Assembly: GCF_041081105.1 (NCBI RefSeq)
Contig: NZ_CP163528.1
Coordinates: 3,534,001 to 3,598,000, forward strand
DNA length: 64,000 bases
Reading direction: 5' to 3'
From: Promicromonospora sp. Populi
GTDB taxonomy: Bacteria > Actinomycetota > Actinomycetes > Actinomycetales > Cellulomonadaceae
Made by a program: the position numbers and the translations under genes. Shown one piece after another: positions 1-64,000 of this stretch (position 1 is its first letter; each line of letters opens with the position of its first letter). The notes beneath the pieces are model-generated. The model made no database searches and was not told the DNA's origin. It saw nothing but the letters and a program-made list of their open reading frames with translations.

Positions 1-704
1 GTGATCGGGGAGTCGGCGTACATGGCCTCGAGCCGGCCGCCCACGAGGTTGGTGGTGACGTCGGCCTGCGAGTCGTAGCGCACGACGTCGATGGCGTCCT
101 CGCCCTCGTCCTCGCAGGTCTGCGAGAGCTCGGTGAGCTCGTCGTCCTGGATGGTCGCCGTCTGCACGCCGACCGTGGTGCCGCACAGGTTCTCGGGGTC
201 GAAGCCCTCGGGGTTGCCCGCGCCGACGCCGAACTGCGAACCGGCGGTCGCGTAGCTGATCATGTTGACCTCGGCGGTGCGCTCGTCCGTGATGGTGAAC
301 GCGGAGATGCCGACGTCGTACCGCGAGCCGATGGACGGGATGATCCCGTCGAACGCGGCCGACTCGATCTCGACGTCGAGGCCGAGCACGGCGCCGACGG
401 CCTGGATGGTGTCGATGTCGAACCCGACCGGCGTCGAGCCGTCGGCGTCGATGAACTCGGCCGGGGCGTAGGCGGTGTCGGAGCCGACGGTCAGCGTGCC
501 CTCGTCAGCGATCTCCGCCGGCAGCAGCGCGGCGATCTCCTCGTCAGCGCTGATCGAGGCGAGGTCGAACGAGGCCTCGGCGCTGGCGCCGTCGGTCGCG
601 TCGGTGGAGCCGGTGGGCTCCTGCGACACGCTCGTACAAGCGGTCAGGGCGAGGGTGGCGGCGGCGAATGCAGCCGCGGCGGTCAGGGCGGGAAGCCTGC
701 GCAT
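1..704 (-). CDS. Amino-acid ABC transporter substrate-binding lipoprotein (partial, C-terminus off window)
   Basis: Extracytoplasmic solute-binding protein that would capture a polar amino acid and deliver it to an ABC permease outside this window. The start is ATG at 704, preceded by AGGAG with 7 nt spacing. The product opens with a hydrophobic signal ending in a lipobox (L-T-A-C), so it should be lipid-anchored. An Ala/Ser/Glu-rich linker follows, then a family 3 solute-binding fold: the stretches TLTVGSDTAYAPAEF, GFDIDTIQAVGAVLG and YDVGISAFTITDERTAEV are typical. About 234 residues are visible and the gene runs off the left edge. The ligand cannot be told from sequence. Family assignment is firm. 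Confidence 0.92.
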   Translation of the reverse strand, partial: MRRLPALTAAAAFAAATLALTACTSVSQEPTGSTDATDGASAEASFDLASISADEEIAALLPAEIADEGTLTVGSDTAYAPAEFIDADGSTPVGFDIDTIQAVGAVLGLDVEIESAAFDGIIPSIGSRYDVGISAFTITDERTAEVNMISYATAGSQFGVGAGNPEGFDPENLCGTTVGVQTATIQDDELTELSQTCEDEGEDAIDVVRYDSQADVTTNLVGGRLEAMYADSPI

Positions 705-842
705 CAGGGGTCTCCTGGTCGGGTATTGAATGTCTCGCGAGGCCCCTCAGAAACCCGGCAGATCTCTGTCATGTTGGGGAGCAGAGAACCCGACGGCGCA
801 CGAGGCGCCCCGACTCGGGTCTCACCCAACCGTGAGTCGCCC

Positions 843-884
843 CTTGCGTAAACCCGCAAGTTGGAGATCTATGTCACATTGTGA
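843..884. promoter_or_regulatory. Two small inverted repeats upstream of the binding-protein gene
   Basis: CTTGCG/CGCAAG (arms at 843-848 and 855-860) is followed by TCACATTGTGA (874-884). They lie 140-180 bp upstream of the lipoprotein start and 70-110 bp past the stop of the MetS-like gene. They could be operators or a weak terminator. No clear promoter hexamers were recognised in the 248-bp gap. Confidence 0.25.
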
Positions 885-952
885 TGAGAGGCAGTTTTCT
901 GTTAGCTTTCGCCCCTTTATGCGGGGCTTGACCTGCAATGATGCCTGATCGC

Positions 953-1129
953 TCAGGTGTCGTGCTCGACCGGCTCGTCCGGCCGGCCCTCGGGATCCCC
1001 CTCGTCCTGCCAGCCGTGCGGCCACTCGGTGCGCTCCGGCCGCCGCGCGAGGGCGACGATGCTCAGCGCGAGCCCGCCCCACACCACGACGAGTGAGACG
1101 ACCAGCAGTGCGATCGCGGCGCCGCTCAT
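953..1129 (-). CDS. MetS-like small subunit of NSS transporter
   Basis: A 58-residue protein with one N-terminal membrane helix (AIALLVVSLVVVWGGLALSI) and a short charged tail (RRPERTEWPHGW, then acidic). Its ATG at 1129 overlaps the TGA of the upstream NSS transporter (ATGA), implying translational coupling. This matches the MetS arrangement known in Corynebacterium, where a roughly 60-residue one-helix protein is needed by the methionine/alanine carrier MetP. The role here is inferred from position and architecture. Confidence 0.8.
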   Translation of the reverse strand: MSGAAIALLVVSLVVVWGGLALSIVALARRPERTEWPHGWQDEGDPEGRPDEPVEHDT

Positions 1130-2688
1130 GACTTACCTCCGAACGTGGGCCAGGTTTCGAACGTGTCGGGGTCGACGCGCCACCGCATCCGCGTGAGCAC
1201 GAACGCCGCCACGAGGAACAGGGCGACGGTGCCCCACCCCATGAGGTTGAGGTACCAGCCGGCGTACCCCTCGTACCCACCCTGGATCAGGGTGACGATC
1301 CGTGAGACCAGCATGTAGGTGAGCACCACAGGGCCGAGGACCACCACGCAGAAGGTCCACCAGCGGCCCACCTGGATGGTGGACACCCCGTTCAGGTGGA
1401 ACCGCATCTCCTCAGTGCGTCGCAGCACCCAGCCGACGGCGACGGTCGTCACCACCGCGGAGGCCACGATGCCGATGTTGTTCGCCCACTGGTCGACGGT
1501 GTCCAGCGCGATCAGGCCCGTGGTGGTGGAGAACGCCAGCACGGAGAGCACCGCCGCGACGACTCCGATGCGGACGGAGGCCTGCGTGCGTGTCCAGCCA
1601 AACTTCTCCTGGAACGACGCCGAGACCACCTGCAGGATCGACAGCAACGACGTGAAACCAGCCATCACCAGCGAGCCGAAGAACAGTGCCCCGAAGATTC
1701 CCCCGGCCGGCATCTCCGAGACCAGGGCGGGGAAGGTGATGAATGCGAGGGTGGGCCCGGTGAGGCCGTCCAGCTCGGCCACCGGCATGCCCTGCTGATG
1801 GGCGAGGAAACCGAGCGCGGCGAACACGCCGATGCCCGCGAACACCTCGAAGCCGGAGTTGGCGAACGCGACCACAAAGCCGGGCGAAGTCAGGTTGGCG
1901 CGCCGCCTCCGGTAGGAGGAGTACGTGATCATGATGCCGAACGCGATGGACAGCGAGAAGAAGATCTGGCTGTAGGCGGCAATCCACACGTTCGGGTCGG
2001 CCATCGCACTCCAGTCGGGAGTGAACAGCGCGTTCAGCCCGTCGGCCGCCCCAGGCAGGAACAGAGCCCGCACCACCAGCGTGCCGAACGCGAGCAGCAG
2101 CAGCGGCATGAACACGAAGTTGACCTTCTCCAGGCCCTTGGCCACCCCGGCGGCGAGCACGACGATCGTCGCAACCCACACCAGCACCAGCGGAATCAGC
2201 ACCGCCGGCACGAAGTCGAGGCTGAACCAGGCGTCCGTGCCGCCGACGTCGGCCAGCTGGAGATAGGTGCCGGTGAAGAAGGCCGCCGTGTCATCGCCCC
2301 AGCGCAGGTCGAACGAGTAGACGAAGAAGCTGAGCGCCCACGCGATGATCACCGCGTAGTAGACGGCGATGACAAAGCAGATGGCCACCTGGAACCAGCC
2401 CAGGCCCTCCAGCCAGCGCTTGACCCGGCGGAAGGCCAGCGGAGCGGAGCCCCGGAACCGGTGCCCGATCGCGTAGTCCAGGAACAGGATCGGGATGCCC
2501 GCCGTCAGCAGCGCGATCAGGTAGGGCACCATGAAGGCACCCCCACCGTTCTCGTAGGCCACCCCGGGGAAGCGCCAGATGTTTCCCAGCCCGACGGCGG
2601 ACCCGACGGCGGACAGGATGAAGCCCAGCTGTCCGCTGAACTCCTCGCGCTTCTCGGGCTCCGCTGTCGTGCTCTGCGCGTCGCTCAT
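1126..2688 (-). CDS. Sodium-dependent NSS-family transporter (MetP-like)
   Basis: Sodium-coupled symporter of the neurotransmitter:sodium symporter family (LeuT fold) in the cytoplasmic membrane. Near the N-terminus it has the family signature: GFILSAVGSAVGLGNIWRFP followed by NGGGAFMVPYL. About 12 hydrophobic segments follow through 520 residues, a normal length. I chose ATG 2688 (MSDAQSTTAEP) over an upstream GTG at 2712 because AGGATCAGGGG precedes it. The stop overlaps the start of the small subunit, as in MetPS-type methionine/alanine uptake systems. Substrate is therefore likely a neutral amino acid, by analogy only. Confidence 0.93.
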   Translation of the reverse strand: MSDAQSTTAEPEKREEFSGQLGFILSAVGSAVGLGNIWRFPGVAYENGGGAFMVPYLIALLTAGIPILFLDYAIGHRFRGSAPLAFRRVKRWLEGLGWFQVAICFVIAVYYAVIIAWALSFFVYSFDLRWGDDTAAFFTGTYLQLADVGGTDAWFSLDFVPAVLIPLVLVWVATIVVLAAGVAKGLEKVNFVFMPLLLLAFGTLVVRALFLPGAADGLNALFTPDWSAMADPNVWIAAYSQIFFSLSIAFGIMITYSSYRRRRANLTSPGFVVAFANSGFEVFAGIGVFAALGFLAHQQGMPVAELDGLTGPTLAFITFPALVSEMPAGGIFGALFFGSLVMAGFTSLLSILQVVSASFQEKFGWTRTQASVRIGVVAAVLSVLAFSTTTGLIALDTVDQWANNIGIVASAVVTTVAVGWVLRRTEEMRFHLNGVSTIQVGRWWTFCVVVLGPVVLTYMLVSRIVTLIQGGYEGYAGWYLNLMGWGTVALFLVAAFVLTRMRWRVDPDTFETWPTFGGKS

Positions 2689-2784
2689 CCCCTGATCCTG
2701 CTGGAAAATCACCCGCAGTGCGAAATCGGGCTTTCCCGACGATGCTCGGCCGGCGTGCTTCGCGCGGCGGATCTCGCCCTGGGA

Positions 2785-4041
2785 TCAGCCGCCGAGCAGC
2801 GCCGCCACGTACCCGCCGCGGAACTTGCCCGCCGGGTCGAGGCGCCCAGCCAGAGCGGCGAAGTCGCCGAACCGCGGGTACAGGCCCGGGAGGTCGGCCA
2901 CCGGGACCGTGAACAGCTTGCCCCAGTGCGGCCGAGCGCCCAGCGGCAGCAGCGCGGCCTCCAGGGCGGGCAACGCGGCGCGGACGGCGGGCCAGTCCTG
3001 CCGCCACGTGAAGTGGAACGCCAGGCTGTCCTCGGGCGTGGTGCTGAGCCACAGGTCGTCGCCGGCGATGGTGCGGATCTCGGACGTGAGCAGCAGCGGG
3101 CCGAGCCGGTCCCCGAGGGCCCGCACGGCGCGGACGGCGTCGGGCCCCGCAGTGCGCGGCAGGAGGTACTCCGACTGCAGCTCCGCACCCAGGGAGGGCG
3201 TGAAGTCGAGCCGGAAGTGCGGCAGCCGGTCGAACCACGGCCCGGGCACCCCGCCCTGCTCGGTGCAGGCGACGGCGGAGACGTCGGGCAGGGGGTGCAT
3301 CGGCCGGGTCGCGGGCGCGGCACCCAACTCGACCGGGAGTGCGGGCGCGGCGCCCACGCCGTCGTCCACCCGGGACTTGCACCAGACCAGGCGTACGTCG
3401 GGCTCGAACCAGCTCGTGAAGACGCTGACGGAGTACGCGCTGCCCATGACCGCGTCGAGGTTGTCGAACAGCGCGTCCCACGGCAGGCCGGTGAAGACGT
3501 CCTGGCGTACGTCGAACGTCGGCACGGTCGCGAGCTCCACGCGCGTGACGACGCCGAGTGCGCCGAGCGCCACCACCGAGCCGGGGAAGTCCGCGTCGCC
3601 GCGGCGCAAGGTCAGCACGTCCCCGGAGGCGGTCATCAGCTCCAGCCCGACGACGTCGCCCGCGAGCGAGCGCGTCCCGTCCCCGGAGCCGTGGGTGCCC
3701 GTGGCGACGGCGCCGGCCACGGAGATGTGCGGCAGGGAGGCCATGGCGGCGAGCCCGCGGCCCTGCGCGTGCAGGTCGACGGCGACCTCGCCGTAGCGCA
3801 GGCCGGCGCGGACCGAGGCGACGCCGGTGGCGGGGTCGATCGTCAGCGGCGGCCGGTCGTCGTCGAGCAGGTCGAGCTGGACGTGCACACCCGTCGTGTC
3901 AGCGACGTCGCTGAACGAGTGGCGCGAACCGAGGGCCCGGACGCGGGGCTCACCGGCGACGGTGCCGGCAAGCTCCGCGAGGGTCCGGGGGCGCTCGATG
4001 CGCGCGGACGAGTACTTGAGGTTCGCTGCCCAGTTCTGCAC
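2785..4041 (-). CDS. FAD-dependent alditol oxidase / aldonolactone oxidase family protein
   Basis: Predicted soluble flavoprotein oxidising a sugar alcohol or aldonolactone with O2. An N-terminal PCMH-type FAD domain carries the flavinylation motif GSRHSFSDVAD; His41 would be the covalently linked residue. It also has the loop ISVAGAVATGTHGSGDG. The C-terminal half is of the D-arabinono-lactone-oxidase type, with HWGKLF near the end. Its 418 residues equal the length of Streptomyces coelicolor AldO, and N-terminal motifs fit AldO better than plant or yeast lactone oxidases. Xylitol, sorbitol or another polyol is possible. It stands alone between the STAS and transporter genes. Confidence 0.85.
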   Translation of the reverse strand: MQNWAANLKYSSARIERPRTLAELAGTVAGEPRVRALGSRHSFSDVADTTGVHVQLDLLDDDRPPLTIDPATGVASVRAGLRYGEVAVDLHAQGRGLAAMASLPHISVAGAVATGTHGSGDGTRSLAGDVVGLELMTASGDVLTLRRGDADFPGSVVALGALGVVTRVELATVPTFDVRQDVFTGLPWDALFDNLDAVMGSAYSVSVFTSWFEPDVRLVWCKSRVDDGVGAAPALPVELGAAPATRPMHPLPDVSAVACTEQGGVPGPWFDRLPHFRLDFTPSLGAELQSEYLLPRTAGPDAVRAVRALGDRLGPLLLTSEIRTIAGDDLWLSTTPEDSLAFHFTWRQDWPAVRAALPALEAALLPLGARPHWGKLFTVPVADLPGLYPRFGDFAALAGRLDPAGKFRGGYVAALLGG

Positions 4042-4083
4042 CGGACAAGCGTGCCACTGGTTCAGCTGAGCCGAGCTACGGGG

Positions 4084-4488
4084 TCAGGCGCTGGCCGCTG
4101 CGTTACGGACCACCGGGATCCGCTGGCTGATACCGACCATGTCCAGGACCTCCATCACCACGGCGGACGGCTCGCGGAGCAGGACGGGTGACCCCGTCTC
4201 CTCGCCGAGCACAAACACCTGGAGGATGAAGGCCACCCCGGAGGAGTCGATGAACGTGACGTCCCGAGCGTCGACGATGACGGGCTCGGGGTCCGGTCGT
4301 GCTGCGAGCGTGGCCATGGCCTCGCTCGCGTTCTCGCGCAGCAGCGCGTCGATATCGCCCCAGAGGGTCAGCACCGTGCCCTCGTAGGTGTTCCGGCATG
4401 CGATACCGGATCCCGGGCGTCCGGGAGCCAGGTCCTGCGCTGAGTCTGACGGGAGAGGGTCCATGGGGTCATTCGCTCCGTCCTGCAT
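4084..4488 (-). CDS. STAS-domain anti-sigma factor antagonist
   Basis: A cytoplasmic partner-switching protein of the SpoIIAA/RsbV type. A disordered N-terminus (MQDGANDPMDPLPSDSAQD) leads into a STAS domain. This contains TVLTLWGDIDALLRENASEA and the phosphorylation loop FIDSSGVAFILQVF, whose serine is the usual target of an anti-sigma kinase. The domain ends MVGISQRIPVV. I took ATG 4488, with GAGG 8 nt upstream, giving 134 residues; the reading frame extends further but upstream starts lack support. No cognate anti-sigma kinase lies nearby, so the sigma factor it controls is unknown. Confidence 0.85.
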   Translation of the reverse strand: MQDGANDPMDPLPSDSAQDLAPGRPGSGIACRNTYEGTVLTLWGDIDALLRENASEAMATLAARPDPEPVIVDARDVTFIDSSGVAFILQVFVLGEETGSPVLLREPSAVVMEVLDMVGISQRIPVVRNAAASA

Positions 4489-4702
4489 TGGTCGGGCCTC
4501 GACTTCGGTAGACACTGACTTCCACACTGACTTGGACGCTTCTTGGTGCTCTCTGACCGCCCCCTTGGCCGGGAGGGGCAAGAATTGCCTGAGGTGAGTG
4601 TTCACCCGGCACATGCCTTCCGTCCACCCCCGCGGCGTTACGGTCACGTTGCACGAAGGAGAACTGCCCGCCTCCGTGCCCTCGCGGGCCCGCTCGGCGC
4701 CC

Positions 4703-4721
4703 GCCTGAGCCGGGCTCAGGC
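4703..4721 (-). terminator. Compact hairpin across the YbaK stop codon
   Basis: GCCTGAGCC and GGCTCAGGC face each other around a single base. The TGA stop of the YbaK-like gene (4716-4718) lies inside the hairpin. There is no T-tract. It may be a terminator for the minus-strand gene. Confidence 0.4.
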
Positions 4722-5183
4722 AGGGTCGGTCACGTCCGCAACCGTGGCATCGAGCGCCGTCGTGAGATCAATGGCGTCGACCGTGGCGCCCACTCCGTGC
4801 GCACCTCCGCCGATCGACACGAGCCCCGGCTCACCGAGCCGGGAGTCCGCGACGACGGGCCACTTGTGGAACGACCCGAACGGAGTGATGGTTCCCCGTT
4901 CATAGCCTGTGACCTCGAAGGCCACCTCTTTGCTGGGCATCGACAGGCGCGAGACGCCGAGCAGGGCGCGCAGCTTGGGCCACGAGATCTGCCGGTCTCC
5001 CGGGACCAGCACGAACAGGAAGTCGTCGTCGGCCCGGCGCACGACGATCGTCTTGATCAACTTCGACGGATCGACCCCGCGCGCGGCCGCCGCCTCGGCG
5101 AGGCTGCCGACCTGGTCATGCCGCTTCAGCTCGAACGGGATGCCGGCCGCCTCGAGCGCCGCGACGGCACGTTGTTCGCTCAT
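4716..5183 (-). CDS. YbaK/EbsC-type aminoacyl-tRNA deacylase
   Basis: Trans-editing hydrolase of the YbaK/ProX superfamily, which removes mis-charged amino acids such as Cys from tRNA-Pro. The 155-residue protein is a single domain. It opens RAVAALEAAGIPFELKRHD and carries the lysine-bearing strand LIKTIVVRR. Later it has LVPGDRQISWPKLRALLG, GYERGTITPFG and a C-terminal GLVSIGGGAHGVGATVDA glycine loop. Start ATG 5183 has AGGAA upstream. The substrate cannot be deduced: the family includes Cys-, Ala- and Pro-specific members. Confidence 0.88.
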   Translation of the reverse strand: MSEQRAVAALEAAGIPFELKRHDQVGSLAEAAAARGVDPSKLIKTIVVRRADDDFLFVLVPGDRQISWPKLRALLGVSRLSMPSKEVAFEVTGYERGTITPFGSFHKWPVVADSRLGEPGLVSIGGGAHGVGATVDAIDLTTALDATVADVTDPA

Positions 5184-5257
5184 GGCATTTCCTATCCCGA
5201 AAACCCGAGTCTCTGTTGTCTCACAATATGGTCAAGATATCGCCCGCGGGTAACGGC

Positions 5258-7072
<1,815 letters not shown>

Positions 7073-7381
7073 GCGTCGCCCCCTCAGTCGGTGCGCGGCC
7101 GCAAGGTGCGCAGTACGTGCGGTTCGGATACTTGTACAGGACTATCACGCCTAGGTGAACTCACGCCATGGAGTTCTCGACGCCCTGTTGAACCGAGGTC
7201 AAGGGTAACGATTCGGACGTACTGCGCAATGAGCTCTTCCAGGTAGATCTCAGGATCCTCCACACTGACGCGGGTCCGTAGGGTGGCGTCAGGTACATAC
7301 CGGCCTATCCAAGACGTTTCGGATACTCCACAATATGGCCTGACATTTCCTAAAACCTGCAACCAGGGGAGCACGACCACC
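7073..7381. other. Divergent intergenic region with no gene
   Basis: The 309 bp between the VanY-like gene (minus) and the small membrane protein (plus) should hold both promoters. It has no convincing coding frame and no clear inverted repeat. CACAATATGG near 7331 recurs near 5225 upstream of the YbaK-like gene, which may reflect a shared promoter element. I could not assign -35/-10 boxes with confidence. Confidence 0.4.
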
Positions 7382-7849
7382 ATGACCACGCCCGACACCA
7401 CGACCCCCGAGGCCTTGATCGAGGAGAACGCCGCCTCGACCGCCACCCAGGTCGTGGAGCCCGAGCCAGCCGCGCCGGAGGCGCCGTCCGAGGTGACCGA
7501 AGAGATCGAGGCGCCCGTGGCCCAGGCCGTCGCCACCGACGAGCCCGTCACCACGACCGCCGTCGCCGCCCCCGTCGCGACCGAGACCGCCGTGGCCGAG
7601 ACGACCGCCGTCGTCGTCGAGGAGGAGCCGCAGAGCACGGTCTTCAGCCTCGTCACCTTCTTCCTGGCCGCGCTGCCGATCATCGGCGTCATCCTGAACG
7701 CCATCGCGGTCGCCCGCGCCGGCAAGGAGGGCTTCGACCTGTGGCTCGCTCGCTGGGGCCTCGCGCTCGCCATCATCGAGACCGTCGGTGCACTTCTCCT
7801 GGTCGGCCTCGGTTACTACTTCGGCCTGCTGTCGGCCGGCGCCGTCTGA
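7382..7849 (+). CDS. Small membrane protein with acidic Ala/Thr/Glu-rich N-terminus
   Basis: Unrecognised 155-residue protein. The first ~85 residues are low-complexity, rich in Thr, Ala, Glu and Val (TTPDTTTPEALIEENAAS and on). Two hydrophobic helices follow (FSLVTFFLAALPIIGVILNA and LALAIIETVGALLLVGLGYY) joined by a short basic loop. Start ATG 7382 was chosen because GGGGAG lies about 10 nt upstream; the frame stays open further upstream without a ribosome site. A strong hairpin follows the stop. Function unknown. Confidence 0.75.
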   Translation: MTTPDTTTPEALIEENAASTATQVVEPEPAAPEAPSEVTEEIEAPVAQAVATDEPVTTTAVAAPVATETAVAETTAVVVEEEPQSTVFSLVTFFLAALPIIGVILNAIAVARAGKEGFDLWLARWGLALAIIETVGALLLVGLGYYFGLLSAGAV

Positions 7850-7891
7850 GCAGACCCAGGCAGGTCGCCTGTCAGAACCACCCAGACGTGT

Positions 7892-7927
7892 CAGACCCTC
7901 AGGTCGCCTCAGCGGCCTGAGGGTCTG
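7892..7927 (+). terminator. Terminator hairpin after the small membrane protein
   Basis: Perfect 12-bp stem: CAGACCCTCAGG (7892-7903) pairs with CCTGAGGGTCTG (7916-7927) across a 12-nt loop, 43 nt past the stop codon. No U-tract, as is common in high-GC actinobacteria. Confidence 0.75.
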
Positions 7928-8049
7928 CCATGTTCCGGGGTGGACAGATCGGGTGAAATTTCGCTAATCGTCACATCATGGCCATTCGCCCGTCATGGGC
8001 CGCCACGACGATGAACGCGCTCAGGTCAACCTCTAGGAAGGTCTGTCCC

Positions 8050-8718
8050 ATGTCGCAGTTCGTCGTTCGACGAGGGCTTCGGCTCCGCAGCCTGATCGCG
8101 TCGGTCTCGGCGCTGGTGCTCGTCGCGCTCCTCACGGTGGCGCTCCCCCAGCCCGCCGACGCCTACCCGCCCGACCTGCCGTCCAAGGCGGTCGTGCAGT
8201 CCGAGCTCAACTCCCTCACCGTCCAGGCGGAGAGCGCCTCGGCCCCGTACAACCGGGACCTGTTCCCGCACTGGATCAGCCAGGGCAACAACTGCGACAC
8301 CCGCGAGGTGGTGCTGCAGCGCGACGGCACCAACGTGCAGGTCGGCAGCGACTGCTACCCGACGTCGGGTAGCTGGTACAGCGAGTTCGACGGCCAGACC
8401 TCCACGCTGGCGTCGGACATCGACATCGACCACATAGTGGCGCTGGGCGAGGCCTGGTACTCGGGCGCCAGCTCCTGGACCACCGCCCGCCGCCAGTCCT
8501 TCGCGAACGACCTCACCGGACCGCAGCTCATCGCCCTCACGGACAACGTGAACGTCTCGAAGAGCGACAAGGACCCCGCCGAGTGGGTCCCGCCGCTGGC
8601 CAGCAAGCGCTGCGCGTACTCGAAGATGTGGATCCACACGAAGTCCCGCTGGGGCCTCACCGTGGACTCCGCGGAGAAGACGGCGCTGCAGGGCCTGCTG
8701 AACACCTGCTCGTTCTGA
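8050..8718 (+). CDS. Secreted HNH-like nuclease (DUF1524 family)
   Basis: Exported 222-residue protein. A signal peptide (RRGLRLRSLIASVSALVLVA, ending near ADAYPPD) is followed by a DUF1524-type domain of the GmrSD-C/HNH group. Key stretches are DIDIDHIVALGEAWYSGAS, with its Asp-His pair, and NDLTGPQLIALTDNVNVSKS followed by KDPAEWVPP, with the Asn and Lys-x-Pro-Ala-x-Trp features of the fold. Two Cys pairs suggest disulfides outside the cell. ATG 8050 is preceded by AGGAAGG. It would degrade extracellular DNA or RNA; the substrate is unproved. Confidence 0.85.
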   Translation: MSQFVVRRGLRLRSLIASVSALVLVALLTVALPQPADAYPPDLPSKAVVQSELNSLTVQAESASAPYNRDLFPHWISQGNNCDTREVVLQRDGTNVQVGSDCYPTSGSWYSEFDGQTSTLASDIDIDHIVALGEAWYSGASSWTTARRQSFANDLTGPQLIALTDNVNVSKSDKDPAEWVPPLASKRCAYSKMWIHTKSRWGLTVDSAEKTALQGLLNTCSF

Positions 8719-8870
8719 CGGCTCCTCCCCCCGGTACGGTGCGGCGGCACGGTTGACGTGTCGCCGCATTCCCGTGAGTCTGGTCAGGCCGCGGGCCTCG
8801 CCTGCCGTGTGCGTACGCTCCATCGCTCCACTTCCAACGACGGAAACCAGGACGAGCACAGGGAGAACCA

Positions 8871-10466
8871 ATGACAACGCTGTCAGCGATTTCCTCCACC
8901 CCCGGGCGCTCCAGGACCCGCTTTCTGCGACGAGCACTCGGCGCGGGCGCGGCCTTCGCGATCGCCGGCCTGGTGGTCGCTCCGCTGTCCCCCGCGCCCT
9001 CCGCCGGCGCGGCAGACGCGGTCGGCGTGACGAACACGGTCGGTGCGACCAGCACGGTCCGCGCGGCCGGCGTCGCCCCGCCGTCCGAGGCCTCGGCACA
9101 GGCCGTGATCTGCGACATCTACTGCGACGCGCGGGATCCCGCGCAGGCGACGGGCGATCGCATCCCGGTGAGCGCCACGATCCACGGCCGTACGCTCCGG
9201 CTCCACGTCTCCGACGCCGACGTCATGGGTTGGGGCTCGATCGAGGGCGGCCAGGCGGGTGACGAGGTCTGGCTCGACCGGTCGTTCGACGGCGGCCGGA
9301 CCTGGGCGTCGGGGAGCAGGCTCGGCAACACGACGATCCCGAGCGGCTCGACCGGCTGGCGTACGCAGATGTACAACGTCGACGACTGGGCCAACGCCGG
9401 CGTCGGCGCCTTGCGTGCCTGCGGCAAGGCCGGCGACCGCCCCGAGATCGCCTGCACGGGCTGGGCCCGCAACGACCGCAACGCCGGCAGTCGATCGACG
9501 GCGGCGGCCACCGCGCTGATGATGCTGTGGGACCGCAACACCGGCCTGTTCGAGACCAACGGCTGGTGGACGGCGGCCAACGCGCTCACCGCCGTCATCG
9601 ACAACGCCCGGATCAGCGGGATGGGCAGCTACCGGTACGCGATCGCCGAGACCTACAACAAGAACGTCAACGCGCGCGACGGCCAGTTCCGCAACGAGTA
9701 CCTGGACGACACCGGCTGGTGGGGCCTCGCCTGGATCGCGGCCTACGACCTGACCGGTGACAGCCGGTATCTGAACACTGCCCGCGCCGACGCCGACCAC
9801 ATGCGCGCCTACTGGACCAGCAAGTGCGGCGGGGGCGTCCAGTGGAACACCGGCATCGCCTACAAGAACGCCATCACGAACGAGCTGTACATCCAGCTCA
9901 ACGCGGCACTGCACAACAGAATCCCCGGCGACACCACCTACCTCCAGCGAGCGCAGGAGGGCTGGAACTGGTTCCGGGCCAGCGGCATGATCAACTCGGG
10001 CAACCTGATCAACGACGGGCTGAACGACTCCTGCGTCAACAACGGCCAGCCCACGTGGACCTACAACCAGGGCGTTGTCCTCGGTGCGCTGGCCGAGCTG
10101 CACCGGGCCACCGGGGACGCGGCGCTGCTCACCACCGCGCGGAACCTGGCGAACGCCTCGACGTCGTCCACCTACCTGAACCCGGGTGGAGTGCTGCGGG
10201 AGGTGAACGAGGGCGACGACTGCAGCAGCGACGGCGCCTCCTTCAAGGGTGCCTACGTGCGTGGCCTGGGCAAGCTCAACGCGGCGCTGCCGGATCGTCC
10301 GTACAGCGGGTACATCGACCGGCAGGCCGACGCGGCCTACGCCAACAACCGTGACTCGCTCGGGATGTACGGCCCGCACTGGGCCGGGCCGCTGGTCCGG
10401 CCCGCGACGGGGCACGGCTGCCAGCACGGCGCACTGGACCTCCTGAACGCGGCCCAGGCCAGCTGA
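8871..10466 (+). CDS. Secreted glycoside hydrolase family 76 (alpha-1,6-mannanase-like)
   Basis: Extracellular 531-residue protein predicted to cut alpha-1,6-mannan, the backbone of fungal and mycobacterial mannans. A signal peptide with paired arginines (RTRFLRRALGAGAAFAIAGL) precedes a spacer of ~150 residues that I do not recognise. A GH76 (alpha/alpha)6 domain then starts near residue 205. It includes WDRNTGLFETNGWWTAANAL, the Asp-Asp catalytic motif YLDDTGWWGLAWIAAYDLTG, ITNELYIQLNAALHNR and TWTYNQGVVLGALAELHRAT. ATG 8871 has AGGGAG upstream. It is monocistronic and followed by a strong hairpin. Confidence 0.92.
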   Translation: MTTLSAISSTPGRSRTRFLRRALGAGAAFAIAGLVVAPLSPAPSAGAADAVGVTNTVGATSTVRAAGVAPPSEASAQAVICDIYCDARDPAQATGDRIPVSATIHGRTLRLHVSDADVMGWGSIEGGQAGDEVWLDRSFDGGRTWASGSRLGNTTIPSGSTGWRTQMYNVDDWANAGVGALRACGKAGDRPEIACTGWARNDRNAGSRSTAAATALMMLWDRNTGLFETNGWWTAANALTAVIDNARISGMGSYRYAIAETYNKNVNARDGQFRNEYLDDTGWWGLAWIAAYDLTGDSRYLNTARADADHMRAYWTSKCGGGVQWNTGIAYKNAITNELYIQLNAALHNRIPGDTTYLQRAQEGWNWFRASGMINSGNLINDGLNDSCVNNGQPTWTYNQGVVLGALAELHRATGDAALLTTARNLANASTSSTYLNPGGVLREVNEGDDCSSDGASFKGAYVRGLGKLNAALPDRPYSGYIDRQADAAYANNRDSLGMYGPHWAGPLVRPATGHGCQHGALDLLNAAQAS

Positions 10467-10473
10467 CCGACCT

Positions 10474-10536
10474 GTTTGATCCCTACACGCTGCGCGCGTC
10501 CCGCCGCGGATTCCGTGCAGCGTGTAGGGGTCAAAC
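10474..10536 (+). terminator. Long-stem terminator after the GH76 gene
   Basis: A 20-bp stem with one G-T wobble (10474-10493 with 10517-10536), loop 23 nt, starts 7 nt past the stop. One arm begins GTTTGATCCCTACACGCTGC. Confidence 0.8.
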
Positions 10537-10681
10537 CGGTGGAACGGACCACCGGCCGAGGCCGGTCGGCAAATGACCTTGCCGGTGCTGGGAGAATGGG
10601 GGGTTGTGAGTACCGAGCCTTCTTCCACCCCAGTGTCCGACGGCGATAGCGGCCGCCCGGGCGGAGGCCGGAACCGCGGGC

Positions 10682-13600
10682 GTGGTGCACGCGGGAGGTC
10701 GGCCGGCGGGCTGGCCAACAAGACGGCCCCCCGAACGGTCAGCAGGACCGCCGGCCCGGCGCACCGGGCCGCGCCGCGTCTCGACGGCGCAGCTCGAAGC
10801 CGCTGCCGCGAAGCGCGCCGCCGTCGAGGTGCCGCCCATCACCTACCCGGCGCAGCTGCCCGTCTCGGCGCGGCGCGACGACATCTCCGCTGCGATCCGC
10901 GACAACCAGGTAGTGATCGTGGCCGGCGAGACCGGCTCCGGAAAGACCACGCAGATCCCGAAGATCGCCCTGGAGCTGGGGCGTGGCCGGCAGGGCCAGA
11001 TCGGGCACACGCAGCCCCGGCGGCTGGCCGCGCGCACGGTCGCGGAGCGGATCGCCGAGGAGCTCGGCACGCAGCTCGGCGGCGTGGTGGGCTACCAGGT
11101 GCGGTTTACCGACCAGTCCAGCGAGGACACGCTGGTCAAGGTCATGACCGACGGCATCCTGCTCGCGCAGATCCAGCGCGACCCGCAGCTGCTCGCCTAC
11201 GACACGATCATCATCGACGAGGCGCACGAGCGGTCCCTCAACATCGACTTCCTGCTGGGCTACCTGTCGCGGCTCCTGCCGCAGCGGCCCGACCTGAAGC
11301 TGATCATCACGTCGGCCACCATCGACTCGGAGCGGTTTGCCGCGCACTTCTCCCCCGCGGCCCTGGCCCAGCGGGGCGGAGCGCCCACCTACGTCACCGA
11401 CCTGCTCGCGGACCAGGCCCCGATCGTCGAGGTGTCCGGCCGGACGTTCCCGGTCGAGATCCGCTATCGCCCGCTCTCGCCGGACGAAGGCGAGGCGGGT
11501 ACGGAAGGCGAGCGGCCGCCGTCGGGCAATGCCGGCGGACCGAAGAAGAAGGGCCGGGCGCGCGGCGGCGAGGAGAAGGACCTCGTCACCGGCATCATCG
11601 ATGCCTGCGACGAGCTGCTGCGGGAGGGCACCGGCGACATCCTGGTGTTCCTCTCGGGCGAGCGGGAGATCCACGACACCGCCGACGGGCTCGCCGGCCA
11701 CCTCAAGGAACGCGCCCGCGACCCCAAGCATCCGCAGCACATCGAGATCATGCCGCTGTACGCGCGGCTCTCCAGCGCGGAGCAGCACCGGGTCTTCCAG
11801 CAGCACAGCTCGCGGCGCATCGTGCTGGCGACGAACGTCGCCGAGACGTCGCTGACCGTCCCGGGCATCCACTACGTGGTGGACCCCGGCACGGCGCGCA
11901 TCAGCCGCTACTCCAAGCAGACCAAGGTGCAGCGGCTGCCGATCGAGGCGGTGTCGCAGGCCTCCGCCAACCAGCGCAGCGGCCGGTCCGGCCGCGTCGC
12001 GGACGGCATAGCGATCCGCCTGTACTCCGAGGAGGACTTCGACGGGCGGCCCGAGTTCACCGAGCCCGAGATCCTGCGCACCTCCCTGGCGTCGGTGCTG
12101 CTGCAGATGATCTCGGTCGGAGTGGTCAGCACGCCCGACGACGTCGCGCGGTTCCCCTTCGTCGAGCCCCCGGACACGCGCGCGATCCGCGACGGCGTCC
12201 AGCTGCTCACGGAGCTCGGCGCGCTGGAAGAGGTCTCGTCGGACGGCGGGACCGTCACGCAGCTCACCGAGGTGGGCCGCACGCTGGCTGCGCTCCCCAT
12301 GGACCCGCGCCTGGCGCGGATGGTCCTCGAGGGCTCGCGCCAAGGCGTCGCCCGCGAGGTCGCGATCGTGGCAGCCGCGCTGTCGATCCAGGACCCGCGC
12401 GAACGCCCCGCCGAGCAGCGCGCGCAGGCCGACCAGCAGCACGCCCGCTTCGCCGACCCGCGCTCCGACTTCCTCACCTACCTCAACCTGTGGGAGTACG
12501 TGCGGGAGCAGCAGCACCTGATGGGCAGCTCGGCCTTCCGCCGGCTGTGCAAGTCCGAGTACCTGAACTTCCTGCGCATCCGCGAGTGGCAGGACGTCGT
12601 GGCGCAGCTCCGCGAGATGTCGCGGCCGCTGGGCATCGAGATGTCGTTCCAGCCGCGGCGTCGGTCGTCCGACGGCGGTGGGTCGGGTCCGGTGGAGGGC
12701 GGTGATACGCCTGAGGTCGAGTCGCCTTCGTATCGGCAGACCTGGGACGACGACACCATTCACCGTTCGTTGCTGGCTGGGCTTTTGTCGCAGATCGGGA
12801 TGCAGGACACCGGTGAGGTCAAGGCATCCGCCGTCGCGCATCTGCGGGGCGAGGCCCGCGAGCGGGCGCTGAAGCGCGCGACGAAGCAGGCTCGCAACGA
12901 GTACGTCGGCGCGCGTGGGGCGCGGTTCGCGATCTTCCCCGGGTCGCCGCTGTCCAAGAAGCCGCCGGTGTGGATCATGGCGGGCGAGCTGGTGGAGACC
13001 AGCCGGCTCTGGGCCCGCGACGTGGCGCGCATCCAGCCCGAGTGGGCCGAAGACCTGGCCGGGCCGCTCGCGAAGCGCACCTACTCGGAGCCGCACTGGT
13101 CCAGCAAGCAGGGCGCCGCGATGTGCACGGAGAAGGTGCTGCTGTACGGGGTGCCGATCGTGTCCGACCGCCGGGTGCTCTACGCGAAGGTCGACCCCGA
13201 GGCGGCGCGCGAGATGTTCGTGCGGCACGCGCTCGTCCAGGGCGAGTGGACCACGCACCACCGGTTCTTCCACGACAACCGTGCCCTCCTGGAAGAGGCC
13301 GGCGAGCTGGAGGCCCGCTCCCGCAAGCGCGGCCTGGTCGCCGACGAGGACGACCTCTTCGCCTTCTACGACGAGCGCGTCCCCGACTCCGTGGTGTCCG
13401 CCGCGCACTTCGACCGCTGGTGGTCGCGCGCGCGCAAGGAGACGCCGGACCTGCTCGCCTTCACGATGGAGCAGCTGGTCGGCGACGCGTCCGTCGACAC
13501 CGCGCAGTTCCCGGAGACCTGGCCCCAGGGCGAGCTCTCCCTGCCGCTCACCTACCAGTTCCAGCCCGGCTCCGAGGCCGACGGCGTCACGGTGCACATC

Positions 13601-15361
13601 CCCGTCGCCGTGCTCGCGCGCGTGGTGCCCGACGGGTTCGACTGGATGGTGCCCGGGCTCCTCGAAGAGCTGACCGTCGCGACCATCAAGTCGCTGCCCA
13701 AGGCGGTACGGCGCGAGCTCGTGCCGGCACCCGACGTCGCGCGCGAGATAGTCGCGTGGCTGCGCACGGAGTGCCCTGCCTGGGAGGACATCGTCCGGGC
13801 CGGCGACATGGCGGAGCCGTTCGTGTCCGCGTTCACGCGGGCTGTCCGGGTGCTGCGTGACGTGGTGGTGCCGGCTGAGGTCTGGGACGACGAGCGTCTG
13901 TCGCGGCTTCCCGCGCATCTGCGGGTCACGTTCCGGGTGATCGAGGAGCGCGGGCGGGGGCGGTCGGCGTCTTCGATCGTGCTGGACGAGTCGAAGGATC
14001 TGTTGCTGTTGCAGCGGAAGTTGGCTGCGCAGGCTGAGGCTGCTGTGCGGTCTGCTGTGCGTGGGGCTGTTGGGGCGGCGTTGGCTGAGGCTCGGGCTGC
14101 TTCTGTTGCTGGTGGTTCCGCTGGTTCTGCTGTTGCTGGGGCGGGCGCGGAAGGCGACGACCCTCGCGCGGACGCGTTCACGGGCCCCAGGGGGCCCTCC
14201 ACTTCGGGAAGGAATACGTCCGCGCGAGGGTCTTCGCCTTCCGCGCCCTTCGTAGGTTCGTCGCCTTCTGGGGTGGGGCGCGGCTCCAGTGACGGGGTGG
14301 TTGGCGGGGGCGTTGGCAGTGGCGTTGGTGGTGGCGGTGAGGTTGGCGTTGGGAGTGGAGTCGAGGGGCTTGGGGGTGCTGGTGGGAGTGTTGTCGGGGA
14401 GCAGGCTGGGTTGAGTGGTTGGCCTGCCGGGCTGCCCGACGGCGGGGTGTTGCCCGCTTCGGTGGCTACCGATGTGGGGGCCGGGGTTGTGGTGCGGGGG
14501 TTCCCTGCGCTGGTGGAGGAGCGTTCTGCCAAGGTGAAGGGGCAGGCCCGGTCCGTCGGGGTTGCGCTGCGGATCCTGGCGGACTCGACGCAGCAGGACG
14601 TGCTGCACGCGGCCGGCGTGCGGCGGCTGCTGGTGTCCGAGGCCGCGCTGGGTGCTGGGCGGATCACGTCTCGGTGGACGGGGACGCAGTCGCTGACGAT
14701 GGCGGCGTCGCCGTATCCGAGCACCGAGGCGCTGGTGGCCGATCTGCAGCTCGCGGCTGTTGTGTCGCTGACTTCTGGTGGCGAGTCTGCGCGGTATGAC
14801 ACGCCGCCGGGCGGAGTGGATGCTGCGGCCGTGCGGTCCGCGTCGGCGTACGCCGACGCGCTGGCGTTTGTGCGGCAGCACCTGGAGGACGAGGTCTACC
14901 GCGTCGTCGGGCACGTGGTGGCCGCACTCTCGGCGAGCCGGACGCTCGAGGCGGAGATCCGCGCGTCGGGCAGCCTCGCCCTGCTGAACACGCTCCAGGA
15001 CCTGCGTGAGCATCGCGCCGCCCTCATCCACGACGGGTTCGTGTCGACGACGCCGCCGCGGCGGCTGCCCCACCTGGCGCGCTACCTGCGCGCGGACTCG
15101 CACCGCCTGGTGAAGGCCACGGAGAACCCCGCGCGGGACTCCGATCTCGCCTGGCGGATCGGCGATGTCACCGCCGCGTACGAGAAGGCGCAGACCGCAT
15201 ACGCGGCGGGCTCCCCCGACGCCGCCCGCGCGGCCGAGCTCGCGGATGTGCGCTGGATGCTGGAGGAGCTGCGTGTCTCGCTGTTCGCGCAGCAGCTCGG
15301 CACGGACGGCCCGGTCAGCGAGAAGCGCATCCGCAAGGTGCTGGTACCGAACGGCTGGTGA
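10682..15361 (+). CDS. hrpA: ATP-dependent RNA helicase HrpA (DEAH box)
   Basis: Superfamily 2 DEAH-box RNA helicase; family members work on mRNA turnover and stalled ribosomes. Walker A AGETGSGKTT lies at about 81-90, DEAH at 179-182 in TIIIDEAHERSLNID, then SATID, LVFLSGEREI, NVAETSLTVPGI and motif VI QRSGRSGR. HA2, OB-fold and the HrpA-specific C-terminal domain follow, closing on EELRVSLFAQQLGT as in E. coli. At 1559 residues it is about 250 longer than usual; part of the excess is a Gly/Ser/Val-rich insert near 1120-1265. The start is uncertain: GTG 10682 opens this frame. A GTG at 10606 in the +1-shifted frame gives a more natural basic N-terminus, so a frameshift is possible. Confidence 0.93.
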   Translation: MVHAGGRPAGWPTRRPPERSAGPPARRTGPRRVSTAQLEAAAAKRAAVEVPPITYPAQLPVSARRDDISAAIRDNQVVIVAGETGSGKTTQIPKIALELGRGRQGQIGHTQPRRLAARTVAERIAEELGTQLGGVVGYQVRFTDQSSEDTLVKVMTDGILLAQIQRDPQLLAYDTIIIDEAHERSLNIDFLLGYLSRLLPQRPDLKLIITSATIDSERFAAHFSPAALAQRGGAPTYVTDLLADQAPIVEVSGRTFPVEIRYRPLSPDEGEAGTEGERPPSGNAGGPKKKGRARGGEEKDLVTGIIDACDELLREGTGDILVFLSGEREIHDTADGLAGHLKERARDPKHPQHIEIMPLYARLSSAEQHRVFQQHSSRRIVLATNVAETSLTVPGIHYVVDPGTARISRYSKQTKVQRLPIEAVSQASANQRSGRSGRVADGIAIRLYSEEDFDGRPEFTEPEILRTSLASVLLQMISVGVVSTPDDVARFPFVEPPDTRAIRDGVQLLTELGALEEVSSDGGTVTQLTEVGRTLAALPMDPRLARMVLEGSRQGVAREVAIVAAALSIQDPRERPAEQRAQADQQHARFADPRSDFLTYLNLWEYVREQQHLMGSSAFRRLCKSEYLNFLRIREWQDVVAQLREMSRPLGIEMSFQPRRRSSDGGGSGPVEGGDTPEVESPSYRQTWDDDTIHRSLLAGLLSQIGMQDTGEVKASAVAHLRGEARERALKRATKQARNEYVGARGARFAIFPGSPLSKKPPVWIMAGELVETSRLWARDVARIQPEWAEDLAGPLAKRTYSEPHWSSKQGAAMCTEKVLLYGVPIVSDRRVLYAKVDPEAAREMFVRHALVQGEWTTHHRFFHDNRALLEEAGELEARSRKRGLVADEDDLFAFYDERVPDSVVSAAHFDRWWSRARKETPDLLAFTMEQLVGDASVDTAQFPETWPQGELSLPLTYQFQPGSEADGVTVHIPVAVLARVVPDGFDWMVPGLLEELTVATIKSLPKAVRRELVPAPDVAREIVAWLRTECPAWEDIVRAGDMAEPFVSAFTRAVRVLRDVVVPAEVWDDERLSRLPAHLRVTFRVIEERGRGRSASSIVLDESKDLLLLQRKLAAQAEAAVRSAVRGAVGAALAEARAASVAGGSAGSAVAGAGAEGDDPRADAFTGPRGPSTSGRNTSARGSSPSAPFVGSSPSGVGRGSSDGVVGGGVGSGVGGGGEVGVGSGVEGLGGAGGSVVGEQAGLSGWPAGLPDGGVLPASVATDVGAGVVVRGFPALVEERSAKVKGQARSVGVALRILADSTQQDVLHAAGVRRLLVSEAALGAGRITSRWTGTQSLTMAASPYPSTEALVADLQLAAVVSLTSGGESARYDTPPGGVDAAAVRSASAYADALAFVRQHLEDEVYRVVGHVVAALSASRTLEAEIRASGSLALLNTLQDLREHRAALIHDGFVSTTPPRRLPHLARYLRADSHRLVKATENPARDSDLAWRIGDVTAAYEKAQTAYAAGSPDAARAAELADVRWMLEELRVSLFAQQLGTDGPVSEKRIRKVLVPNGW
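14061..14470 (+). other. Low-complexity insert inside hrpA
   Basis: Within the C-terminal domain the codon use changes abruptly: third positions become T/G-rich (gct, ggt, gtt, tct). The encoded stretch is nearly all Gly, Ser, Val and Ala (for example GGGVGSGVGGGGEVGVGSG). Family-like sequence resumes near GFPALVEERSAKVKG. It lies between the segment LLLLQRKLAAQAEAAV and that conserved block, where E. coli HrpA has only a short link. It looks like a disordered, inserted linker. Confidence 0.7.
14143..14248. repeat. 32-bp imperfect inverted repeat inside hrpA
   Basis: Arms 14143-14174 and 14217-14248 are complementary over 32 bp with a single mismatch. The 42-bp loop itself contains GGGCCCC/GGGGCCC at 14182-14197. 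The element is in frame and translated (about GAEGDDPRADAFTGPRGPST and on). It resembles a small palindromic mobile element such as a MITE-like or REP-like unit. Confidence 0.75.
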
Positions 15362-15373
15362 CCCCTGCCGATA

Positions 15374-15413
15374 CAGAGGGGCCGGCTGCGCACTTCCGCG
15401 GCCGGCCCCTCTG
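15374..15413. terminator. Bidirectional terminator between hrpA and the first ChW protein
   Basis: Perfect 13-bp stem: CAGAGGGGCCGGC (15374-15386) with GCCGGCCCCTCTG (15401-15413), loop 14 nt. It lies between two convergent stop codons about 60 bp apart, so it can serve both genes. Confidence 0.85.
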
Positions 15414-15421
15414 GCGGGCGG

Positions 15422-17806
15422 TCAGCGCTGGTAGGCCGCCCGGCTGTAAGCATTCGGCGGTGCCGGGTCGCCCTTCGCCACGAGCAGCACCTGGACCGCG
15501 GTGACCCGCTTGGTGTAGCTCTCGGTACCTGCACCGTCGCCGTTCTTGGCCCAGCCGAGCCAGCCGGTCCCGGCGACGTGGGTCCGGTAGTAGATGTCGA
15601 ACTGGGCGGCCATCTGGCCCGTCAGGCGCATCCTGTAAGCCGACGTCCGGTTCGTTGCGTGGTACGTCCCCGCGACACGATCGTCGGCCACGTAGCTGCG
15701 CCAGCCGTCACCCTCGACCTTGGCCGACACCTGGACGCCGCCCGAGTACTGCGTCCCGTCGACGTCAACACGCAGCGCGTTCAGCCGCTGAGTCGTGCTG
15801 GTCAGGCCCGCGGTCGAACCGCCCATCACCGGCGCGCGCCACACGTTCGACGGCCGGAGGTAGGACCTGACGTGCACCTGCTGCTGCACCGGCGCGTAGT
15901 AGTAGGCCGCATTGCCCGACCCGGACTCCAGACGCTCGCCCTTCGGCAGGACCCTGATCTGGACGGCCTCGATCCCGTAGCCGAACCCGACGGTGCCTGC
16001 CTCCGCACCGTTCTTGGCCCAGCCCAGCCAGCCGTACTTGGGCACGTAGGCGCGGTACCAGACGTCGTAGTAGGGGGCCAGCACCCCGCCATCGTCGATA
16101 CGGAACGCCTCAAGACGGCGGTTCTCCCCGACACTTCCGACGTAGAAGACCGTGTCCTTGACCTTGAATCCTTCCCACCCCTGGCCTTGGACGTATCCCT
16201 CCATGTCGAACCAGTAGTCGGCAATGCCACCGCCGTCGTCGGGGAGTTCCCCACCTCTGGAGCTCACATACCCAGGAGCCGGCCACGGTTCAGCCACCAG
16301 CATCTCGAGCCCCCTGCCGCTCCCCGGAGAGCCGATCGAGACGGCGTCGGGGCTGCAGTACGAATAGTTCTTCAACCAGCTTGATCCGACGAGTTTGCCC
16401 CCGTAGCAGACGTCGGCGTCCTCCCGGTCGCCGATCTTGACCGAAGCCGTGACCGTCTTGGGCGCCATACCCGGCGCGTAGGCGGTCACTCGGGCCGTCA
16501 GCGTGTGTCCCTCGTCGGGCGGAAGGCTGAGGTAATGAGCGTCCTCATCGCTTAGACCGGACGAGACCACCTTGCCCGCCCGCAGCCACTCGAACTTGTA
16601 GGACGTCGGCTGCGGCGAGAACCCGGACACCTTGACGTACAGGTTCGGGTCCAGGCGCACGTCGTCGAACGCCGTGATGGTGGCCTTTCCACCGGTGAAA
16701 GGACAGCCGTCCGCACAAATCCGGGCCGTCGCGGACAACGTGGGGGCGCCCTCGAACTGCCGGTACTCGGCGGAAATCTCCTGTAACCCGGTACCGAGCG
16801 GCGCCTGCTCCACGAGGACGGTCTCGGACTGTGCGTCGAACGTCGTACGGCCGACCTCCTGAGTCCCGTGCCGGAGCACGACCTCGCCCATCGGTCTGAC
16901 CTCCAGGTCGCTCGTGAGCGTGACTTCCAACGGGATACGACCGTCGCCCGGGATCGAATCCTCCAGACCGCGCACAGTGATCGCCGGCGGTGCGGGCTGC
17001 GTCGTGCTGGTGGTCCCCACCAGGAAGTTCTTCCACCGAGCAGGACCGCGCACGCCATACCGGTCGACTCCCCGCACGTGCAGGTACTTGCTACCGGATG
17101 TCGTGGGTACCACGGGGATCACCACCGGGCTGCTGTCCGCCACAGAGATGCTCTCCCACGTCGCGGGTCGGCTCGAGCTCTCCGTCACGGCGTACTCGTA
17201 CGCGACGGCCTCGCCCTGACGTGTGGCGGCCACCAGATACTGGCCGGCCACGCCCGCCCCACCGCGAGCCTCGCCGTAGACATACACGGCTCCGGCGCCG
17301 AGCACTGGCACGGTCAGCGCGACGACGGGTGGCTGCCGCACCCCGAAGCGGCACGACGCCACCGGCTCCGCCCCCCAGACGTCGCCCTCGCGGACACGGA
17401 CCTCGAGGGTGTAGACGTTCTCGTGGCTCAGGTACAGCTCGCGCTCGACCGTGCTCAGTCCGGCGTCGACCGGGTCGGGGAACCCGGTCACCGACACACC
17501 GTCCGGCCCGAGGATCGAGTAGAAGACCGACGACACCTCCGTAGCGGCGTCGAACGTCGTGGCCCACTGCAGATCGATGTAGTCACCGGTGCCGGTGTAC
17601 CAAGCAGGCTCGGCGCCGCAGGCGTCACCGTTCACGGTGATCGACGGCGCAGGCTCGACTGACGCTGACGGCTCCGCTGACGCAGACGGCTCCGCCGACG
17701 CGGCCGCCGGGATCGCGGGCACCGTGATCAGGCCGGCGAGCAGCGCGCCGCCCGTCAGGGCTGCCAGGACACGGCTCGGTAGACCCGAAGATTGCAAGGG
17801 GTTCAA
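15422..17806 (-). CDS. Large secreted ChW-repeat protein (paralogue 1)
   Basis: Exported 794-residue protein. A signal peptide (VLAALTGGALLAGLITVPAI) leads to two or three Ig-like beta domains of 80-110 residues, then a C-terminal ~330-residue part built of hydrophobic-Trp repeats. Repeated blocks are YVQGQGWEGFKVKD, YVPKYGWLGWAKNG followed by EAGTVGFGYGIEAVQIRVLP, and HVAGTGWLGWAKNG near the end. These match the clostridial hydrophobic-W (ChW) pattern, thought to mediate surface binding. The C-terminal half closely resembles that of the neighbouring gene at 18236, ending in the same AYQR. No catalytic domain was recognised. Confidence 0.85.
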   Translation of the reverse strand: MNPLQSSGLPSRVLAALTGGALLAGLITVPAIPAAASAEPSASAEPSASVEPAPSITVNGDACGAEPAWYTGTGDYIDLQWATTFDAATEVSSVFYSILGPDGVSVTGFPDPVDAGLSTVERELYLSHENVYTLEVRVREGDVWGAEPVASCRFGVRQPPVVALTVPVLGAGAVYVYGEARGGAGVAGQYLVAATRQGEAVAYEYAVTESSSRPATWESISVADSSPVVIPVVPTTSGSKYLHVRGVDRYGVRGPARWKNFLVGTTSTTQPAPPAITVRGLEDSIPGDGRIPLEVTLTSDLEVRPMGEVVLRHGTQEVGRTTFDAQSETVLVEQAPLGTGLQEISAEYRQFEGAPTLSATARICADGCPFTGGKATITAFDDVRLDPNLYVKVSGFSPQPTSYKFEWLRAGKVVSSGLSDEDAHYLSLPPDEGHTLTARVTAYAPGMAPKTVTASVKIGDREDADVCYGGKLVGSSWLKNYSYCSPDAVSIGSPGSGRGLEMLVAEPWPAPGYVSSRGGELPDDGGGIADYWFDMEGYVQGQGWEGFKVKDTVFYVGSVGENRRLEAFRIDDGGVLAPYYDVWYRAYVPKYGWLGWAKNGAEAGTVGFGYGIEAVQIRVLPKGERLESGSGNAAYYYAPVQQQVHVRSYLRPSNVWRAPVMGGSTAGLTSTTQRLNALRVDVDGTQYSGGVQVSAKVEGDGWRSYVADDRVAGTYHATNRTSAYRMRLTGQMAAQFDIYYRTHVAGTGWLGWAKNGDGAGTESYTKRVTAVQVLLVAKGDPAPPNAYSRAAYQR

Positions 17807-18016
17807 ATCGTCGTTCCTCTCAAGGGCCCCTCAGGGGCCGCCAAGCCCCCGCGCAGGAAGGGCTGCGCCGAGACTAGATCGGGCGATAACGGCACAACAA
17901 CGCGGTTTCGCGAAGTTCACCCGCGCTCGCCCGCGTCAGAACCCTGGGCCGGATCAGGGCCCTACCAGGGAATCACCGGATACTCGACAGCCTGCGAGGC
18001 GCGTACCGTCGATGGC

Positions 18017-18214
18017 ATGAGCACACCGACCCTCTCCCGTCCACGCCAGGGGCGCATGATCGGTGGCGTCTGCGCCGCCATCGCCCGCCGATTCGGCTGG
18101 AACCCGACGCTCGTGCGCGTGGTCACCGTCGCGTCCATCCTCATCCCGGGTCCGCAGGTCCTGGCCTACATCATCGGCTGGATCGCCATTCCGAACGAGC
18201 GCCAGGCGGCCTGA
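18017..18214 (+). CDS. PspC-domain small membrane protein
   Basis: A 65-residue protein consisting of one PspC domain: MIGGVCAAIARRFGWNPTLV, then the membrane helix VVTVASILIPGPQVLAYIIGW and the short tail AIPNERQAA. PspC domains are associated with the phage-shock envelope-stress response; such single-domain versions are common in actinobacteria. ATG 18017 fits the usual family N-terminus. The gene sits between the two ChW paralogues on the opposite strand. Confidence 0.85.
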   Translation: MSTPTLSRPRQGRMIGGVCAAIARRFGWNPTLVRVVTVASILIPGPQVLAYIIGWIAIPNERQAA

Positions 18215-18235
18215 CGACGCCGCCCGGCAGCCGGC

Positions 18236-19660
18236 TCAGCGCTGGTAGGCCGCCCGGCCGTTGCCGTTCATCGGCGCGCGCTCGCCCTTCTTGACGAGCA
18301 CCACCTGCACCGCCGTGTTGCGCTGACCGTACGACTCCGTGCCGGCGCCGGCACCGTTCTTGGCCCAGCCCAGCCAGCCGGTGCCGGCCACGTAGACGCG
18401 GTAGTAGATGTCGTACTGCTCGGCCATCTCGCCGGTGAGCCGCATCTTGTAGGCGGACGTCCGGTCCGTGGAGTCATACGTGCCCGCGACCTTCGTGTCG
18501 CCCACGTAGGGCCGCCAGCCGTCACCCTCGACCTTCGCCGAGACCTGCACGCCGCCCGAGTAGCGCAGGCCGGTCACGTCGACCCGCACCGCGTTCAGCC
18601 GTTGCGAGGTGCTGGTCAGCCCGGCGGTCGAGCCGCCGTGCACCAGCGGCTGCCAGCCGTCAGGCCGCAGGTAGGGCTGCACGGTCACCTGGTTCTGGGT
18701 CGCCTTGTCGTAGAACGGCGCGTTCCCCGTGCCCGATGCCGTGGGCGCCTTTCCCTTCGGCAGCACCCGGATCTGCACGTCCTCGATGCGGTAGCCGTAC
18801 CCGGTGGTGCCGGCGTTCTCGCCGTTCTTGGCCCAACCGAGCCAGCCGTACTTCGGCGAGTACGCGCGGTACCAGACGTCGTAGAACGAGACGTGCGGGC
18901 CGCCGGGCGTGATCCGGAAGGCTTCGAAGCGGCGGCTCTGGCCGATGCTGCCGACGTACGGGATGTTGTCCCGGTACTTCTGCCCCGACCAGCCAAGGCC
19001 CTGGACGTAGCCCTCCGTCTCGAACCAGAAGGGCGCGGGCATCTCGTCGCTGTCGGTCGACGGGTCCGTACCCGCGGCGTACGACCCCGATGTCGGGTAG
19101 GCGATCAGCGCCTGCGCCGTCGCCCCGCTGCCCGGCAGCCCCGCACTCATCCCGTCCGAAATTTGGCAGTAGCAGAAGTTGCTCTCCCACGGGGAACCGA
19201 TCCAGCTGAGCCCGTAGTTGACGTGCATCGTGTCGCGGGGACGGACCGTGAACGGCGTCGAGGTCGCCGAGGTCGAGGTGGTGCCGGTCCGGTGCGCCGT
19301 GACCTGGACGGAGACCTCGTGCCCGACGTCGGCCGGGGAGCTGAGGTACCGCCAGCCCGTCTCGCCCTCGATGGCCGCGCCGTCCCGGAGCCACTGATAG
19401 GTGTACGACGAGGGCTCAGGCCTGAAGCCGCTGATCTCGGCCCCGTAGTCGCTGTTGTAGCTCGGATGGGTCTCCCCCGCCGACCGCAAAGACTCGACGA
19501 CCACGGACCCACCAGTGAACGGCGGCTCGACGACAGCCGCGGCAGCTGAGACCGCCGGCACCAGCGCCAGGGAACCTGCCAGTGCTCCGGCGGCGAGCCC
19601 CGCCACGGCGCGGACCACCCTGACCCGGAGCCGCGCGGAAGGGGACAGAACAACAGTCAT
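18236..19660 (-). CDS. Secreted ChW-repeat protein (paralogue 2)
   Basis: Exported 474-residue paralogue of the protein at 15422. After a signal peptide (VVRAVAGLAAGALAGSLALV) there is one Ig-like segment (GFRPEPSSYTYQWLRDG), then ChW repeats: YVQGLGWSGQKYRD, YSPKYGWLGWAKNG, YSGGVQVSAKVEGDGWRPYV and YVAGTGWLGWAKNG. Relative to the larger copy it lacks the extra N-terminal Ig-like domains. Start ATG 19660 has GGAG upstream. The two copies flank the pspC-like gene, suggesting local duplication. Role inferred: cell-surface or carbohydrate binding. Confidence 0.85.
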   Translation of the reverse strand: MTVVLSPSARLRVRVVRAVAGLAAGALAGSLALVPAVSAAAAVVEPPFTGGSVVVESLRSAGETHPSYNSDYGAEISGFRPEPSSYTYQWLRDGAAIEGETGWRYLSSPADVGHEVSVQVTAHRTGTTSTSATSTPFTVRPRDTMHVNYGLSWIGSPWESNFCYCQISDGMSAGLPGSGATAQALIAYPTSGSYAAGTDPSTDSDEMPAPFWFETEGYVQGLGWSGQKYRDNIPYVGSIGQSRRFEAFRITPGGPHVSFYDVWYRAYSPKYGWLGWAKNGENAGTTGYGYRIEDVQIRVLPKGKAPTASGTGNAPFYDKATQNQVTVQPYLRPDGWQPLVHGGSTAGLTSTSQRLNAVRVDVTGLRYSGGVQVSAKVEGDGWRPYVGDTKVAGTYDSTDRTSAYKMRLTGEMAEQYDIYYRVYVAGTGWLGWAKNGAGAGTESYGQRNTAVQVVLVKKGERAPMNGNGRAAYQR

Positions 19661-19747
19661 TACGATCTCCGGTCATCGTGCGAGCGGATCAAGGCTAGAT
19701 GGCGCCGCACAAGCCGCCGGACCAGATCGGCAAAGTTCACCCCGACC

Positions 19748-21319
19748 TCAGAGCGGCTGCGGTCCGGGCAGAAGCACCGTGATCCCTGCGGCGGCAGCCG
19801 CATCACGGACGCCTAGGTAGTCGGAGCACGTGATGGCGACATGGGTGTCGTCGGGCAGGACCAGCCATTGCTTCCCGCCGCGGACGAGCTGGCCGACCCC
19901 GCTGATCAGAGCGGTTACCGGGAGGTCTAGCTCCGGGACGGACTCGTCGATCGGCATCAGGTGGGCGCGCCCGTCCGACAGCGTCAGAACCATTTCGCCC
20001 ACCGGCACCGAGGTGCTTTGCGGGCGCGGGTCCCGCGGAGGGTCCACTCGGACCAGGAAGCCCGTCCATTCTTGGCCGGCGGTCTGCTGCCCTGACCTAA
20101 GCCACAGCAGCAGTGCCAGGCAGACGGCCCCGAGAAACGCCACACCGCCGAGGAGGATGAGACCGTTCTCTGGTTCCCTCAGCACGGCCAGTACCCCGAC
20201 CAGCCCGAAGACACCGAAGAGGAATACGGCGACGGCGACCAGCATCACCCGCGATCCTTGCTCTTCGGCGCGCGCTGCCCGGACGTTGGCCCGCGGGCCA
20301 GGACCCGCACCCGGTCTGCTGCCCGACGGCGCGTGCGGACCGCGGCGCGCCGACCCGTCCCGGCCGGGCACCCCGTGCAGCAGCTGCCAGCCCATCCACT
20401 GGTGCCGCTCCTCGACCTCCGCTCGAGCGAGTCTCGTGGCGAAGGAAGCTCGCCGGTAGTAGCGAACCTGCGAGCAGACGGTCGGCGGTAGCGCCGCGAG
20501 CAGAAAGGTGATGAGCAGCAGCACATACTGACCTGGCTCGAAGTCCCACCAGCCTGGGGATGCGATAACACCGATCAGCGTCAGGAAGAAGGCGTAGAGC
20601 GGCAGGTGCAGCCGCAGCACCTCCCGACCACGCGCCCGGTCGGTGTGGCTGCCGGAGAAGTACACCGCTCCGACGAACGGCCGCTCCTCGATCGGAAAGA
20701 ACCAGCGAGCCCGGTACGGCTGCGTCGCCTCAGGATCGACATCGATGTCCCGTTCCTCACCCGCGGGGAGCGGGCGTACCGGCAGGGCCAGCACTCGCGG
20801 GTCGTAGATCGCCCATGACCACGCCTTTCTCAGCTCCCAAGCCCGGTTCCATCGACGTCGATACCAGGCCCAACCCGTCCACGCGACGGCGAGCAGGCCG
20901 CAGCCGGCGAGAGCCAGCACGGGATCAGGGCCAGCAACCGGTACGCCCGGCAGCAGTGCGGCCACGAACCACACCAGGGGCGCGAGCCCGACGAGCTGGA
21001 AGAGGATCAAGAAGCTGCCGGCGACCATTCGGAAGATTGAGAGATCCACCTGCTCCGCGCGCCAGAGGTGAGCGCATGCGGCGGCATACCAGTCTCCGAA
21101 GGTGCCGGCGGGCGTGACATCGTCCGGATGGGGCGGGAGCCCGCGCGTGAGGGCCTCCGGCTTGAGGGGAACCACGCCCCAGTAGGTCCGACGGGCCTTG
21201 GCCCCCAGCGGCCCGACCCATGCGGGTGTCCTGTGGACGTACCCCAACGCTGACCTCCCAGGTGGACCGGCGCGACGGGAGCCAGCGTACGGGTGGTGCA
21301 GTTGCCCACCCTTGGACAA
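19748..21319 (-). CDS. Unrecognised multi-span membrane protein
   Basis: A 523-residue protein of unknown function. About eight hydrophobic segments come in pairs: LILFQLVGLAPLVWFVAALL, LALAGCGLLAVAWTGWAWY, LYAFFLTLIGVIASPGWW, YVLLLITFLLAALPPTVC, VAVAVFLFGVFGLVGVLAV and LILLGGVAFLGAVCLALLLW. Between them is a cytoplasmic Arg/Gly/Pro-rich loop. The soluble C-terminus ends AAAAAGITVLLPGPQPL. The frame opens with TTG at 21319; GTG at 21175 is an alternative, and neither has a good ribosome site. No similarity to a named family was recognised. Confidence 0.7.
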   Translation of the reverse strand: MSKGGQLHHPYAGSRRAGPPGRSALGYVHRTPAWVGPLGAKARRTYWGVVPLKPEALTRGLPPHPDDVTPAGTFGDWYAAACAHLWRAEQVDLSIFRMVAGSFLILFQLVGLAPLVWFVAALLPGVPVAGPDPVLALAGCGLLAVAWTGWAWYRRRWNRAWELRKAWSWAIYDPRVLALPVRPLPAGEERDIDVDPEATQPYRARWFFPIEERPFVGAVYFSGSHTDRARGREVLRLHLPLYAFFLTLIGVIASPGWWDFEPGQYVLLLITFLLAALPPTVCSQVRYYRRASFATRLARAEVEERHQWMGWQLLHGVPGRDGSARRGPHAPSGSRPGAGPGPRANVRAARAEEQGSRVMLVAVAVFLFGVFGLVGVLAVLREPENGLILLGGVAFLGAVCLALLLWLRSGQQTAGQEWTGFLVRVDPPRDPRPQSTSVPVGEMVLTLSDGRAHLMPIDESVPELDLPVTALISGVGQLVRGGKQWLVLPDDTHVAITCSDYLGVRDAAAAAGITVLLPGPQPL

Positions 21320-21338
21320 GGCCGCATTTCACCCCGGC

Positions 21339-21434
21339 TTTTCCTCGGGCGAGATCCTCTCCTTCCTCATTCACGGACCGCAGTTCATCGCGTACCTCGC
21401 GTTCTGGCTCCTCATGCCGAACGACTCCGAGTAG
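21339..21434 (+). pseudogene. Remnant of a PspC-domain gene (C-terminal end only)
   Basis: The last ~26 codons of this frame read ILSFLIHGPQFIAYLAFWLL then MPNDSE and stop. This aligns with the end of the intact PspC gene (ASILIPGPQVLAYIIGW, IPNE). The upstream half of a PspC domain (GVCAAIA...FGWNPTLVR) is not present in any frame, so only the C-terminal helix survives. Confidence 0.6.
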
Positions 21435-21458
21435 CCGACCCGCACTGCCAAGCCACCG

Positions 21459-21485
21459 GAGCCCGGACCGCCACGGTCCGGGCTC
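21459..21485 (+). terminator. Hairpin upstream of the amylase gene
   Basis: Perfect 12-bp stem GAGCCCGGACCG (21459-21470) / CGGTCCGGGCTC (21474-21485) with a 3-nt loop, just after the PspC remnant. It probably once ended that gene and now insulates the amylase. Confidence 0.7.
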
Positions 21486-21505
21486 TGGCGTTTCACCCCG
21501 AATGT

Positions 21506-21521
21506 CTGCAATGCTTTGCAG
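21506..21521 (+). promoter_or_regulatory. Candidate LacI/MalR-type operator upstream of the amylase
   Basis: CTGCAA TGCT TTGCAG is a perfect 6-bp inverted repeat with a 4-nt centre, 68 bp before the amylase ATG. LacI-family regulators of maltose and starch genes in actinomycetes bind TTGCA-type repeats, so this is a plausible repressor site. No regulator gene lies nearby. Confidence 0.45.
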
Positions 21522-21588
21522 CAAGATCCGGAAAGGGCCCCGCAATGACGCGCGCGCCCGCGCCGGGACGACGCCGCAAGGAGCCGCA

Positions 21589-23022
21589 ATGATGCGCCAT
21601 CCGAACGTGCCCCGACGCCTGTTCGCCACCCTGACGACGTTCGCCACCGCACTCACCCTGGGCCTGGTCGCCGTTGCGGCCGCTCCCACCGTGGAACGAG
21701 CCGACGCCGCTACCCCGCCGCACGGTGACGGGGACGTCATCCTGAACATGTTCCAGTGGACCTGGGACTCGGTCGCCGCGGAGTGCGCCAATACGATCGG
21801 CCCGGCCGGGTTCGGCTACGTGCAGGTCTCTCCACCGATGGAGCACGTCCGTGGCTCCCAGTGGTGGACCTCGTACCAGCCGGTGAGCTACCGGATCGAG
21901 TCCAAGCTGGGCACCCGCGCCGAGTTCGCGAACATGGTCGCCGCCTGCGACGCGGTCGGCGTCGGCGTGATCGCGGACGCCGTCGTGAACCACATGGCGG
22001 CGGGTTCCGGCACTGGGGTCGCAGGCAGCACCTACGGCCAGGACTCGTTCCCCGGCACCTACAGCGCCCCGGACTTCAACGACTGCCGCACCAACATCGC
22101 GGACTACACCAACCGGTACGAGGTGCAGAACTGCCGCCTGGTCTCGCTGCAGGACCTGCGCACCGGCTCCGACTACGTGCGCGGCCGGCTGGCCGCCTAC
22201 TTCAACGACCTGGTCTCGCTCGGCGTCGACGGGTTCCGGATCGACGCCGCGAAACACATCCCGGCGTCGGACCTCGCGGCGATCAAGTCCCGGATGAACA
22301 ACCCGAACGTGTTCTGGGTGCACGAGGTGATCGGCGCGGCGGGCGAGCCCATCCAGCCGGCCGAGTATCTGGGCAGCGGAGACTCGCACGAGTTCAACTA
22401 CGCCCGGCAGCTCAGGGCCAACTTCGACGGGCAGATCAGGAACCTGCGGTTCATCGGTGACGGCAAGCTGCCGTACGACCGAGCGGGAGTGTTCGTGGAC
22501 AACCACGACACCGAGCGCAACGGCGAGACGATGAGCTACAAGTGGGGCGCCAAGTACATCCTGGCCAACACGTTCATGCTGTCCTGGCCCTACGGTTCGC
22601 CCACCGTGTACTCGGGTTACGAGTTCTCCAACAACGACGCCGGTGCGCCCGGCGCCACCGAGACCACGGTCCCGGACGCGACCTGCGGCGCCGGGCGGTG
22701 GACGTGCACGCAGCGGTGGACGGAGATCCGCGGCATGGTCGGCTTCCACAACGCCGTCTCCGGCACGTTGGTCACAAACTGGTGGGACGACGGCGGCAAC
22801 CTCGTCGCCTACGGCCGGGGCAACCGGGGGTACGTGGTGCTGAACAACACGGCCTCTGCCGTGTCGCGCTCGTTCCAGACGTCGCTCCCGGCGGGGACGT
22901 ACTGCGACGTCGTCGCGTCGTCGAACTGCTCGGTGACGCGGACCGTCGGCAGCGACGGCTGGTTCACCGCGACGGTCCCGGCGTACGGAGCACTGGCGAT
23001 CCACGTGAACGCCCGAGGCTGA
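21589..23022 (+). CDS. Secreted alpha-amylase (GH13)
   Basis: Extracellular starch hydrolase of 477 residues. A signal peptide (LFATLTTFATALTLGLVAVA, cleavage near ADAATPP) is followed by a GH13 barrel. Conserved regions are intact: region I DAVVNH (130-135), region II GFRIDAAKH with nucleophile Asp219, region III with acid/base Glu246 (FWVHEVIG), and region IV FVDNHD with Asp307. A short C-terminal beta domain ends VPAYGALAIHVNARG; there is no starch-binding module. AAGGAG precedes tandem ATGs at 21589 and 21592. A candidate operator lies upstream and a 25-bp hairpin downstream. Confidence 0.95.
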   Translation: MMRHPNVPRRLFATLTTFATALTLGLVAVAAAPTVERADAATPPHGDGDVILNMFQWTWDSVAAECANTIGPAGFGYVQVSPPMEHVRGSQWWTSYQPVSYRIESKLGTRAEFANMVAACDAVGVGVIADAVVNHMAAGSGTGVAGSTYGQDSFPGTYSAPDFNDCRTNIADYTNRYEVQNCRLVSLQDLRTGSDYVRGRLAAYFNDLVSLGVDGFRIDAAKHIPASDLAAIKSRMNNPNVFWVHEVIGAAGEPIQPAEYLGSGDSHEFNYARQLRANFDGQIRNLRFIGDGKLPYDRAGVFVDNHDTERNGETMSYKWGAKYILANTFMLSWPYGSPTVYSGYEFSNNDAGAPGATETTVPDATCGAGRWTCTQRWTEIRGMVGFHNAVSGTLVTNWWDDGGNLVAYGRGNRGYVVLNNTASAVSRSFQTSLPAGTYCDVVASSNCSVTRTVGSDGWFTATVPAYGALAIHVNARG

Positions 23023-23045
23023 GCTCCACTCGGCGACTACACACC

Positions 23046-23100
23046 TGCGGGGTGGGTTGCGCTGAGTAGATCTTGTCTACTCAGCGCAACCCACCCCGCA
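23046..23100. terminator. 25-bp perfect-stem bidirectional terminator
   Basis: Arms 23046-23070 and 23076-23100 are perfectly complementary over 25 bp around TCTTG. The stem includes GGGTTGCGCTGAGTAGA. It separates the convergent amylase and phytase-like genes. Unusually long and perfect for a terminator. Confidence 0.85.
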
Positions 23101-23148
23101 TTCCTATGGTTACCGCGCGTGGCTACCGCGAGACGCCCAAACCCTCGG

Positions 23149-25596
23149 TCAGCGGAACAGCCTCCACGAGCTGCCCAGGTCGAGGAAAACCGTCTCGCCG
23201 GTCGCGTCCTGCACGCCGTCGTTGTCGGTCACGGCGTAGACGCGGCCGTCACCGCCGATCGTGAGGCCCTCGAGCTTCTCCTGCGTCCAGCCGTTCGTCG
23301 CACGCAGCGCGGGCAGGACGTCGATCGCCAGCTTTTTGCGGAGCACCGGAACCGTGCCCGGGCGCGGGTCGCGCTTCGGCAGGTCCACCGTGTACACGGC
23401 CTTGAGCTCCGCCGCCGGGCCGTTGAGCTTGTCCCGCTCGATCACGGCGAGCGTGTTGCTGTCCACCACCGTCACCTCGGACAGGCCCACCCAGTCGCCA
23501 TCGGCGGTCGGCGCGGACAGCGGGTAGCCGAACCAGGTCCACTCGCCGGTCGCGACGTCGTACCGCCCGATGCGGGCGTAACCGCCGAGGCCGTCGTCGC
23601 TGGTCAGGCCACGCTGCAGCGCGACGAAGAGGTGCTCACCGTCGCGGTCCACCGTCCCGGCCACACCCTCGATGCCCCATCGCCCGAGGCCCGAGGCAAC
23701 GTCGTCGGGCAGGCTGATCCGCTGCTGGACGCTGCCCGACGCCGACACGCGCACCAGCGCGTTCTGCGCGCCGGTCGCACCCTCGACGCCGAGCCAGAAC
23801 CCGCCGGCTTTGCCCCGGACGGACGGCCGGGCCCAGATGCCCTCGGCGTCCAGGCCGACCGGTTCGCCGGCCTCGGTGACGACGATCTCGCGGTCGATCA
23901 CCGCGGGCTCGTCGTCGGTGCCGCGCGAGCCTGCGGTCGAGACGGAGAGGATCGACGTCGGCGACTTCGCGGCGTCGGTCACCGTCCACAGGCGGTCCCG
24001 CCGGTCCGGGTCGGCCGAGAGGGCGCCGAGCGCGGTCCAGCCGATCGGCTTCTTCTCGCCGTCAGCGGTGCGGACGTCGGCGGAGACGATCGACGGGAAC
24101 GCGGGCGTTCCAGCATCGCGGGCGTACCGGTACCCCTTGCCGAACACCGACACCGACGCGCGGACGCCGACCTCGGCGTCGTCCTCCTCGGAGGAGACGA
24201 CGAGCAGGTTCCGCGACGGGACCGGCAGGATCCCCTCCGGACCGTTCGTCGTGGCCAGGACCTGCACGAACCGCGGCCTCGACGCGCGGGACACGTCGTA
24301 GACGGCCACGAAGTTGGACCGCTCGGAACCCACGAACGCGTACCGGACCCCGTCGAGCGTCGCGACCGCGAGGCCCTCCATCTCCACGCCCTTGTTGTCG
24401 GCGCGGTCGTCGTTGTGCAGGCCCACGCTCACGGCCAGCTCCTCGAGGTCGGCGCCCGCGTCCCAGACGACGTCGCCGGTCGCGGCCTCGAAGACCGACC
24501 AGCCGCGCGTGCCGCCCTTCCAGTCGCCCTCGTTCGCCGTGGCGACGTGCTCGTCGTCCACCCAGCCGATCGCGTCGGGCTCGCGCGGTACCGCCGGGAG
24601 CGAACCGGTCTGGTCGATCACATCGTCGTTGTCGACGTCCACGCCCTCCAGCGCGACGTCGCCCGCGGAGAACACGCTCTCGAGCTCGCCTGTGACGACG
24701 TCGAGCACCGCGACGCCGTTGTTCTCCTGGAGCGTCACCGCGACCTTGGTGTCGGACGGGTTGATCGCCACGTACTCCGGCTCCGCGTCCTGCGGGGTGT
24801 CCAGGCCCGCGTCCGCGAGCGCCTGCACGTCGAGCGCAACGGGGCGCGTCTGCCAGGCCGCGGGGTCGCTGCCCGGGAGGTCCACGAACTGCAGGAACCC
24901 GGCGGGGGCCTGCGGGAGGTCGCCCTCCTCGCCCTCGCCGGTGTCGGGCAGCGCGTCTTCGTCGCGCTGGTTCTCCATGGCGATGACGGCGTGGGCGCCG
25001 TCGTGCGTGACGGCTATCGAGTCGGGCTGGCCGCCCAGGTCGATCGAGCGCACGCGGGTGCGGGTCGCGAGGTCGACGATGTCGAGGCGGCCCGACGGCG
25101 CGGTGAACGACGGCGAGCTGTCGACGACGACGAGCACGTAGTCGCCGACGACGGCGACCGACGTCGGCTCGTCATGCTCGGAGCCGAGCTCCGCGAGCGA
25201 GAGGGTGCCGAGGCCCTGCGGCGCGTCGGGGTCGCTGATGTCGACGAACCCGATCCGGCGTGCGGCGGCATCGGTGTGGACGAGGGTCTTGCCGTCGTCG
25301 GTGACGGCGGAGATCTCGGCGAGCGTCGTCTCCGCGGGGTCGGTGCCAGCGGGGACGTTCTGGAAGACGGGGTAGGTGGCGAGGCGGTGGAAGGTCTCGC
25401 GTGCGCTGGGCGAGCCGAGCGGGCTGGGCGAGCCGAACGTGCCGGCCGAGCCGAAGGCGCTGACGCCGCTTGCAACCGAGCTCGTCGAGGCCTGCTGACC
25501 GGCGGCGTACGCCGGGATAACGCTCAGCCCCAGTGCGAGGGCGGCGCCGGAAGCGATGAATGCCGCGTGGCGGCGGTTGGGGGACACGTTGCGCAC
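23149..25596 (-). CDS. Secreted esterase-like / phytase-like beta-propeller protein
   Basis: Exported 815-residue protein. After a signal peptide (HAAFIASGAALALGLSVIPA) comes a Ser/Gly-rich spacer, then a first propeller-like half with blade motifs such as GRLDIVDLATRTRVRSIDLG and KVAVTLQENNGVAVLDVVTG. The C-terminal ~330 residues match the esterase-like-activity-of-phytase family: LWTVTDAAKSPTSILSVS, EPVGLDAEGIWARP, LGRWGIEGVAGTVDRDG and KLEGLTIGGDGRVYAVTDND. It would hydrolyse a phosphate or other ester outside the cell, but the substrate is unknown. Start is GTG 25596 with CAGG upstream. Confidence 0.85.
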   Translation of the reverse strand: MRNVSPNRRHAAFIASGAALALGLSVIPAYAAGQQASTSSVASGVSAFGSAGTFGSPSPLGSPSARETFHRLATYPVFQNVPAGTDPAETTLAEISAVTDDGKTLVHTDAAARRIGFVDISDPDAPQGLGTLSLAELGSEHDEPTSVAVVGDYVLVVVDSSPSFTAPSGRLDIVDLATRTRVRSIDLGGQPDSIAVTHDGAHAVIAMENQRDEDALPDTGEGEEGDLPQAPAGFLQFVDLPGSDPAAWQTRPVALDVQALADAGLDTPQDAEPEYVAINPSDTKVAVTLQENNGVAVLDVVTGELESVFSAGDVALEGVDVDNDDVIDQTGSLPAVPREPDAIGWVDDEHVATANEGDWKGGTRGWSVFEAATGDVVWDAGADLEELAVSVGLHNDDRADNKGVEMEGLAVATLDGVRYAFVGSERSNFVAVYDVSRASRPRFVQVLATTNGPEGILPVPSRNLLVVSSEEDDAEVGVRASVSVFGKGYRYARDAGTPAFPSIVSADVRTADGEKKPIGWTALGALSADPDRRDRLWTVTDAAKSPTSILSVSTAGSRGTDDEPAVIDREIVVTEAGEPVGLDAEGIWARPSVRGKAGGFWLGVEGATGAQNALVRVSASGSVQQRISLPDDVASGLGRWGIEGVAGTVDRDGEHLFVALQRGLTSDDGLGGYARIGRYDVATGEWTWFGYPLSAPTADGDWVGLSEVTVVDSNTLAVIERDKLNGPAAELKAVYTVDLPKRDPRPGTVPVLRKKLAIDVLPALRATNGWTQEKLEGLTIGGDGRVYAVTDNDGVQDATGETVFLDLGSSWRLFR

Positions 25597-25654
25597 GTTT
25601 GCCTGACCTGGTGGCGGTCAGGCTGCGCCCCGATGGCGGCGGGGTTGCGGCAGG

Positions 25655-26989
25655 GTGAACACCGCGGGGGCAAACTACTGTGAAGGAGTGACAGTCCTTG
25701 CAGAGCTACGTGCGCTGCTGCGCCTCCCCGGGTTCCGCAAGCTGTTCGCGGTACGCCTGGTCTCCCAGGCCGGTGACGGCATGTTCCAGGTGGGGCTCGC
25801 CAGCCTCCTGTTCTTCAGCCCGCAGTCGCAGGGGTCGGCCGCGGCGATCGCCGGCGCGTTCGCGGTGATGCTGGCGCCGTTCACGGTGGTGGGTCCGTTC
25901 GCCGGTGTGTTCCTGGACCGCTGGCAGCGCCGCCAGGTGCTGGTCTACGGCAATGCGGTGCGGGTGCTGATCACCGGCACGATGGCGGTGCTCATGCTCA
26001 CCCAGGGCGTCTCCCCGGCGATCTACGTGCTCGGGCTCGCCGCCCTGAGCGTCAACCGGTTCCTCCTCGCGGGCCTGTCGGCGGGCCTGCCGCGGGTGGT
26101 CCAGGGCGACCTGCTGCTCACGGCCAATGCGCTCACGCCGACGCTCGGCGCGGGCGCGGCGTTCCTCGGGGGCGGCATCGGCTTTGTGCTCGGCCTCGCG
26201 ATGCCGGCCGGCCGCATCCAGGACGCGACGGCGCTGGCCTGCGCGTGCGTCGTCATGGGCTGCGCCGCGCTGCTCGGGCTGCGGATGTCGCGCACGCTGC
26301 TGGGCCCGGAGCGCCCGGCCGTGGACTCGATCCGCAACCAGATCGTGGCCGTGGCGCGCGGCCTGGTCGACGGCGCCCGCTACCTGGCCGCCCGCCGCAC
26401 CCCCGGCCAGGCCCTGCTGGTGATGGCGCTGCACCGGTTCCTCTACGGGGTGGTCTTCATCGCGTCGATCCTGATGTCGCGCAACCTGCTGGCCGACCCG
26501 GGTGATCGCACCGCCGGGCTCGCGACGTTTGCCACGGTGATCGGGGCGACCGGCGTCGGCGGCGGGCTCGCGATAGTGCTCACCGCGGTACTGGCCAGGC
26601 GGATGGCCCCGCAGACGTGGATCGCCGTGATGCTGCTTGTGGCGGGGGCGTCGCAGCTGATCCTCGTGCCCGAGCCGGGCATTGTCACCGTGGTCACGGC
26701 CGCCGCGCTGCTCGGGCTCGCGGCGCAGGGCGCGAAGATCGCCGTCGACACGATCGTGCAGCGCGACTCCGAGGACGCCTACCGCGGCCGCGCGTTCGCG
26801 TTCTACGACGTCCTCTACAACGCGGCGTTTGTGGGTGCCGCAGCCATCGCGGCCTTCCTCGTGCCCGACGCCGGATGGTCACCCGGGCTCTTCGTCGCTC
26901 TCTCCCTGGGGTACGTGGCGGCAGCGATCCTGTTCGGGATGCGGGGTGCACGCACGGCTTCGCTGCCTCGGCAAACGCAGAGCGGGTGA
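25655..26989 (+). CDS. MFS transporter, probable drug or metabolite exporter
   Basis: Major facilitator superfamily permease with about 12 membrane helices. The N-terminal helix pair has FRKLFAVRLVSQAGDGMFQV and the loop 2-3 signature GPFAGVFLDRWQRRQVLVYG. The C-terminal half includes LAAQGAKIAVDTIVQRDSED. The start is uncertain: GTG 25655 opens the frame, while GTG 25688 (giving VTVLAELRALL) fits relatives better but has its AAGGA directly abutting the start. The gene is divergent from the phytase-like gene across less than 100 bp. Substrate unknown. Confidence 0.85.
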   Translation: MNTAGANYCEGVTVLAELRALLRLPGFRKLFAVRLVSQAGDGMFQVGLASLLFFSPQSQGSAAAIAGAFAVMLAPFTVVGPFAGVFLDRWQRRQVLVYGNAVRVLITGTMAVLMLTQGVSPAIYVLGLAALSVNRFLLAGLSAGLPRVVQGDLLLTANALTPTLGAGAAFLGGGIGFVLGLAMPAGRIQDATALACACVVMGCAALLGLRMSRTLLGPERPAVDSIRNQIVAVARGLVDGARYLAARRTPGQALLVMALHRFLYGVVFIASILMSRNLLADPGDRTAGLATFATVIGATGVGGGLAIVLTAVLARRMAPQTWIAVMLLVAGASQLILVPEPGIVTVVTAAALLGLAAQGAKIAVDTIVQRDSEDAYRGRAFAFYDVLYNAAFVGAAAIAAFLVPDAGWSPGLFVALSLGYVAAAILFGMRGARTASLPRQTQSG

Positions 26990-27094
26990 ATTTGTGGATG
27001 AGGTCCGGTCGATTGAGCCGATCACGTCCGTTTTGACGGCTGAACGGTGCAAGGATTACGAGAACTTATCTACAGGGACTGGAGGTTTCCGTTC

Positions 27095-27499
27095 ATGTCC
27101 GACGCACCAACCGTCACCCCGACGCCCAGCTGGGGTGAGGTGTTCCCCTGGTTCCGCGAGGTCATGGCCGAAGACGACGCCTGGTACGTCGGTCAGGTCG
27201 ACAGCAAGACCGACGTCGGGGTCGCGCGCCTCGCCGACGTCGCGGTAACCCGTCTCAAGTCGTTGCCCGTGGGCCGGCTCTTTCCCGCAGTGCGGCGGAT
27301 CGAGCGCCTCGACGGGCTCGGCTGGCCCAAGCACCGGCTGCTCAACGCACTGCACCGGGGAGGCTGCTTCACCGGCGACGACCTCTCTTACATGGTGATC
27401 GCAGAGATGCTCTCCTGGGAGTCGGTCGGTCCGATCATCGTGAAGCAGATCCTCGAGGTCGTCGCGCTCGAGGAGATCCGGGCCAGCTCGGCCAGGTAA
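27095..27499 (+). CDS. Conserved hypothetical protein, helical, soluble
   Basis: Unrecognised 134-residue protein without signal or membrane helices. It is Trp-rich at the N-terminus (PSWGEVFPWFREVMAEDDAW). Later it has a repeated helical look: RLKSLPVGRLFPAVRRIERL, LGWPKHRLLNALHRG and LSYMVIAEMLSWESVGPIIV. ATG 27095 has GGAGG 9 nt upstream, so expression is likely. TTGACG near 27034 could be part of a promoter. No function proposed. Confidence 0.7.
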   Translation: MSDAPTVTPTPSWGEVFPWFREVMAEDDAWYVGQVDSKTDVGVARLADVAVTRLKSLPVGRLFPAVRRIERLDGLGWPKHRLLNALHRGGCFTGDDLSYMVIAEMLSWESVGPIIVKQILEVVALEEIRASSAR

Positions 27500-27584
27500 C
27501 AAGTGAGCTCGGCGAAGCGGGTGGCCAGGCACGTCAAGCGACTGGCTCGGCCAGGCAGGGGGCCCGCTCGGCCAAGCGCACGGA

Positions 27585-28412
27585 TCACGTCTCGGCGGCG
27601 ACCGTGTCCGGAACAGCAGCCGCAGCCAGGCGCCGAGCCGCGACCAGACGCCGGGCAGCTAGGACCGCGAACACCACGGCGGTCAGCATCAGCAGCCCTT
27701 GCAAGACCTGCACCGCCGCGTAGCCGCCACCGAAGGCGCCGAGCGCGACCACGGACGCCATGATCCCGAGCAGGCCGACCATCGCGGCCAGCAGCGCGCC
27801 GATCCGCCGTGCCATGGGTGCGGCCCAGCCGCACAACGCAGCGGCGGCAACACCGAGCAGACCCAGCGACGCGTTCAGCAGCAGGGAACCGACCAACCCG
27901 GGCATGAGGTCCCCGTAGGGCAGCATCGAGACCAGCGGGAGCAGCGCACTCGTCCACAGGGTGTGGATAACCGCCCCGACCAGCGCGACGGCCAGGCCGA
28001 TCCATCGAGCCGACCGTGGGTTGCGCAGGCGCAGGGCAATCAGCAGGCCCGCCAGCGCGACGGCCAGCACGAGGATCCCGGAGAGCGTACCGAGGACCAG
28101 CTCCGCCTGGGCGCCGACCGCGAGCTGCACGATCACCGTGCCGACCTGGAACAGCAGGTGCACACCGGCCACCGCGACCGCCCCGAGCAGGAGCCTGCGG
28201 GCCCGGACCGCTGCCGATCCCACCGCCAGCACGACCGTCGACATCATCGCGGCGTTCTCCACCACAAAGACCACGTTGCTCGTGGTGAAGCCGAGATCGA
28301 GCTCCATCCCGGGGTTCAGCAGCCGCAGCGGCACCACCAGCCACGCTGCAAAGGTCAGGGCCAGGACACTGAGCGCGGCGGGCCGGCGACCGGCGTCGGG
28401 CAGGGTTTTCAT
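27585..28412 (-). CDS. Unrecognised integral membrane protein
   Basis: A 275-residue protein with about eight hydrophobic helices and little else. Examples are ALSVLALTFAAWLVVPLRLL, VENAAMMSTVVLAVGSAAV, LVLGTLSGILVLAVALAGLL, GVAAAALCGWAAPMARRIGA and VLQGLLMLTAVVFAVLAARR. I used ATG 28412 (MKTLPDAGRR) with GGGAG upstream, because the longer frame has no ribosome site. It is divergent from the SNF2 helicase gene. Function unknown. Confidence 0.75.
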   Translation of the reverse strand: MKTLPDAGRRPAALSVLALTFAAWLVVPLRLLNPGMELDLGFTTSNVVFVVENAAMMSTVVLAVGSAAVRARRLLLGAVAVAGVHLLFQVGTVIVQLAVGAQAELVLGTLSGILVLAVALAGLLIALRLRNPRSARWIGLAVALVGAVIHTLWTSALLPLVSMLPYGDLMPGLVGSLLLNASLGLLGVAAAALCGWAAPMARRIGALLAAMVGLLGIMASVVALGAFGGGYAAVQVLQGLLMLTAVVFAVLAARRLVAARRLAAAAVPDTVAAET

Positions 28413-28509
28413 GCGCACACTCTCCCAGAGGTGACTGACAAGGGGCGGGTCAACGGCACGCTGTGGATAACTCCGCTGGCCAGGTTGCCGAGCGTGGAAC
28501 CATGGACGT

Positions 28510-31500
28510 GTGCCCACGCCGATCCCCGCCCCGCGTATCCACCCCGCGGCCATCAGGCTGCTGGTGGGCAGCGGCGCCTACCAGCGCGGCGAGGACTACC
28601 AGAAGCAGGGCCGGGTCATCTCGTGGGAGTGGCTGCCGGACGATCTCCTGCTCATCTCGTGGGTGCGCGGCAGCGGTCGCAGCACCTATTCGTGCTCCAT
28701 CGAGTTCCGAGCGGACAAGGCCGGGCCGCCCGTCGTCGTCGGCTCGGACTGCACGTGCCCGGTGGGATCCGCCTGCAAGCACGTGGTGGCGACCCTCATC
28801 GAGGCAGGTTCGGACGGGCTGGCCTCGATGGTCCGGCCGGCGTCTTCGCTGAAGCGCGCGCAGGTCCCGGCCTGGAAGGCGGCGGTGCAGCAGCTCGTCC
28901 CGACCAGCCAGGACGTGCCCCCGCAGTCGGCCGGGTCGGCGGCGGGAGCCGCGCCCGAGCTGGCGCTGCAGTTCCGGATCGATGGTTCGGACGCCGCGCA
29001 GACCCTGTCCCTCTCGGTCCGCCCGGTCCAGCGCAACGCGCGCGGCGCGTGGGTGGGCGGCACGGCGTCGTGGAACTACATCCGCAACGGGTTCCTCCGC
29101 GACGTGGAACCGCGCGTCAGGGAGTGGTTCACCACGCTCGACGCCCTGCGCGCCACGAGCCCGCACGGTTACGGGTACCTCAGCACCGGCGACTGGATCA
29201 GCCTCGACGACGTGCTCCCCCGCCCGTTCTGGCGCCATCTCGCCGACGCCGCCGGCCTCGGTATCAGCCTCGTCGGCAAGTCCAAGCAGGAGAGGCTGCG
29301 CCTGGCCGGCGAGGCATCCATAGCCCTGGACCTGTCTCTGCCCGACGGCGGTGCGCACCTCGCGCGCACCGTCACCTTCGACGGCGCGGTCACCCCGGCC
29401 ACGGCCGTCGGCCCGCTCGGTTACCACGGCCTGTTCGCGGTCGAGGAGTCTCCCTCGGGCCGCACCATCACCCTGGGCCCGACGACGGCGCCGCTGACCG
29501 AGCAGGAGCGCGCGGCGGCACACCTGGCCGACGTCGCCATCCCGGCCGACGCCGTCGACGAGTTCCTGGCGGACTACCTGCCGCTGCTGCGCCGCGAGGT
29601 GCAGGTGCGCGCCGAGCCCGACGTCGAGCTGCCCGAGCTGCCCCGGCCGCAGCTCGTGGCTTCCGTCGAGGCGGTCTCCCCGGCGGAGATCAGCGTGTCG
29701 TGGCGGTGGGCCTATCCGCCGTCGGACAAGGAATACCCCCTGACCACGGCCCTGGAACCGGGCATGGACCTGCGCGATGTTGCGGCGGAGGCCGCGACCC
29801 TGGGCCGGGCGGTCGCCGCGGTGCGCGACGTGCCGGGCTTCAACCACTTCCGGGTGGCGCCCGAGGTGTTCCGCGGGCTGCAGGCGATGGACTTCGCCAC
29901 CATGGCGCTGCCCGCGCTCCGGGAGCTGCCGGACGTGCTCGTCGAAAGCGACGAGCTGCCCGAGTACCGCGGGCTCGAGGCGACGCCCGTGGTCAGCATG
30001 CGCGCCGACGACACCGGCGACCTGGACTGGTTCGACCTGGGTGTCCTGGTCACGGTCAACGGACGGGAGATCCCGTTCGGGCCGCTGTTCGACGCCCTGG
30101 CCAGGAACAAGAGACGGTTCATGCTGACCGACGGCACCTGGCTACGCACCGACCTGCCGGTGTTCGCGCGGCTCAAGGCCCTGATCGAGGAGGCGCACCG
30201 GCTGTCGGACAAGCCGGGCAAGCTCCGGATCAGCCGGTTCAACGCCGGCCTCTGGGCCGAGCTGGAGGACGTGGCCGACATCGTCGAGCAGTCCGACCGA
30301 TGGCGGCGTTCGGTGAGCGACCTGGTCGCACTGACCGCGGACGGCGGTACGGGCGGGCCGGAGCCCGTGGCGCCGCCCGTGGGGCTGAAGGCGGAGCTGA
30401 GGCCGTACCAGCAGCACGGGTTCGAGTGGCTCACGTTCCTGTGGCGGCACGGGCTGGGCGGGATCCTCGCCGACGACATGGGGCTGGGCAAGACCGTGCA
30501 GACGCTCGCGTTCGTCGCGCAGGCCCGGCAGGAGATGCCCGCCGGCAGCCCGCCGTTCCTGGTGGTCGCGCCCGCCTCGGTGGTGAGCAACTGGGCCGCG
30601 GAGGCGGCACGGTTCACACCCGACCTGAAGGTCGTGACGCTGCCGACCACCGCGCGCAAGGCGGGTACAACCGTCGCGCAGGTGGCCGCCGGGACGGACA
30701 TCGTCGTGACGTCGTACGCGATCTTCCGGCTGGACTTCGACGCGTTCACCGACGTCGAGTGGAGCGGCCTGATCCTCGACGAGGCGCAGTTCGCGAAGAA
30801 CCACCAGACGCGCGCCAACGAGTCGGCCCGCCGGCTGCAGACGCCGTTCAAGCTGGCGATCACCGGCACGCCCATGGAGAACAACCTCATGGAGCTGTGG
30901 GCGATGCTCGCGATAGTGGCGCCGGGGCTGTACGGGTCGGCGATGAAGTTCCGAGAGGACTACGTCAAGCCGGTTGCGGGCGAGGGTGATTCGACGCCGC
31001 TGCTGGCCCGGCTCCGCCGTCGGATCCGGCCACTGCTCCTGCGCCGCACCAAGGACCAAGTGGCCCCGGAACTGCCGGAGCGGCAGGAGCAGGTGCTCCG
31101 CGTGACCCTCGACGCGAAGCACCGCCGGATCTACGACACGCACCTGCAACGGGAGCGGTCCCGCCTGCTGGGGCTACTCGACTCGTTCGACGAGAACCGG
31201 GTGGCCGTCTTCCGCGCGCTGACCACCCTGCGGCGTATGGCGCTGGACGCCTCGCTGGTGGACCCGGAGTACGACGGTGTGCCGTCGGCCAAGCTGGGTC
31301 TGCTCGCCGAGCACCTTCTGGAGGTCGCGGCCGAGGGCCACCGCGCGCTGGTGTTCTCGCAGTTCACGTCGTTCCTGGCCAAGGCGGCCGAGATGTGCCG
31401 CGAGCTGGGGATCCCCTACGAGTACCTCGACGGGTCGACCCGACGGCGGCCCGAGGTGATCGCGCGGTTCAAGGACGGGACCGCCCCGGTGTTCCTGATC

Positions 31501-31794
31501 AGCCTCAAGGCGGGCGGGTTCGGGCTCAATCTCACCGAGGCCGACTACGTCTACCTGCTCGACCCGTGGTGGAACCCGGCCACGGAGGCGCAGGCCATCG
31601 ACCGGACGCACCGGATCGGGCAGACGCGGAACGTGATGGTGTTCCGGCTGGTCTCGGAGAACACCATCGAGGACAAGGTGATGGCGCTCAAGGAGCGCAA
31701 GGCCCGGCTGTTCGACGCCGTGCTGAGCGACGACGCGGGGGCGTTCGCCGGGGCGCTGGGTGTAGACGAGATCCGGGGGTTGCTGGAGGGTTGA
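28510..31794 (+). CDS. SNF2-family DEAD/DEAH helicase with SWIM zinc finger
   Basis: Cytoplasmic 1094-residue ATP-driven DNA translocase of the bacterial SNF2/HepA group. The N-terminal SWIM finger CTCPVGSACKH lies near residue 81. A middle domain typical of bacterial SNF2 proteins precedes the motor: GILADDMGLGKTVQTLAF (Walker A near 655), SYAIF, LILDEAQFAKNH (DEAQ near 755) and TGTPMENNLMELW. Lobe 2 has LVFSQFTSFL, SLKAGGFGLNLTEADYV and DRTHRIGQTRNVMVF. Start is GTG 28510. Family members act in transcription recycling or repair; the specific role is not known. Confidence 0.93.
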   Translation: MPTPIPAPRIHPAAIRLLVGSGAYQRGEDYQKQGRVISWEWLPDDLLLISWVRGSGRSTYSCSIEFRADKAGPPVVVGSDCTCPVGSACKHVVATLIEAGSDGLASMVRPASSLKRAQVPAWKAAVQQLVPTSQDVPPQSAGSAAGAAPELALQFRIDGSDAAQTLSLSVRPVQRNARGAWVGGTASWNYIRNGFLRDVEPRVREWFTTLDALRATSPHGYGYLSTGDWISLDDVLPRPFWRHLADAAGLGISLVGKSKQERLRLAGEASIALDLSLPDGGAHLARTVTFDGAVTPATAVGPLGYHGLFAVEESPSGRTITLGPTTAPLTEQERAAAHLADVAIPADAVDEFLADYLPLLRREVQVRAEPDVELPELPRPQLVASVEAVSPAEISVSWRWAYPPSDKEYPLTTALEPGMDLRDVAAEAATLGRAVAAVRDVPGFNHFRVAPEVFRGLQAMDFATMALPALRELPDVLVESDELPEYRGLEATPVVSMRADDTGDLDWFDLGVLVTVNGREIPFGPLFDALARNKRRFMLTDGTWLRTDLPVFARLKALIEEAHRLSDKPGKLRISRFNAGLWAELEDVADIVEQSDRWRRSVSDLVALTADGGTGGPEPVAPPVGLKAELRPYQQHGFEWLTFLWRHGLGGILADDMGLGKTVQTLAFVAQARQEMPAGSPPFLVVAPASVVSNWAAEAARFTPDLKVVTLPTTARKAGTTVAQVAAGTDIVVTSYAIFRLDFDAFTDVEWSGLILDEAQFAKNHQTRANESARRLQTPFKLAITGTPMENNLMELWAMLAIVAPGLYGSAMKFREDYVKPVAGEGDSTPLLARLRRRIRPLLLRRTKDQVAPELPERQEQVLRVTLDAKHRRIYDTHLQRERSRLLGLLDSFDENRVAVFRALTTLRRMALDASLVDPEYDGVPSAKLGLLAEHLLEVAAEGHRALVFSQFTSFLAKAAEMCRELGIPYEYLDGSTRRRPEVIARFKDGTAPVFLISLKAGGFGLNLTEADYVYLLDPWWNPATEAQAIDRTHRIGQTRNVMVFRLVSENTIEDKVMALKERKARLFDAVLSDDAGAFAGALGVDEIRGLLEG

Positions 31795-31845
31795 TCGTTC
31801 CGGCTGTGCCGACCGTTTTGGCCCTGTGACCGCTATGTTTGCCCC

Positions 31846-32775
31846 GTGGCCGACATGATCAGTGCAATCGCCAGCCTCCTGTGGCCCCTGCTTGTGATCG
31901 TCGTGCTGCTGGTGTTCGGGCGGCAGCTCCTGTCGAAGCTCCGCAGCTCCGACGACGTCACGCTGGAGATCGGCGGGCAGCGGATCAACTTCAAGCAGGC
32001 GACGGACCAGCAGTCGGACATGATCACCGACCTGCAGCGCGAGGTGGCGTCCCTGAAGCGGCGGATGGATGACAGCGGATCTGGGGCGAGCTACCGGCTG
32101 CTGCCTGGGGCGCGCCCGCCGTACGAGTACTCGCAACGGACGGACGAGAACGACTGGTTCCCCCCGATCGAGACCCCGGACGAGGCTGCCGTGCCGGAGG
32201 AACCCGAGCACGAGGAAGCCGAACCCAGGGAGGCCACGCCGTCGCCCGAGCCGGGCTCCTGGGGGGTTCCGCGGCCGGCCCCGGGCGGGCCCGCTTCTCC
32301 CGGCGGGCCGGCTGCGCCGAGCGTGCCGCCTGCTCCGAGCGTGCCGGCTTCTCCCGCTCCGGGCGCGGCTGCGCCGGCCCACCCGTCGCAAGGCCACCCG
32401 AGGCCGCGGTCGATCCTCTGGGTCGACGACCACCCCGAGAACAACGCGGTGCTCGCGGAGTCCTGGCGGCGTGACGGCGCGGAGGTCGAGACGGCGCGCA
32501 CTACCGGTGAGGCCCTGCGGCTTATGGGGACGCGCAAGTACGGCCTGATCATCTCGGACATGGGTCGCCGGGAGTCCAACGTCGACGTGCCCGACGCCGG
32601 CCTGCAGTTGCTGGCGAAGGTGCGGGCTGCTGATCCCGGCGTGCCGTTCGTGCTGTACGGGAACGTGGGGACCTTCGGGGAGGCTGCGCGAGCTGTCGGG
32701 GCGGCGCTGGTGACCGACTCGACGTTCGATCTGGTGGAGTTCGCGAGCGGGCTGGGGATGTTCGACAAGGTGTGA
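31846..32775 (+). CDS. Membrane-anchored atypical receiver-domain protein
   Basis: A 309-residue protein. An N-terminal membrane helix (LLWPLLVIVVLLVFGRQLL) is followed by a short coiled coil (ITDLQREVASLKRRM), a Pro/Ala/Ser-rich linker (about residues 120-182) and a C-terminal response-regulator receiver fold. Receiver hallmarks ILWVDDHPENN and LIISDMGRRES (likely phospho-Asp) are present. The conserved Thr/Ser is replaced (FVLYGNVG) and the usual Lys-Pro is absent (ALVTDST). There is no output domain. GTG 31846. It may sense or titrate by protein contact rather than by classical phosphorelay. Confidence 0.75.
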   Translation: MADMISAIASLLWPLLVIVVLLVFGRQLLSKLRSSDDVTLEIGGQRINFKQATDQQSDMITDLQREVASLKRRMDDSGSGASYRLLPGARPPYEYSQRTDENDWFPPIETPDEAAVPEEPEHEEAEPREATPSPEPGSWGVPRPAPGGPASPGGPAAPSVPPAPSVPASPAPGAAAPAHPSQGHPRPRSILWVDDHPENNAVLAESWRRDGAEVETARTTGEALRLMGTRKYGLIISDMGRRESNVDVPDAGLQLLAKVRAADPGVPFVLYGNVGTFGEAARAVGAALVTDSTFDLVEFASGLGMFDKV

Positions 32776-32845
32776 AGGCCGTGCTTCCGGTGGTCGAGCT
32801 CTCAGTGAGCGACTCTGTCGAGCCCGCCTGCTTGCACGACGTGCG

Positions 32846-33241
32846 CTACTTGCGCGTCGCCGCCAGCGCCCACGCCACGAGCACGGGCTGACCCAGGAGA
32901 CGTAGCGCCCGCTTACGGTCGGTATCCAGGCCGAACGCGTCCCGGTGCTCCACGAGCTGCGCAATGTTCCCGGGGAATACGGCAACGAAGAACGCGGCGG
33001 CCAACACCCCGAGCCGACGCCGGGCGGGCTGCCTCCAGGTTGCGACGAGTGCAGTGCCCAGGCCCATCTCGACGATGCCGGAACCGACCACAACCGTGTC
33101 TGGATCGACCGGGAACCACGTGGGGACCTGTGCCTGGAATTCCTTGCGCGACCTGGTGAGGTGGCCGATGCCCGCGGTGAGGAGGGCGGCGCCTAGCGCC
33201 ACTTGGCCGATGCCGCGGACGATGCTGCCGGTGGTTGCCAT
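32846..33241 (-). CDS. DoxX-family membrane protein
   Basis: A 131-residue protein with four membrane helices: IVRGIGQVALGAALLTAGIG, VVVGSGIVEMGLGTALVA, LGVLAAAFFVAVFPGNIAQL and LLGQPVLVAWALAATRK. It belongs to the DoxX/DoxX-like group, often linked to oxidative stress or membrane redox; function is generally unproved. I took ATG 33241 (MATTGSIVRG) as the start of the membrane domain. The longer upstream frame runs into sequence unlike the family. Confidence 0.8.
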   Translation of the reverse strand: MATTGSIVRGIGQVALGAALLTAGIGHLTRSRKEFQAQVPTWFPVDPDTVVVGSGIVEMGLGTALVATWRQPARRRLGVLAAAFFVAVFPGNIAQLVEHRDAFGLDTDRKRALRLLGQPVLVAWALAATRK

Positions 33242-33490
33242 GGGTCCATCTTGCGTGCAGGGATGGTGATCGGGCCCGTCGAGACCAGGTAGTGACTGCC
33301 AACCGCTGGACAACGAGCCTTGCAACCACGACGGCCGAACCGTAGCGTGCTGACCTGCATCTTTGCGCATGTGCAACTGCCCTTAGGGATCGTAGGCGTA
33401 CTCACTAGGCGTCAAGGATGTATTCGTCAGCTCCAGCGCCTCTCCGACAGTTCTTTCTTCCCGCGGGCGCTACCAGAGAATCCGGTCAGA

Positions 33491-33507
33491 CGATCTCAAT
33501 GAGATCG
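33491..33507 (+). promoter_or_regulatory. Palindrome just upstream of the HNH endonuclease gene
   Basis: CGATCTCA-A-TGAGATCG is a perfect 8-bp inverted repeat with a one-base centre. It ends 23 nt before the chosen GTG start. Position and symmetry suggest a repressor or controller-protein operator. Confidence 0.45.
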
Positions 33508-33530
33508 TGCCCAGTGAACAGGTGAGATCC

Positions 33531-34451
33531 GTGAGCATCAACCAACATGGCGGTGCCGACAATCGGGCCCTATCGCCGACGGAAAGCATCGGCGGCGCCG
33601 ACGAGATGTCCCTGCCGAATCCTGGCGACCCTATTCTCCAGGAACTAGGACTCTCGACGCTCCAACAACAGCTCTACGAATACCTCCATGCTAGGCGTGA
33701 GGATCCGCCTACCATGAGGGAGATTCGCGTTTTCGATCAGAATCTTCAGTCGGATATCGGGGAGGGGGCTAGGGCACAGGTGGATCGGCGCCTCAGAGAG
33801 CTCTATCGCCATTTTATAGTTCGCAAGGTGCGCCACAAAGGTGATCGAGGTCCACGCTACAAGCTCGAACGGTGGGTGCGAACCGTGCCCCAATCGCCAA
33901 CTGCCAAGATTTCCGGCGGGGTTCGGGCGCGGGTCCTGGCACCGCAGCGGTGCGCGATGTGCGGTCGCACGCCTCTTGAGCACAACGTGGAACTAGCAGT
34001 GGACCACAAAACCCCACAGTCTTGGGGTGGCACGAACGACATTGAGAACCTCCAGCCGCTGTGCACAGAATGCAACGGAGGGAAACAAGCATGGTTCGCG
34101 ACCTACGATCAACACGCGGACAAGATTCGTGCGGCTATGGCGCACCCAGAACCACAGGGGCGCATCGGGGAACTCCTGAAAGCATTCCACGGTGAACTTG
34201 TCCCTGGAGAACTTCTGGGAATCGTCGCGTCCCATAAGGCGTTTCAGGAGGACTGGCAGAAGCGTCTCCGCGAACTGCGAGAGCTTGGCTGGATAATCGA
34301 AAACGTAAAGTCCACATTCGGAAATAGGCGAGTCATCTCACATTACAGGCTCGTTCACGCGCAACCGTGGGGTCAGGGGACAATTCGCGAACAGCTTCGC
34401 CGCACACGCCAACACCGCAAGGAGATCGAGTCCAGAATCGACGATAATTAG
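33531..34451 (+). CDS. HNH endonuclease, probable restriction enzyme
   Basis: A 306-residue protein. Its middle is a zinc-type HNH nuclease: CAMCGRTPLEHNVELAVDHK, then GGTNDIENLQPLCTECNGGK. This shows the two Cys pairs, the catalytic Asp-His, and the Asn. The N-terminal ~110 residues look like a winged-helix DNA-binding region (LYEYLHARREDPPTMREI). The C-terminus is helical and basic. GTG 33531 was chosen because AGGTGAG precedes it. Base composition is clearly less GC-rich than in flanking chromosomal genes, fitting horizontal transfer. It opens the restriction island; its target is unknown. Confidence 0.8.
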   Translation: MSINQHGGADNRALSPTESIGGADEMSLPNPGDPILQELGLSTLQQQLYEYLHARREDPPTMREIRVFDQNLQSDIGEGARAQVDRRLRELYRHFIVRKVRHKGDRGPRYKLERWVRTVPQSPTAKISGGVRARVLAPQRCAMCGRTPLEHNVELAVDHKTPQSWGGTNDIENLQPLCTECNGGKQAWFATYDQHADKIRAAMAHPEPQGRIGELLKAFHGELVPGELLGIVASHKAFQEDWQKRLRELRELGWIIENVKSTFGNRRVISHYRLVHAQPWGQGTIREQLRRTRQHRKEIESRIDDN

Positions 34452-34470
34452 TTCAATTCTCGACTCGGGC

Positions 34471-34505
34471 GGCACTTCCCCTATACGGATATTGAGAGAA
34501 GTGCC
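34471..34505. terminator. Hairpin between convergent HNH and Vsr genes
   Basis: GGCACTTC (34471-34478) pairs with GAAGTGCC (34498-34505). An inner TAT/ATA pairing extends the imperfect stem. It sits between two convergent stops and may end both transcripts. Confidence 0.5.
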
Positions 34506-34563
34506 AACGTGAGCGACCCCGATCAAGTTGGCTACGCAGTATGCGCAATAATATTCAGCGGAA

Positions 34564-35064
34564 TTACGTCGGCTCGGCGCGCGCAATTGCGCGGTGAACC
34601 GCCTCCCAAGCTGTCTGGGCGCATTCTTCCGGATCCTCGTGTTCCCAGAATCGGAGCACCGTCCAGCCGGCCTCTAGCAGCCGCGTGTCTGTGTCGCGGT
34701 CCCGCTCGACGTTCGTCGCGATCTTGACCGACCAATAGCCCGTATGCTGCTTGGGAACCCGGTAGTGCTCGGGGCAGCCATGCCAGTAGCAACCGTCCAT
34801 GAACACTGCGACCCTCGCCCGACGGAACACGAGGTCCACCGTACGACGTAGGGCCGGAAGCGGTCGTGCAGCGATCCGGTACCGCAAACCTCTGGCGTGC
34901 AAGAGCTTCCTCAGGGCCAGTTCGGGGCCTGTGTCACGACTGCGATTCGCCTGCATGTTCCGTCGGCGCCCAGGCGAGACTGCCCAGGACCCATCGACCG
35001 CTGCCGGAACCTCGATCCCGACCATCATGTGCTCGTGTTCAACAGGTTCGTCATCGCAGACCAC
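34564..35064 (-). CDS. vsr: Very short patch repair endonuclease (Vsr)
   Basis: Mismatch endonuclease nicking 5' of T in T:G pairs that arise when 5-methylcytosine deaminates. The 166-residue product has family motifs NRSRDTGPELALRKLLHARG, the catalytic-domain strand VDLVFRRARVAVFMDGCYWH, KIATNVERDRDTDTRLLEAG and VLRFWEHEDP. Such genes usually accompany C5-cytosine methyltransferases, as here. The start is uncertain: GTG 35064 or ATG 35028. The GTG would lie only 14 bp from the divergent NaeI-like start. It probably repairs damage at the site methylated by the neighbouring enzyme. Confidence 0.92.
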   Translation of the reverse strand: MVCDDEPVEHEHMMVGIEVPAAVDGSWAVSPGRRRNMQANRSRDTGPELALRKLLHARGLRYRIAARPLPALRRTVDLVFRRARVAVFMDGCYWHGCPEHYRVPKQHTGYWSVKIATNVERDRDTDTRLLEAGWTVLRFWEHEDPEECAQTAWEAVHRAIARAEPT

Positions 35065-35066
35065 GC

Positions 35067-35072
35067 TACAGT
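35067..35072 (+). promoter_or_regulatory. Candidate -10 element for the NaeI-like gene
   Basis: TACAGT ends 6 nt before GTG 35079. No ribosome site precedes that GTG, so a leaderless transcript starting at or near the GTG is plausible. The -35 region is weak (AGGTTC at 17-nt spacing). Confidence 0.35.
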
Positions 35073-35078
35073 CCCACC

Positions 35079-36016
35079 GTGACTCAGCCGTTCGACATCT
35101 TCACGCAGACCCCTGACCAGGCACTCGAAGAAGTCGCAGACACACTTCTGCGCGCCGACCCTCGAGGCGAACGCTGGGCCAAGGTCATCCGGCACACGTA
35201 CGACATGATCTACAACGGCCAGGAAACAATGCGGTACCGCTGGGACCAGCTCATGAAGACCGAGAAGACCCACTTCGGAACGCTCTTCGAGATAAACGCG
35301 CAGCGCCAGTTCTTGTTTGAAGGTGGCAACACAACCGACTACCGGATCTCGGGCCATCAGGTCGACGCCAAATGGAGCCAGACTCTGGGCGGCTGGATGC
35401 TCCCCCCGAAGTTTTCGGCGAGATCGCCCTTGTCGCGACGGGCAGTGATGAGAAGGCTGTCTGGTCCCTCGGCCTCATCCGAGTCACGCAAGAAGTCCGC
35501 CGGGAAGCCACCAACCGGGACAAAAAGAGTCAACTCAACGAGTTCGGACGACAGTCAATCCGGTGGCTTTGGCGCAACGCGGAATTGCGCCCAAACGTTC
35601 TGCTTCAGCTCCCGTCGAGCGACGTCGACAAGATCTTCGAAAGCAGACACGGCACGAGGCGCACTGACGAGCTGTTCAGGCGCGCCGAGGGCATGATCGT
35701 CCACCGCAACGCAGTCGCTACGGTGAGTTCACAGCTTGACGCGCAGAAGCGTGTTCGCTACAACGGCGGATCTCGTTCATCTCTCCAGCCCGAAGGCTAT
35801 CTCATCTTCAGCGGCTCATACCACCGGCATCTGGCTGAGAAGCTGGAGCTTCCGGTGCCGCTTCTTGACGAGTATGTGTCAACGCGTGTAGCACCGAGCG
35901 AAACGTCGGAAGGGATCATGATCGAAGGTCGTCGATGGCGGCGAGCGCGGCCCGACGAGTATGTCGCCGAGCCCGCGCCGCAGCTCCCCAAAAAGGATGT
36001 CGCCGAGCTCAGCTGA
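35079..36016 (+). pseudogene. NaeI-type restriction endonuclease with a one-base frameshift
   Basis: A homologue of R.NaeI (cuts GCCGGC) split across two frames. The first part has TLLRADPRGERWAKVIRHTY, DQLMKTEKTHFGTLFEIN and TTDYRISGHQVDAKWSQTLG, keeping the D...D-x-K catalytic residues. It then reaches GGWMLPP. There the frame breaks in a run of six C (35402-35407). One extra C would restore PPEVFGEIALVATGSDEKAV and the whole C-terminal half. The repaired product would be 312 residues against about 317 for NaeI. Unrepaired, translation ends in unrelated sequence at 35696. A real inactivation, slippage-based switching or a sequencing error are all possible. The 3' end overlaps the methyltransferase by 8 bp. 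Confidence 0.88.
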
Positions 36017-37268
36017 TCCGAGCGCGCGTCTCCGCGAACACGGCATGCCTCTCGTGGTCATCCTGCCCAACAAACCCCTTGAAGCCCATGAGCTGGTACG
36101 AACGGGTGCTATCTGAATCGGACTCCTCGATCACGAAATCACGAGCGAGCATCGCCATCCGCCGCTCGAACTCACGCGCCTCAATTCGACCACCGGCCTC
36201 ACGCATAATTTGCTGCGCGGTCAATGGCGTCGTGGCGGCCTTGAGCGCCGCGTAGATCGCATCATGCATGACCTCTGCCTCAAGGCTCGACCGGTCTTTC
36301 CTCTCGCCCGTCTTGAGCAGGGCACGCGCGATCGACTCCCCCACAGCGCGTGCCACCGGCGGGGGGAACGCGTTGCCGATCTGCCTGTAGCGAGTCGTCT
36401 TCCGCCCCGTGAAGGTCCAGTCGTACTCCGAACCCACCTGCCAGCCCTGGATGCGAGCCACCATCTCGGTGGTCAACCTTGGAACGAAGTCGACGGGAAA
36501 GTCCGCGCCAGGCGCTCCGTCCGCGACGCCCTTGGCGTCGACGCCGAACTCTCGCCAGGCGGCCTTGGCACGTGTCGGCCCGAGATCGGCCCCACCATGC
36601 TTCTTCGAACCGCCGACAATCGTCGGGGCAATTCTGCTGGCACGCTTCGCCCACAGTTCCGCGCCCGACCAGCCGTTGGCCGCCATCATCTCGTAAAGTG
36701 CCTGGCCAACTGTCATTTCAGTCTGCTCTTCCTCGGGCCACTCAAACCACTGGGCCTCGTCGGAGCGGAGCGCCACAAGGACGAATCGCGGCCGAAGCTG
36801 GGGCACGCCGAAGTTCCGAGCCTCAAGGAGCTTCCAGTCCGACCAGTACCCGAGTTCACTCAGGCGGTCTTTGACATGCTGGCGATACGCTGCGAAGCGG
36901 GGCATCGACAGACCTCGGACGTTCTCAAGCAGCAGCGCACGGGGCTGCATCCGACCGGCAAGCTCCACGGCCCAGGCAAACAGGTCTCGCTCGTCGTTCG
37001 CTCCAAGCTGTTTGCCGGCGATGGAAAACGGCGGACACGGAACGCCGCCCGCCAGGAGGTCAACTCCCTTGAACTCGTCCGGGTTCCAGACCTCGACGTC
37101 GGCCACGTCACCAACCCGCACATCCCAACTAGGCCGGTTCTCCCTTAGAGTCGCCGCCGCATTCTCGTCCAGCTCAACTGCGAGCCGATGCTCGAAGCCG
37201 GCCAACTCCAGTCCCAGGGACTGACCGCCAGCACCCGCACAGATCTCAACGACAGTCAGCTCGCTCAT
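36009..37268 (-). CDS. C5-cytosine DNA methyltransferase of the NaeI-type system
   Basis: Transfers methyl from S-adenosylmethionine to cytosine C5 at the restriction site. The 419-residue protein has motif I VEICAGAGGQSLGLELAGF (8-25), motif IV GVPCPPFS with nucleophile Cys78, motif VI LLLENVRG (112-119), motif VIII QLRPR (157-161) and motif X RQIGNAFPPPVA. About 90 C-terminal residues form an extra winged-helix-like segment (AAAQ-type start AALKAATTPLTAQQIMREAG). ATG 37268 has GAGAGG upstream. It is convergent with the NaeI homologue; the predicted target GCCGGC rests on that neighbour. Confidence 0.93.
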   Translation of the reverse strand: MSELTVVEICAGAGGQSLGLELAGFEHRLAVELDENAAATLRENRPSWDVRVGDVADVEVWNPDEFKGVDLLAGGVPCPPFSIAGKQLGANDERDLFAWAVELAGRMQPRALLLENVRGLSMPRFAAYRQHVKDRLSELGYWSDWKLLEARNFGVPQLRPRFVLVALRSDEAQWFEWPEEEQTEMTVGQALYEMMAANGWSGAELWAKRASRIAPTIVGGSKKHGGADLGPTRAKAAWREFGVDAKGVADGAPGADFPVDFVPRLTTEMVARIQGWQVGSEYDWTFTGRKTTRYRQIGNAFPPPVARAVGESIARALLKTGERKDRSSLEAEVMHDAIYAALKAATTPLTAQQIMREAGGRIEAREFERRMAMLARDFVIEESDSDSTRSYQLMGFKGFVGQDDHERHAVFAETRARIS

Positions 37269-37419
37269 CCCTTGCCTCTCTTACGACCGATCCTCCGGCC
37301 CGACGTCAGAGTCTCTCGCACTCGACAGGGTCTCCCTATGAGGCTCGCCCTAGGACGTCAGGGTCATGTGGCGCATTCTTCCCGACGCCACTGACATCCC
37401 GCTGACCTGCATCTATGCT

Positions 37420-37443
37420 GGCTGTTGCGTATACGCAACAGCC
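37420..37443 (+). promoter_or_regulatory. 24-bp perfect palindrome, operator copy 1
   Basis: Core GTTGCGTATACGCAAC, extended to 24 perfectly symmetrical bases, ends 6 nt before AGGAG and 16 nt before the GTG start at 37460. A bound protein would block that gene's promoter or ribosome site. The same core recurs at 40408 and, with one change, at 42622. Confidence 0.75.
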
Positions 37444-37459
37444 GAGGTCAGGAGCCTTC

Positions 37460-38464
37460 GTGGCAGGCATCGATGCTGGGGTCGAGCTCGAACGTGAGCT
37501 TGACCTCTTGTCAGGGGTGTCTCCGCTCGCTGCACGAGCACCTCGCGGCACCGGGCTCTACCGCTTCCTCGCAAGTGGTCTCGCCAGCGAGGATTCAGAG
37601 ACTACGCCCAGAGCACCCTTCACTTGGCTGACCGAAGAGCTCATCATCCGCCTAGGCGTCTGGTGGTCTCCGTCTGGATACGCGAGGCTGCCCACGATGA
37701 CTCCGTGGTGCATCCGCGATCGCTCGGCTCGGTACGACCGGGGCCCAGAAAGCTGGGGGGCGCCCCGCCAAGACGGATACTTCCGCGACGACAATTCGAT
37801 CATCAAGAAGCTTCCGCTTCCGCTGAACATCACCACCACACCGGGTCATCGATATGCGGGACGCGCACTCAGTAAGGGCCGTGGTTTCACCGCCTGCCAT
37901 ATCTGGCGGCTACTTGGCGACGGCTACATTGCAGGAGCTGACCCCTGGCTCTACTCCTTCATGCCAAATCTCGTGTGGATCCCCAAGCCGATAGCACCTC
38001 TTACCGATCAGTCGGGCTCTCTCCATATCCAACGGATTCTCAAGCGAACCAGTCTGGCCCTCTATCGCGATGTCATCCCGACAACTGCAACCTCGCCATA
38101 CATTGAGTATGCCTGGTCCCGCCTTAACGAGCCCGAGCTTGGTCGAACCCTTCCGCTCGACCGGCTCTCGCACTTCGATGTGGATGACGCGTTCGTCAAT
38201 CGACGTCTCAAGTATCTGGACAAGTTTGCTGGTGCCGCAGAGTTCGTACTCGATCGCGGCGACGCTCCGTCATATACAGTAAGCAGCCGCTACACCGCAG
38301 GACTACCTCTACTCGAGCGCCATGCCCTTGAGGCGTTCGGTCGGGCGATGACCGACTACGCGGTGGCAGTGAAGACTCCTGCGACCAGCGGCGCCAGTTT
38401 CAGGGTTGATGTCGCCCGCGGAAGCATGGCTGACAAGCCCCCGGCGCTCCGCGACGTGCCGTAG
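37460..38464 (+). CDS. Unrecognised protein of the restriction island
   Basis: A 334-residue soluble protein with no family I can name. Distinct stretches are FTWLTEELIIRLGVWWSPSG, RQDGYFRDDNSIIKKLPLPL, GFTACHIWRLLGDGYIAGAD and YSFMPNLVWIPKPIAPLTDQ. The order D-x-N, His-Trp, Asn-Leu-Val-Trp-x-Pro-Lys recalls nuclease-like folds, but I would not assign one. GTG 37460 is supported by AGGAG 5 nt upstream; an earlier ATG at 37415 would place a palindromic operator inside the gene. Codon use is less GC-rich, like the neighbouring restriction genes. A defence role is inferred from context only. Confidence 0.75.
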   Translation: MAGIDAGVELERELDLLSGVSPLAARAPRGTGLYRFLASGLASEDSETTPRAPFTWLTEELIIRLGVWWSPSGYARLPTMTPWCIRDRSARYDRGPESWGAPRQDGYFRDDNSIIKKLPLPLNITTTPGHRYAGRALSKGRGFTACHIWRLLGDGYIAGADPWLYSFMPNLVWIPKPIAPLTDQSGSLHIQRILKRTSLALYRDVIPTTATSPYIEYAWSRLNEPELGRTLPLDRLSHFDVDDAFVNRRLKYLDKFAGAAEFVLDRGDAPSYTVSSRYTAGLPLLERHALEAFGRAMTDYAVAVKTPATSGASFRVDVARGSMADKPPALRDVP

Positions 38465-38576
38465 CCGACAGCCGTTACTCGCAGAGACGTTGAGGCCGAT
38501 CAGTAGCCCTCCGCGCTCGTAGTAGCGCAGGGTCTGCGTTTTCTGGCACGTGATCCATGACACAGCCTGGGGCGCA

Positions 38577-39566
38577 TCAGCCTCGTACAAGCGCCTGGAG
38601 CTCACCGATCTGGATCTGGGTGCTGTTAGGCAGGGACGTAAAGAGAATCTGGCCGGACTCTCCATTGGTGCTCTGCCACTCGACGATCCAGTGCGACGTT
38701 CCGGTCAGAGTCAGGTTGCCTGCACTGTTGTTCAGATCGGCACCGAATCCACAGGTGGGCGACGGCTCCGCGCTATTGCGGCCGTCGTATGGCGTGCCTG
38801 GTGCGTTGGGGCCATCACACGAAATTGCACCTACCGTGGCGCCGTTCTCAGTGGTCAATGTCCACTCGACACGATCAAGCGTGCCCGTGGCCGTGACGCT
38901 GAGGCCTCCCACGGGCGGAGGAGAGCTTGTGATTGGGCCGGTCGTGTTCAGCGCGGGATTGGCGATCCAGAGCCAGATAGGAAGTCCGATGGTTCCGACC
39001 GAACTAGGCGCGCCGGTGGACGATGGTGGGGTGGAGCCAATCTGGCCCATGGTGAGCTGCATCGCCGCCAAGGCTTCCTGCGCGAGTTGCTCCGCTGAAG
39101 GGCCTGGCGCAGCTGGAGTGGCAGACCAGTAGTACGAGTGCCCCGGGCAGTTCTCGAGATTGCCACCAGCTTCTGCGCAAGCAGGGGTGGTGCACTCAAG
39201 AACGATTCCGTCTCCTGGTAGATGGCCTTCCCACGCCGGGTCGCCAGCAGGAGGCTGCGGACTTGCGTTGCGCACATAGCAGCGGCCATTCCAAGTGCCG
39301 TACTCAGTCGAGCAAGGCACCTCCTCACCGAAACGCTCACACGTCTGAGGGCCGCCGTTGCCGCCGCCATCCTCATCCCCGCCACCGCCGTCCCCGCCAC
39401 CGTCATCTACGCAGGGGACTACGACGCCGTCGGGAAGAGTGGTGGGAGTGCACTCATCTGCGGCTGCACTCGTAACTGGAACGAGCACAGCGAGCACCGT
39501 TATAAGAGCGAACCCTAGAGAAGCGAAGGATCGTCCGAACGTCCGTCTAGTCGTAGACCTCAACAT
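38577..39566 (-). CDS. Secreted Cys-containing protein of unknown function
   Basis: Exported 329-residue protein. A signal peptide (GFALITVLAVLVPVTSAAAD) leads to a Gly/Asp-rich spacer (GGGDGGGGDEDGGGNGG), a Cys-rich segment (FGEEVPCSTEYGTWNGRCYV, then C...C pairs) and a beta-type C-terminus. The piece YYWSATPAAPGPSAEQLAQE, followed by an Ala/Met helix, marks the middle. Its ATG overlaps the stop of the upstream membrane protein by 7 nt, so the two are co-translated. I know no function. Confidence 0.75.
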   Translation of the reverse strand: MLRSTTRRTFGRSFASLGFALITVLAVLVPVTSAAADECTPTTLPDGVVVPCVDDGGGDGGGGDEDGGGNGGPQTCERFGEEVPCSTEYGTWNGRCYVRNASPQPPAGDPAWEGHLPGDGIVLECTTPACAEAGGNLENCPGHSYYWSATPAAPGPSAEQLAQEALAAMQLTMGQIGSTPPSSTGAPSSVGTIGLPIWLWIANPALNTTGPITSSPPPVGGLSVTATGTLDRVEWTLTTENGATVGAISCDGPNAPGTPYDGRNSAEPSPTCGFGADLNNSAGNLTLTGTSHWIVEWQSTNGESGQILFTSLPNSTQIQIGELQALVRG

Positions 39567-40225
39567 GCTTGCTCCGGGTGAGGCACTTGCTCGTTGACGG
39601 TCCAGATGCTGTCAAACCCCTGATGCCGCATCACATAATCGAACCTATAGCGGACGGGTGCACCATCGGAACGAGGAATCGATTCACCGTCGCGCGCGAA
39701 GTTGCGCACCTCGCGAAAGTCAACGCACGCATCGAGATGCACTTCCTCGTTGCCGACGTCCGATGCCTGGTAGCCAGTAACTACCATCTCCTCGACTGAG
39801 GCCGCACCCGTCGTGTACTGCCCCTGCTCGGCAAGGTCCGTGTACGACGTAGCGAGAGGAACCCAGACGTCCGGGTGGCCCCAGAACGGATCAAGTTCGT
39901 CCTCCCAGTCCTCGTAGCCGTTGTTCGCCACCTGCGCCGTCGTCTCGTAGTACTCCACGAGGCGCGCCTTTGCGTCCGCGATGTTCTTCGCCCTGATCTG
40001 CTCGGGCGTCGTCGGCGACGGTGAAGCTGACGGAGCCGGCGGGGTCGAGGGGCTCTCCGATGCGGAGACCGAGGGCGACGATGAACCCGGGCCGGGGATC
40101 GCTCCTTGGAGGCTGTCCGGCTCGAACACTCCCGACCGCACGGCCGCGAACCCGGCCACCGCAATGATCGCGACCCCGATGAGGACGGCGATGGTGCGCG
40201 TGGGCGTGATGGCGGACGAGACCAT
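39560..40225 (-). CDS. Membrane-anchored exported protein, NTF2-like C-terminus possible
   Basis: A 221-residue protein. One N-terminal helix (TIAVLIGVAIIAVAGFAAV) anchors a Ser/Pro-rich stalk and a C-terminal domain. This begins IRAKNIADAKARLVEYYETT and ends FDYVMRHQGFDSIWTVNEQV; the pattern of one helix pair then beta strands recalls NTF2-like folds. ATG 40225 has GGGAG 7 nt upstream. The gene overlaps the secreted-protein gene downstream. A copy of the GTTGCGTATACGCAAC palindrome lies 183 bp upstream. Confidence 0.75.
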   Translation of the reverse strand: MVSSAITPTRTIAVLIGVAIIAVAGFAAVRSGVFEPDSLQGAIPGPGSSSPSVSASESPSTPPAPSASPSPTTPEQIRAKNIADAKARLVEYYETTAQVANNGYEDWEDELDPFWGHPDVWVPLATSYTDLAEQGQYTTGAASVEEMVVTGYQASDVGNEEVHLDACVDFREVRNFARDGESIPRSDGAPVRYRFDYVMRHQGFDSIWTVNEQVPHPEQAC

Positions 40226-40407
40226 CGGCAACTCCCTCAACTTCGGGCAGAACTCAGTGAACACGACCGAAACCAAGGGTGCGCCACATCCGTCTTCTCG
40301 GCAAGGTGCTTCCGTGATAATTCACAACATCCCGCCAACGTATGACAACGACGGTCCACGGTCCTGTCATGGTCTGGCCTCACGACCGCCTAGCCTCATG
40401 TGGTTTC

Positions 40408-40423
40408 GTTGCGTATACGCAAC
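40408..40423. promoter_or_regulatory. 16-bp palindrome, operator copy 2
   Basis: GTTGCGTATACGCAAC, perfect over 16 bp, lies between the divergent genes at 40225 (minus) and 40514 (plus). It could control either or both. Confidence 0.7.
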
Positions 40424-40513
40424 TCGGGTGGCGGATGCCGCAATCCCTCTACAGGCTTGCCGTATGAGCCTTCACACACCCCCACATAAGCCCAGCCGTA
40501 AGGGCGGTGGACG

Positions 40514-41038
40514 ATGAGCATGTTCCGGAGCATCGACTTCCAGCCCGAGGGATTCGAGGATCTCATTGGCGAACTCGTCGACTCCATCCGACGCACGTTC
40601 ACGGGCATCGTGGTGGACCATCTCGAGGACCTGCTGGCCGTGCCGAACCGGCGCATGTGCATGGTCGACCGGCACATACGAATCACCGAGGACGACCGCG
40701 ACTACACCGTCGATCTGCTGCTCTTCCACGTCACTCAGATGCGCTACATCGCCATCCAGGTCCAGGTCGGCAGGTTCGACCCCGCCCTCGTCGCGCGTGC
40801 CCGCTACACCCTGGACCTCGTGGACGACCTGGTCCGCGTCCCCGAAGCCCACGGTGCGACCGTCGGCGTACTGCTCTGTACTGATGCCGCGGCCGACCAG
40901 GAGGCCGGACCCATCGCCATCACGCTCTACGACGGACTCTCTCCCACCGAACAGACTGAGCTGCCGCTCTCCATCGAGCTCACCGCCATGATCGACCGCT
41001 GTCTCGACTCCACCGACGCCATGGATCCCGCGCCCTGA
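40514..41038 (+). CDS. Stand-alone YhcG-like PD-(D/E)XK domain lacking catalytic residues
   Basis: A 174-residue protein matching the C-terminal nuclease domain of the YhcG/DUF1016 family: NRRMCMVDRHIRITEDDRDY, then TVDLLLFHVTQMRYIAIQVQ, VGRFDPALVARARYTLDLVD and ATVGVLLC. Family members have VDLLFYH and then an E-L-K strand. Here Asp67 is kept but E and K are both Gln (Gln82, Gln84), each one base from the catalytic codon (CAG versus GAG or AAG). The usual N-terminal DUF1016 domain is missing. ATG 40514 has GGTGG upstream. It is probably a non-cutting binding or decoy protein. Confidence 0.75.
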   Translation: MSMFRSIDFQPEGFEDLIGELVDSIRRTFTGIVVDHLEDLLAVPNRRMCMVDRHIRITEDDRDYTVDLLLFHVTQMRYIAIQVQVGRFDPALVARARYTLDLVDDLVRVPEAHGATVGVLLCTDAAADQEAGPIAITLYDGLSPTEQTELPLSIELTAMIDRCLDSTDAMDPAP

Positions 41039-41052
41039 TGACCGGGCGCGAC

Positions 41053-41107
41053 TGACCATGCGGTTGCTGCCAGTCCGGACTTGGCCCTGGCAGCAACCGC
41101 ATGGTCA
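41053..41107. terminator. 21-bp perfect-stem bidirectional terminator
   Basis: Arms 41053-41073 and 41087-41107 pair over 21 bp (start TGACCATGCGGTTGCTGCC), loop 13 nt. It separates the YhcG-like gene and the convergent PKD-type gene. Confidence 0.85.
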
Positions 41108-41124
41108 TTTGGCTTCCGGCAGGA

Positions 41125-41997
41125 TCAACCGCCGTACAGGTCCTCCACCAACCGAGCCCGCGCTTCAAGGATCTCCAGGCTGTCGGACGACGACACCGTG
41201 GTCGCCTCTCCCGGCACGTCCCGCCAGGTGGGGTCGCCGGCCAAACGGAACTGGCCGTGCCAGGTCGTCGTGAGCGAGATGGTCGCCACGCCCGTCTTCG
41301 CGTAGGCGTGAGCGATGGTGTGTGCCGGGTACGGGGCACCTGGATCGGTTGTGGCCAGGGGCGCTGAATCGTCGCCGAAATCCCAGGAGTAGCTGCTCGG
41401 GACCGCCTTGATATCGACCGGGATGCCGAACAGCTCTGTGCTTATCGTTCGGGGATCCCGATCGGTGTACGCGATGGTGTCGACGTTGACGAGTGTCCAT
41501 CCGTTCGGCGGCTGCACGATCACCTCCGATGGAGTGATCTGCATCTCCTGGAAAGCACGCGCGGCGGCAGCCGGGATGTCGATCTGTTGGCGCTGCTCGG
41601 CGAGGCAGGACTCGGCTTCGACGAGCTCAGCGTCGGTCCACTCGCCGGACTCGCGGCGCTGCTCGAAGAGGGCGCCCACCGCCTGCTCGTCTTCCTCGCA
41701 CTCGATTCCGGCGTAGGCGAGCTGATGGCCCTCATCGCAGGAGTCGGCGAGTGCGGTGGCGCCGCTGAGGTCCCGCAGGAAGCACAAGGCGGGAGTGACG
41801 CGCCATTGGCGTATGGGTGGCGCGGGCGACGCAGCCGATGATCGTGTAATCGCTCCAGGTTCTACAGGTGCGGGTCGCGGCGGCAACTCGGCCGACACTC
41901 GGACCGTGTCCTGGTCGCTTTGCCCCTCAATATCACCCAGACCTCCTGGCGGGGTCGCCAGGGCGACTGCCAGAACGAGCGACGTCACGCCGATCAT
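41125..41997 (-). CDS. Secreted PKD-domain protein
   Basis: Exported 290-residue protein. After a signal peptide (IGVTSLVLAVALATPPGG) there is a Cys-containing region (ALCFLRDLSGATALADSCDE) and a helix with AAAARAFQEMQITPSEV. A PKD-like beta domain follows: VPSSYSWDFGDDSAPLATTD, then HTIAHAYAKTGVATISLTTT. I chose ATG 41997, with AGGAG 7 nt upstream; it also overlaps the stop of the preceding lipoprotein gene (ATGA). It probably lies at the cell surface; partner unknown. Confidence 0.8.
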   Translation of the reverse strand: MIGVTSLVLAVALATPPGGLGDIEGQSDQDTVRVSAELPPRPAPVEPGAITRSSAASPAPPIRQWRVTPALCFLRDLSGATALADSCDEGHQLAYAGIECEEDEQAVGALFEQRRESGEWTDAELVEAESCLAEQRQQIDIPAAAARAFQEMQITPSEVIVQPPNGWTLVNVDTIAYTDRDPRTISTELFGIPVDIKAVPSSYSWDFGDDSAPLATTDPGAPYPAHTIAHAYAKTGVATISLTTTWHGQFRLAGDPTWRDVPGEATTVSSSDSLEILEARARLVEDLYGG

Positions 41998-42593
41998 TGG
42001 TCGGCTCCTGGAATCGGGGCGACTGTAACGACCACCCATTCACCGTCCCTAGTCCCCATCTCGACCCTGCGATCGAATCTCTTGGATTCAACGGAGTAGA
42101 TCTCGTCCCCGTTAGGTCCTGTGATCCGAGAAGGTGCCTGTGAGATCTCGGTGTCCAGCGGGTAGATCCCAGTGACTTCGTCGCGCATGTAGACCTGCGT
42201 CACTGACAGCGACGACTCACCGCCCGCGTATGCCCAGCCCTCCTCATCGATCTCGTTGGCCTGCTCAAGCGCTTCCTCGCAGAACCCGCACGCCTGGTGC
42301 GACATCGCCTCGAACTCCTCCGTGTCCCCCGTCGCCATCACGTACGGGTAGAGCTCGATGAAGTACTCCGCCGCAACCGCCGCCCCCTCCGCGTCGTCGC
42401 GGTCCATCGCGGCCGGCCGCTCCGGCTTCGCCGGCAGCGACGAGGACACGGACGGGCTCGCAGACGCCGTCGGCGTCGGATCGCCGGTCGCGGAGCCAGA
42501 GGCGTCGGGATCCGGCGTCGGGCCCGTGCAAGCCGACAACACCAGGCCCGCCGCGACGACCAGCCCCACCGTGCGCATCACCACGTCGCTCAT
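41994..42593 (-). CDS. DUF6318-like surface lipoprotein
   Basis: A 199-residue lipoprotein: signal helix VMRTVGLVVAAGLVLSACTG with a clear lipobox (L-S-A-C), a Ser/Pro/Ala stalk, then RPAAMDRDDAEGAAVAAEYF, IELYPYVMATGDTEEFEAMS and a Cys pair in HQACGFCEEAL. This matches the actinobacterial DUF6318 lipoprotein type; no function is established. ATG 42593 has GGGG 6 nt upstream; ATG 42599 is an alternative. The third palindrome copy lies 27 bp upstream. The stop overlaps the PKD gene's start. Confidence 0.8.
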   Translation of the reverse strand: MSDVVMRTVGLVVAAGLVLSACTGPTPDPDASGSATGDPTPTASASPSVSSSLPAKPERPAAMDRDDAEGAAVAAEYFIELYPYVMATGDTEEFEAMSHQACGFCEEALEQANEIDEEGWAYAGGESSLSVTQVYMRDEVTGIYPLDTEISQAPSRITGPNGDEIYSVESKRFDRRVEMGTRDGEWVVVTVAPIPGADQ

Positions 42594-42619
42594 CCGCATC
42601 CCCCGCCGCTCAGACCCCA

Positions 42620-42639
42620 CCGTTGCGTATCCGCAACGG
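42620..42639 (-). promoter_or_regulatory. 20-bp near-palindrome, operator copy 3
   Basis: Core GTTGCGTATCCGCAAC differs from the other two copies by one base, and two G-C pairs extend it on each side. It lies 27 bp upstream of the lipoprotein start, where a repressor would overlap the promoter. Confidence 0.65.
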
Positions 42640-42825
42640 CCGATAAAAACGCTAGCCGGGCCCCTGTGATCCGGAAAGTGGGCCCTGTGGAAAACCTGGC
42701 CCAAGGGAGGCTCCGCCAGGCGCTCAGCGCGGAACATCGTGCGCGAACGATCGCCATCCACACCTATCGGTATCTTTTATGCGCATTGAGTGGCGGATCG
42801 TGAGATTGCTCTACACACTGGTGCC

Positions 42826-42888
42826 ATGACATCTCACCACACCGCCGTCGAGCCGGCCGCACCCACGCAGAGACCGAGACCCTCGTGA
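42826..42888 (+). CDS. Possible 20-residue upstream peptide
   Basis: ATG 42826 opens MTSHHTAVEPAAPTQRPRPS and stops in a GTGA overlap with the next gene's GTG start. No strong ribosome site. It may be a coupling leader for a gene that itself lacks a good ribosome site. Confidence 0.3.
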   Translation: MTSHHTAVEPAAPTQRPRPS

Positions 42889-43091
42889 ACAGGTACACCG
42901 CGGTCGCGTACCGCGACGAGAGGCACTGGACGCTGCGCGCGATCGGCGTCCCCGGGGCAGTCACCCAGGCCACGTTCCTGGACGACGCCGAAACCGCCCT
43001 GCGCACGCTGCTCGCGCGCCTCACCGGTGAGGACGTCGACAGCTTCGCCATCGACCTCGCGCCGATCCCGGGACCCGGTGGGTTCGACTGA
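42885..43091 (+). CDS. Small HicB-like protein
   Basis: A 68-residue protein, YTAVAYRDERHWTLRAIGVP then AVTQATFLDDAETALRTLLA. The alternation of a Trp-containing beta hairpin and a helix resembles the partial RNase-H fold of HicB antitoxins. No HicA toxin is adjacent and there is no DNA-binding tail, so it may be an orphan. GTG 42885 overlaps the stop of a 20-codon frame. A hairpin follows. Confidence 0.55.
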   Translation: MNRYTAVAYRDERHWTLRAIGVPGAVTQATFLDDAETALRTLLARLTGEDVDSFAIDLAPIPGPGGFD

Positions 43092-43118
43092 ACGCACACA
43101 AGCCGACGGCACATAAGA

Positions 43119-43163
43119 GATGTGTTGCGGTGCATCGACGTTGTCTACGCACCGCAACACATC
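43119..43163. terminator. Bidirectional terminator after the HicB-like gene
   Basis: GATGTGTTGCGGTGC (43119-43133) pairs perfectly with GCACCGCAACACATC (43149-43163), loop 15 nt. It lies between the HicB-like gene and the convergent end of the tad operon. Confidence 0.8.
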
Positions 43164-43202
43164 CCACCGAATACCTGTCTCCGCCGGCGCGGTCGGCCGA
43201 GC

Positions 43203-46200
43203 TCAGCGCCCGCTACGCTCCCGACGCCGCTCCTGCTCGTCCACCTGGGCCAGCAGCTCCTCGGTGTCGGGCTCGGGCTCCATGGAGAGCTGCTCCAGGT
43301 GGTCCCGCAGCCGGTCCACGAGGCGGCCCACCGCGTCCCGCCGCCCGGAGGCGATCTCCGCGCGGATGCCGTTGCGCCAGGACCGCTCGTCCACGGGGTC
43401 GGCGAGCCGCCCCACCTGCGAGGCGTGCCGGGCCATCGCCACGTCGCCCGCCAGCAGCGCGCGGCGCGCCACCTCGTGGGAGACGTCGACCACGCCCGAC
43501 GAGATCGTGTGCATCAGCTGCTCCGCCCACGCGTACTTGCGCAGCGGCACACCCTCGAACGGTCGCCCGCGCACCATGTCCAGCGCGGCGAGCAGGTCCG
43601 GCGTCGGCGTCTGCGAGAGGTCGGGGCCGACCAGGTCGCAGAACAGGTGCCAGTCGGTCCGGACCCCACGCAGCCGGTAGCCGGCGGACTCGAGGTCGGC
43701 CTGGCCGCCGTCGTCCGTGGACCAGTAGCGCGGCAGGTGCTCGTGGCCGGACGGGTCGGTGCCCAGCCAGCGTCGGGCGCGCGAGACGGCGGACCGGCGG
43801 GTCGCGAGATTCGGCTCACGGGACGGCCACAGCGCCTTCGAGATGTCCGACCCGCGCGAACCCGGGTGGAACGCGAGGAACGCGATCAGCTCGGTCGCCT
43901 GCCGCTGGTGCGTTGTCGGCAGCTCGACGCCGGTCGTCCCGGCGAGCTCCACGCTCCCCAGCACGCGCACAACAGGAGCGGTGACCTCGGCAGGCGCGAC
44001 CCGCGATCCGACGTCGACCCCCGAGACAACCGGCGTACCCAGCGGCGGTGTCGCGACACTCACGGCGGCCGTCGCCCACGGGGCGAAGCCCGCAGGAACC
44101 GCAACCGGCGCAGTCGAACCACCCGACGGCCCAGAGACGTAGCCCGGCGTCGGCGCAAGACCATCCGCATGGCCGCCCCCGACGTCCGAATCCGCGGCAC
44201 CAGCGCGGACAACGTCCATCGGGATCTCCTCCAGCGTCGGTTCGGTGCGATCGATCGACCGGCTCCACGTGGGGCCGGGCGCGGTCTCGGGTTCGGCCAG
44301 CAAGGCCAGGGCTTGCGCGTAGGTAGCGGCGTCGAGCTGTTGCGGACGCACGGCGACATAGGCGGGCGTGAGGATGCCGCGTGTGGTGTCGCCGTTGGTG
44401 AGCTCGCCGGTCAGGTCGAGCACCCAGTCGCCGACCTCCGCGCTGGAGGTCACCGCCGCGATCCCCACCCCGGGCACCCGTTCGACCAGGCTCTCCAGCT
44501 TGGCGCGCTCGGCGAGGCCGAGCCGCTCACCGACGAGCAGGATCTCTGGCGTCCAGGCGTCGGTCGCCAGCCCCCGGCCGCGCGCGTCGGCGACGGACGT
44601 GGCACCGACCTGGGCGAGCGTCCGGTCGACGTCGTCGGCGCGGGCCTCGAGCTCGCGGATGATCCCCGCCAGGCTGGCGACGTGCCGCACCCGGCCGGTG
44701 TCGACCACACCCGGCAGCTCGCCGAGCGCGCCGACGACGGTGACCTGCAGGTCGTCCGCCCAGAGGCTGGTGGCCAGCTCGATCGCGAGCGCCGCGAGCG
44801 TGGCCTGCGCATCGGCGTCCGTGCCGCGGATGTCGAGGCACGCGAGGTTCTCGAGATCGAGCATGAGGTGCGTGTCCTCGTCGTCGTGGCCGACGGTGAC
44901 CAGCGCCGGGTAGGGCGCCTCGCCGTCGGCCTCGATCCCGACCGACTCGGCCGGACCGGCGACCGAACCGACCCGCGACGCGTCCTCGGCGTCGCCGGCC
45001 GCGAGCTGCCACACGAACCTGTCGGTGGTGCTGGCCCAGGGTTCAGGCAGGTCGGCGGGACGGTCGAGGTAGAGCTCGACGAACTCGCCGCTCTTCAGCC
45101 GCGCGATGCGCACTCCCGGCAGCGGCAGGTCACGTTCGCGGTGCCACTGCGCGAGGCTGCGCAGCGCGCGGTCGACCTGGCTGCGACCGAACGGGTCCTC
45201 GACGGTCCGCAGATCACGTTCGAGCGCGCCCGCCGGAGTGTCCGGCCCTGGTACGACGACGGTCTCGCCGGGCTCACGACCCTTGCGCGCGCGGAGCCGC
45301 TTCACGGCAACCAGCGCGATCAGCCCCGCCGCGAGCAGCGCGCCGATCCCGGCCGCCGTGCGGATCCCGACCGACTCCTCGAGCTCGTCGCCGATGTCGG
45401 ACACGACATCTGATACGACGTCGGTGGCCGAGTCGAGCAGGGACTCTTCGCCCCCGCTCGCCGCGCCGACAACGTCCGCAGCGCCCGCGATGCTCGCACT
45501 CGCAACGCTCGCCACGCTGGCGCCCATGATGCCGACGCCCGCGGTGCTCGCACCCGCCGCGGCAACCGGCCCGGCAACCGGCCCGGCACTTGCAGCGGCG
45601 TCAGGCTCAACTCCCACCGCCGCAGACGACTCGATGGCAACCTCAGGAGCGCCCTCCCCGACGACCGGGTCGTCGCCGTCGATCTCGTCAGGCAGCACCT
45701 CCTCGGTCAGCACGCCGCCGACGGCGGTGCCGGTCACGTCGGTCCCAGTCGCGTCAGTCCCGGCCACCTCAGACTCCGGAGCGCTGCCCGAGGTAGTCCC
45801 GCTGCCCGACGACGTCTCCTCCGCAGCCGGCTCCTCCGGCTCGCCCTGCGGCATAAGGCTTTGCCCGAAGAGCTCGTCGGCGATCAGCCCCTCCCCGGGA
45901 ATGGACTCGTCCGGCCCGCCGCCCTGCGATGCTGGCTCGTCCGGCTCCAGGTTCGGGTCGTTCTGGAGGTCCTCGGGTGTGACCTCGTCGTACAGGGGCT
46001 CCGGCGCATCCCGGGGCGCGGGCGGCGCCTGCGGAACGAGGATCCCCTCCGCCGTCTCCTCGGGAGCGGGATCCTGGGTGCTGAGCCCGGCCGTGCCGGT
46101 CCCGGCGTCCGCGGGGTCGCTCGTGTTGGCACTGTCCTGTTCGGAGTCGGACTCCTTGGGCGGCGCGTTCTGCCCGACGCGGTTCGGCTCCGCCGCGGAG

Positions 46201-47615
46201 GGGGCCTCCCCGGCAGGCTGCTCGTCGGAGGGCTGGTCGCCCGATCCCTCCTCCACCACATCGTTCCCCGAGCCGCCCGGTTCCCCGACGTCGTCCGGAT
46301 CGACCTCGACGGCGCCCTCGGGCGTCACCTCGGTGGATGGCGTGGCGGACGGCGTCGCGCCCGCCTCCGAAGCGCCGTCGTCCGGCGTCGGGTCGGAAGA
46401 CCCGCTCGGAGAGGCATCGGGGGTCGCGCTCGGCTCGGCCGAGGGCTCCTCGGCGCCCGACGAGGCGTCATCGGCGGGGGCGTCATCGGCAGGGGCTTCA
46501 TCGGTTCCGGGCTCCGGCGTCGCCTCGGCCGCACCCGGGACCGTCACGGTCCAGCCCGGAAGGATGTAGTCGGGATCGGTGAGCCGCATTCCACCAGGCT
46601 GTTCCGTGTTGCGCGACGCCTCGTAGATCTCCGGGTACTGGATCCCTTCGCCGAGTTCCTCCTCGGCGATGTCCCACAGGGTGTCGCCGGACTCGATGAC
46701 AATCTCGACGGCACCCTCCGGGACGTCGTTCGACCCTTCGGCACCGGGATTGCGGACGTCGACGGTGCCGTCGTCGGCCGGCTCGTCGGCCGGGCTCTTC
46801 GACGGCGCGATCCCGATGGGATCGTCGGTCGAGGTGGGCGTCACCTCGACCGATCCGCCCGTGGCCCCGGCCGGCAGCCTCAGCACCCAGCCCGGCTCGA
46901 TCCAGTTCCCGGCGTCGAGCGCACCGCCGTCGGGCTGTGGTACGCCGTAGTTGAGGTCGGCGATCTGCTTGAACCGCGCGCCGTCGCCCAGGGTCTGCTC
47001 GGCGATCCGCCACAGGGAGTCGCCCGGCTGCACGGTGTAGGTGGCCGACGGCGCCTCGTCGGCTCCGGCGCGCCCGGTCGTCTCCGCAGCGGCGGAGACG
47101 CCAGCCGACACACCGGCACCCGGCGAGACCGGCGCGGACACCACGGTCCCGGTCTCGGCCAACTCGACGGGCGTGGTCGCAGCCATCGCGGGCGCGACCG
47201 AAGGCGCCGCGACCAGCATCGTGATCACCGCGCCGACGAGCACGGCCGCGGCACGCTGCTGCGCCCCGAGCCCCCGCACGTGCGGCGAATGGCGTCCGCG
47301 CAGCGCCGCGATCACCTCGATCACAACGGCGATCGCGAACGTGAGCCACGCGATCCAGCCGACGACCTTGACGAGCCCGAGCAGCACGGAACCAGTCACG
47401 TCCGGACTGGTCAGCGTCATGATGACCCGGTCCAGGCTGACAGGGCCGGTCCAGACCGGCCCGCCGAGCAGCCACAGACCGATCGGGATCCCGACGACGA
47501 GCGCGATCAGCAGCAGTGCCGCGCCCAGTCCTCTCACCACACGTGCGCCAGTGCCTCGTCGTGGCGCGCCGGACCCACCGGCCACCGAACGACCCTGGGC
47601 TGTCGAGGTGCTCAT
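43203..47615 (-). CDS. Membrane protein joining LysM domains to a SARP/BTAD regulator
   Basis: A 1470-residue protein closing the tad operon. Its N-terminus has three membrane helices (GLGAALLLIALVVGIPIGLW; GWIAWLTFAIAVVIEVIAAL; AAAVLVGAVITMLVAAPSVA). Two LysM peptidoglycan-binding modules follow: YTVQPGDSLWRIAEQTLGDG and IVIESGDTLWDIAEEELGEG. Next are ~350 residues of acidic Pro/Ser/Gly linker and another helix near 765 (AAGIGALLAAGLIALVAVKR). The cytoplasmic part ends in a winged helix (VRVLGSVELAGTTGVELPTT) and a bacterial transcriptional activator domain (SHEVARRALLAGDVAMARHA). It may couple wall sensing to gene control. Start ATG 47615 shares one base with the preceding stop. Confidence 0.88.
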   Translation of the reverse strand: MSTSTAQGRSVAGGSGAPRRGTGARVVRGLGAALLLIALVVGIPIGLWLLGGPVWTGPVSLDRVIMTLTSPDVTGSVLLGLVKVVGWIAWLTFAIAVVIEVIAALRGRHSPHVRGLGAQQRAAAVLVGAVITMLVAAPSVAPAMAATTPVELAETGTVVSAPVSPGAGVSAGVSAAAETTGRAGADEAPSATYTVQPGDSLWRIAEQTLGDGARFKQIADLNYGVPQPDGGALDAGNWIEPGWVLRLPAGATGGSVEVTPTSTDDPIGIAPSKSPADEPADDGTVDVRNPGAEGSNDVPEGAVEIVIESGDTLWDIAEEELGEGIQYPEIYEASRNTEQPGGMRLTDPDYILPGWTVTVPGAAEATPEPGTDEAPADDAPADDASSGAEEPSAEPSATPDASPSGSSDPTPDDGASEAGATPSATPSTEVTPEGAVEVDPDDVGEPGGSGNDVVEEGSGDQPSDEQPAGEAPSAAEPNRVGQNAPPKESDSEQDSANTSDPADAGTGTAGLSTQDPAPEETAEGILVPQAPPAPRDAPEPLYDEVTPEDLQNDPNLEPDEPASQGGGPDESIPGEGLIADELFGQSLMPQGEPEEPAAEETSSGSGTTSGSAPESEVAGTDATGTDVTGTAVGGVLTEEVLPDEIDGDDPVVGEGAPEVAIESSAAVGVEPDAAASAGPVAGPVAAAGASTAGVGIMGASVASVASASIAGAADVVGAASGGEESLLDSATDVVSDVVSDIGDELEESVGIRTAAGIGALLAAGLIALVAVKRLRARKGREPGETVVVPGPDTPAGALERDLRTVEDPFGRSQVDRALRSLAQWHRERDLPLPGVRIARLKSGEFVELYLDRPADLPEPWASTTDRFVWQLAAGDAEDASRVGSVAGPAESVGIEADGEAPYPALVTVGHDDEDTHLMLDLENLACLDIRGTDADAQATLAALAIELATSLWADDLQVTVVGALGELPGVVDTGRVRHVASLAGIIRELEARADDVDRTLAQVGATSVADARGRGLATDAWTPEILLVGERLGLAERAKLESLVERVPGVGIAAVTSSAEVGDWVLDLTGELTNGDTTRGILTPAYVAVRPQQLDAATYAQALALLAEPETAPGPTWSRSIDRTEPTLEEIPMDVVRAGAADSDVGGGHADGLAPTPGYVSGPSGGSTAPVAVPAGFAPWATAAVSVATPPLGTPVVSGVDVGSRVAPAEVTAPVVRVLGSVELAGTTGVELPTTHQRQATELIAFLAFHPGSRGSDISKALWPSREPNLATRRSAVSRARRWLGTDPSGHEHLPRYWSTDDGGQADLESAGYRLRGVRTDWHLFCDLVGPDLSQTPTPDLLAALDMVRGRPFEGVPLRKYAWAEQLMHTISSGVVDVSHEVARRALLAGDVAMARHASQVGRLADPVDERSWRNGIRAEIASGRRDAVGRLVDRLRDHLEQLSMEPEPDTEELLAQVDEQERRRERSGR

Positions 47616-48088
47616 CAGGATTCCTCCTGTCCTATCCCGCGGACCGCTCGCGCCTCGGCATCGGCCGAGACGTCGAGCGAGCTGATCCCGATCAGTGTCA
47701 GGAACGTGGTCTCGTACGTGACCTGGGTACCCACGCTGACGGTGGCGCCGTTGACCGCGGTCACGCCACCCTGCACGCCCAGCGCGTCGAGGGTGTCGGC
47801 GGCGGCCTGCGTCGCGCGCGCGGGATCCACCTCGGGAGGCAGTCCCAGCTGCGCGCGGTCGATCCGGATCTGCTGCGCGGCGGCTCGCGCCGCCTGATCG
47901 GCGGCGTACTCGGCCTCGTCCTCGGCCTGCAGCCGCCCGCCGCCGTCGACCACCAGGCCGATGGCGATGATCAGCGCGGGCACCATGCCCGCCGCGAGGA
48001 TGTTTATGTCGCCCCGTTCCCGCACCCTACGAACGCCCGACGGCGCCCGCCTCGTCCGCAGCCACATCCGCATGATCCCCCTGGTCAT
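47615..48088 (-). CDS. TadG-like pilus assembly protein
   Basis: A 157-residue membrane protein: basic N-terminus, then RERGDINILAAGMVPALIIA and the helix IGLVVDGGGRLQAEDEAEYA, the hallmark Tad/TadG start. A short extracytoplasmic domain follows. It ends with the TGA that overlaps the LysM-BTAD start. TadG-like minor pseudopilins are thought to help pilus assembly or anchoring; this one is far shorter than proteobacterial TadG. Confidence 0.82.
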   Translation of the reverse strand: MTRGIMRMWLRTRRAPSGVRRVRERGDINILAAGMVPALIIAIGLVVDGGGRLQAEDEAEYAADQAARAAAQQIRIDRAQLGLPPEVDPARATQAAADTLDALGVQGGVTAVNGATVSVGTQVTYETTFLTLIGISSLDVSADAEARAVRGIGQEES

Positions 48089-48531
48089 GACCGCCCCCGA
48101 TAGGCGTCGAGCACCGACGTCCCCGTAGCGCTGATGGTCCGTGAGCCGGGCGCGCCCGGCAGGCCGAGATCACTCAACGGCACCACGCACTCGACGCGCA
48201 CCGTGATGGTCCCGACGGTCCCGAGCGGCAGAGCGAACGCGTCAGTCGCCGGCATGACCGACGTCTGCGCACAGCGCACCCCGGAGTTCACCAGCGTCGA
48301 GGTCGCGGTCGACGTCGCCTGCGCCCCGGCCACGCTGGCCGTCCGGCTGATCGACGCCGCCCGCGCGGCCTCGTTCGCCGCCGACTGCACCACACCCTCG
48401 GCCAGCACGAGCCGCCCCGCCATCACCAGGAGCAGCCCGATCAGCAGCAGCATGGGAAAGATCACGACGGTGTTGATCGCGACGTTCCCGCGCTCGCGAT
48501 CGGGCCTCCCGTGCTCGCCGTCGGACCTCAT
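48085..48531 (-). CDS. TadE-like minor pseudopilin (second copy)
   Basis: A 148-residue protein with RERGNVAINTVVIFPMLLLI then GLLLVMAGRLVLAEGVVQSA and ANEAARAASISRT: the TadE pattern of a charged N-terminus, one helix, then an Ala-rich segment. A Cys pair (VRCAQ, VECVV) lies in the exported part. Overlaps both neighbours by 4 nt (ATGA). Confidence 0.85.
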   Translation of the reverse strand: MRSDGEHGRPDRERGNVAINTVVIFPMLLLIGLLLVMAGRLVLAEGVVQSAANEAARAASISRTASVAGAQATSTATSTLVNSGVRCAQTSVMPATDAFALPLGTVGTITVRVECVVPLSDLGLPGAPGSRTISATGTSVLDAYRGRS

Positions 48532-48908
48532 GGCCCCACCACTGCCGATGTGAACCGCTCGACGGGCCCCGTGGCCGACTGCTCGATCCGCAGCCCGCGG
48601 AACCCCGGGACGATCGACGGCGCCAGCCCGACGACGCGCGCGGTCGCCGTATCTTGCCCGCGGGTCACCGACACGTTGACCGATGCGAACGCGTCGCCCC
48701 CGCGCGCGAGCCGCTCCGCCGCCTCCGCGTACCCCGCCTCAAGGCTGCCGCCCTCGACCCGCGCCGCCTGGACCGCGCCGTTAGCGACGGACTGGGCAGT
48801 GTTCTGCGCGTGGAAGTAGAGCATGCCCTGCACCATCGCGAAGATGAGCATGAGGACTATCGGGTAGGTGATGACGGTCTGGAGAGAGGCGGCGCCGCGT
48901 TCGTCCAT
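48528..48908 (-). CDS. TadE-like minor pseudopilin (first copy)
   Basis: A 126-residue protein: MDERGAASLQTVITYPIVLM, then LIFAMVQGMLYFHAQNTAQS and an Ala-rich amphipathic segment. This is the standard TadE pseudopilin arrangement. It starts 3 nt after the prepilin stop and ends in an ATGA overlap with the next TadE-like gene. Confidence 0.87.
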   Translation of the reverse strand: MDERGAASLQTVITYPIVLMLIFAMVQGMLYFHAQNTAQSVANGAVQAARVEGGSLEAGYAEAAERLARGGDAFASVNVSVTRGQDTATARVVGLAPSIVPGFRGLRIEQSATGPVERFTSAVVGP

Positions 48909-48911
48909 GCG

Positions 48912-49205
48912 TCATCCCCCGAGCTGCGACATATATCGCTCGACGAGGCCCTGGATCGCGGCCCCGAGCGCGATGGCGATACCCAGGCCAATTACAGACA
49001 GCACAACGATCTCGATGGACTCCAGCCCCGCCTCGTCCGGCTCGCCCGCGCGGCCGGCGGCAAGCCGGCGACGTAGCTCGGCCGAGCGCTCGGCGAACCG
49101 GGTGTTCAGGGTGTCGACTCGGCCGCGAGCAGCGTCGAGGCGCAGTGCGGCACGGGCGGTGGCGCGCGCCGCCGCCGTCCGGCCTTGGCTCAGGTGCTGG
49201 TTCAT
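48912..49205 (-). CDS. Flp-type prepilin with a 60-residue leader
   Basis: A 97-residue protein likely to be the major pilin. A charged helical leader of 60 residues (RTAAARATARAALRLDAARG and on) ends EPDEAG. The processing site follows as G60/LESIE, with Glu at +5, and then the helix IVVLSVIGLGIAIALGAAIQ. The mature pilin would be only 37 residues. The prepilin peptidase cleavage motif is inferred from the Gly/Glu+5 rule. The leader is much longer than the usual 10-25 residues. No prepilin peptidase gene is in this operon. Confidence 0.75.
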   Translation of the reverse strand: MNQHLSQGRTAAARATARAALRLDAARGRVDTLNTRFAERSAELRRRLAAGRAGEPDEAGLESIEIVVLSVIGLGIAIALGAAIQGLVERYMSQLGG

Positions 49206-49290
49206 GGTGACTCCTGGGGTGCTGTCGACTTCAACAAATGGGTAGGACGCGGCTCGTGTGACATCCGCATGCCACAGGGGGCGGGCCGGA

Positions 49291-50211
49291 TCAAGGGGCG
49301 GTCTGAAACATAGTGACCCCGATTGGGAAGATAAGCATCAGAAAGTACACAAAAACTGTCAACGTCCCAGGCACCGTCATCCGCACGGTCGCGTCGTGCG
49401 CGATCTGCTGCTCGACGTCGAGCTGCGCGTCGCGCATTGCCGCCGCCTTGGACTGCAGCTGGTCGTGGATCGCCGAGCCCTGCGTACCCGCGAGCTCCAC
49501 GATGGCGGCAACCTCGCCGAGCGCGTCCACCCCCACCTCTTCGCCGAGCTCGCGCAGCGCCACCCACGGCGCCTGACCCTCCCAGCGACCCCGTTCGAGC
49601 GCCTCGGCGATCCGCCGGAACGGCCACGACCCGGCGACCTGCGCCGCGGCGAACGTGGCCTGCGTGGCGCCCGCACCGGAGATGCGCTCGATGGCGAGCA
49701 GCTCCAGGTACGTCGACACGGCGCGGGAGAACTCCTGCCGGGCGCGCCGGGCCTTCGTCCGCGCGTCGAGGTCGGGCAGGAACCAGGCGCCGAGGGCGAA
49801 GATGATCGATGCCCCCAGCGGCACCCCTACCGGCATGCCTAGGTTCAGCAGCCCCACGCACAGTCCCAGGAACGGCACCGCGACCAGGGCGATAACCGCG
49901 CCGAGCGCCTTCTCGCCGTAGTGGTCGGTCGCCGTCTTGCCGATGAGGTCGAGGTCCGCCCGGGTGGGGCCCCACCGGCCCAGCAACCTGACGGGCAGCC
50001 GGCGCTGCGCCCACGCGCCGAACACCTGCGTGTATCGCTGGGTAGAGGTGAGCTCGCCGCCGGCGGACACGGTGATGGGCTCCACCTTGTCGTCGCCGCT
50101 CAGCCGGTCCAGCGCGGACTGGAGCCGCGGCGTCGACGGAAGAAGCTCGCGCACGACGAGGAACAGGCCGAACCCGGCCACCGCTCCGAAACCCACCGCC
50201 CAGGGCCACAT
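49291..50211 (-). CDS. tadC: TadC-like inner-membrane platform protein (T2SS F domain)
   Basis: A 306-residue protein with an N-terminal helix (WAVGFGAVAGFGLFLVVREL), a mid-membrane pair (GAVIALVAVPFLGLCVGLLN; GVPLGASIIFALGAWFLPDL), a T2SSF cytoplasmic helix bundle (FSRAVSTYLELLAIERISGA) and a C-terminal helix (TVFVYFLMLIFPIGVTMF). It partners TadB to form the pilus assembly platform. ATG 50211 was taken because it starts 1 nt past the tadB stop; the frame extends upstream into tadB. Confidence 0.87.
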   Translation of the reverse strand: MWPWAVGFGAVAGFGLFLVVRELLPSTPRLQSALDRLSGDDKVEPITVSAGGELTSTQRYTQVFGAWAQRRLPVRLLGRWGPTRADLDLIGKTATDHYGEKALGAVIALVAVPFLGLCVGLLNLGMPVGVPLGASIIFALGAWFLPDLDARTKARRARQEFSRAVSTYLELLAIERISGAGATQATFAAAQVAGSWPFRRIAEALERGRWEGQAPWVALRELGEEVGVDALGEVAAIVELAGTQGSAIHDQLQSKAAAMRDAQLDVEQQIAHDATVRMTVPGTLTVFVYFLMLIFPIGVTMFQTAP

Positions 50212-50212
50212 G

Positions 50213-51091
50213 TCAGGCCCTCCGCTCGTCGGGCAGGAACCGCGGGATCGGCTGCCCCAGGCTGATCTTGCGCATCCACAGCAGGCAGACCACATACGCG
50301 CAGAACAGGATCACCGCGATGACCTGGCCCAGCGGCGAGTCATAGCCACTCAGGTAGCCGGACATCGCCGTGGCCCCCAGCACCAGGAGCGTCACGATCG
50401 TCACCCAGCGCACCGTCGCGCGGCCGGTGGAGCGCTCGGTCTCGATCTCGCGCCGGGCCTTGGCCTGCGCGGACAGGGACTCGGCGAGCTGCCGGAGCGC
50501 GGGCGCCACGGCTCCGGTGCGGTTGTCCGACTCGAGGATCATCGCCGAGGCGATCATGTCCGCCGAGTAGTCGTTCATCTCCTCGGCCCACCGGTAGAGC
50601 GCGGGCTTGATGGGCTGGCGCGCCTCCAGGCGCGCCACCAGCCGCGCGAGCGAGGGCCGCACGGAAGGCGCGGCGCTGTGCAGGGTCGCGGCGATCCCCT
50701 GCTCCAGCCCGACGGCGCCGCCGGACAGCACACCGATCAGCGACCGCACCCAGGCGGTCAGGTCGGTCAGCTTCTCCACCTCGTTGGACTGCGTGGTGGT
50801 GCGGAACAGCGACGGCAGGCCGACGATCAGCACCGGCACGATCAGCACGAGCGACCACCAGCCGGTCAGGATGCCGATGACAAGGCCCGCCGCCGCGCCG
50901 ACCCCCAGCACCTTGCGCTGCGGATACAGCGGCCCACCCTTGGTCAGGCCGAGCAGGCGGAGCAGCCCGTGGAAGGGCGGGGTGGTGCGCACCGGCTTCG
51001 GCGTCGGCTCGTACTTCTGCGCGCCGACGATGACGAACCACACCCCGAGGCCCAGACCGAGCCCGGTCAGCACCGCGATCAGCGTGATCAT
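50213..51091 (-). CDS. tadB: TadB-like inner-membrane platform protein (T2SS F domain)
   Basis: A 292-residue protein. Helices at the N-terminus (LIAVLTGLGLGLGVWFVIVG) and middle (GAAAGLVIGILTGWWSLVLI) precede the T2SSF region LTAWVRSLIGVLSGGAVGLE, then ASAMILESDNRTGAVAPALR. C-terminal helices follow (VTIVTLLVLGATAMSGYLSG; VIAVILFCAYVVCLLWMRKI). Starts in an ATGA overlap with tadA. Confidence 0.88.
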   Translation of the reverse strand: MITLIAVLTGLGLGLGVWFVIVGAQKYEPTPKPVRTTPPFHGLLRLLGLTKGGPLYPQRKVLGVGAAAGLVIGILTGWWSLVLIVPVLIVGLPSLFRTTTQSNEVEKLTDLTAWVRSLIGVLSGGAVGLEQGIAATLHSAAPSVRPSLARLVARLEARQPIKPALYRWAEEMNDYSADMIASAMILESDNRTGAVAPALRQLAESLSAQAKARREIETERSTGRATVRWVTIVTLLVLGATAMSGYLSGYDSPLGQVIAVILFCAYVVCLLWMRKISLGQPIPRFLPDERRA

Positions 51092-52746
51092 GGCGTCCCC
51101 CAGAGCCCGTCCCGGTAGTTCAGCAGGCTCGCGTCGAAGCCCTCAGCCTCCAGGTCGGCGAGGAACGACGGCGTGACGTTGGGCACCGCGCGCCCGTTCG
51201 GCCCGGGCTCAAAGACGTCGGTGATCGCCACCGGGTTGCCGGCCTCGCCGCGCGTCACCTCGATCACCTCGGAGAGGTACCGGCGGCGGAGGCCGTCGGC
51301 TCCGACGTCGACCCGGAGGAAGACGATGAGGTCGACCGACTGCGCCACCTGCCGGTACGCATAGGTCTCCGACAGCGTGGAGTCCTGCACTGCCATACCG
51401 ACCAGGCGTTCGACGACGTCGCGCGCGCCGTCGGCGTGCACCGTGGACAACGAGCCGTTGCCCATCTGCATCGCCTGGAACATGGACACGATCTCGGGGC
51501 CGCGCACCTCACCCACGATGACGCGGGAGATGTTGTGCCGCAGCGACTCGTAGACGTTGACGTTCGTATTGATCTCGCCCACGCGCCGTCCCGACGTGTT
51601 CATCTCACCGGAGCCCTCGCGCGTGCGCAGCGCCACCACCCGCTTGTGCTTCTCGGGTTCGAGGTGCAGGTAGAGCTCGTAGTCCGTCTCGATGGTGGCG
51701 ATGGACTCCCAGGGATCAAGGCCAGCGCACAAAGCCCGCAAAAGGGTCGTTTTACCGCTGCCCTGGCCCTGCCCGGAGACGACAATCGACTTGCGCGCTC
51801 GCACCGCCGCCGTCAGGAACTCGACCAGCACCGTGTCGATGGTGTCGTTCCGGCGCAGCAGCTCCAGGTCCACCGACTGCAGGCGCTGCAGGCGGATAGT
51901 GACGCGCGGCCACGGCACCACCCAGCCGACGGCGGCGAGGCGCACGCGACCCGGCAGGTCCAGGTTGAGGAACGGGTTAGCGCGTGTGAACGACCGCTCG
52001 TTCGCGGGGTCGCGCGCCGCGAGGAACTGGAGGAAGTCGATGAGCTCGGCGTCGGAGTCCGCGATGGGCTCCGCGTAGGTACGGCGGCCGTCGCCCATCA
52101 GCATGAGCACGGGCGCGGTCCCCGTGATCTCGATGTTCTCCACGTCGGGGGTGTCGATGAGCGGCTGCAGCCGGCCCAGCCGGAACAGAGCGTCGAACAG
52201 CGCGCGCGTCACCTCGACCTGGTACTCGGTGGTCCAGTTCCGCTGGCCGCCGGAGAGCAGGGCGTCGTTGTGGTCGCGCACCACCTGCTGGATCAGCTCC
52301 TGGCCGAGCGCCTCGCGCTGCTCCTCGTCCAGCTCGCGGGCCGCGAGCGCCGTCGTCAGCCGTGAGGACACCTCGCCGCGCAGGCTGTTGACCTGGCGCC
52401 AGAACTCGGAGTCGCGCAGGCGCGGGTTGCCCGGCTGGCCGTGGTACTCACGGCCCGCCCTGGCCACGGCGCCGACCCACGGCGAGGCGCCGCTCCCCGG
52501 TGGCTGGACCCTGCCGTCGGGGGTCCGCACTGGCGCGGCGGTGCGGGTCCCGGCGCTGGCATGGCGTGCCGTGCCGGTGCCCTGTTCCACGGGTACGGCC
52601 CAGGACTGCTGCGTCGGGGCGGCGCCGTCGGCAGTCCGGGGCTGTGCCCCGACGACGGGCGCGCGGCGCGGCGCGGCGGGCGCCTGGTCGTCCGCCTCGT
52701 GGAAGATCGGCAGCGAGGAGAGGTCGGGGAAGTCAGGCGTGCTCAT
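51088..52746 (-). CDS. tadA: TadA/CpaF-type pilus assembly ATPase
   Basis: Hexameric secretion ATPase powering pilus extension. The 552-residue protein has a disordered Pro/Ala N-terminus, then the CpaF domain with TEYQVEVTRALFDALFRLGR and Walker A VVSGQGQGSGKTTLLRALCA. It also has the Asp/Glu box IATIETDYELYLHLEPEK, the Walker B region ISRVIVGEVRGPEIVSMFQA and the His box NGSLSTVHADGARDVVERLV. ATG 52746 overlaps the stop of the CpaE-like gene; upstream codons to 52773 add only Arg-rich sequence. Confidence 0.92.
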   Translation of the reverse strand: MSTPDFPDLSSLPIFHEADDQAPAAPRRAPVVGAQPRTADGAAPTQQSWAVPVEQGTGTARHASAGTRTAAPVRTPDGRVQPPGSGASPWVGAVARAGREYHGQPGNPRLRDSEFWRQVNSLRGEVSSRLTTALAARELDEEQREALGQELIQQVVRDHNDALLSGGQRNWTTEYQVEVTRALFDALFRLGRLQPLIDTPDVENIEITGTAPVLMLMGDGRRTYAEPIADSDAELIDFLQFLAARDPANERSFTRANPFLNLDLPGRVRLAAVGWVVPWPRVTIRLQRLQSVDLELLRRNDTIDTVLVEFLTAAVRARKSIVVSGQGQGSGKTTLLRALCAGLDPWESIATIETDYELYLHLEPEKHKRVVALRTREGSGEMNTSGRRVGEINTNVNVYESLRHNISRVIVGEVRGPEIVSMFQAMQMGNGSLSTVHADGARDVVERLVGMAVQDSTLSETYAYRQVAQSVDLIVFLRVDVGADGLRRRYLSEVIEVTRGEAGNPVAITDVFEPGPNGRAVPNVTPSFLADLEAEGFDASLLNYRDGLWGTP

Positions 52747-53660
52747 GAGGCTCTCCCGGCGTCGCCGCGCCACGGTGCGACCGGCTGCGCGGATCGCGGG
52801 CCGGTACCCGCGTGGTCGGGCCCGCGGCGCGGGCCGGGTCCGGCCTGCGGGCCGGGCCCGCCGTCGCGCGGACCGGTGGAGAACCGGCTGCGCCGCTTCT
52901 CGATCCGGTCCTGGATCCGTGAGATGACGGGACCGGCCGAGCGCACGAGCGCGGACGTCGGGTAGCGGCGGCCCGCGGGCGAGCCCACGGACAGCACCTC
53001 GGCGTTCACCGGGTCCCAGGCCAGCGAGCCAACGGTGCCCAGGCCGAGGGTCCGCGAGATCTCGGCCGCGTCGTACGGCCGGCCGGGGCCGACGGTCAGG
53101 ACGGTGAGGTTGGTGAGCTCGCGCGCCGCGGCGTCGACCAGCGAGGTGCGGGACTTGACGAGCTCGCGGGTCACCGCGATGTCGGGCAGGCGCGAGCCGG
53201 TGGTGATCAGCACCTGGTCCGCGAGCCGGACGATGGGCTCGCGGTCTTCGCGCACGATGCCGCCGGTGCCGAGCCGGCCTAGGTCGACCAGGACGTCGAC
53301 GCCCCCGCGTTCCAGCGCGACCAGCTGGTTGGCGAGCGGTCCCCAGAGGTTCGCGACGGCGGGTGCGGTGTGCGGACTGACGATGCCGGGCAGCAGCTTG
53401 CGGTCCGGATCGTTTCGAACCAATGGAATGGTCTGCTCCCAGAAGGCGGCTTCGAGGTCACCATGGGAGTGGGCGATCGCGAGGGGCTGCAGGCCGCGGT
53501 CGTGCGGCAGCTGGCCGCGGAAATACCCGGCCAGGATCGAGGAACCGGCGAGGTCCGCCTCCACGAGGAGGACCGGCCGGGGCCACTGGAGCGCAAGCAC
53601 GAGCGCCGCCGTCGTGGTGCCGGGCGAGCCCTTCGCGTTGGCGAGAGCAATGAGAGCCAC
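52743..53660 (-). CDS. CpaE/TadZ-like ParA-family ATPase
   Basis: A 305-residue P-loop ATPase with a deviant Walker A (ANAKGSPGTTTAALVLAL). It also has a Walker A'-like strand PVLLVEADLAGSSILAGYF and VLVDLGRLG. In Tad systems such proteins place the secretion complex at its site in the cell. The first ~250 residues form the ATPase; the last ~50 are a Gly/Pro/Arg tail. Overlaps tadA by 4 nt and follows the SAF-domain gene by 3 nt. Confidence 0.85.
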   Translation of the reverse strand: MALIALANAKGSPGTTTAALVLALQWPRPVLLVEADLAGSSILAGYFRGQLPHDRGLQPLAIAHSHGDLEAAFWEQTIPLVRNDPDRKLLPGIVSPHTAPAVANLWGPLANQLVALERGGVDVLVDLGRLGTGGIVREDREPIVRLADQVLITTGSRLPDIAVTRELVKSRTSLVDAAARELTNLTVLTVGPGRPYDAAEISRTLGLGTVGSLAWDPVNAEVLSVGSPAGRRYPTSALVRSAGPVISRIQDRIEKRRSRFSTGPRDGGPGPQAGPGPRRGPDHAGTGPRSAQPVAPWRGDAGRAS

Positions 53661-53663
53661 GAG

Positions 53664-54455
53664 TCACCCCGCCCCGACGGCGTCGATCACGATGGCGACG
53701 CGGCCGGTCGCGGCGCGGGCCGCGAGCGGGGCAGCGTTGGCCGAGGTGACCTCCACGTCGACGACCATCCCGTCGCCGAGCGGCGACTCGGTGACACCGA
53801 TCACGACGGCGGAGATGGCGAACGGCGCCGTTGTAGGCGGCTCACCACCGGTGGCCGGCGTCTCGACGATCCGCACGGCGTCGCCGGCGACCAGGTCCCG
53901 GGTCCCGGGCATCTGGTTCGGCGCGAGCGCGATGCCCACCACTGAGTGCCCCGCAGCGGGCTCGATCTCCTCGACGGTGCTGTCCAGCGTGAGGAGCTGG
54001 CCCGCAACGAGGTCCACCGCGGCGATCCTGTTCGCCATCTCGTCGGCCTGGTCGGCCGGGATCGGCTCAAGCAGGGTCGGCTCGTTCGGGAGGCTCACGG
54101 GCCCGAGGTCGTTCGCGGTGATCGCGGTGCCCCGTGGGATGTCGCTGGTGACCGCGAGCACCTGATAGGTACGGCCGAGCGTGCTGACCAGGTAGACGCT
54201 CGCGAGCACGCTCAGCGCCACGAGCGCGAGGCCCAGCGCGACGAGCGCGGGTCGACGGCGGGCGCGCGTCGGTTTGAGCGGCCCCGGCGGTGCGGGTCGC
54301 TGGGGTTGTGTCGCGGACCGGGCCTGCTTGTCCTGGTTCGCGATCTGGGTGCCACTGCTCACCGTGCCGTCTCCTCCGAGCCCGTCGGCAGAGTCCGCCC
54401 CGGGTTTCCTCGGGGCGGGTCCCATCGAGGTCCCCATCCGTGCGTCCGTGTTCAC
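53664..54455 (-). CDS. CpaB/RcpC-like SAF-domain protein
   Basis: A 263-residue protein opening the tad operon. A disordered cytoplasmic N-terminus leads to one helix (ALVALGLALVALSVLASVYL), then a SAF domain: VTSDIPRGTAITANDLGPVS and AVDLVAGQLLTLDSTV. A second beta unit follows (DLVAGDAVRIVETPATG). In Gram-negative Tad systems RcpC/CpaB stabilises the outer pilus; in actinobacteria it probably acts in the envelope. The frame starts with GTG 54455, without a strong ribosome site. Confidence 0.82.
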   Translation of the reverse strand: MNTDARMGTSMGPAPRKPGADSADGLGGDGTVSSGTQIANQDKQARSATQPQRPAPPGPLKPTRARRRPALVALGLALVALSVLASVYLVSTLGRTYQVLAVTSDIPRGTAITANDLGPVSLPNEPTLLEPIPADQADEMANRIAAVDLVAGQLLTLDSTVEEIEPAAGHSVVGIALAPNQMPGTRDLVAGDAVRIVETPATGGEPPTTAPFAISAVVIGVTESPLGDGMVVDVEVTSANAAPLAARAATGRVAIVIDAVGAG

Positions 54456-54722
54456 CGTGCTCCCACCCGTGCGGTTCGAGGGCCTCCTGCGGTGTCACAC
54501 GAGTGTCACCGCAGGTAATCCTCTTCCACGCGGGCGGACCCGGCAGGTTGAACGCTAATCAGGGTTAAGGATGCTCGCTAGGCCAGGGAGACTGCAAAGT
54601 TGTGGAGATGGCTTGAATATTGAGTGACTCCCAGACGATCTGCCGCTTACGTACCGGAACCACACCTGTGGTGTTGACTTCGCAGGTCAGGACGTGAGAA
54701 GGGCGATTCCATCGCATGATCC

Positions 54723-54752
54723 ACGTAAAGATCGTTCGGAGAATCTTTACGT
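54723..54752 (-). promoter_or_regulatory. Inverted repeat upstream of the tad operon
   Basis: ACGTAAAGAT (54723-54732) and ATCTTTACGT (54743-54752) form perfect 10-bp arms around 10 nt. It is about 270 bp upstream of the first tad gene. It is AT-rich within GC-rich DNA, as expected of an operator rather than a terminator. Confidence 0.45.
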
Positions 54753-54784
54753 TTGACGGGCGATCGTGCGGTGTCCGGACAGGA

Positions 54785-54817
54785 CGAGAGGGCCCCGCTG
54801 GCGGTGGGGCCCTCTCG
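54785..54817 (-). terminator. Terminator of the sigma-like gene
   Basis: Perfect 12-bp stem CGAGAGGGCCCC / GGGGCCCTCTCG with a 9-nt loop, 50 bp past the stop at 54867. Confidence 0.8.
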
Positions 54818-54866
54818 CGATGAGTAGATTTCCGACGATCTCAGGGCATCACGCACCCCCCAGTGC

Positions 54867-55763
54867 TCAGCCCGTCGGTCGTCGTCGTCCCTCATCGTCC
54901 CGTTCGCCCGGTTGTCCCCCAGACAGACCACCGGACTGAACGGCTTCCGCCAGCCGTCGCACTGCGCGACTCGCCCGCTGGCGCAAGGCTGCGTGCGAGA
55001 TGCCCAGCTCGTGGGCCACCCGCCGCTGATAGTTCCCGCGACCCGAGCCGAGCTCGGCGTACTCCGGGAGATCGGGGTCCGGCGCGTACAACCGCGCCAG
55101 AAGTGCTGACTCGTCCCGTGTCAGGACGTTTCGGTCGAGCCCCCACGCGATGACGTCGAGGACCTCGCCCGTCGGGCCCAGCGACATGCTCGCGAGCGAG
55201 TAGACGACTTCGGGCCCGGACTCGGGCGGCGTCTGCCGTTCGAGGACGGTCAGCGTGTCCGTGTCGGTGGGGATCTCCGCCACCTGGGGTCCGCGGCTCA
55301 CCCGGCCACCCCGAGCGTGCGGGGCCCGGTCGCCGACGACGCGCGTCAGCGTGTGCCCCTGGAGGCGCATCGCCACCCGGCTGCTGCGCTCGAGGTCGTA
55401 GTGGGTGATCGCATCCCACATGGCGGCGGCGGCCTCCTGCTCGAGGTCCTGCACGTCTGGATAGTGGCGGCGCGACCGCCGCACGATCTTGCGCACCGCG
55501 GGGAGCATGCACTGCAGCACCGCGCGCCCGGCGGGGAAGCTGCCGCCCGCGTGCTCGACGATGAGCGCGTACAGCACCTCGTCCGCGTCGTCGGGGGCGA
55601 GCTGGACGGTGTCACCCGTGCGGAGCCCCGCGAGCTGCGGGAACCGTGCGACGAGGCGGCCGATCTCGAGTGCGAACGACCGCGTGCGGACCAGGTCGGC
55701 CCAGTCATGGTCAAGCTCTCGCATCAGCGTCCCTGATGCCGGTGCTGGTGTACGTGCAGGCAT
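54867..55763 (-). CDS. Sigma-70-like RNA polymerase sigma factor (atypical)
   Basis: A 298-residue DNA-binding protein. A helical block PAVRKIVRRSRRHYPDVQDL then EQEAAAAMWDAITHYDLERS resembles sigma region 2. The C-terminal helix-turn-helix RRVAHELGISHAALRQRASR then AVRRLAEAVQ resembles region 4. The linker between them is longer than in ECF factors, and the N-terminal ~80 residues are unfamiliar. ATG 55763 is preceded by GGAGGGGGG at 7 nt. It sits between the tad operon and the divergent T4SS operon and may control one of them. It could instead be a sigma-derived regulator. Confidence 0.65.
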   Translation of the reverse strand: MPARTPAPASGTLMRELDHDWADLVRTRSFALEIGRLVARFPQLAGLRTGDTVQLAPDDADEVLYALIVEHAGGSFPAGRAVLQCMLPAVRKIVRRSRRHYPDVQDLEQEAAAAMWDAITHYDLERSSRVAMRLQGHTLTRVVGDRAPHARGGRVSRGPQVAEIPTDTDTLTVLERQTPPESGPEVVYSLASMSLGPTGEVLDVIAWGLDRNVLTRDESALLARLYAPDPDLPEYAELGSGRGNYQRRVAHELGISHAALRQRASRAVRRLAEAVQSGGLSGGQPGERDDEGRRRPTG

Positions 55764-55829
55764 GGCGGTTCCCCCCTCCGGTCAGCACCGAGTCCATCCG
55801 GGGGGTGTTGCCCGCCACTGTTGCCCGCT

Positions 55830-55871
55830 GGTTCTGGCCAACTGTGACCTGCGTCACAGTTGGCCAAAACC
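55830..55871. promoter_or_regulatory. Long palindrome containing a CRP/GlxR-type site
   Basis: Arms 55830-55848 and 55853-55871 pair over 19 bp with one mismatch. The centre, 55843-55858, reads TGTGACCTGCGTCACA, an exact match to the TGTGA-N6-TCACA consensus of CRP-family proteins (GlxR in corynebacteria). It lies between the divergent sigma-like gene and the T4SS operon, 105 bp from the T4SS ATG and 67 bp from the other. Confidence 0.7.
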
Positions 55872-55975
55872 CGGGGAAGACCGATGTCACACGAACTCGT
55901 CACCTGCCATTTGTGCTCAGCAGACGCAAGAGCCTGCTCAGCAGGCGTTGGACACGGAGAAACGGGAGAGGCGAG

Positions 55976-56305
55976 ATGAGCAAGGACGAGCTCGACCAGG
56001 CGCCCGGCGCCGGACTCGGCAGCACCGACCTCGGCAGTTCGGGCCTGCGCAGCGCGGATCCCGCCGCCCCGGACTTCGACCGCACGTGGTCCCTGCTGCG
56101 GGACACCGCCGAGGTGCACGCAGCCCGCGGCGAGGTGGCGCCCGTGGTGCGCGACCTCATCGCCTCCCTCGCCGAGGACCCCCTCGGCGAGCAGGACACA
56201 ACCGTGCGCCTGATCGAGGCGCTCGACAGCCCCCGCGTGCGCAGCGCACGCGAGGCCCGCGAGCGCATCCGGGCGGACCTGCAGAACGAGGTGCGGACGC
56301 GATGA
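55976..56305 (+). CDS. Small soluble protein opening the T4SS operon
   Basis: Unrecognised 109-residue protein. A Gly/Ser/Ala-rich first third (APGAGLGSTDLGSSGLRSAD) leads into helices (TWSLLRDTAEVHAARGEVAP; VRSAREARERIRADLQNEV). No signal or membrane segment. ATG 55976 has GGGAGAGG upstream; the stop overlaps the next start (ATGA). The conserved operon position suggests a T4SS accessory role. Confidence 0.7.
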   Translation: MSKDELDQAPGAGLGSTDLGSSGLRSADPAAPDFDRTWSLLRDTAEVHAARGEVAPVVRDLIASLAEDPLGEQDTTVRLIEALDSPRVRSAREARERIRADLQNEVRTR

Positions 56306-57438
56306 GCTCGGTTCTTGTGCGACGGCGTGGCAAGAAGTCGGCTGAGCCGGCCGAGCTGCCGCCCCCTGCCGACGTCGCCTCCGGTACCGCCTCGCCGTGG
56401 ACCGGTGGACCCGATCAGCCCGCGACGCCGTCGTCGTCGGGCGGGGGAGGCGACGACGAGAACCAGCCACCGCAGGTGGTGGAGTGGTCCAACGGACCCG
56501 CCCTGGTGACCAAGGCCTGGGGTGCCCTGCTCGCGCTGGCGCTGCTGGCCGGGCCGGCCGCCCTGGTGTGGACCGCGCTGCGCCCCGAGGCCGCCCCCGC
56601 CTCGGCGGTCGCCGGCTCAGCCGATACCGCTCAGGCGGCGGCGGCCCAGGAGCGGGCGATCGAGCTCGTGGAGACCTGGCTGCGGGCCGACAGCGACGAC
56701 CAGCAGCTGATCGCCTCCCTCACGAACGCCCCGGTCGGCTCACTCCCCCAGGAGGGCCTGACCATCCGCGACTCGTCGGTGGCACAGATCGAGCAGGCGG
56801 AGGACAACGTGTGGTCGGTGACGGTCGGCGTCGACGTCGCGGAGCCCGCTCCCGGCTCGACACCCCCGCCGGCCGTGGAAGGCGAGGAGGCCGAGGTGCC
56901 CCTGGTCTGGGTGCGCCGCTACTTCCAGGTGCCGGTGCTGGTAAGCCGCACCGAGACCGAGTGGTCCGGGCCCCACCTCGCGGTGACCGCCGTCGCCCTC
57001 CCCGCGCCCGTCCCGGGCCCGGCGGCCGCCGCCGAGCCGCCGGACCTCGACTACCCCGAGACCATCTCTCCGACGTCGGCCGCGGGCCAGTCCGTGGCCG
57101 GGTTCCTCGCGGCGATGATCGCGGGCGACGGCGAGATCACGCGCTACCTGCGCCCCGGCACCGCCATCTCGGCCATCAGCCCCGCTCCGTACTCGGCCGT
57201 CTCCGTGACCGACATCAACGGGTCGCACGAGGTCACGGAGGACCCGGCCGACGGCGACGGCACGCACGCACTGATCACCGTCGAGCTCACCCGGCTCGAC
57301 GGCAACACGACCACCGCCCAGTACGTCCTCACGCTTGTTGCGCGGGACGGCCGCTGGGAGGTTGCCGGCGTTCAGCCGGCCGTCCGTATCGACACGACGC
57401 CATCCGGCACGATCGACTCCGGCACCGCCGGGGAATAA
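56302..57438 (+). CDS. TcpC-like (VirB8-type) conjugation protein
   Basis: A 378-residue bitopic membrane protein. A cytoplasmic Pro/Ser/Gly-rich N-terminus is followed by the helix AWGALLALALLAGPAALVWT and two extracytoplasmic NTF2-like domains. These are about residues 105-245 (AIELVETWLRADSDDQQLIA; WVRRYFQVPVLVSRTETEWS) and 255-365 (SVAGFLAAMIAGDGEITRYL; ALITVELTRLDGNTTTAQYV). This is the TcpC arrangement of Gram-positive conjugation systems, equivalent to VirB8, which scaffolds the transfer channel. Confidence 0.82.
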   Translation: MSSVLVRRRGKKSAEPAELPPPADVASGTASPWTGGPDQPATPSSSGGGGDDENQPPQVVEWSNGPALVTKAWGALLALALLAGPAALVWTALRPEAAPASAVAGSADTAQAAAAQERAIELVETWLRADSDDQQLIASLTNAPVGSLPQEGLTIRDSSVAQIEQAEDNVWSVTVGVDVAEPAPGSTPPPAVEGEEAEVPLVWVRRYFQVPVLVSRTETEWSGPHLAVTAVALPAPVPGPAAAAEPPDLDYPETISPTSAAGQSVAGFLAAMIAGDGEITRYLRPGTAISAISPAPYSAVSVTDINGSHEVTEDPADGDGTHALITVELTRLDGNTTTAQYVLTLVARDGRWEVAGVQPAVRIDTTPSGTIDSGTAGE

Positions 57439-57452
57439 CGAAGGAGAGAACC

Positions 57453-57737
57453 ATGATCAACGAGATCGTTATGGCCGACGGCTTCCTCGACCTCATCACC
57501 GTCAAGTCCGAGGAGGTCAGGACCACCATCGAGTCGGTGACCTTCGTGGTCGTCATCCTCATGGTGGTGATCACCGCCGTGAAGACCAAGATGTCGATCG
57601 CGGCGATCCTGATGTCCGCGATCGTCGGAGGCATCGTCCTGTGGCTCGTGAACGGCGGGATCAACGTCACGTCCGACCTGGCCCGGGACGAGTTCGACTC
57701 CGCCCCTGCAATCGTGAACTCGCAGACAGTTCTCTGA
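57453..57737 (+). CDS. Small two-helix membrane protein of the T4SS operon
   Basis: A 94-residue protein with AAGGAG before ATG 57453. Two helices, SVTFVVVILMVVITAVKTKM and IAAILMSAIVGGIVLWLVNG, are joined by a short basic turn, with acidic ends. Size, topology and position fit VirB2/TrbC-type pilin-like subunits, but no processing site is evident. Identity is tentative. Confidence 0.65.
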   Translation: MINEIVMADGFLDLITVKSEEVRTTIESVTFVVVILMVVITAVKTKMSIAAILMSAIVGGIVLWLVNGGINVTSDLARDEFDSAPAIVNSQTVL

Positions 57738-57849
57738 CGACCGCTGGGTCTGACGGGGCTGCACGGGTGGGCAGGACGTCGAGGGCAGTGCACAGGGTTG
57801 GTCAGACGGGCACGTATCTGTGCCCAGCACGTGGTGAGGAGGGTGTCCG

Positions 57850-58656
57850 GTGACCGAGACCGCGAAGTTCTATACGAAGGCCCGACGCATCCCCATGCTG
57901 GTGGGGAAGCTACCCAGCGGCGGGCGCATCTGGGGCGGCCCGTACACCATCACCCAGGTGGGAGCGGGCGCCGTGGTGGCGTTCGTCCTGTGGCGGACCG
58001 CTCCGCTGTGGGCTCAGATGGGCGGCTTCATGAACATCGCGGTCGCCGTCGGGGTGGTCGTTGGCGTGGTCTGGGCCACCGGCAAGCTCCCGAGCAGCGG
58101 TCGCAACCCCGTCGCGTTCGTCATGGACGCGATGAACCTGAGCTCGAGCCGGGGACGGCTGTCCGGCGGGCAGGTCACCCTGCCCAAGCCGCGCCTGATC
58201 ACCCACCGGGTAATGGTCGTGCTGCCCGCACCTCCCGCCACCGCAGCTCGGCGCAGTGCGCCCGTGGCTGGCCCGGCCCGTTCGGTTGCGGTTCCAGTAG
58301 CTGGTCCGACGGCGGGGCCGGCTCCGGGGCAGACGGTTAGGCCGGCCGGCCCGCAGCGCCCGACCGTCGTCGGGCCGGTCCCGACCGAGCTCCTCCCGGA
58401 GCTGACCGGCCACGGTCCCGCGGACGCGACCTTCGAGGGCCGGCAGCTTCAGCCGGCGACCAGCCCACGACCCCAGCCGGTCCCGGACAAACGCTCGCCC
58501 GCGGACTGGGCGGCAGCAGCCGCAACCGCTGCGGCAACGGCCAAGGACCGCGAGAACGCCGACCTCACCGGCGTCGGGCAGCTGCTCGCCGGCAAGCCCG
58601 CAGGAACGAAAGAACCCGGCGAACGCACCGCCCCCACCACTCCGCGAGAGGACTGA
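57850..58656 (+). CDS. PrgI/TcpE-like (VirB3-type) membrane protein
   Basis: A 268-residue protein. The N-terminus carries FYTKARRIPMLVGKLPSGGR and two membrane helices (YTITQVGAGAVVAFVLWRTA; NIAVAVGVVVGVVWATGKLP), then GRNPVAFVMDAMNL. The last ~140 residues are a Pro/Ala/Thr-rich cytoplasmic tail. Such proteins precede the VirB4-like ATPase in Gram-positive T4SS operons and anchor it to the membrane. Start is GTG 57850 after GAGGAGG. Confidence 0.75.
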   Translation: MTETAKFYTKARRIPMLVGKLPSGGRIWGGPYTITQVGAGAVVAFVLWRTAPLWAQMGGFMNIAVAVGVVVGVVWATGKLPSSGRNPVAFVMDAMNLSSSRGRLSGGQVTLPKPRLITHRVMVVLPAPPATAARRSAPVAGPARSVAVPVAGPTAGPAPGQTVRPAGPQRPTVVGPVPTELLPELTGHGPADATFEGRQLQPATSPRPQPVPDKRSPADWAAAAATAAATAKDRENADLTGVGQLLAGKPAGTKEPGERTAPTTPRED

Positions 58657-58662
58657 GCCCCC

Positions 58663-61600
58663 ATGCTGAGCCACATCTCGGCCCTGACCGACGGCCTCAT
58701 GTGGACCCGCACCGGGACCGTGTGGGCCCTCTGGCGTGTGTCCCCCGTGCCCTACGCGTTCCAGCCCGACGACAAGAAGCACGCGGCGCGGCGGCACCAC
58801 ACCGCGCTGTACCGCGCGCTGCGCGGCGAGTCGCTGCACCTCGGGCTGACGGCGGCCACCGACCCGGCGTCGGTGGTGCTCTCGATGATCGAGGGTGTCG
58901 ACCTGACCGAGCGTGAGGCGTGGGCCGCGGAGTGCGAGGCCACCCTCGACTTCCTGGAGCAGATCCCGATCGGGCGGCGTGTGCACTGGATCGCCGCGCC
59001 CCTGGCCAACCCGGGCGCCAAGGCATTCAGTGAGCCGCTGCGCGCGTCCTGGTCCTCGCTCCAGGACACCCTGATGATGCCGCGCGCCGTGCCGGGCCGG
59101 CACGCGATCGGCGAGCGGGCCGCGCAGGCGGAGGCACTGCGCAAGGAGATGCCCGCCGCGTTCGACCCGCGGCCGGCGACCGTGGCCGAGATGGCCTGGA
59201 TGTTCGGGCACGCCATGCAGCGCGGCCTCGGTCTGGACACCGCGGTGCCCCTCGACGGGTCGCTCGACGCCGAGATGCACTTGTCGGGGCCTTCGGTGCT
59301 GCCGTCGTCGCTGGTCGATCCGGCCGGTCAGACGGACTCCGAGAAGCGCCTAGGGCCGCTGCAGATCCTGAAGCAGCCCTACGTGAAGGTGCTCGACCCC
59401 ACCAACCCCGACCTCGCCTCGTACCAGACGACGCTCGTGGTGGCCGATACGCCGTCGGGCGGCATCGTGTACCCGGGGTGCGAGTGGATCGGACGTGTCG
59501 ACGAGTCCGGGGTGCCGTGCGACTGGGCCATCCGGATGACCGTGCGCTCGCGCGACGAGGTGACCAACCGCAACCGGCGCGCGGTGCGCACCCTGAACGA
59601 CCAGTTCGACCAGCGCTCCGAGGAGGAGCGCGCGGGGTCGTCCCTGGACACGACGGCGCGCGCTCTGGGCGAGTACCAGGCGGTGATGGACGCCGACGAG
59701 CTCGAGGTCGAGGTGGACGCCACCACGATGTTCACCGTCTCGGGCCACACCCCTGAGCAGGTGCTGGACGACGCCCGGGACCTGACCAAGTACTTCGCCG
59801 CCATGCAGTTCTCGCTGCGCACCGACCCCACGATCCAGCCGACGCTCTTCGAGGCCACCCTGCCGGGCACCCCGACCCCGCGCGCCGTGCGGGAGTACTC
59901 GCAGATCACGACGGCGCGCGCGTTCTCGGCAGCGGTGCCGTTCGCCACCACCGAGCTGGGCGACACCTCCGGTGCGCTGTTCGCCCTGGAGATCTCGAAC
60001 GGGGCGGCCCGGCCGAACCCGGTCTTCGTGAACCTGGCCGGAGCCACCGACAAGCTGGACGTCGCGCTCGCGATGGGCTTCGTGGGCGAGCTGGGTGCGG
60101 GTAAGGCTCTCGCCCTCGACACGCCCATCCCGACGCCGAGCGGCTGGACCACCATGGGCGACCTGGCGCCGGGGGACCGCGTCTTCGACGAGAACGGGGC
60201 GCCCACGGAAGTCGTCGGCGTCTCCCCCGTCATGCGGGACCACCAGTGCTACCAGGTGGTGTTCTCCGATGGATCGACGATCGTGGCCGACGCCGAGCAC
60301 CTATGGACGACGGTTCCCCTGAAGACCCGCGGCCATCAGGCGAAACTGAACCACAAGCGCAAGCAGCGCGGCGAGACGCCCGTCGACGTGCTCGACGCGA
60401 CGCTCGACCTGAGCGGACCCGGGTGGCACGAACACGGCACTGTCGCGACGACCGAGCAGCTCCGCGAGACGCTCCTGGCGGGCAAACAGCTCAACCACGC
60501 GGTGCCGGTCGCCGGGGCCCTGGAGCTTCCCCCCGTCGACGTCCCCGTCAACCCCTATTACCTCGGCCTCTGGCTCGGCGACGGGAGTTCATGGCGCTCC
60601 GAGATCACTACCGCAGACCCCGAAGTGCTCTCCCGCCTCGAGCTGTGCGGATACGAGGTCAGGAAGCTGTCGGCGGAGTACGCGTACGCTGTCCGGCTCC
60701 CGCACGAGGCGGATGACGGTTTCACGCCGGAGCAGCGGCCCTGCTTGCAGTGCGGAGCCCAGTACCTCGCTTGGTACGAGCAGCGTCGCTATTGCGGCAA
60801 GACCTGCGAGGCTGCCGGACGCAAGGCTGGCGTGCCACCCCTGCCGCCACGCCGCTGCGGCCGGTGTGACAAGCCCATGCTCAGGACCAGCACTGGCCGG
60901 CGGTGTGCGGACTGCCGCAAGGCGTCATCGATGACCGGACGTCTCGACTCGCTCGGCGTGCTCAAGAACAAGCACATCCCAGCTGCGTACCTGCGTGCGG
61001 GAACGATCCAGCGCCGAAGCCTCCTCGCCGGGCTGATGGACTCCGACGGCACAGTGACGCCGTCGGGCAGCGTGGAGTTCACGAACACGAATAAGCGGCT
61101 GGCGCGAGACGTCCATGAGCTCGCGCTGTCACTTGGATACAGGTCGGTGCTCCGAGAGGGGCGTGCCCGCCTGAAGGGGCGGGACGTCGGCCCGAAGTGG
61201 GCCGTCACCTTCACGACCACTGACGATGTCTTCATGCTCCAGCGAAAGGTCGACACGCACCTGGAGCGCGGGGAGAACCGCAGCGCCGCCCGAAACGCTT
61301 ACCGGTACGTCACCGAGATCCGGCCGGTGAAGTCCGTTCCCGTGCGGTGCATCCGGGTGGCAGCAGAATCGAGCCTGTTCCTGGCGGGGGACGCGATGAT
61401 CCCCACCCACAACTCGGTCAGCATGAAGACCGTGGCCATGGACAACGTCGACATGGGCGCCACGCTCATGGCGGTGGACCACACCGAGATGGGCGAGTGG
61501 GGCATCGCCGTCTCGGAGATCCCCGGCTCGCAGGTCGTGGAGATCTCCGAGGACGCGACGGTGTCCATGGACCCGCTGCGGATCCTGCCGCCGGCGCAAG

Positions 61601-62502
61601 CACCGCGGGTGGCCCGCGCCTTCATCACCGTGCTGCTGTCGGTGCAGACCAAGTCCGAGCAGAACGTGCTGCTGTCCAAGGTGCTGCAGACGGAGTACAT
61701 GTGGCGGCACAAGATCACCTCGCTCGGGTCGCTCGCGCGGCACCTCGAGGCGGACTGCGAGTTCCCGGGCGCCCGGATGCTCGCCGACGAGATGCGGATC
61801 TTCTCCGAGCTCGACTTCGGGCGCGCTCTGTTCGACGACTCGCTGCCGCCGCTCGACCTGAGCTCGCCGGCGATCGTGCTGCACACGCACAAGATGCAGC
61901 TGCCCTCGAAGGCCGACATGGAGCACGGGCACCTGTTCGCCGAGCTCAGAGCCGAGAAGGTGTTCGGCCGCGCCACGTTCGCGCTCATCGCGGCTCTCGC
62001 CAGGTACCGCTGCTTCGCGGACCGCTCCCGGCTCGACATCTTCGCCGCCGACGAGGCGTCCAAGACCATGTCGTCACCGGAGGCGGCAGAGGAGATCGGC
62101 ATGTTCATCCGGGACGGCCGTAAGCACAAGGCGGCGCTGCTGCTGGGCAGCCACGACGCCGAGGAGGACTTCGGCAACGAGGTGGTGCGCGGGCTGATCC
62201 CGTTCCGCGTGCTGCTGCGCCACCGCGACGCGAACCTGGCCCGCCGTGGCCTGCGGTGGCTGCACGGGTTGCCGACCACCGCACCGGTGGACGAGGGCCT
62301 GGTCAAGCTCGTCACGGAGGGCACCGCGCCGGTGACCGACGCCGCCGTCGGCGTGGTCGAGGAGCGCCGCGGGGAGTGCCTGATCCGGGACTTCCAGGCC
62401 CGCTACGGCCGGGCGAAGGTCATGGCGCCGCTCGTGGAGAGGCGCGCCGAGACCGTCAAGACCACGCCGACCAGCTCCTCCGGTGCGGTGATCGGGGCAT
62501 GA
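58663..62502 (+). CDS. VirB4-like T4SS ATPase interrupted by an intein
   Basis: Cytoplasmic ATPase powering the secretion channel. The precursor is 1279 residues; the mature host protein would be 843. Residues 1-481 hold the N-terminal VirB4-like domain (LTDGLMWTRTGTVWALWRVS) and end GFVGELGAGK. The intein occupies 482-917. Host sequence resumes at Ser918 (SVSMKTVAMDNVDMGATLMA), so splicing would rebuild a P-loop GELGAGKS. Walker B is LDIFAADEASKTMSS; later come GMFIRDGRKHKAALLLGSHD and RVLLRHRDANLARRGL. ATG 58663 is 6 nt after the previous stop. The 3' end overlaps the next gene by 4 nt. Confidence 0.9.
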   Translation: MLSHISALTDGLMWTRTGTVWALWRVSPVPYAFQPDDKKHAARRHHTALYRALRGESLHLGLTAATDPASVVLSMIEGVDLTEREAWAAECEATLDFLEQIPIGRRVHWIAAPLANPGAKAFSEPLRASWSSLQDTLMMPRAVPGRHAIGERAAQAEALRKEMPAAFDPRPATVAEMAWMFGHAMQRGLGLDTAVPLDGSLDAEMHLSGPSVLPSSLVDPAGQTDSEKRLGPLQILKQPYVKVLDPTNPDLASYQTTLVVADTPSGGIVYPGCEWIGRVDESGVPCDWAIRMTVRSRDEVTNRNRRAVRTLNDQFDQRSEEERAGSSLDTTARALGEYQAVMDADELEVEVDATTMFTVSGHTPEQVLDDARDLTKYFAAMQFSLRTDPTIQPTLFEATLPGTPTPRAVREYSQITTARAFSAAVPFATTELGDTSGALFALEISNGAARPNPVFVNLAGATDKLDVALAMGFVGELGAGKALALDTPIPTPSGWTTMGDLAPGDRVFDENGAPTEVVGVSPVMRDHQCYQVVFSDGSTIVADAEHLWTTVPLKTRGHQAKLNHKRKQRGETPVDVLDATLDLSGPGWHEHGTVATTEQLRETLLAGKQLNHAVPVAGALELPPVDVPVNPYYLGLWLGDGSSWRSEITTADPEVLSRLELCGYEVRKLSAEYAYAVRLPHEADDGFTPEQRPCLQCGAQYLAWYEQRRYCGKTCEAAGRKAGVPPLPPRRCGRCDKPMLRTSTGRRCADCRKASSMTGRLDSLGVLKNKHIPAAYLRAGTIQRRSLLAGLMDSDGTVTPSGSVEFTNTNKRLARDVHELALSLGYRSVLREGRARLKGRDVGPKWAVTFTTTDDVFMLQRKVDTHLERGENRSAARNAYRYVTEIRPVKSVPVRCIRVAAESSLFLAGDAMIPTHNSVSMKTVAMDNVDMGATLMAVDHTEMGEWGIAVSEIPGSQVVEISEDATVSMDPLRILPPAQAPRVARAFITVLLSVQTKSEQNVLLSKVLQTEYMWRHKITSLGSLARHLEADCEFPGARMLADEMRIFSELDFGRALFDDSLPPLDLSSPAIVLHTHKMQLPSKADMEHGHLFAELRAEKVFGRATFALIAALARYRCFADRSRLDIFAADEASKTMSSPEAAEEIGMFIRDGRKHKAALLLGSHDAEEDFGNEVVRGLIPFRVLLRHRDANLARRGLRWLHGLPTTAPVDEGLVKLVTEGTAPVTDAAVGVVEERRGECLIRDFQARYGRAKVMAPLVERRAETVKTTPTSSSGAVIGA
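60106..61413 (+). mobile_element. Intein (class 3 type) with LAGLIDADG homing endonuclease
   Basis: A 436-residue protein-splicing element. It begins with Ala (ALALDTPIPTPSGWTTMGDL) instead of Cys or Ser and ends MIPTHN before host Ser. Trp67 (block B, ADAEHLW), Cys415 (block F, VRCIRV) and Thr434 (block G, PTHN) form the W-C-T set that defines class 3 inteins. There the block F Cys replaces the N-terminal nucleophile. The endonuclease has both motifs, YLGLWLGDG (Asp159) and LLAGLMDSDG (Asp314), so it is probably active. Between them are two zinc-ribbon-like units: Cys213, 216, 230, 234 and Cys251, 254, 267, 270. Confidence 0.92.
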
Positions 62503-64000
62503 ACCGGCTGTCGCCTCTTTCGCTCGCCGCGCCATCGGGTGGGCTGAACCTGGAGGACACCCAGGGTGTGAGCACAGAACGGTTCGTGCTCCAGTGGGAC
62601 ACGGGCTCACCGTGGAACCCGCTGAACGTCGACTCCGAGATCTTCTCGACCCTCGCGGGCATGTTCTGGGCCTGGTACCGGGACATGGTCTCGGTCCAGA
62701 TCTGGGTGCTCGACTGGGTGCTCGGCATGGACTGGCTCGGTTACATCCTGGCGCCGCTGGCCGGGCTGAGCGTGATCGTGCAGGGGATGGTCGCGCAGAT
62801 CGGCCTGCTCAACCTGATGCTGATCATCCTGGCGTTCGTCGTCGGCTTCTGGCTGCTCAAGGGCCGGTACGCGGGCGGCTTCATGGAGCTCCTCATCGGC
62901 TGCATCATCGCGGCCCTGGCCACCGGATTCCTCGCCAACCCGATGGCGACGATCGGCGGCGAGCAGGGCGTGATCATGCAGTCGCGCAACGCCGGCATGG
63001 ACATCGCCACGGGCTTCGCGACCGAGGGGGCCTCGTTCCAACGGGACTCCACGGTGATTCGGGAGGGCCTCAAGGGCCAGCTCGTGGACACCCTGCTGCG
63101 CGCGCCGCACCAGATCATCAACTACGGCTCGATGATCGACGGCACCGGCTGCGAGGACACCTATACCGAGAACGTGGGGCGCGAGAACGCCGTCGAGACG
63201 ATCGGGGGGTGCGACGAGGCCTACCAGGAGGCGGCGTCCACGGTCGACGCCGGCACCGTCGTCTCGACGCTCAGCCTGCTCACCACGGGGTTCGTGTTCC
63301 TCCTGCTGTCCGTGGTGATCGTCGGCGGCACCATCTTCGCGGTGCTGCTGCTGGGCTGGTCGGCGATCAAGCTGCTGTGGCAGCTCCCCGTCGGTGTGGT
63401 CTCCAGCGGCACCCGCGCCCAGCTGTTCCGCACGTTCGCGAGCGTGGGCTTCGGCTGCATCCTCGTCGCGATGGCCACGATGTTCCTGGTCGCGTGGATG
63501 AGGATGCTGCTCGGCTTCTACGACGCCACGAGCGGGTTGCCGTTCCTGGTGCGGCTGTACCTGTTCAACACCCTGGTCATCGCCGGCGCCGTCTTCTACG
63601 TGCTGATGGGCGCGAGCGTTCGCCAGGCCCTGCGCGGCCTCGCGGACCGGCTCGCGGCCGCGGGCGTGCCCTCCCAGGTGGGCGAGCCCGCCTCCATGCC
63701 ATGGGACGGCACCGCGAAGTGGCGGGACCGGTACAACAAGGCCAGGGAGTGGGCGGGTGTGGGGCTGGGCCCAGCCCCCGTGCAGGCGAACAAGAACGCG
63801 GTGGACGTGGACGGGGCCTCGGGCGTCGGCTCGGCGGGCCCGTCCACCATGGACGGGACCCCTGGCGTCGGCTCGGCAGGCGGCACCTCGGGCGGTGTGC
63901 CCGGTGACGACAACCGCACGGTGCCCATCCCGGTGAACGGCCCCGGGCGTCCGGGTGCTCCCGGCGAGCCCAACACGGGCAACGGCGTGAGCGGCGGCGG
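62499..64000 (+). CDS. VirB6/TrbL-like polytopic T4SS membrane protein (partial, C-terminus off window)
   Basis: About 500 residues are visible. Helices cluster in two groups: LDWVLGMDWLGYILAPLAGL, GLLNLMLIILAFVVGFWLLK and ELLIGCIIAALATGFLANPM; then LSLLTTGFVFLLLSVVIVGG, FAVLLLGWSAIKLLWQLPVG, CILVAMATMFLVAWMRMLLG and NTLVIAGAVFYVLMGASVRQ. An extracellular loop with a Cys pair (DGTGCEDTY, GGCDEAYQ) lies between the groups. The C-terminal part is Gly/Pro/Ser-rich and continues past the window. It would form the inner-membrane part of the channel. ATG 62499 overlaps the ATPase stop. Confidence 0.82.
   Translation, partial: MNRLSPLSLAAPSGGLNLEDTQGVSTERFVLQWDTGSPWNPLNVDSEIFSTLAGMFWAWYRDMVSVQIWVLDWVLGMDWLGYILAPLAGLSVIVQGMVAQIGLLNLMLIILAFVVGFWLLKGRYAGGFMELLIGCIIAALATGFLANPMATIGGEQGVIMQSRNAGMDIATGFATEGASFQRDSTVIREGLKGQLVDTLLRAPHQIINYGSMIDGTGCEDTYTENVGRENAVETIGGCDEAYQEAASTVDAGTVVSTLSLLTTGFVFLLLSVVIVGGTIFAVLLLGWSAIKLLWQLPVGVVSSGTRAQLFRTFASVGFGCILVAMATMFLVAWMRMLLGFYDATSGLPFLVRLYLFNTLVIAGAVFYVLMGASVRQALRGLADRLAAAGVPSQVGEPASMPWDGTAKWRDRYNKAREWAGVGLGPAPVQANKNAVDVDGASGVGSAGPSTMDGTPGVGSAGGTSGGVPGDDNRTVPIPVNGPGRPGAPGEPNTGNGVSGG

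Follow-up and report, generated by a model that had tools for sequence, protein, structure and literature searches.

What kind of element interrupts the Walker A motif of a VirB4-like ATPase in Promicromonospora sp. Populi, and how it came to be there, is the question raised by this locus. In the window, by which we mean the whole analyzed stretch of 64,000 nucleotides, an open reading frame at 58663-62502 encodes a VirB4-like ATPase of a type IV secretion system (T4SS), which is 1279 aa long, or 843 aa without the insert (features are on the plus strand unless stated otherwise). The insert (60106-61413) is translated in frame with zero stops into 436 aa, corresponding to host residues 482-917, and separates the Lys from the Ser of the motif GELGAGK/S, the host frame being read as GFVGELGAGK/ALALDTP...MIPTHN/SVSMKT. 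The N-extein part of the motif, GELGAGK, is encoded at 60085-60105, and the Ser at position +1 (61414-61416) doubles as the P-loop Ser of the mature ATPase.

Analysis of the insert revealed the anatomy of a class 3 intein, a class whose definition includes the WCT triplet (PMC3196547 and PMC5050341, in their accessible parts). Its position 1 is Ala, so that no Cys, Ser or Thr stands there, and the triplet is complete, with Trp67 at block B:12 (60304-60306), Cys415, the predicted splicing nucleophile, at block F:4 (61348-61350) and Thr434 at G:5. The N-terminal splicing region (residues 1-95, 60106-60390), which holds Ala1, Cys48, His65 of block B and Trp67, aligns with residues 1-69 of 6bs8, block G ends in Thr434-His435-Asn436 (61405-61413), and the nucleophilic Ser+1 is present. 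Cys48 (60247-60249) occupies the position of the redox Cys48 of the DnaBi1 intein of M. smegmatis. An alignment of 68 rows was built from the window and 67 chosen relatives (35 of these were treated as VirB4-type; P0049 and P0064, which also carry PF12846, were placed with the remainder), and Ala1, Cys48, His65, Trp67, Cys415, Thr434, His435 and Asn436 are identical in all 68 chosen rows. The best PDB sequence matches were class 3 DnaB inteins (6bs8, E = 3.8e-28), followed by gp41-1 and PI-SceI. The AlphaFold model of the intein (pLDDT 96.1) has the Hedgehog/intein fold, superposes on 6bs8 at 1.3 A over 125/125 residues and includes, by structure comparison, a PI-SceI-like nuclease. The sequence-only reading of this DNA had proposed a class 3 intein with Trp67, Cys415, Thr434, two LAGLIDADG-type motifs and eight cysteines, and each of these was found where it had been placed. 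Chance is ruled out by the PDB match and by the insertion site and ends shared with relatives, and at the level of sequence the identification as a class 3 intein is confirmed.

The host protein matches the Pfam domain AAA_10 (PF12846, E = 2.9e-29), and its matches to the NCBIfam TraC and VirB4 models are weak and far below the cut-offs. A PDB sequence search with the VirB4 profile gave no match at E 0.01; the VirB4 identity comes from the fold search and Pfam. The protein of an intein-free congener (843 aa) was modelled from an alignment of 17 rows with a pLDDT of only 76.5, and its best fold matches in the PDB were the R388 TrwK/VirB4 chains (8rtd, E = 1.7e-26), next to which came Thermoanaerobacter VirB4 (4ag5/4ag6). 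A VirB4 fold and a Walker A/B ATPase domain are thus found, in agreement with the proposed VirB4-type host and P-loop insertion.

The neighboring genes include a TcpC-like T4SS component (56302-57438; PF12642 at 26.4 bits, just under the cut-off of 27), a membrane protein at 57850-58656, which has no Pfam match and which we take, from gene order, to be the one in the PrgI/SCO6880 position, an M23 peptidase, and the start of a 659-aa membrane protein (62499-64000, continuing beyond the window), whose VirB6 position is likewise assigned by gene order, with no Pfam match. Farther upstream, Tad pilus genes occupy 48085-52770 on the minus strand, among them a TadE-like gene (48085-48528, PF07811) and a T2SSE/TadA-type ATPase gene (51088-52770, PF00437). 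The locus aligns with the congener G117 across about 40 kb (43195-83353 in window coordinates, covering the window and downstream sequence) and largely with G048 too, and synteny with Myceligenerans pegani extends from about 51 to about 72 kb. Another congener, G105 (L043), aligns only from 61732 on and seems to have lost the greater part of VirB4 together with the T4SS genes upstream.

Conjugation, which may still be the function of the locus, was considered and is unproven. Profiles PF12696, PF02534, PF10412, PF03432 and PF02486 for relaxases and coupling proteins had no match genome-wide, a single TrwC-type relaxase (PF08751, L185) lies at contig position 1996250-1997341, about 1.6 Mb from the locus at 3.59 Mb, and the FtsK_SpoIIIE profile (PF01580) matches at nine places in the genome, the nearest more than 250 kb away. 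None of these seven profiles matched near the locus, so the neighborhood is unsupportive. Since the surroundings are also syntenic with congeners, we call it, on its gene content, a chromosomal T4SS-like locus. The earlier view that an active homing element had entered a conjugation ATPase holds for the entry of a mobile-type element, given the empty sites and the two nuclease aspartates described below, and is unsupported for conjugation. Its further suggestion that splicing conditions gate DNA transfer is unsupported as written and goes beyond the evidence.

To compare VirB4 homologs with and without the intein, 13 Promicromonospora genomes were analyzed, including that of the window. The gene is intact without the insert in 11, truncated in one (G105, which retains only the C-terminal part) and occupied by the intein in the window alone. 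The 11 intein-free genes are 89-92% identical to the window gene at the DNA level in the N half and 89-94% in the C half, with no gap at the junction. The codons flanking the insert adjoin directly in all of them, which fixes the edges at GK/S as the sequence-only reading had them; in blastn comparisons with congeners some rows reach the junction and others end about 10 bases short of it owing to local differences. In a family sample, the gene was present in 24 of 200 genomes, twice with the intein (the window and G068), once truncated and 21 times without. A class sample gave matches in 46 of 394 genomes, and an intein was flagged in none of the 29 newly read loci (L075-L103). Among named loci, 30 of 31 were recovered (L066 is missing), and two carry the intein, those of Myceligenerans pegani and Actinopolymorpha pittospori. 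Because 11 of the 13 genomes of the genus carry an intact gene without the insert, a recent gain in the window genome is likely.

The composition of the insert and the bases around it were also compared. GC3 is 0.86 in the intein, versus 0.95 and 0.97 in the flanking halves. Sites private to the window gene, in comparison with the 11 congeners, number 34 in its N half; the first 960 bases of its C half hold 11, an approximate count since two congeners (L013, L014) seem to carry an indel in that half. Two of the private sites lie beside the junction, at -9 and -4. The P-loop of the window gene reads GAGK, in contrast to GSGK in 11/11 intein-free congeners, and the 15-base segment at the junction ranks 41 of 2389 in divergence. 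Short co-conversion would explain GAGK and the private bases at -9 and -4, although the signal is modest and only suggestive. We also considered the GAGK/GSGK difference as a split linked to the intein and did not press it, since remoter intein-free loci and the whole tree show no clean division. Of the intein-bearing rows, those that belong to Promicromonosporaceae or group with that family all have Ala at this P-loop position (5/5). Among intein-free loci, the nearest 16 show 15 Ser and 1 Ala, and five more distant ones in the family sample show 4 Ala and 1 Ser; over all tree rows the residue is Ala in 26, Ser in 6 and Gly in 2 with the intein, and Ala in 13, Ser in 13 and Gly in 1 without it.

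The endonuclease part has two LAGLIDADG motifs, each with a terminal acidic residue. In the first, LGLWLGDGS (60562-60588), this residue is Asp159, and in the second, LLAGLMDSDG (61021-61050; Asp312/Asp314, LAGLIDADG_3, PF14528, E = 7.1e-11), it is Asp314. Foldseek matched PI-SceI (E = 1.1e-17), and PADLOC gave only a weak homing-endonuclease match. Asp159 is kept in 65/68 and Asp314 in 64/68 of the chosen alignment rows, and the window copy retains both together with all eight cysteines. Among the relatives, both aspartates are lost in P0004 and P0005, the first in P0006, and the second in P0037 and P0040. The Myceligenerans pegani copy (L053/P0005) has Asn159 and Ala314, yet it keeps all eight zinc-type cysteines. 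Compared with this copy, the nuclease of the window shows dN of 0.227 and dS of 1.133; dS is near saturation and the M. pegani copy is without both aspartates, and the figures do not prove nuclease activity in the window copy.

The eight cysteines form two C4 units of zinc type between the first nuclease motif and KHIP. The first unit (60742-60807) contains Cys213/216/230/234, with model strands at 209-212 and 219-222 and a helix at 232-240, and the second (60856-60915) contains Cys251/254/267/270, with a model helix at 268-274. The zinc-ribbon-like inserts that had been proposed are therefore present as CxxC-based units inside the endonuclease, zinc-type by their sequence. A Pfam scan of the stretch gave only a weak resemblance to ribosomal S27, below the cut-off. 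All eight cysteines are found in 61/68 chosen rows and in 30/36 VirB4 rows (window included), counts that favor the twin-unit form because DinG-type, terminase-type, most multi-intein and nuclease-short rows were omitted from the alignment. Two VirB4 inteins outside it, P0046 and P0110, are without the module. A loose pattern found the double unit within the intein in 77 of the best 120 of 5729 relatives, and where measured, the span from motif to KHIP is about 130-145 residues with the double unit versus about 63-94 without it. By these comparisons the eight-cysteine insert appears as a trait of the intein group and not of the window copy alone. Rather than acting as a splicing switch, the module most likely serves the endonuclease as an accessory for structure or for reading DNA, and its zinc binding is putative.

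The relatives were obtained by a database search with host residues 470-960 against about 5.8 billion proteins. Scoring was limited to the 7992 candidates that shared most words with the query, and 5729 of these reached E <= 0.001. In the best 120 of the 5729, the best local alignment placed the insertion at GK/S or GK/T in 109, the first residue was Ala in 115, the end was THN in 118, and the +1 residue was Ser in 92, Thr in 27 and Cys in 1. The hosts in the same best 120 of 5729 comprise VirB4-type proteins, DnaB, AAA_5, DinG-type helicases, PF19044 and terminase-type proteins. Of these 120, 39 carry PF12846, all 39 with the insertion at GK, and by this profile match VirB4-type hosts of inteins are already common in the databases.

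A tree of 65 intein rows placed 37 VirB4 inteins in one clade and 14 DnaB inteins in another (both with support of 100, starred), and the VirB4-type intein P0049 fell outside the VirB4 clade. Intein identity exceeded extein identity in 388/561 pairs, as in P0021 and P0031, whose exteins are 39% and inteins 73% identical. The VirB4 clade and this identity pattern are the traces expected of homing among VirB4 genes. In an extein tree of 34 intein-bearing and 27 intein-free chosen rows, built by a quick method, parsimony counted 12 changes of intein state, at least 10 of them forced by starred branches, a count that does not separate gain from loss. Shuffles gave a mean of 20.1 changes, so the trait clusters on the extein tree and is partly inherited too. 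This clustering and the Spearman correlation of 0.56 between intein and extein identity suggest that there is vertical inheritance as well.

The anatomy, the empty sites, the family and the patchy distribution are shown by computation, and the reading that we prefer is that a full-length class 3 intein with a LAGLIDADG endonuclease, probably competent for splicing, has very probably been inserted recently between the Walker A Lys and Ser of a chromosomal VirB4-like gene. In the corresponding model, the VirB4-like ATPase would be inactive before splicing. Cys415, which forms with His65 and Thr434 the counterpart of the DnaB1 triad, would attack the Lys/Ala junction, the thioester would then be transferred to Ser+1, and cyclization of Asn436 would restore an unbroken GAGKS P-loop. 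VirB4 alleles that are free of the intein would be cut by the endonuclease at their P-loop codons and would acquire the intein during repair, possibly together with a few flanking bases.

The recent entry has to be weighed against an ancestral intein in Promicromonospora VirB4 that was precisely lost in the other species. In favor of such an origin, a second intein-bearing gene, P0003 (extein 97%, intein 89% identical), groups with Promicromonospora, and parsimony is neutral between gain and loss. However, P0003 stands in the extein tree beside the intein-free P. umidemergens (support 97, starred), apart from the window, whose own placement has a support of 39. The ancestral origin would require repeated exact loss within the genus, and the GC3 of the intein is below that of its gene; we regard it as quite improbable. 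Another alternative is that the nuclease of the intein is no longer active and that the intein persists only by vertical descent. Degeneration is common nearby, as the aspartate losses in M. pegani, P0004, P0006, P0037 and P0040 show, and in two congeners, G097 and G123, the DnaB-type intein has no nuclease and is 142 aa long. Against this, the window copy has both aspartates and the eight cysteines, and the nearest extein relatives are without the intein, which points to recent entry, so that persistence by descent only seems unlikely.

Control of splicing by the environment was weighed as well. In M. smegmatis DnaBi1, oxidation links Cys48 to the catalytic Cys118 and halts splicing (accessible part of PMC6195587), and the counterparts of this pair, Cys48 and the block F Cys, are present in 68/68 chosen rows. 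By analogy with the C48-C118 pair, redox control through Cys48 and Cys415 is plausible here. That a Cys48-Cys415 disulphide serves as a regulatory switch, blocking splicing under oxidation and making assembly of the VirB4 motor conditional, gains from the P-loop position, which would tie ATPase activity to splicing. But the host does not need such a switch, with 11 of 13 genus genomes having an intact gene without the intein, and the conservation of Cys48 could equally be catalytic, since all 7 of the Cys48 changes tested in DnaBi1, Thr included, abolished splicing (the same part of PMC6195587, where Cys48 is termed non-conserved). We consider the regulatory switch unlikely. The DnaB-type mini-intein of G123 (L033) naturally has Thr at the Cys48 position and is a candidate for a redox-blind comparison. 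Zinc reversibly inhibits DnaBi1, where it is held by C118, V119 and Y128 (accessible part of PMC7360933), which could favor a role for the twin C4 module in sensing zinc to control splicing, instead of in recognizing DNA, and P0004 and P0005 keep all eight cysteines despite the loss of both nuclease aspartates. However, DnaBi1 is a nuclease-free mini-intein (PMC7360933, same part), the counterpart of its Tyr128 is Phe425 here and Phe in 29/36 VirB4 rows, the module lies inside the endonuclease, and both nuclease-free DnaB-type inteins observed are without it, so that the sensor is highly improbable. Zinc gating by the DnaBi1 route is by the same analogy less likely, because Phe425 replaces the zinc-binding Tyr and the C4 units belong to the nuclease. 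The broadest proposal, that environment-dependent splicing (through the Cys48-Cys415 disulphide, perhaps with zinc acting via the C4 module) licenses the VirB4 motor and that the intein clade spread by placing this switch in the same ATPase across actinobacteria, is in our judgment distinctly unlikely. Recent insertion by homing is the reading that we keep.

A literature search, with most subscription papers lying outside it, found among the papers listed no title or opening of an abstract in which a class 3 intein is linked to VirB4 or the C4 module is described, and in the accessible part of PMC5050341 the only mention of conjugal transfer is in the title of a reference. The assignment of the present intein to class 3 is well supported, and its host is of a type that the papers found did not give for that class. 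Named Promicromonospora species close to that of the window provide natural empty alleles, which would allow homing and conditional splicing to be studied in parallel, and the conserved twin C4 nuclease module deserves attention.

Among known systems, the closest are M. smegmatis DnaBi1 and M. chimaera DnaB1 (6bs8, 6own, 6rix), which have the same class 3 WCT chemistry, Cys48 and splicing fold; DnaBi1 is also inserted between the Lys and Ser of a P-loop, as is the VirB4 intein. The solved forms are nuclease-free and reside in a replicative helicase, whereas the present intein has a LAGLIDADG nuclease with the twin C4 module and resides in a VirB4-like ATPase. The full-length class 3 inteins of actinobacterial DnaB share the type of P-loop site, the nuclease and the twin C4 module, and form a separate clade. 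One of them occurs in the same genome (L028, G000:C1:3754758-3755981); it is 47% identical to the intein described here and has a nuclease and C4 units. At the DnaB-type site, 4 of the 13 Promicromonospora genomes carry a full intein of 408 aa and 2 a mini-intein of 142 aa, and the other 7 have no DnaB-type match, states which suggest that gain and loss of the DnaB-type intein are under way in the genus. In phages, class 3 is represented by TerL1-a and other inteins of the terminase P-loop, which are inserted at K/T of Walker A (accessible part of PMC5050341). Among viral loci, 36 of 80 were inspected and the stretch was measured in 32, with a double C4 unit in 1 (L172) and a single CxxC in 15.

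The VirB4/TrwK/TraC ATPases of T4SSs share the fold and the AAA_10 domain with the host, at an identity of only 10-17% to the solved VirB4 chains compared, and differ in setting, the present locus having no relaxase or coupling-protein match nearby. In plasmid pKAZ5 (L186, KR827394.1, IncC-type), the TraD gene at 2446-5418 has an intein with class 3 features at the P-loop GSGK/T, unnamed in the annotation, and tblastn gave matches similar to it in several enterobacterial plasmids. In the Curtobacterium plasmid D40 (L187), the P-loop of an 'ATP-binding protein' encoded at 2588-6244 is uninterrupted, and a class 3-like intein follows farther along the protein, behind VVIIDPK; such ATPases thus have a second insertion site. 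PI-SceI/VDE, HO and WHO have a LAGLIDADG nuclease on an intein scaffold, as here, and HO and WHO also have CxxC zinc fingers, which in these yeast proteins without exteins follow the intein-like region (accessible part of PMC7282813), whereas here a bacterial intein that looks splicing-competent has the module within its nuclease. The accessible part of the same 2020 paper counts HO and WHO as the only known fusions of an intein with a zinc finger. The present large group of bacterial inteins, in which the zinc-type module is part of the nuclease, looks like an exception to that count if the C4 units bind zinc.
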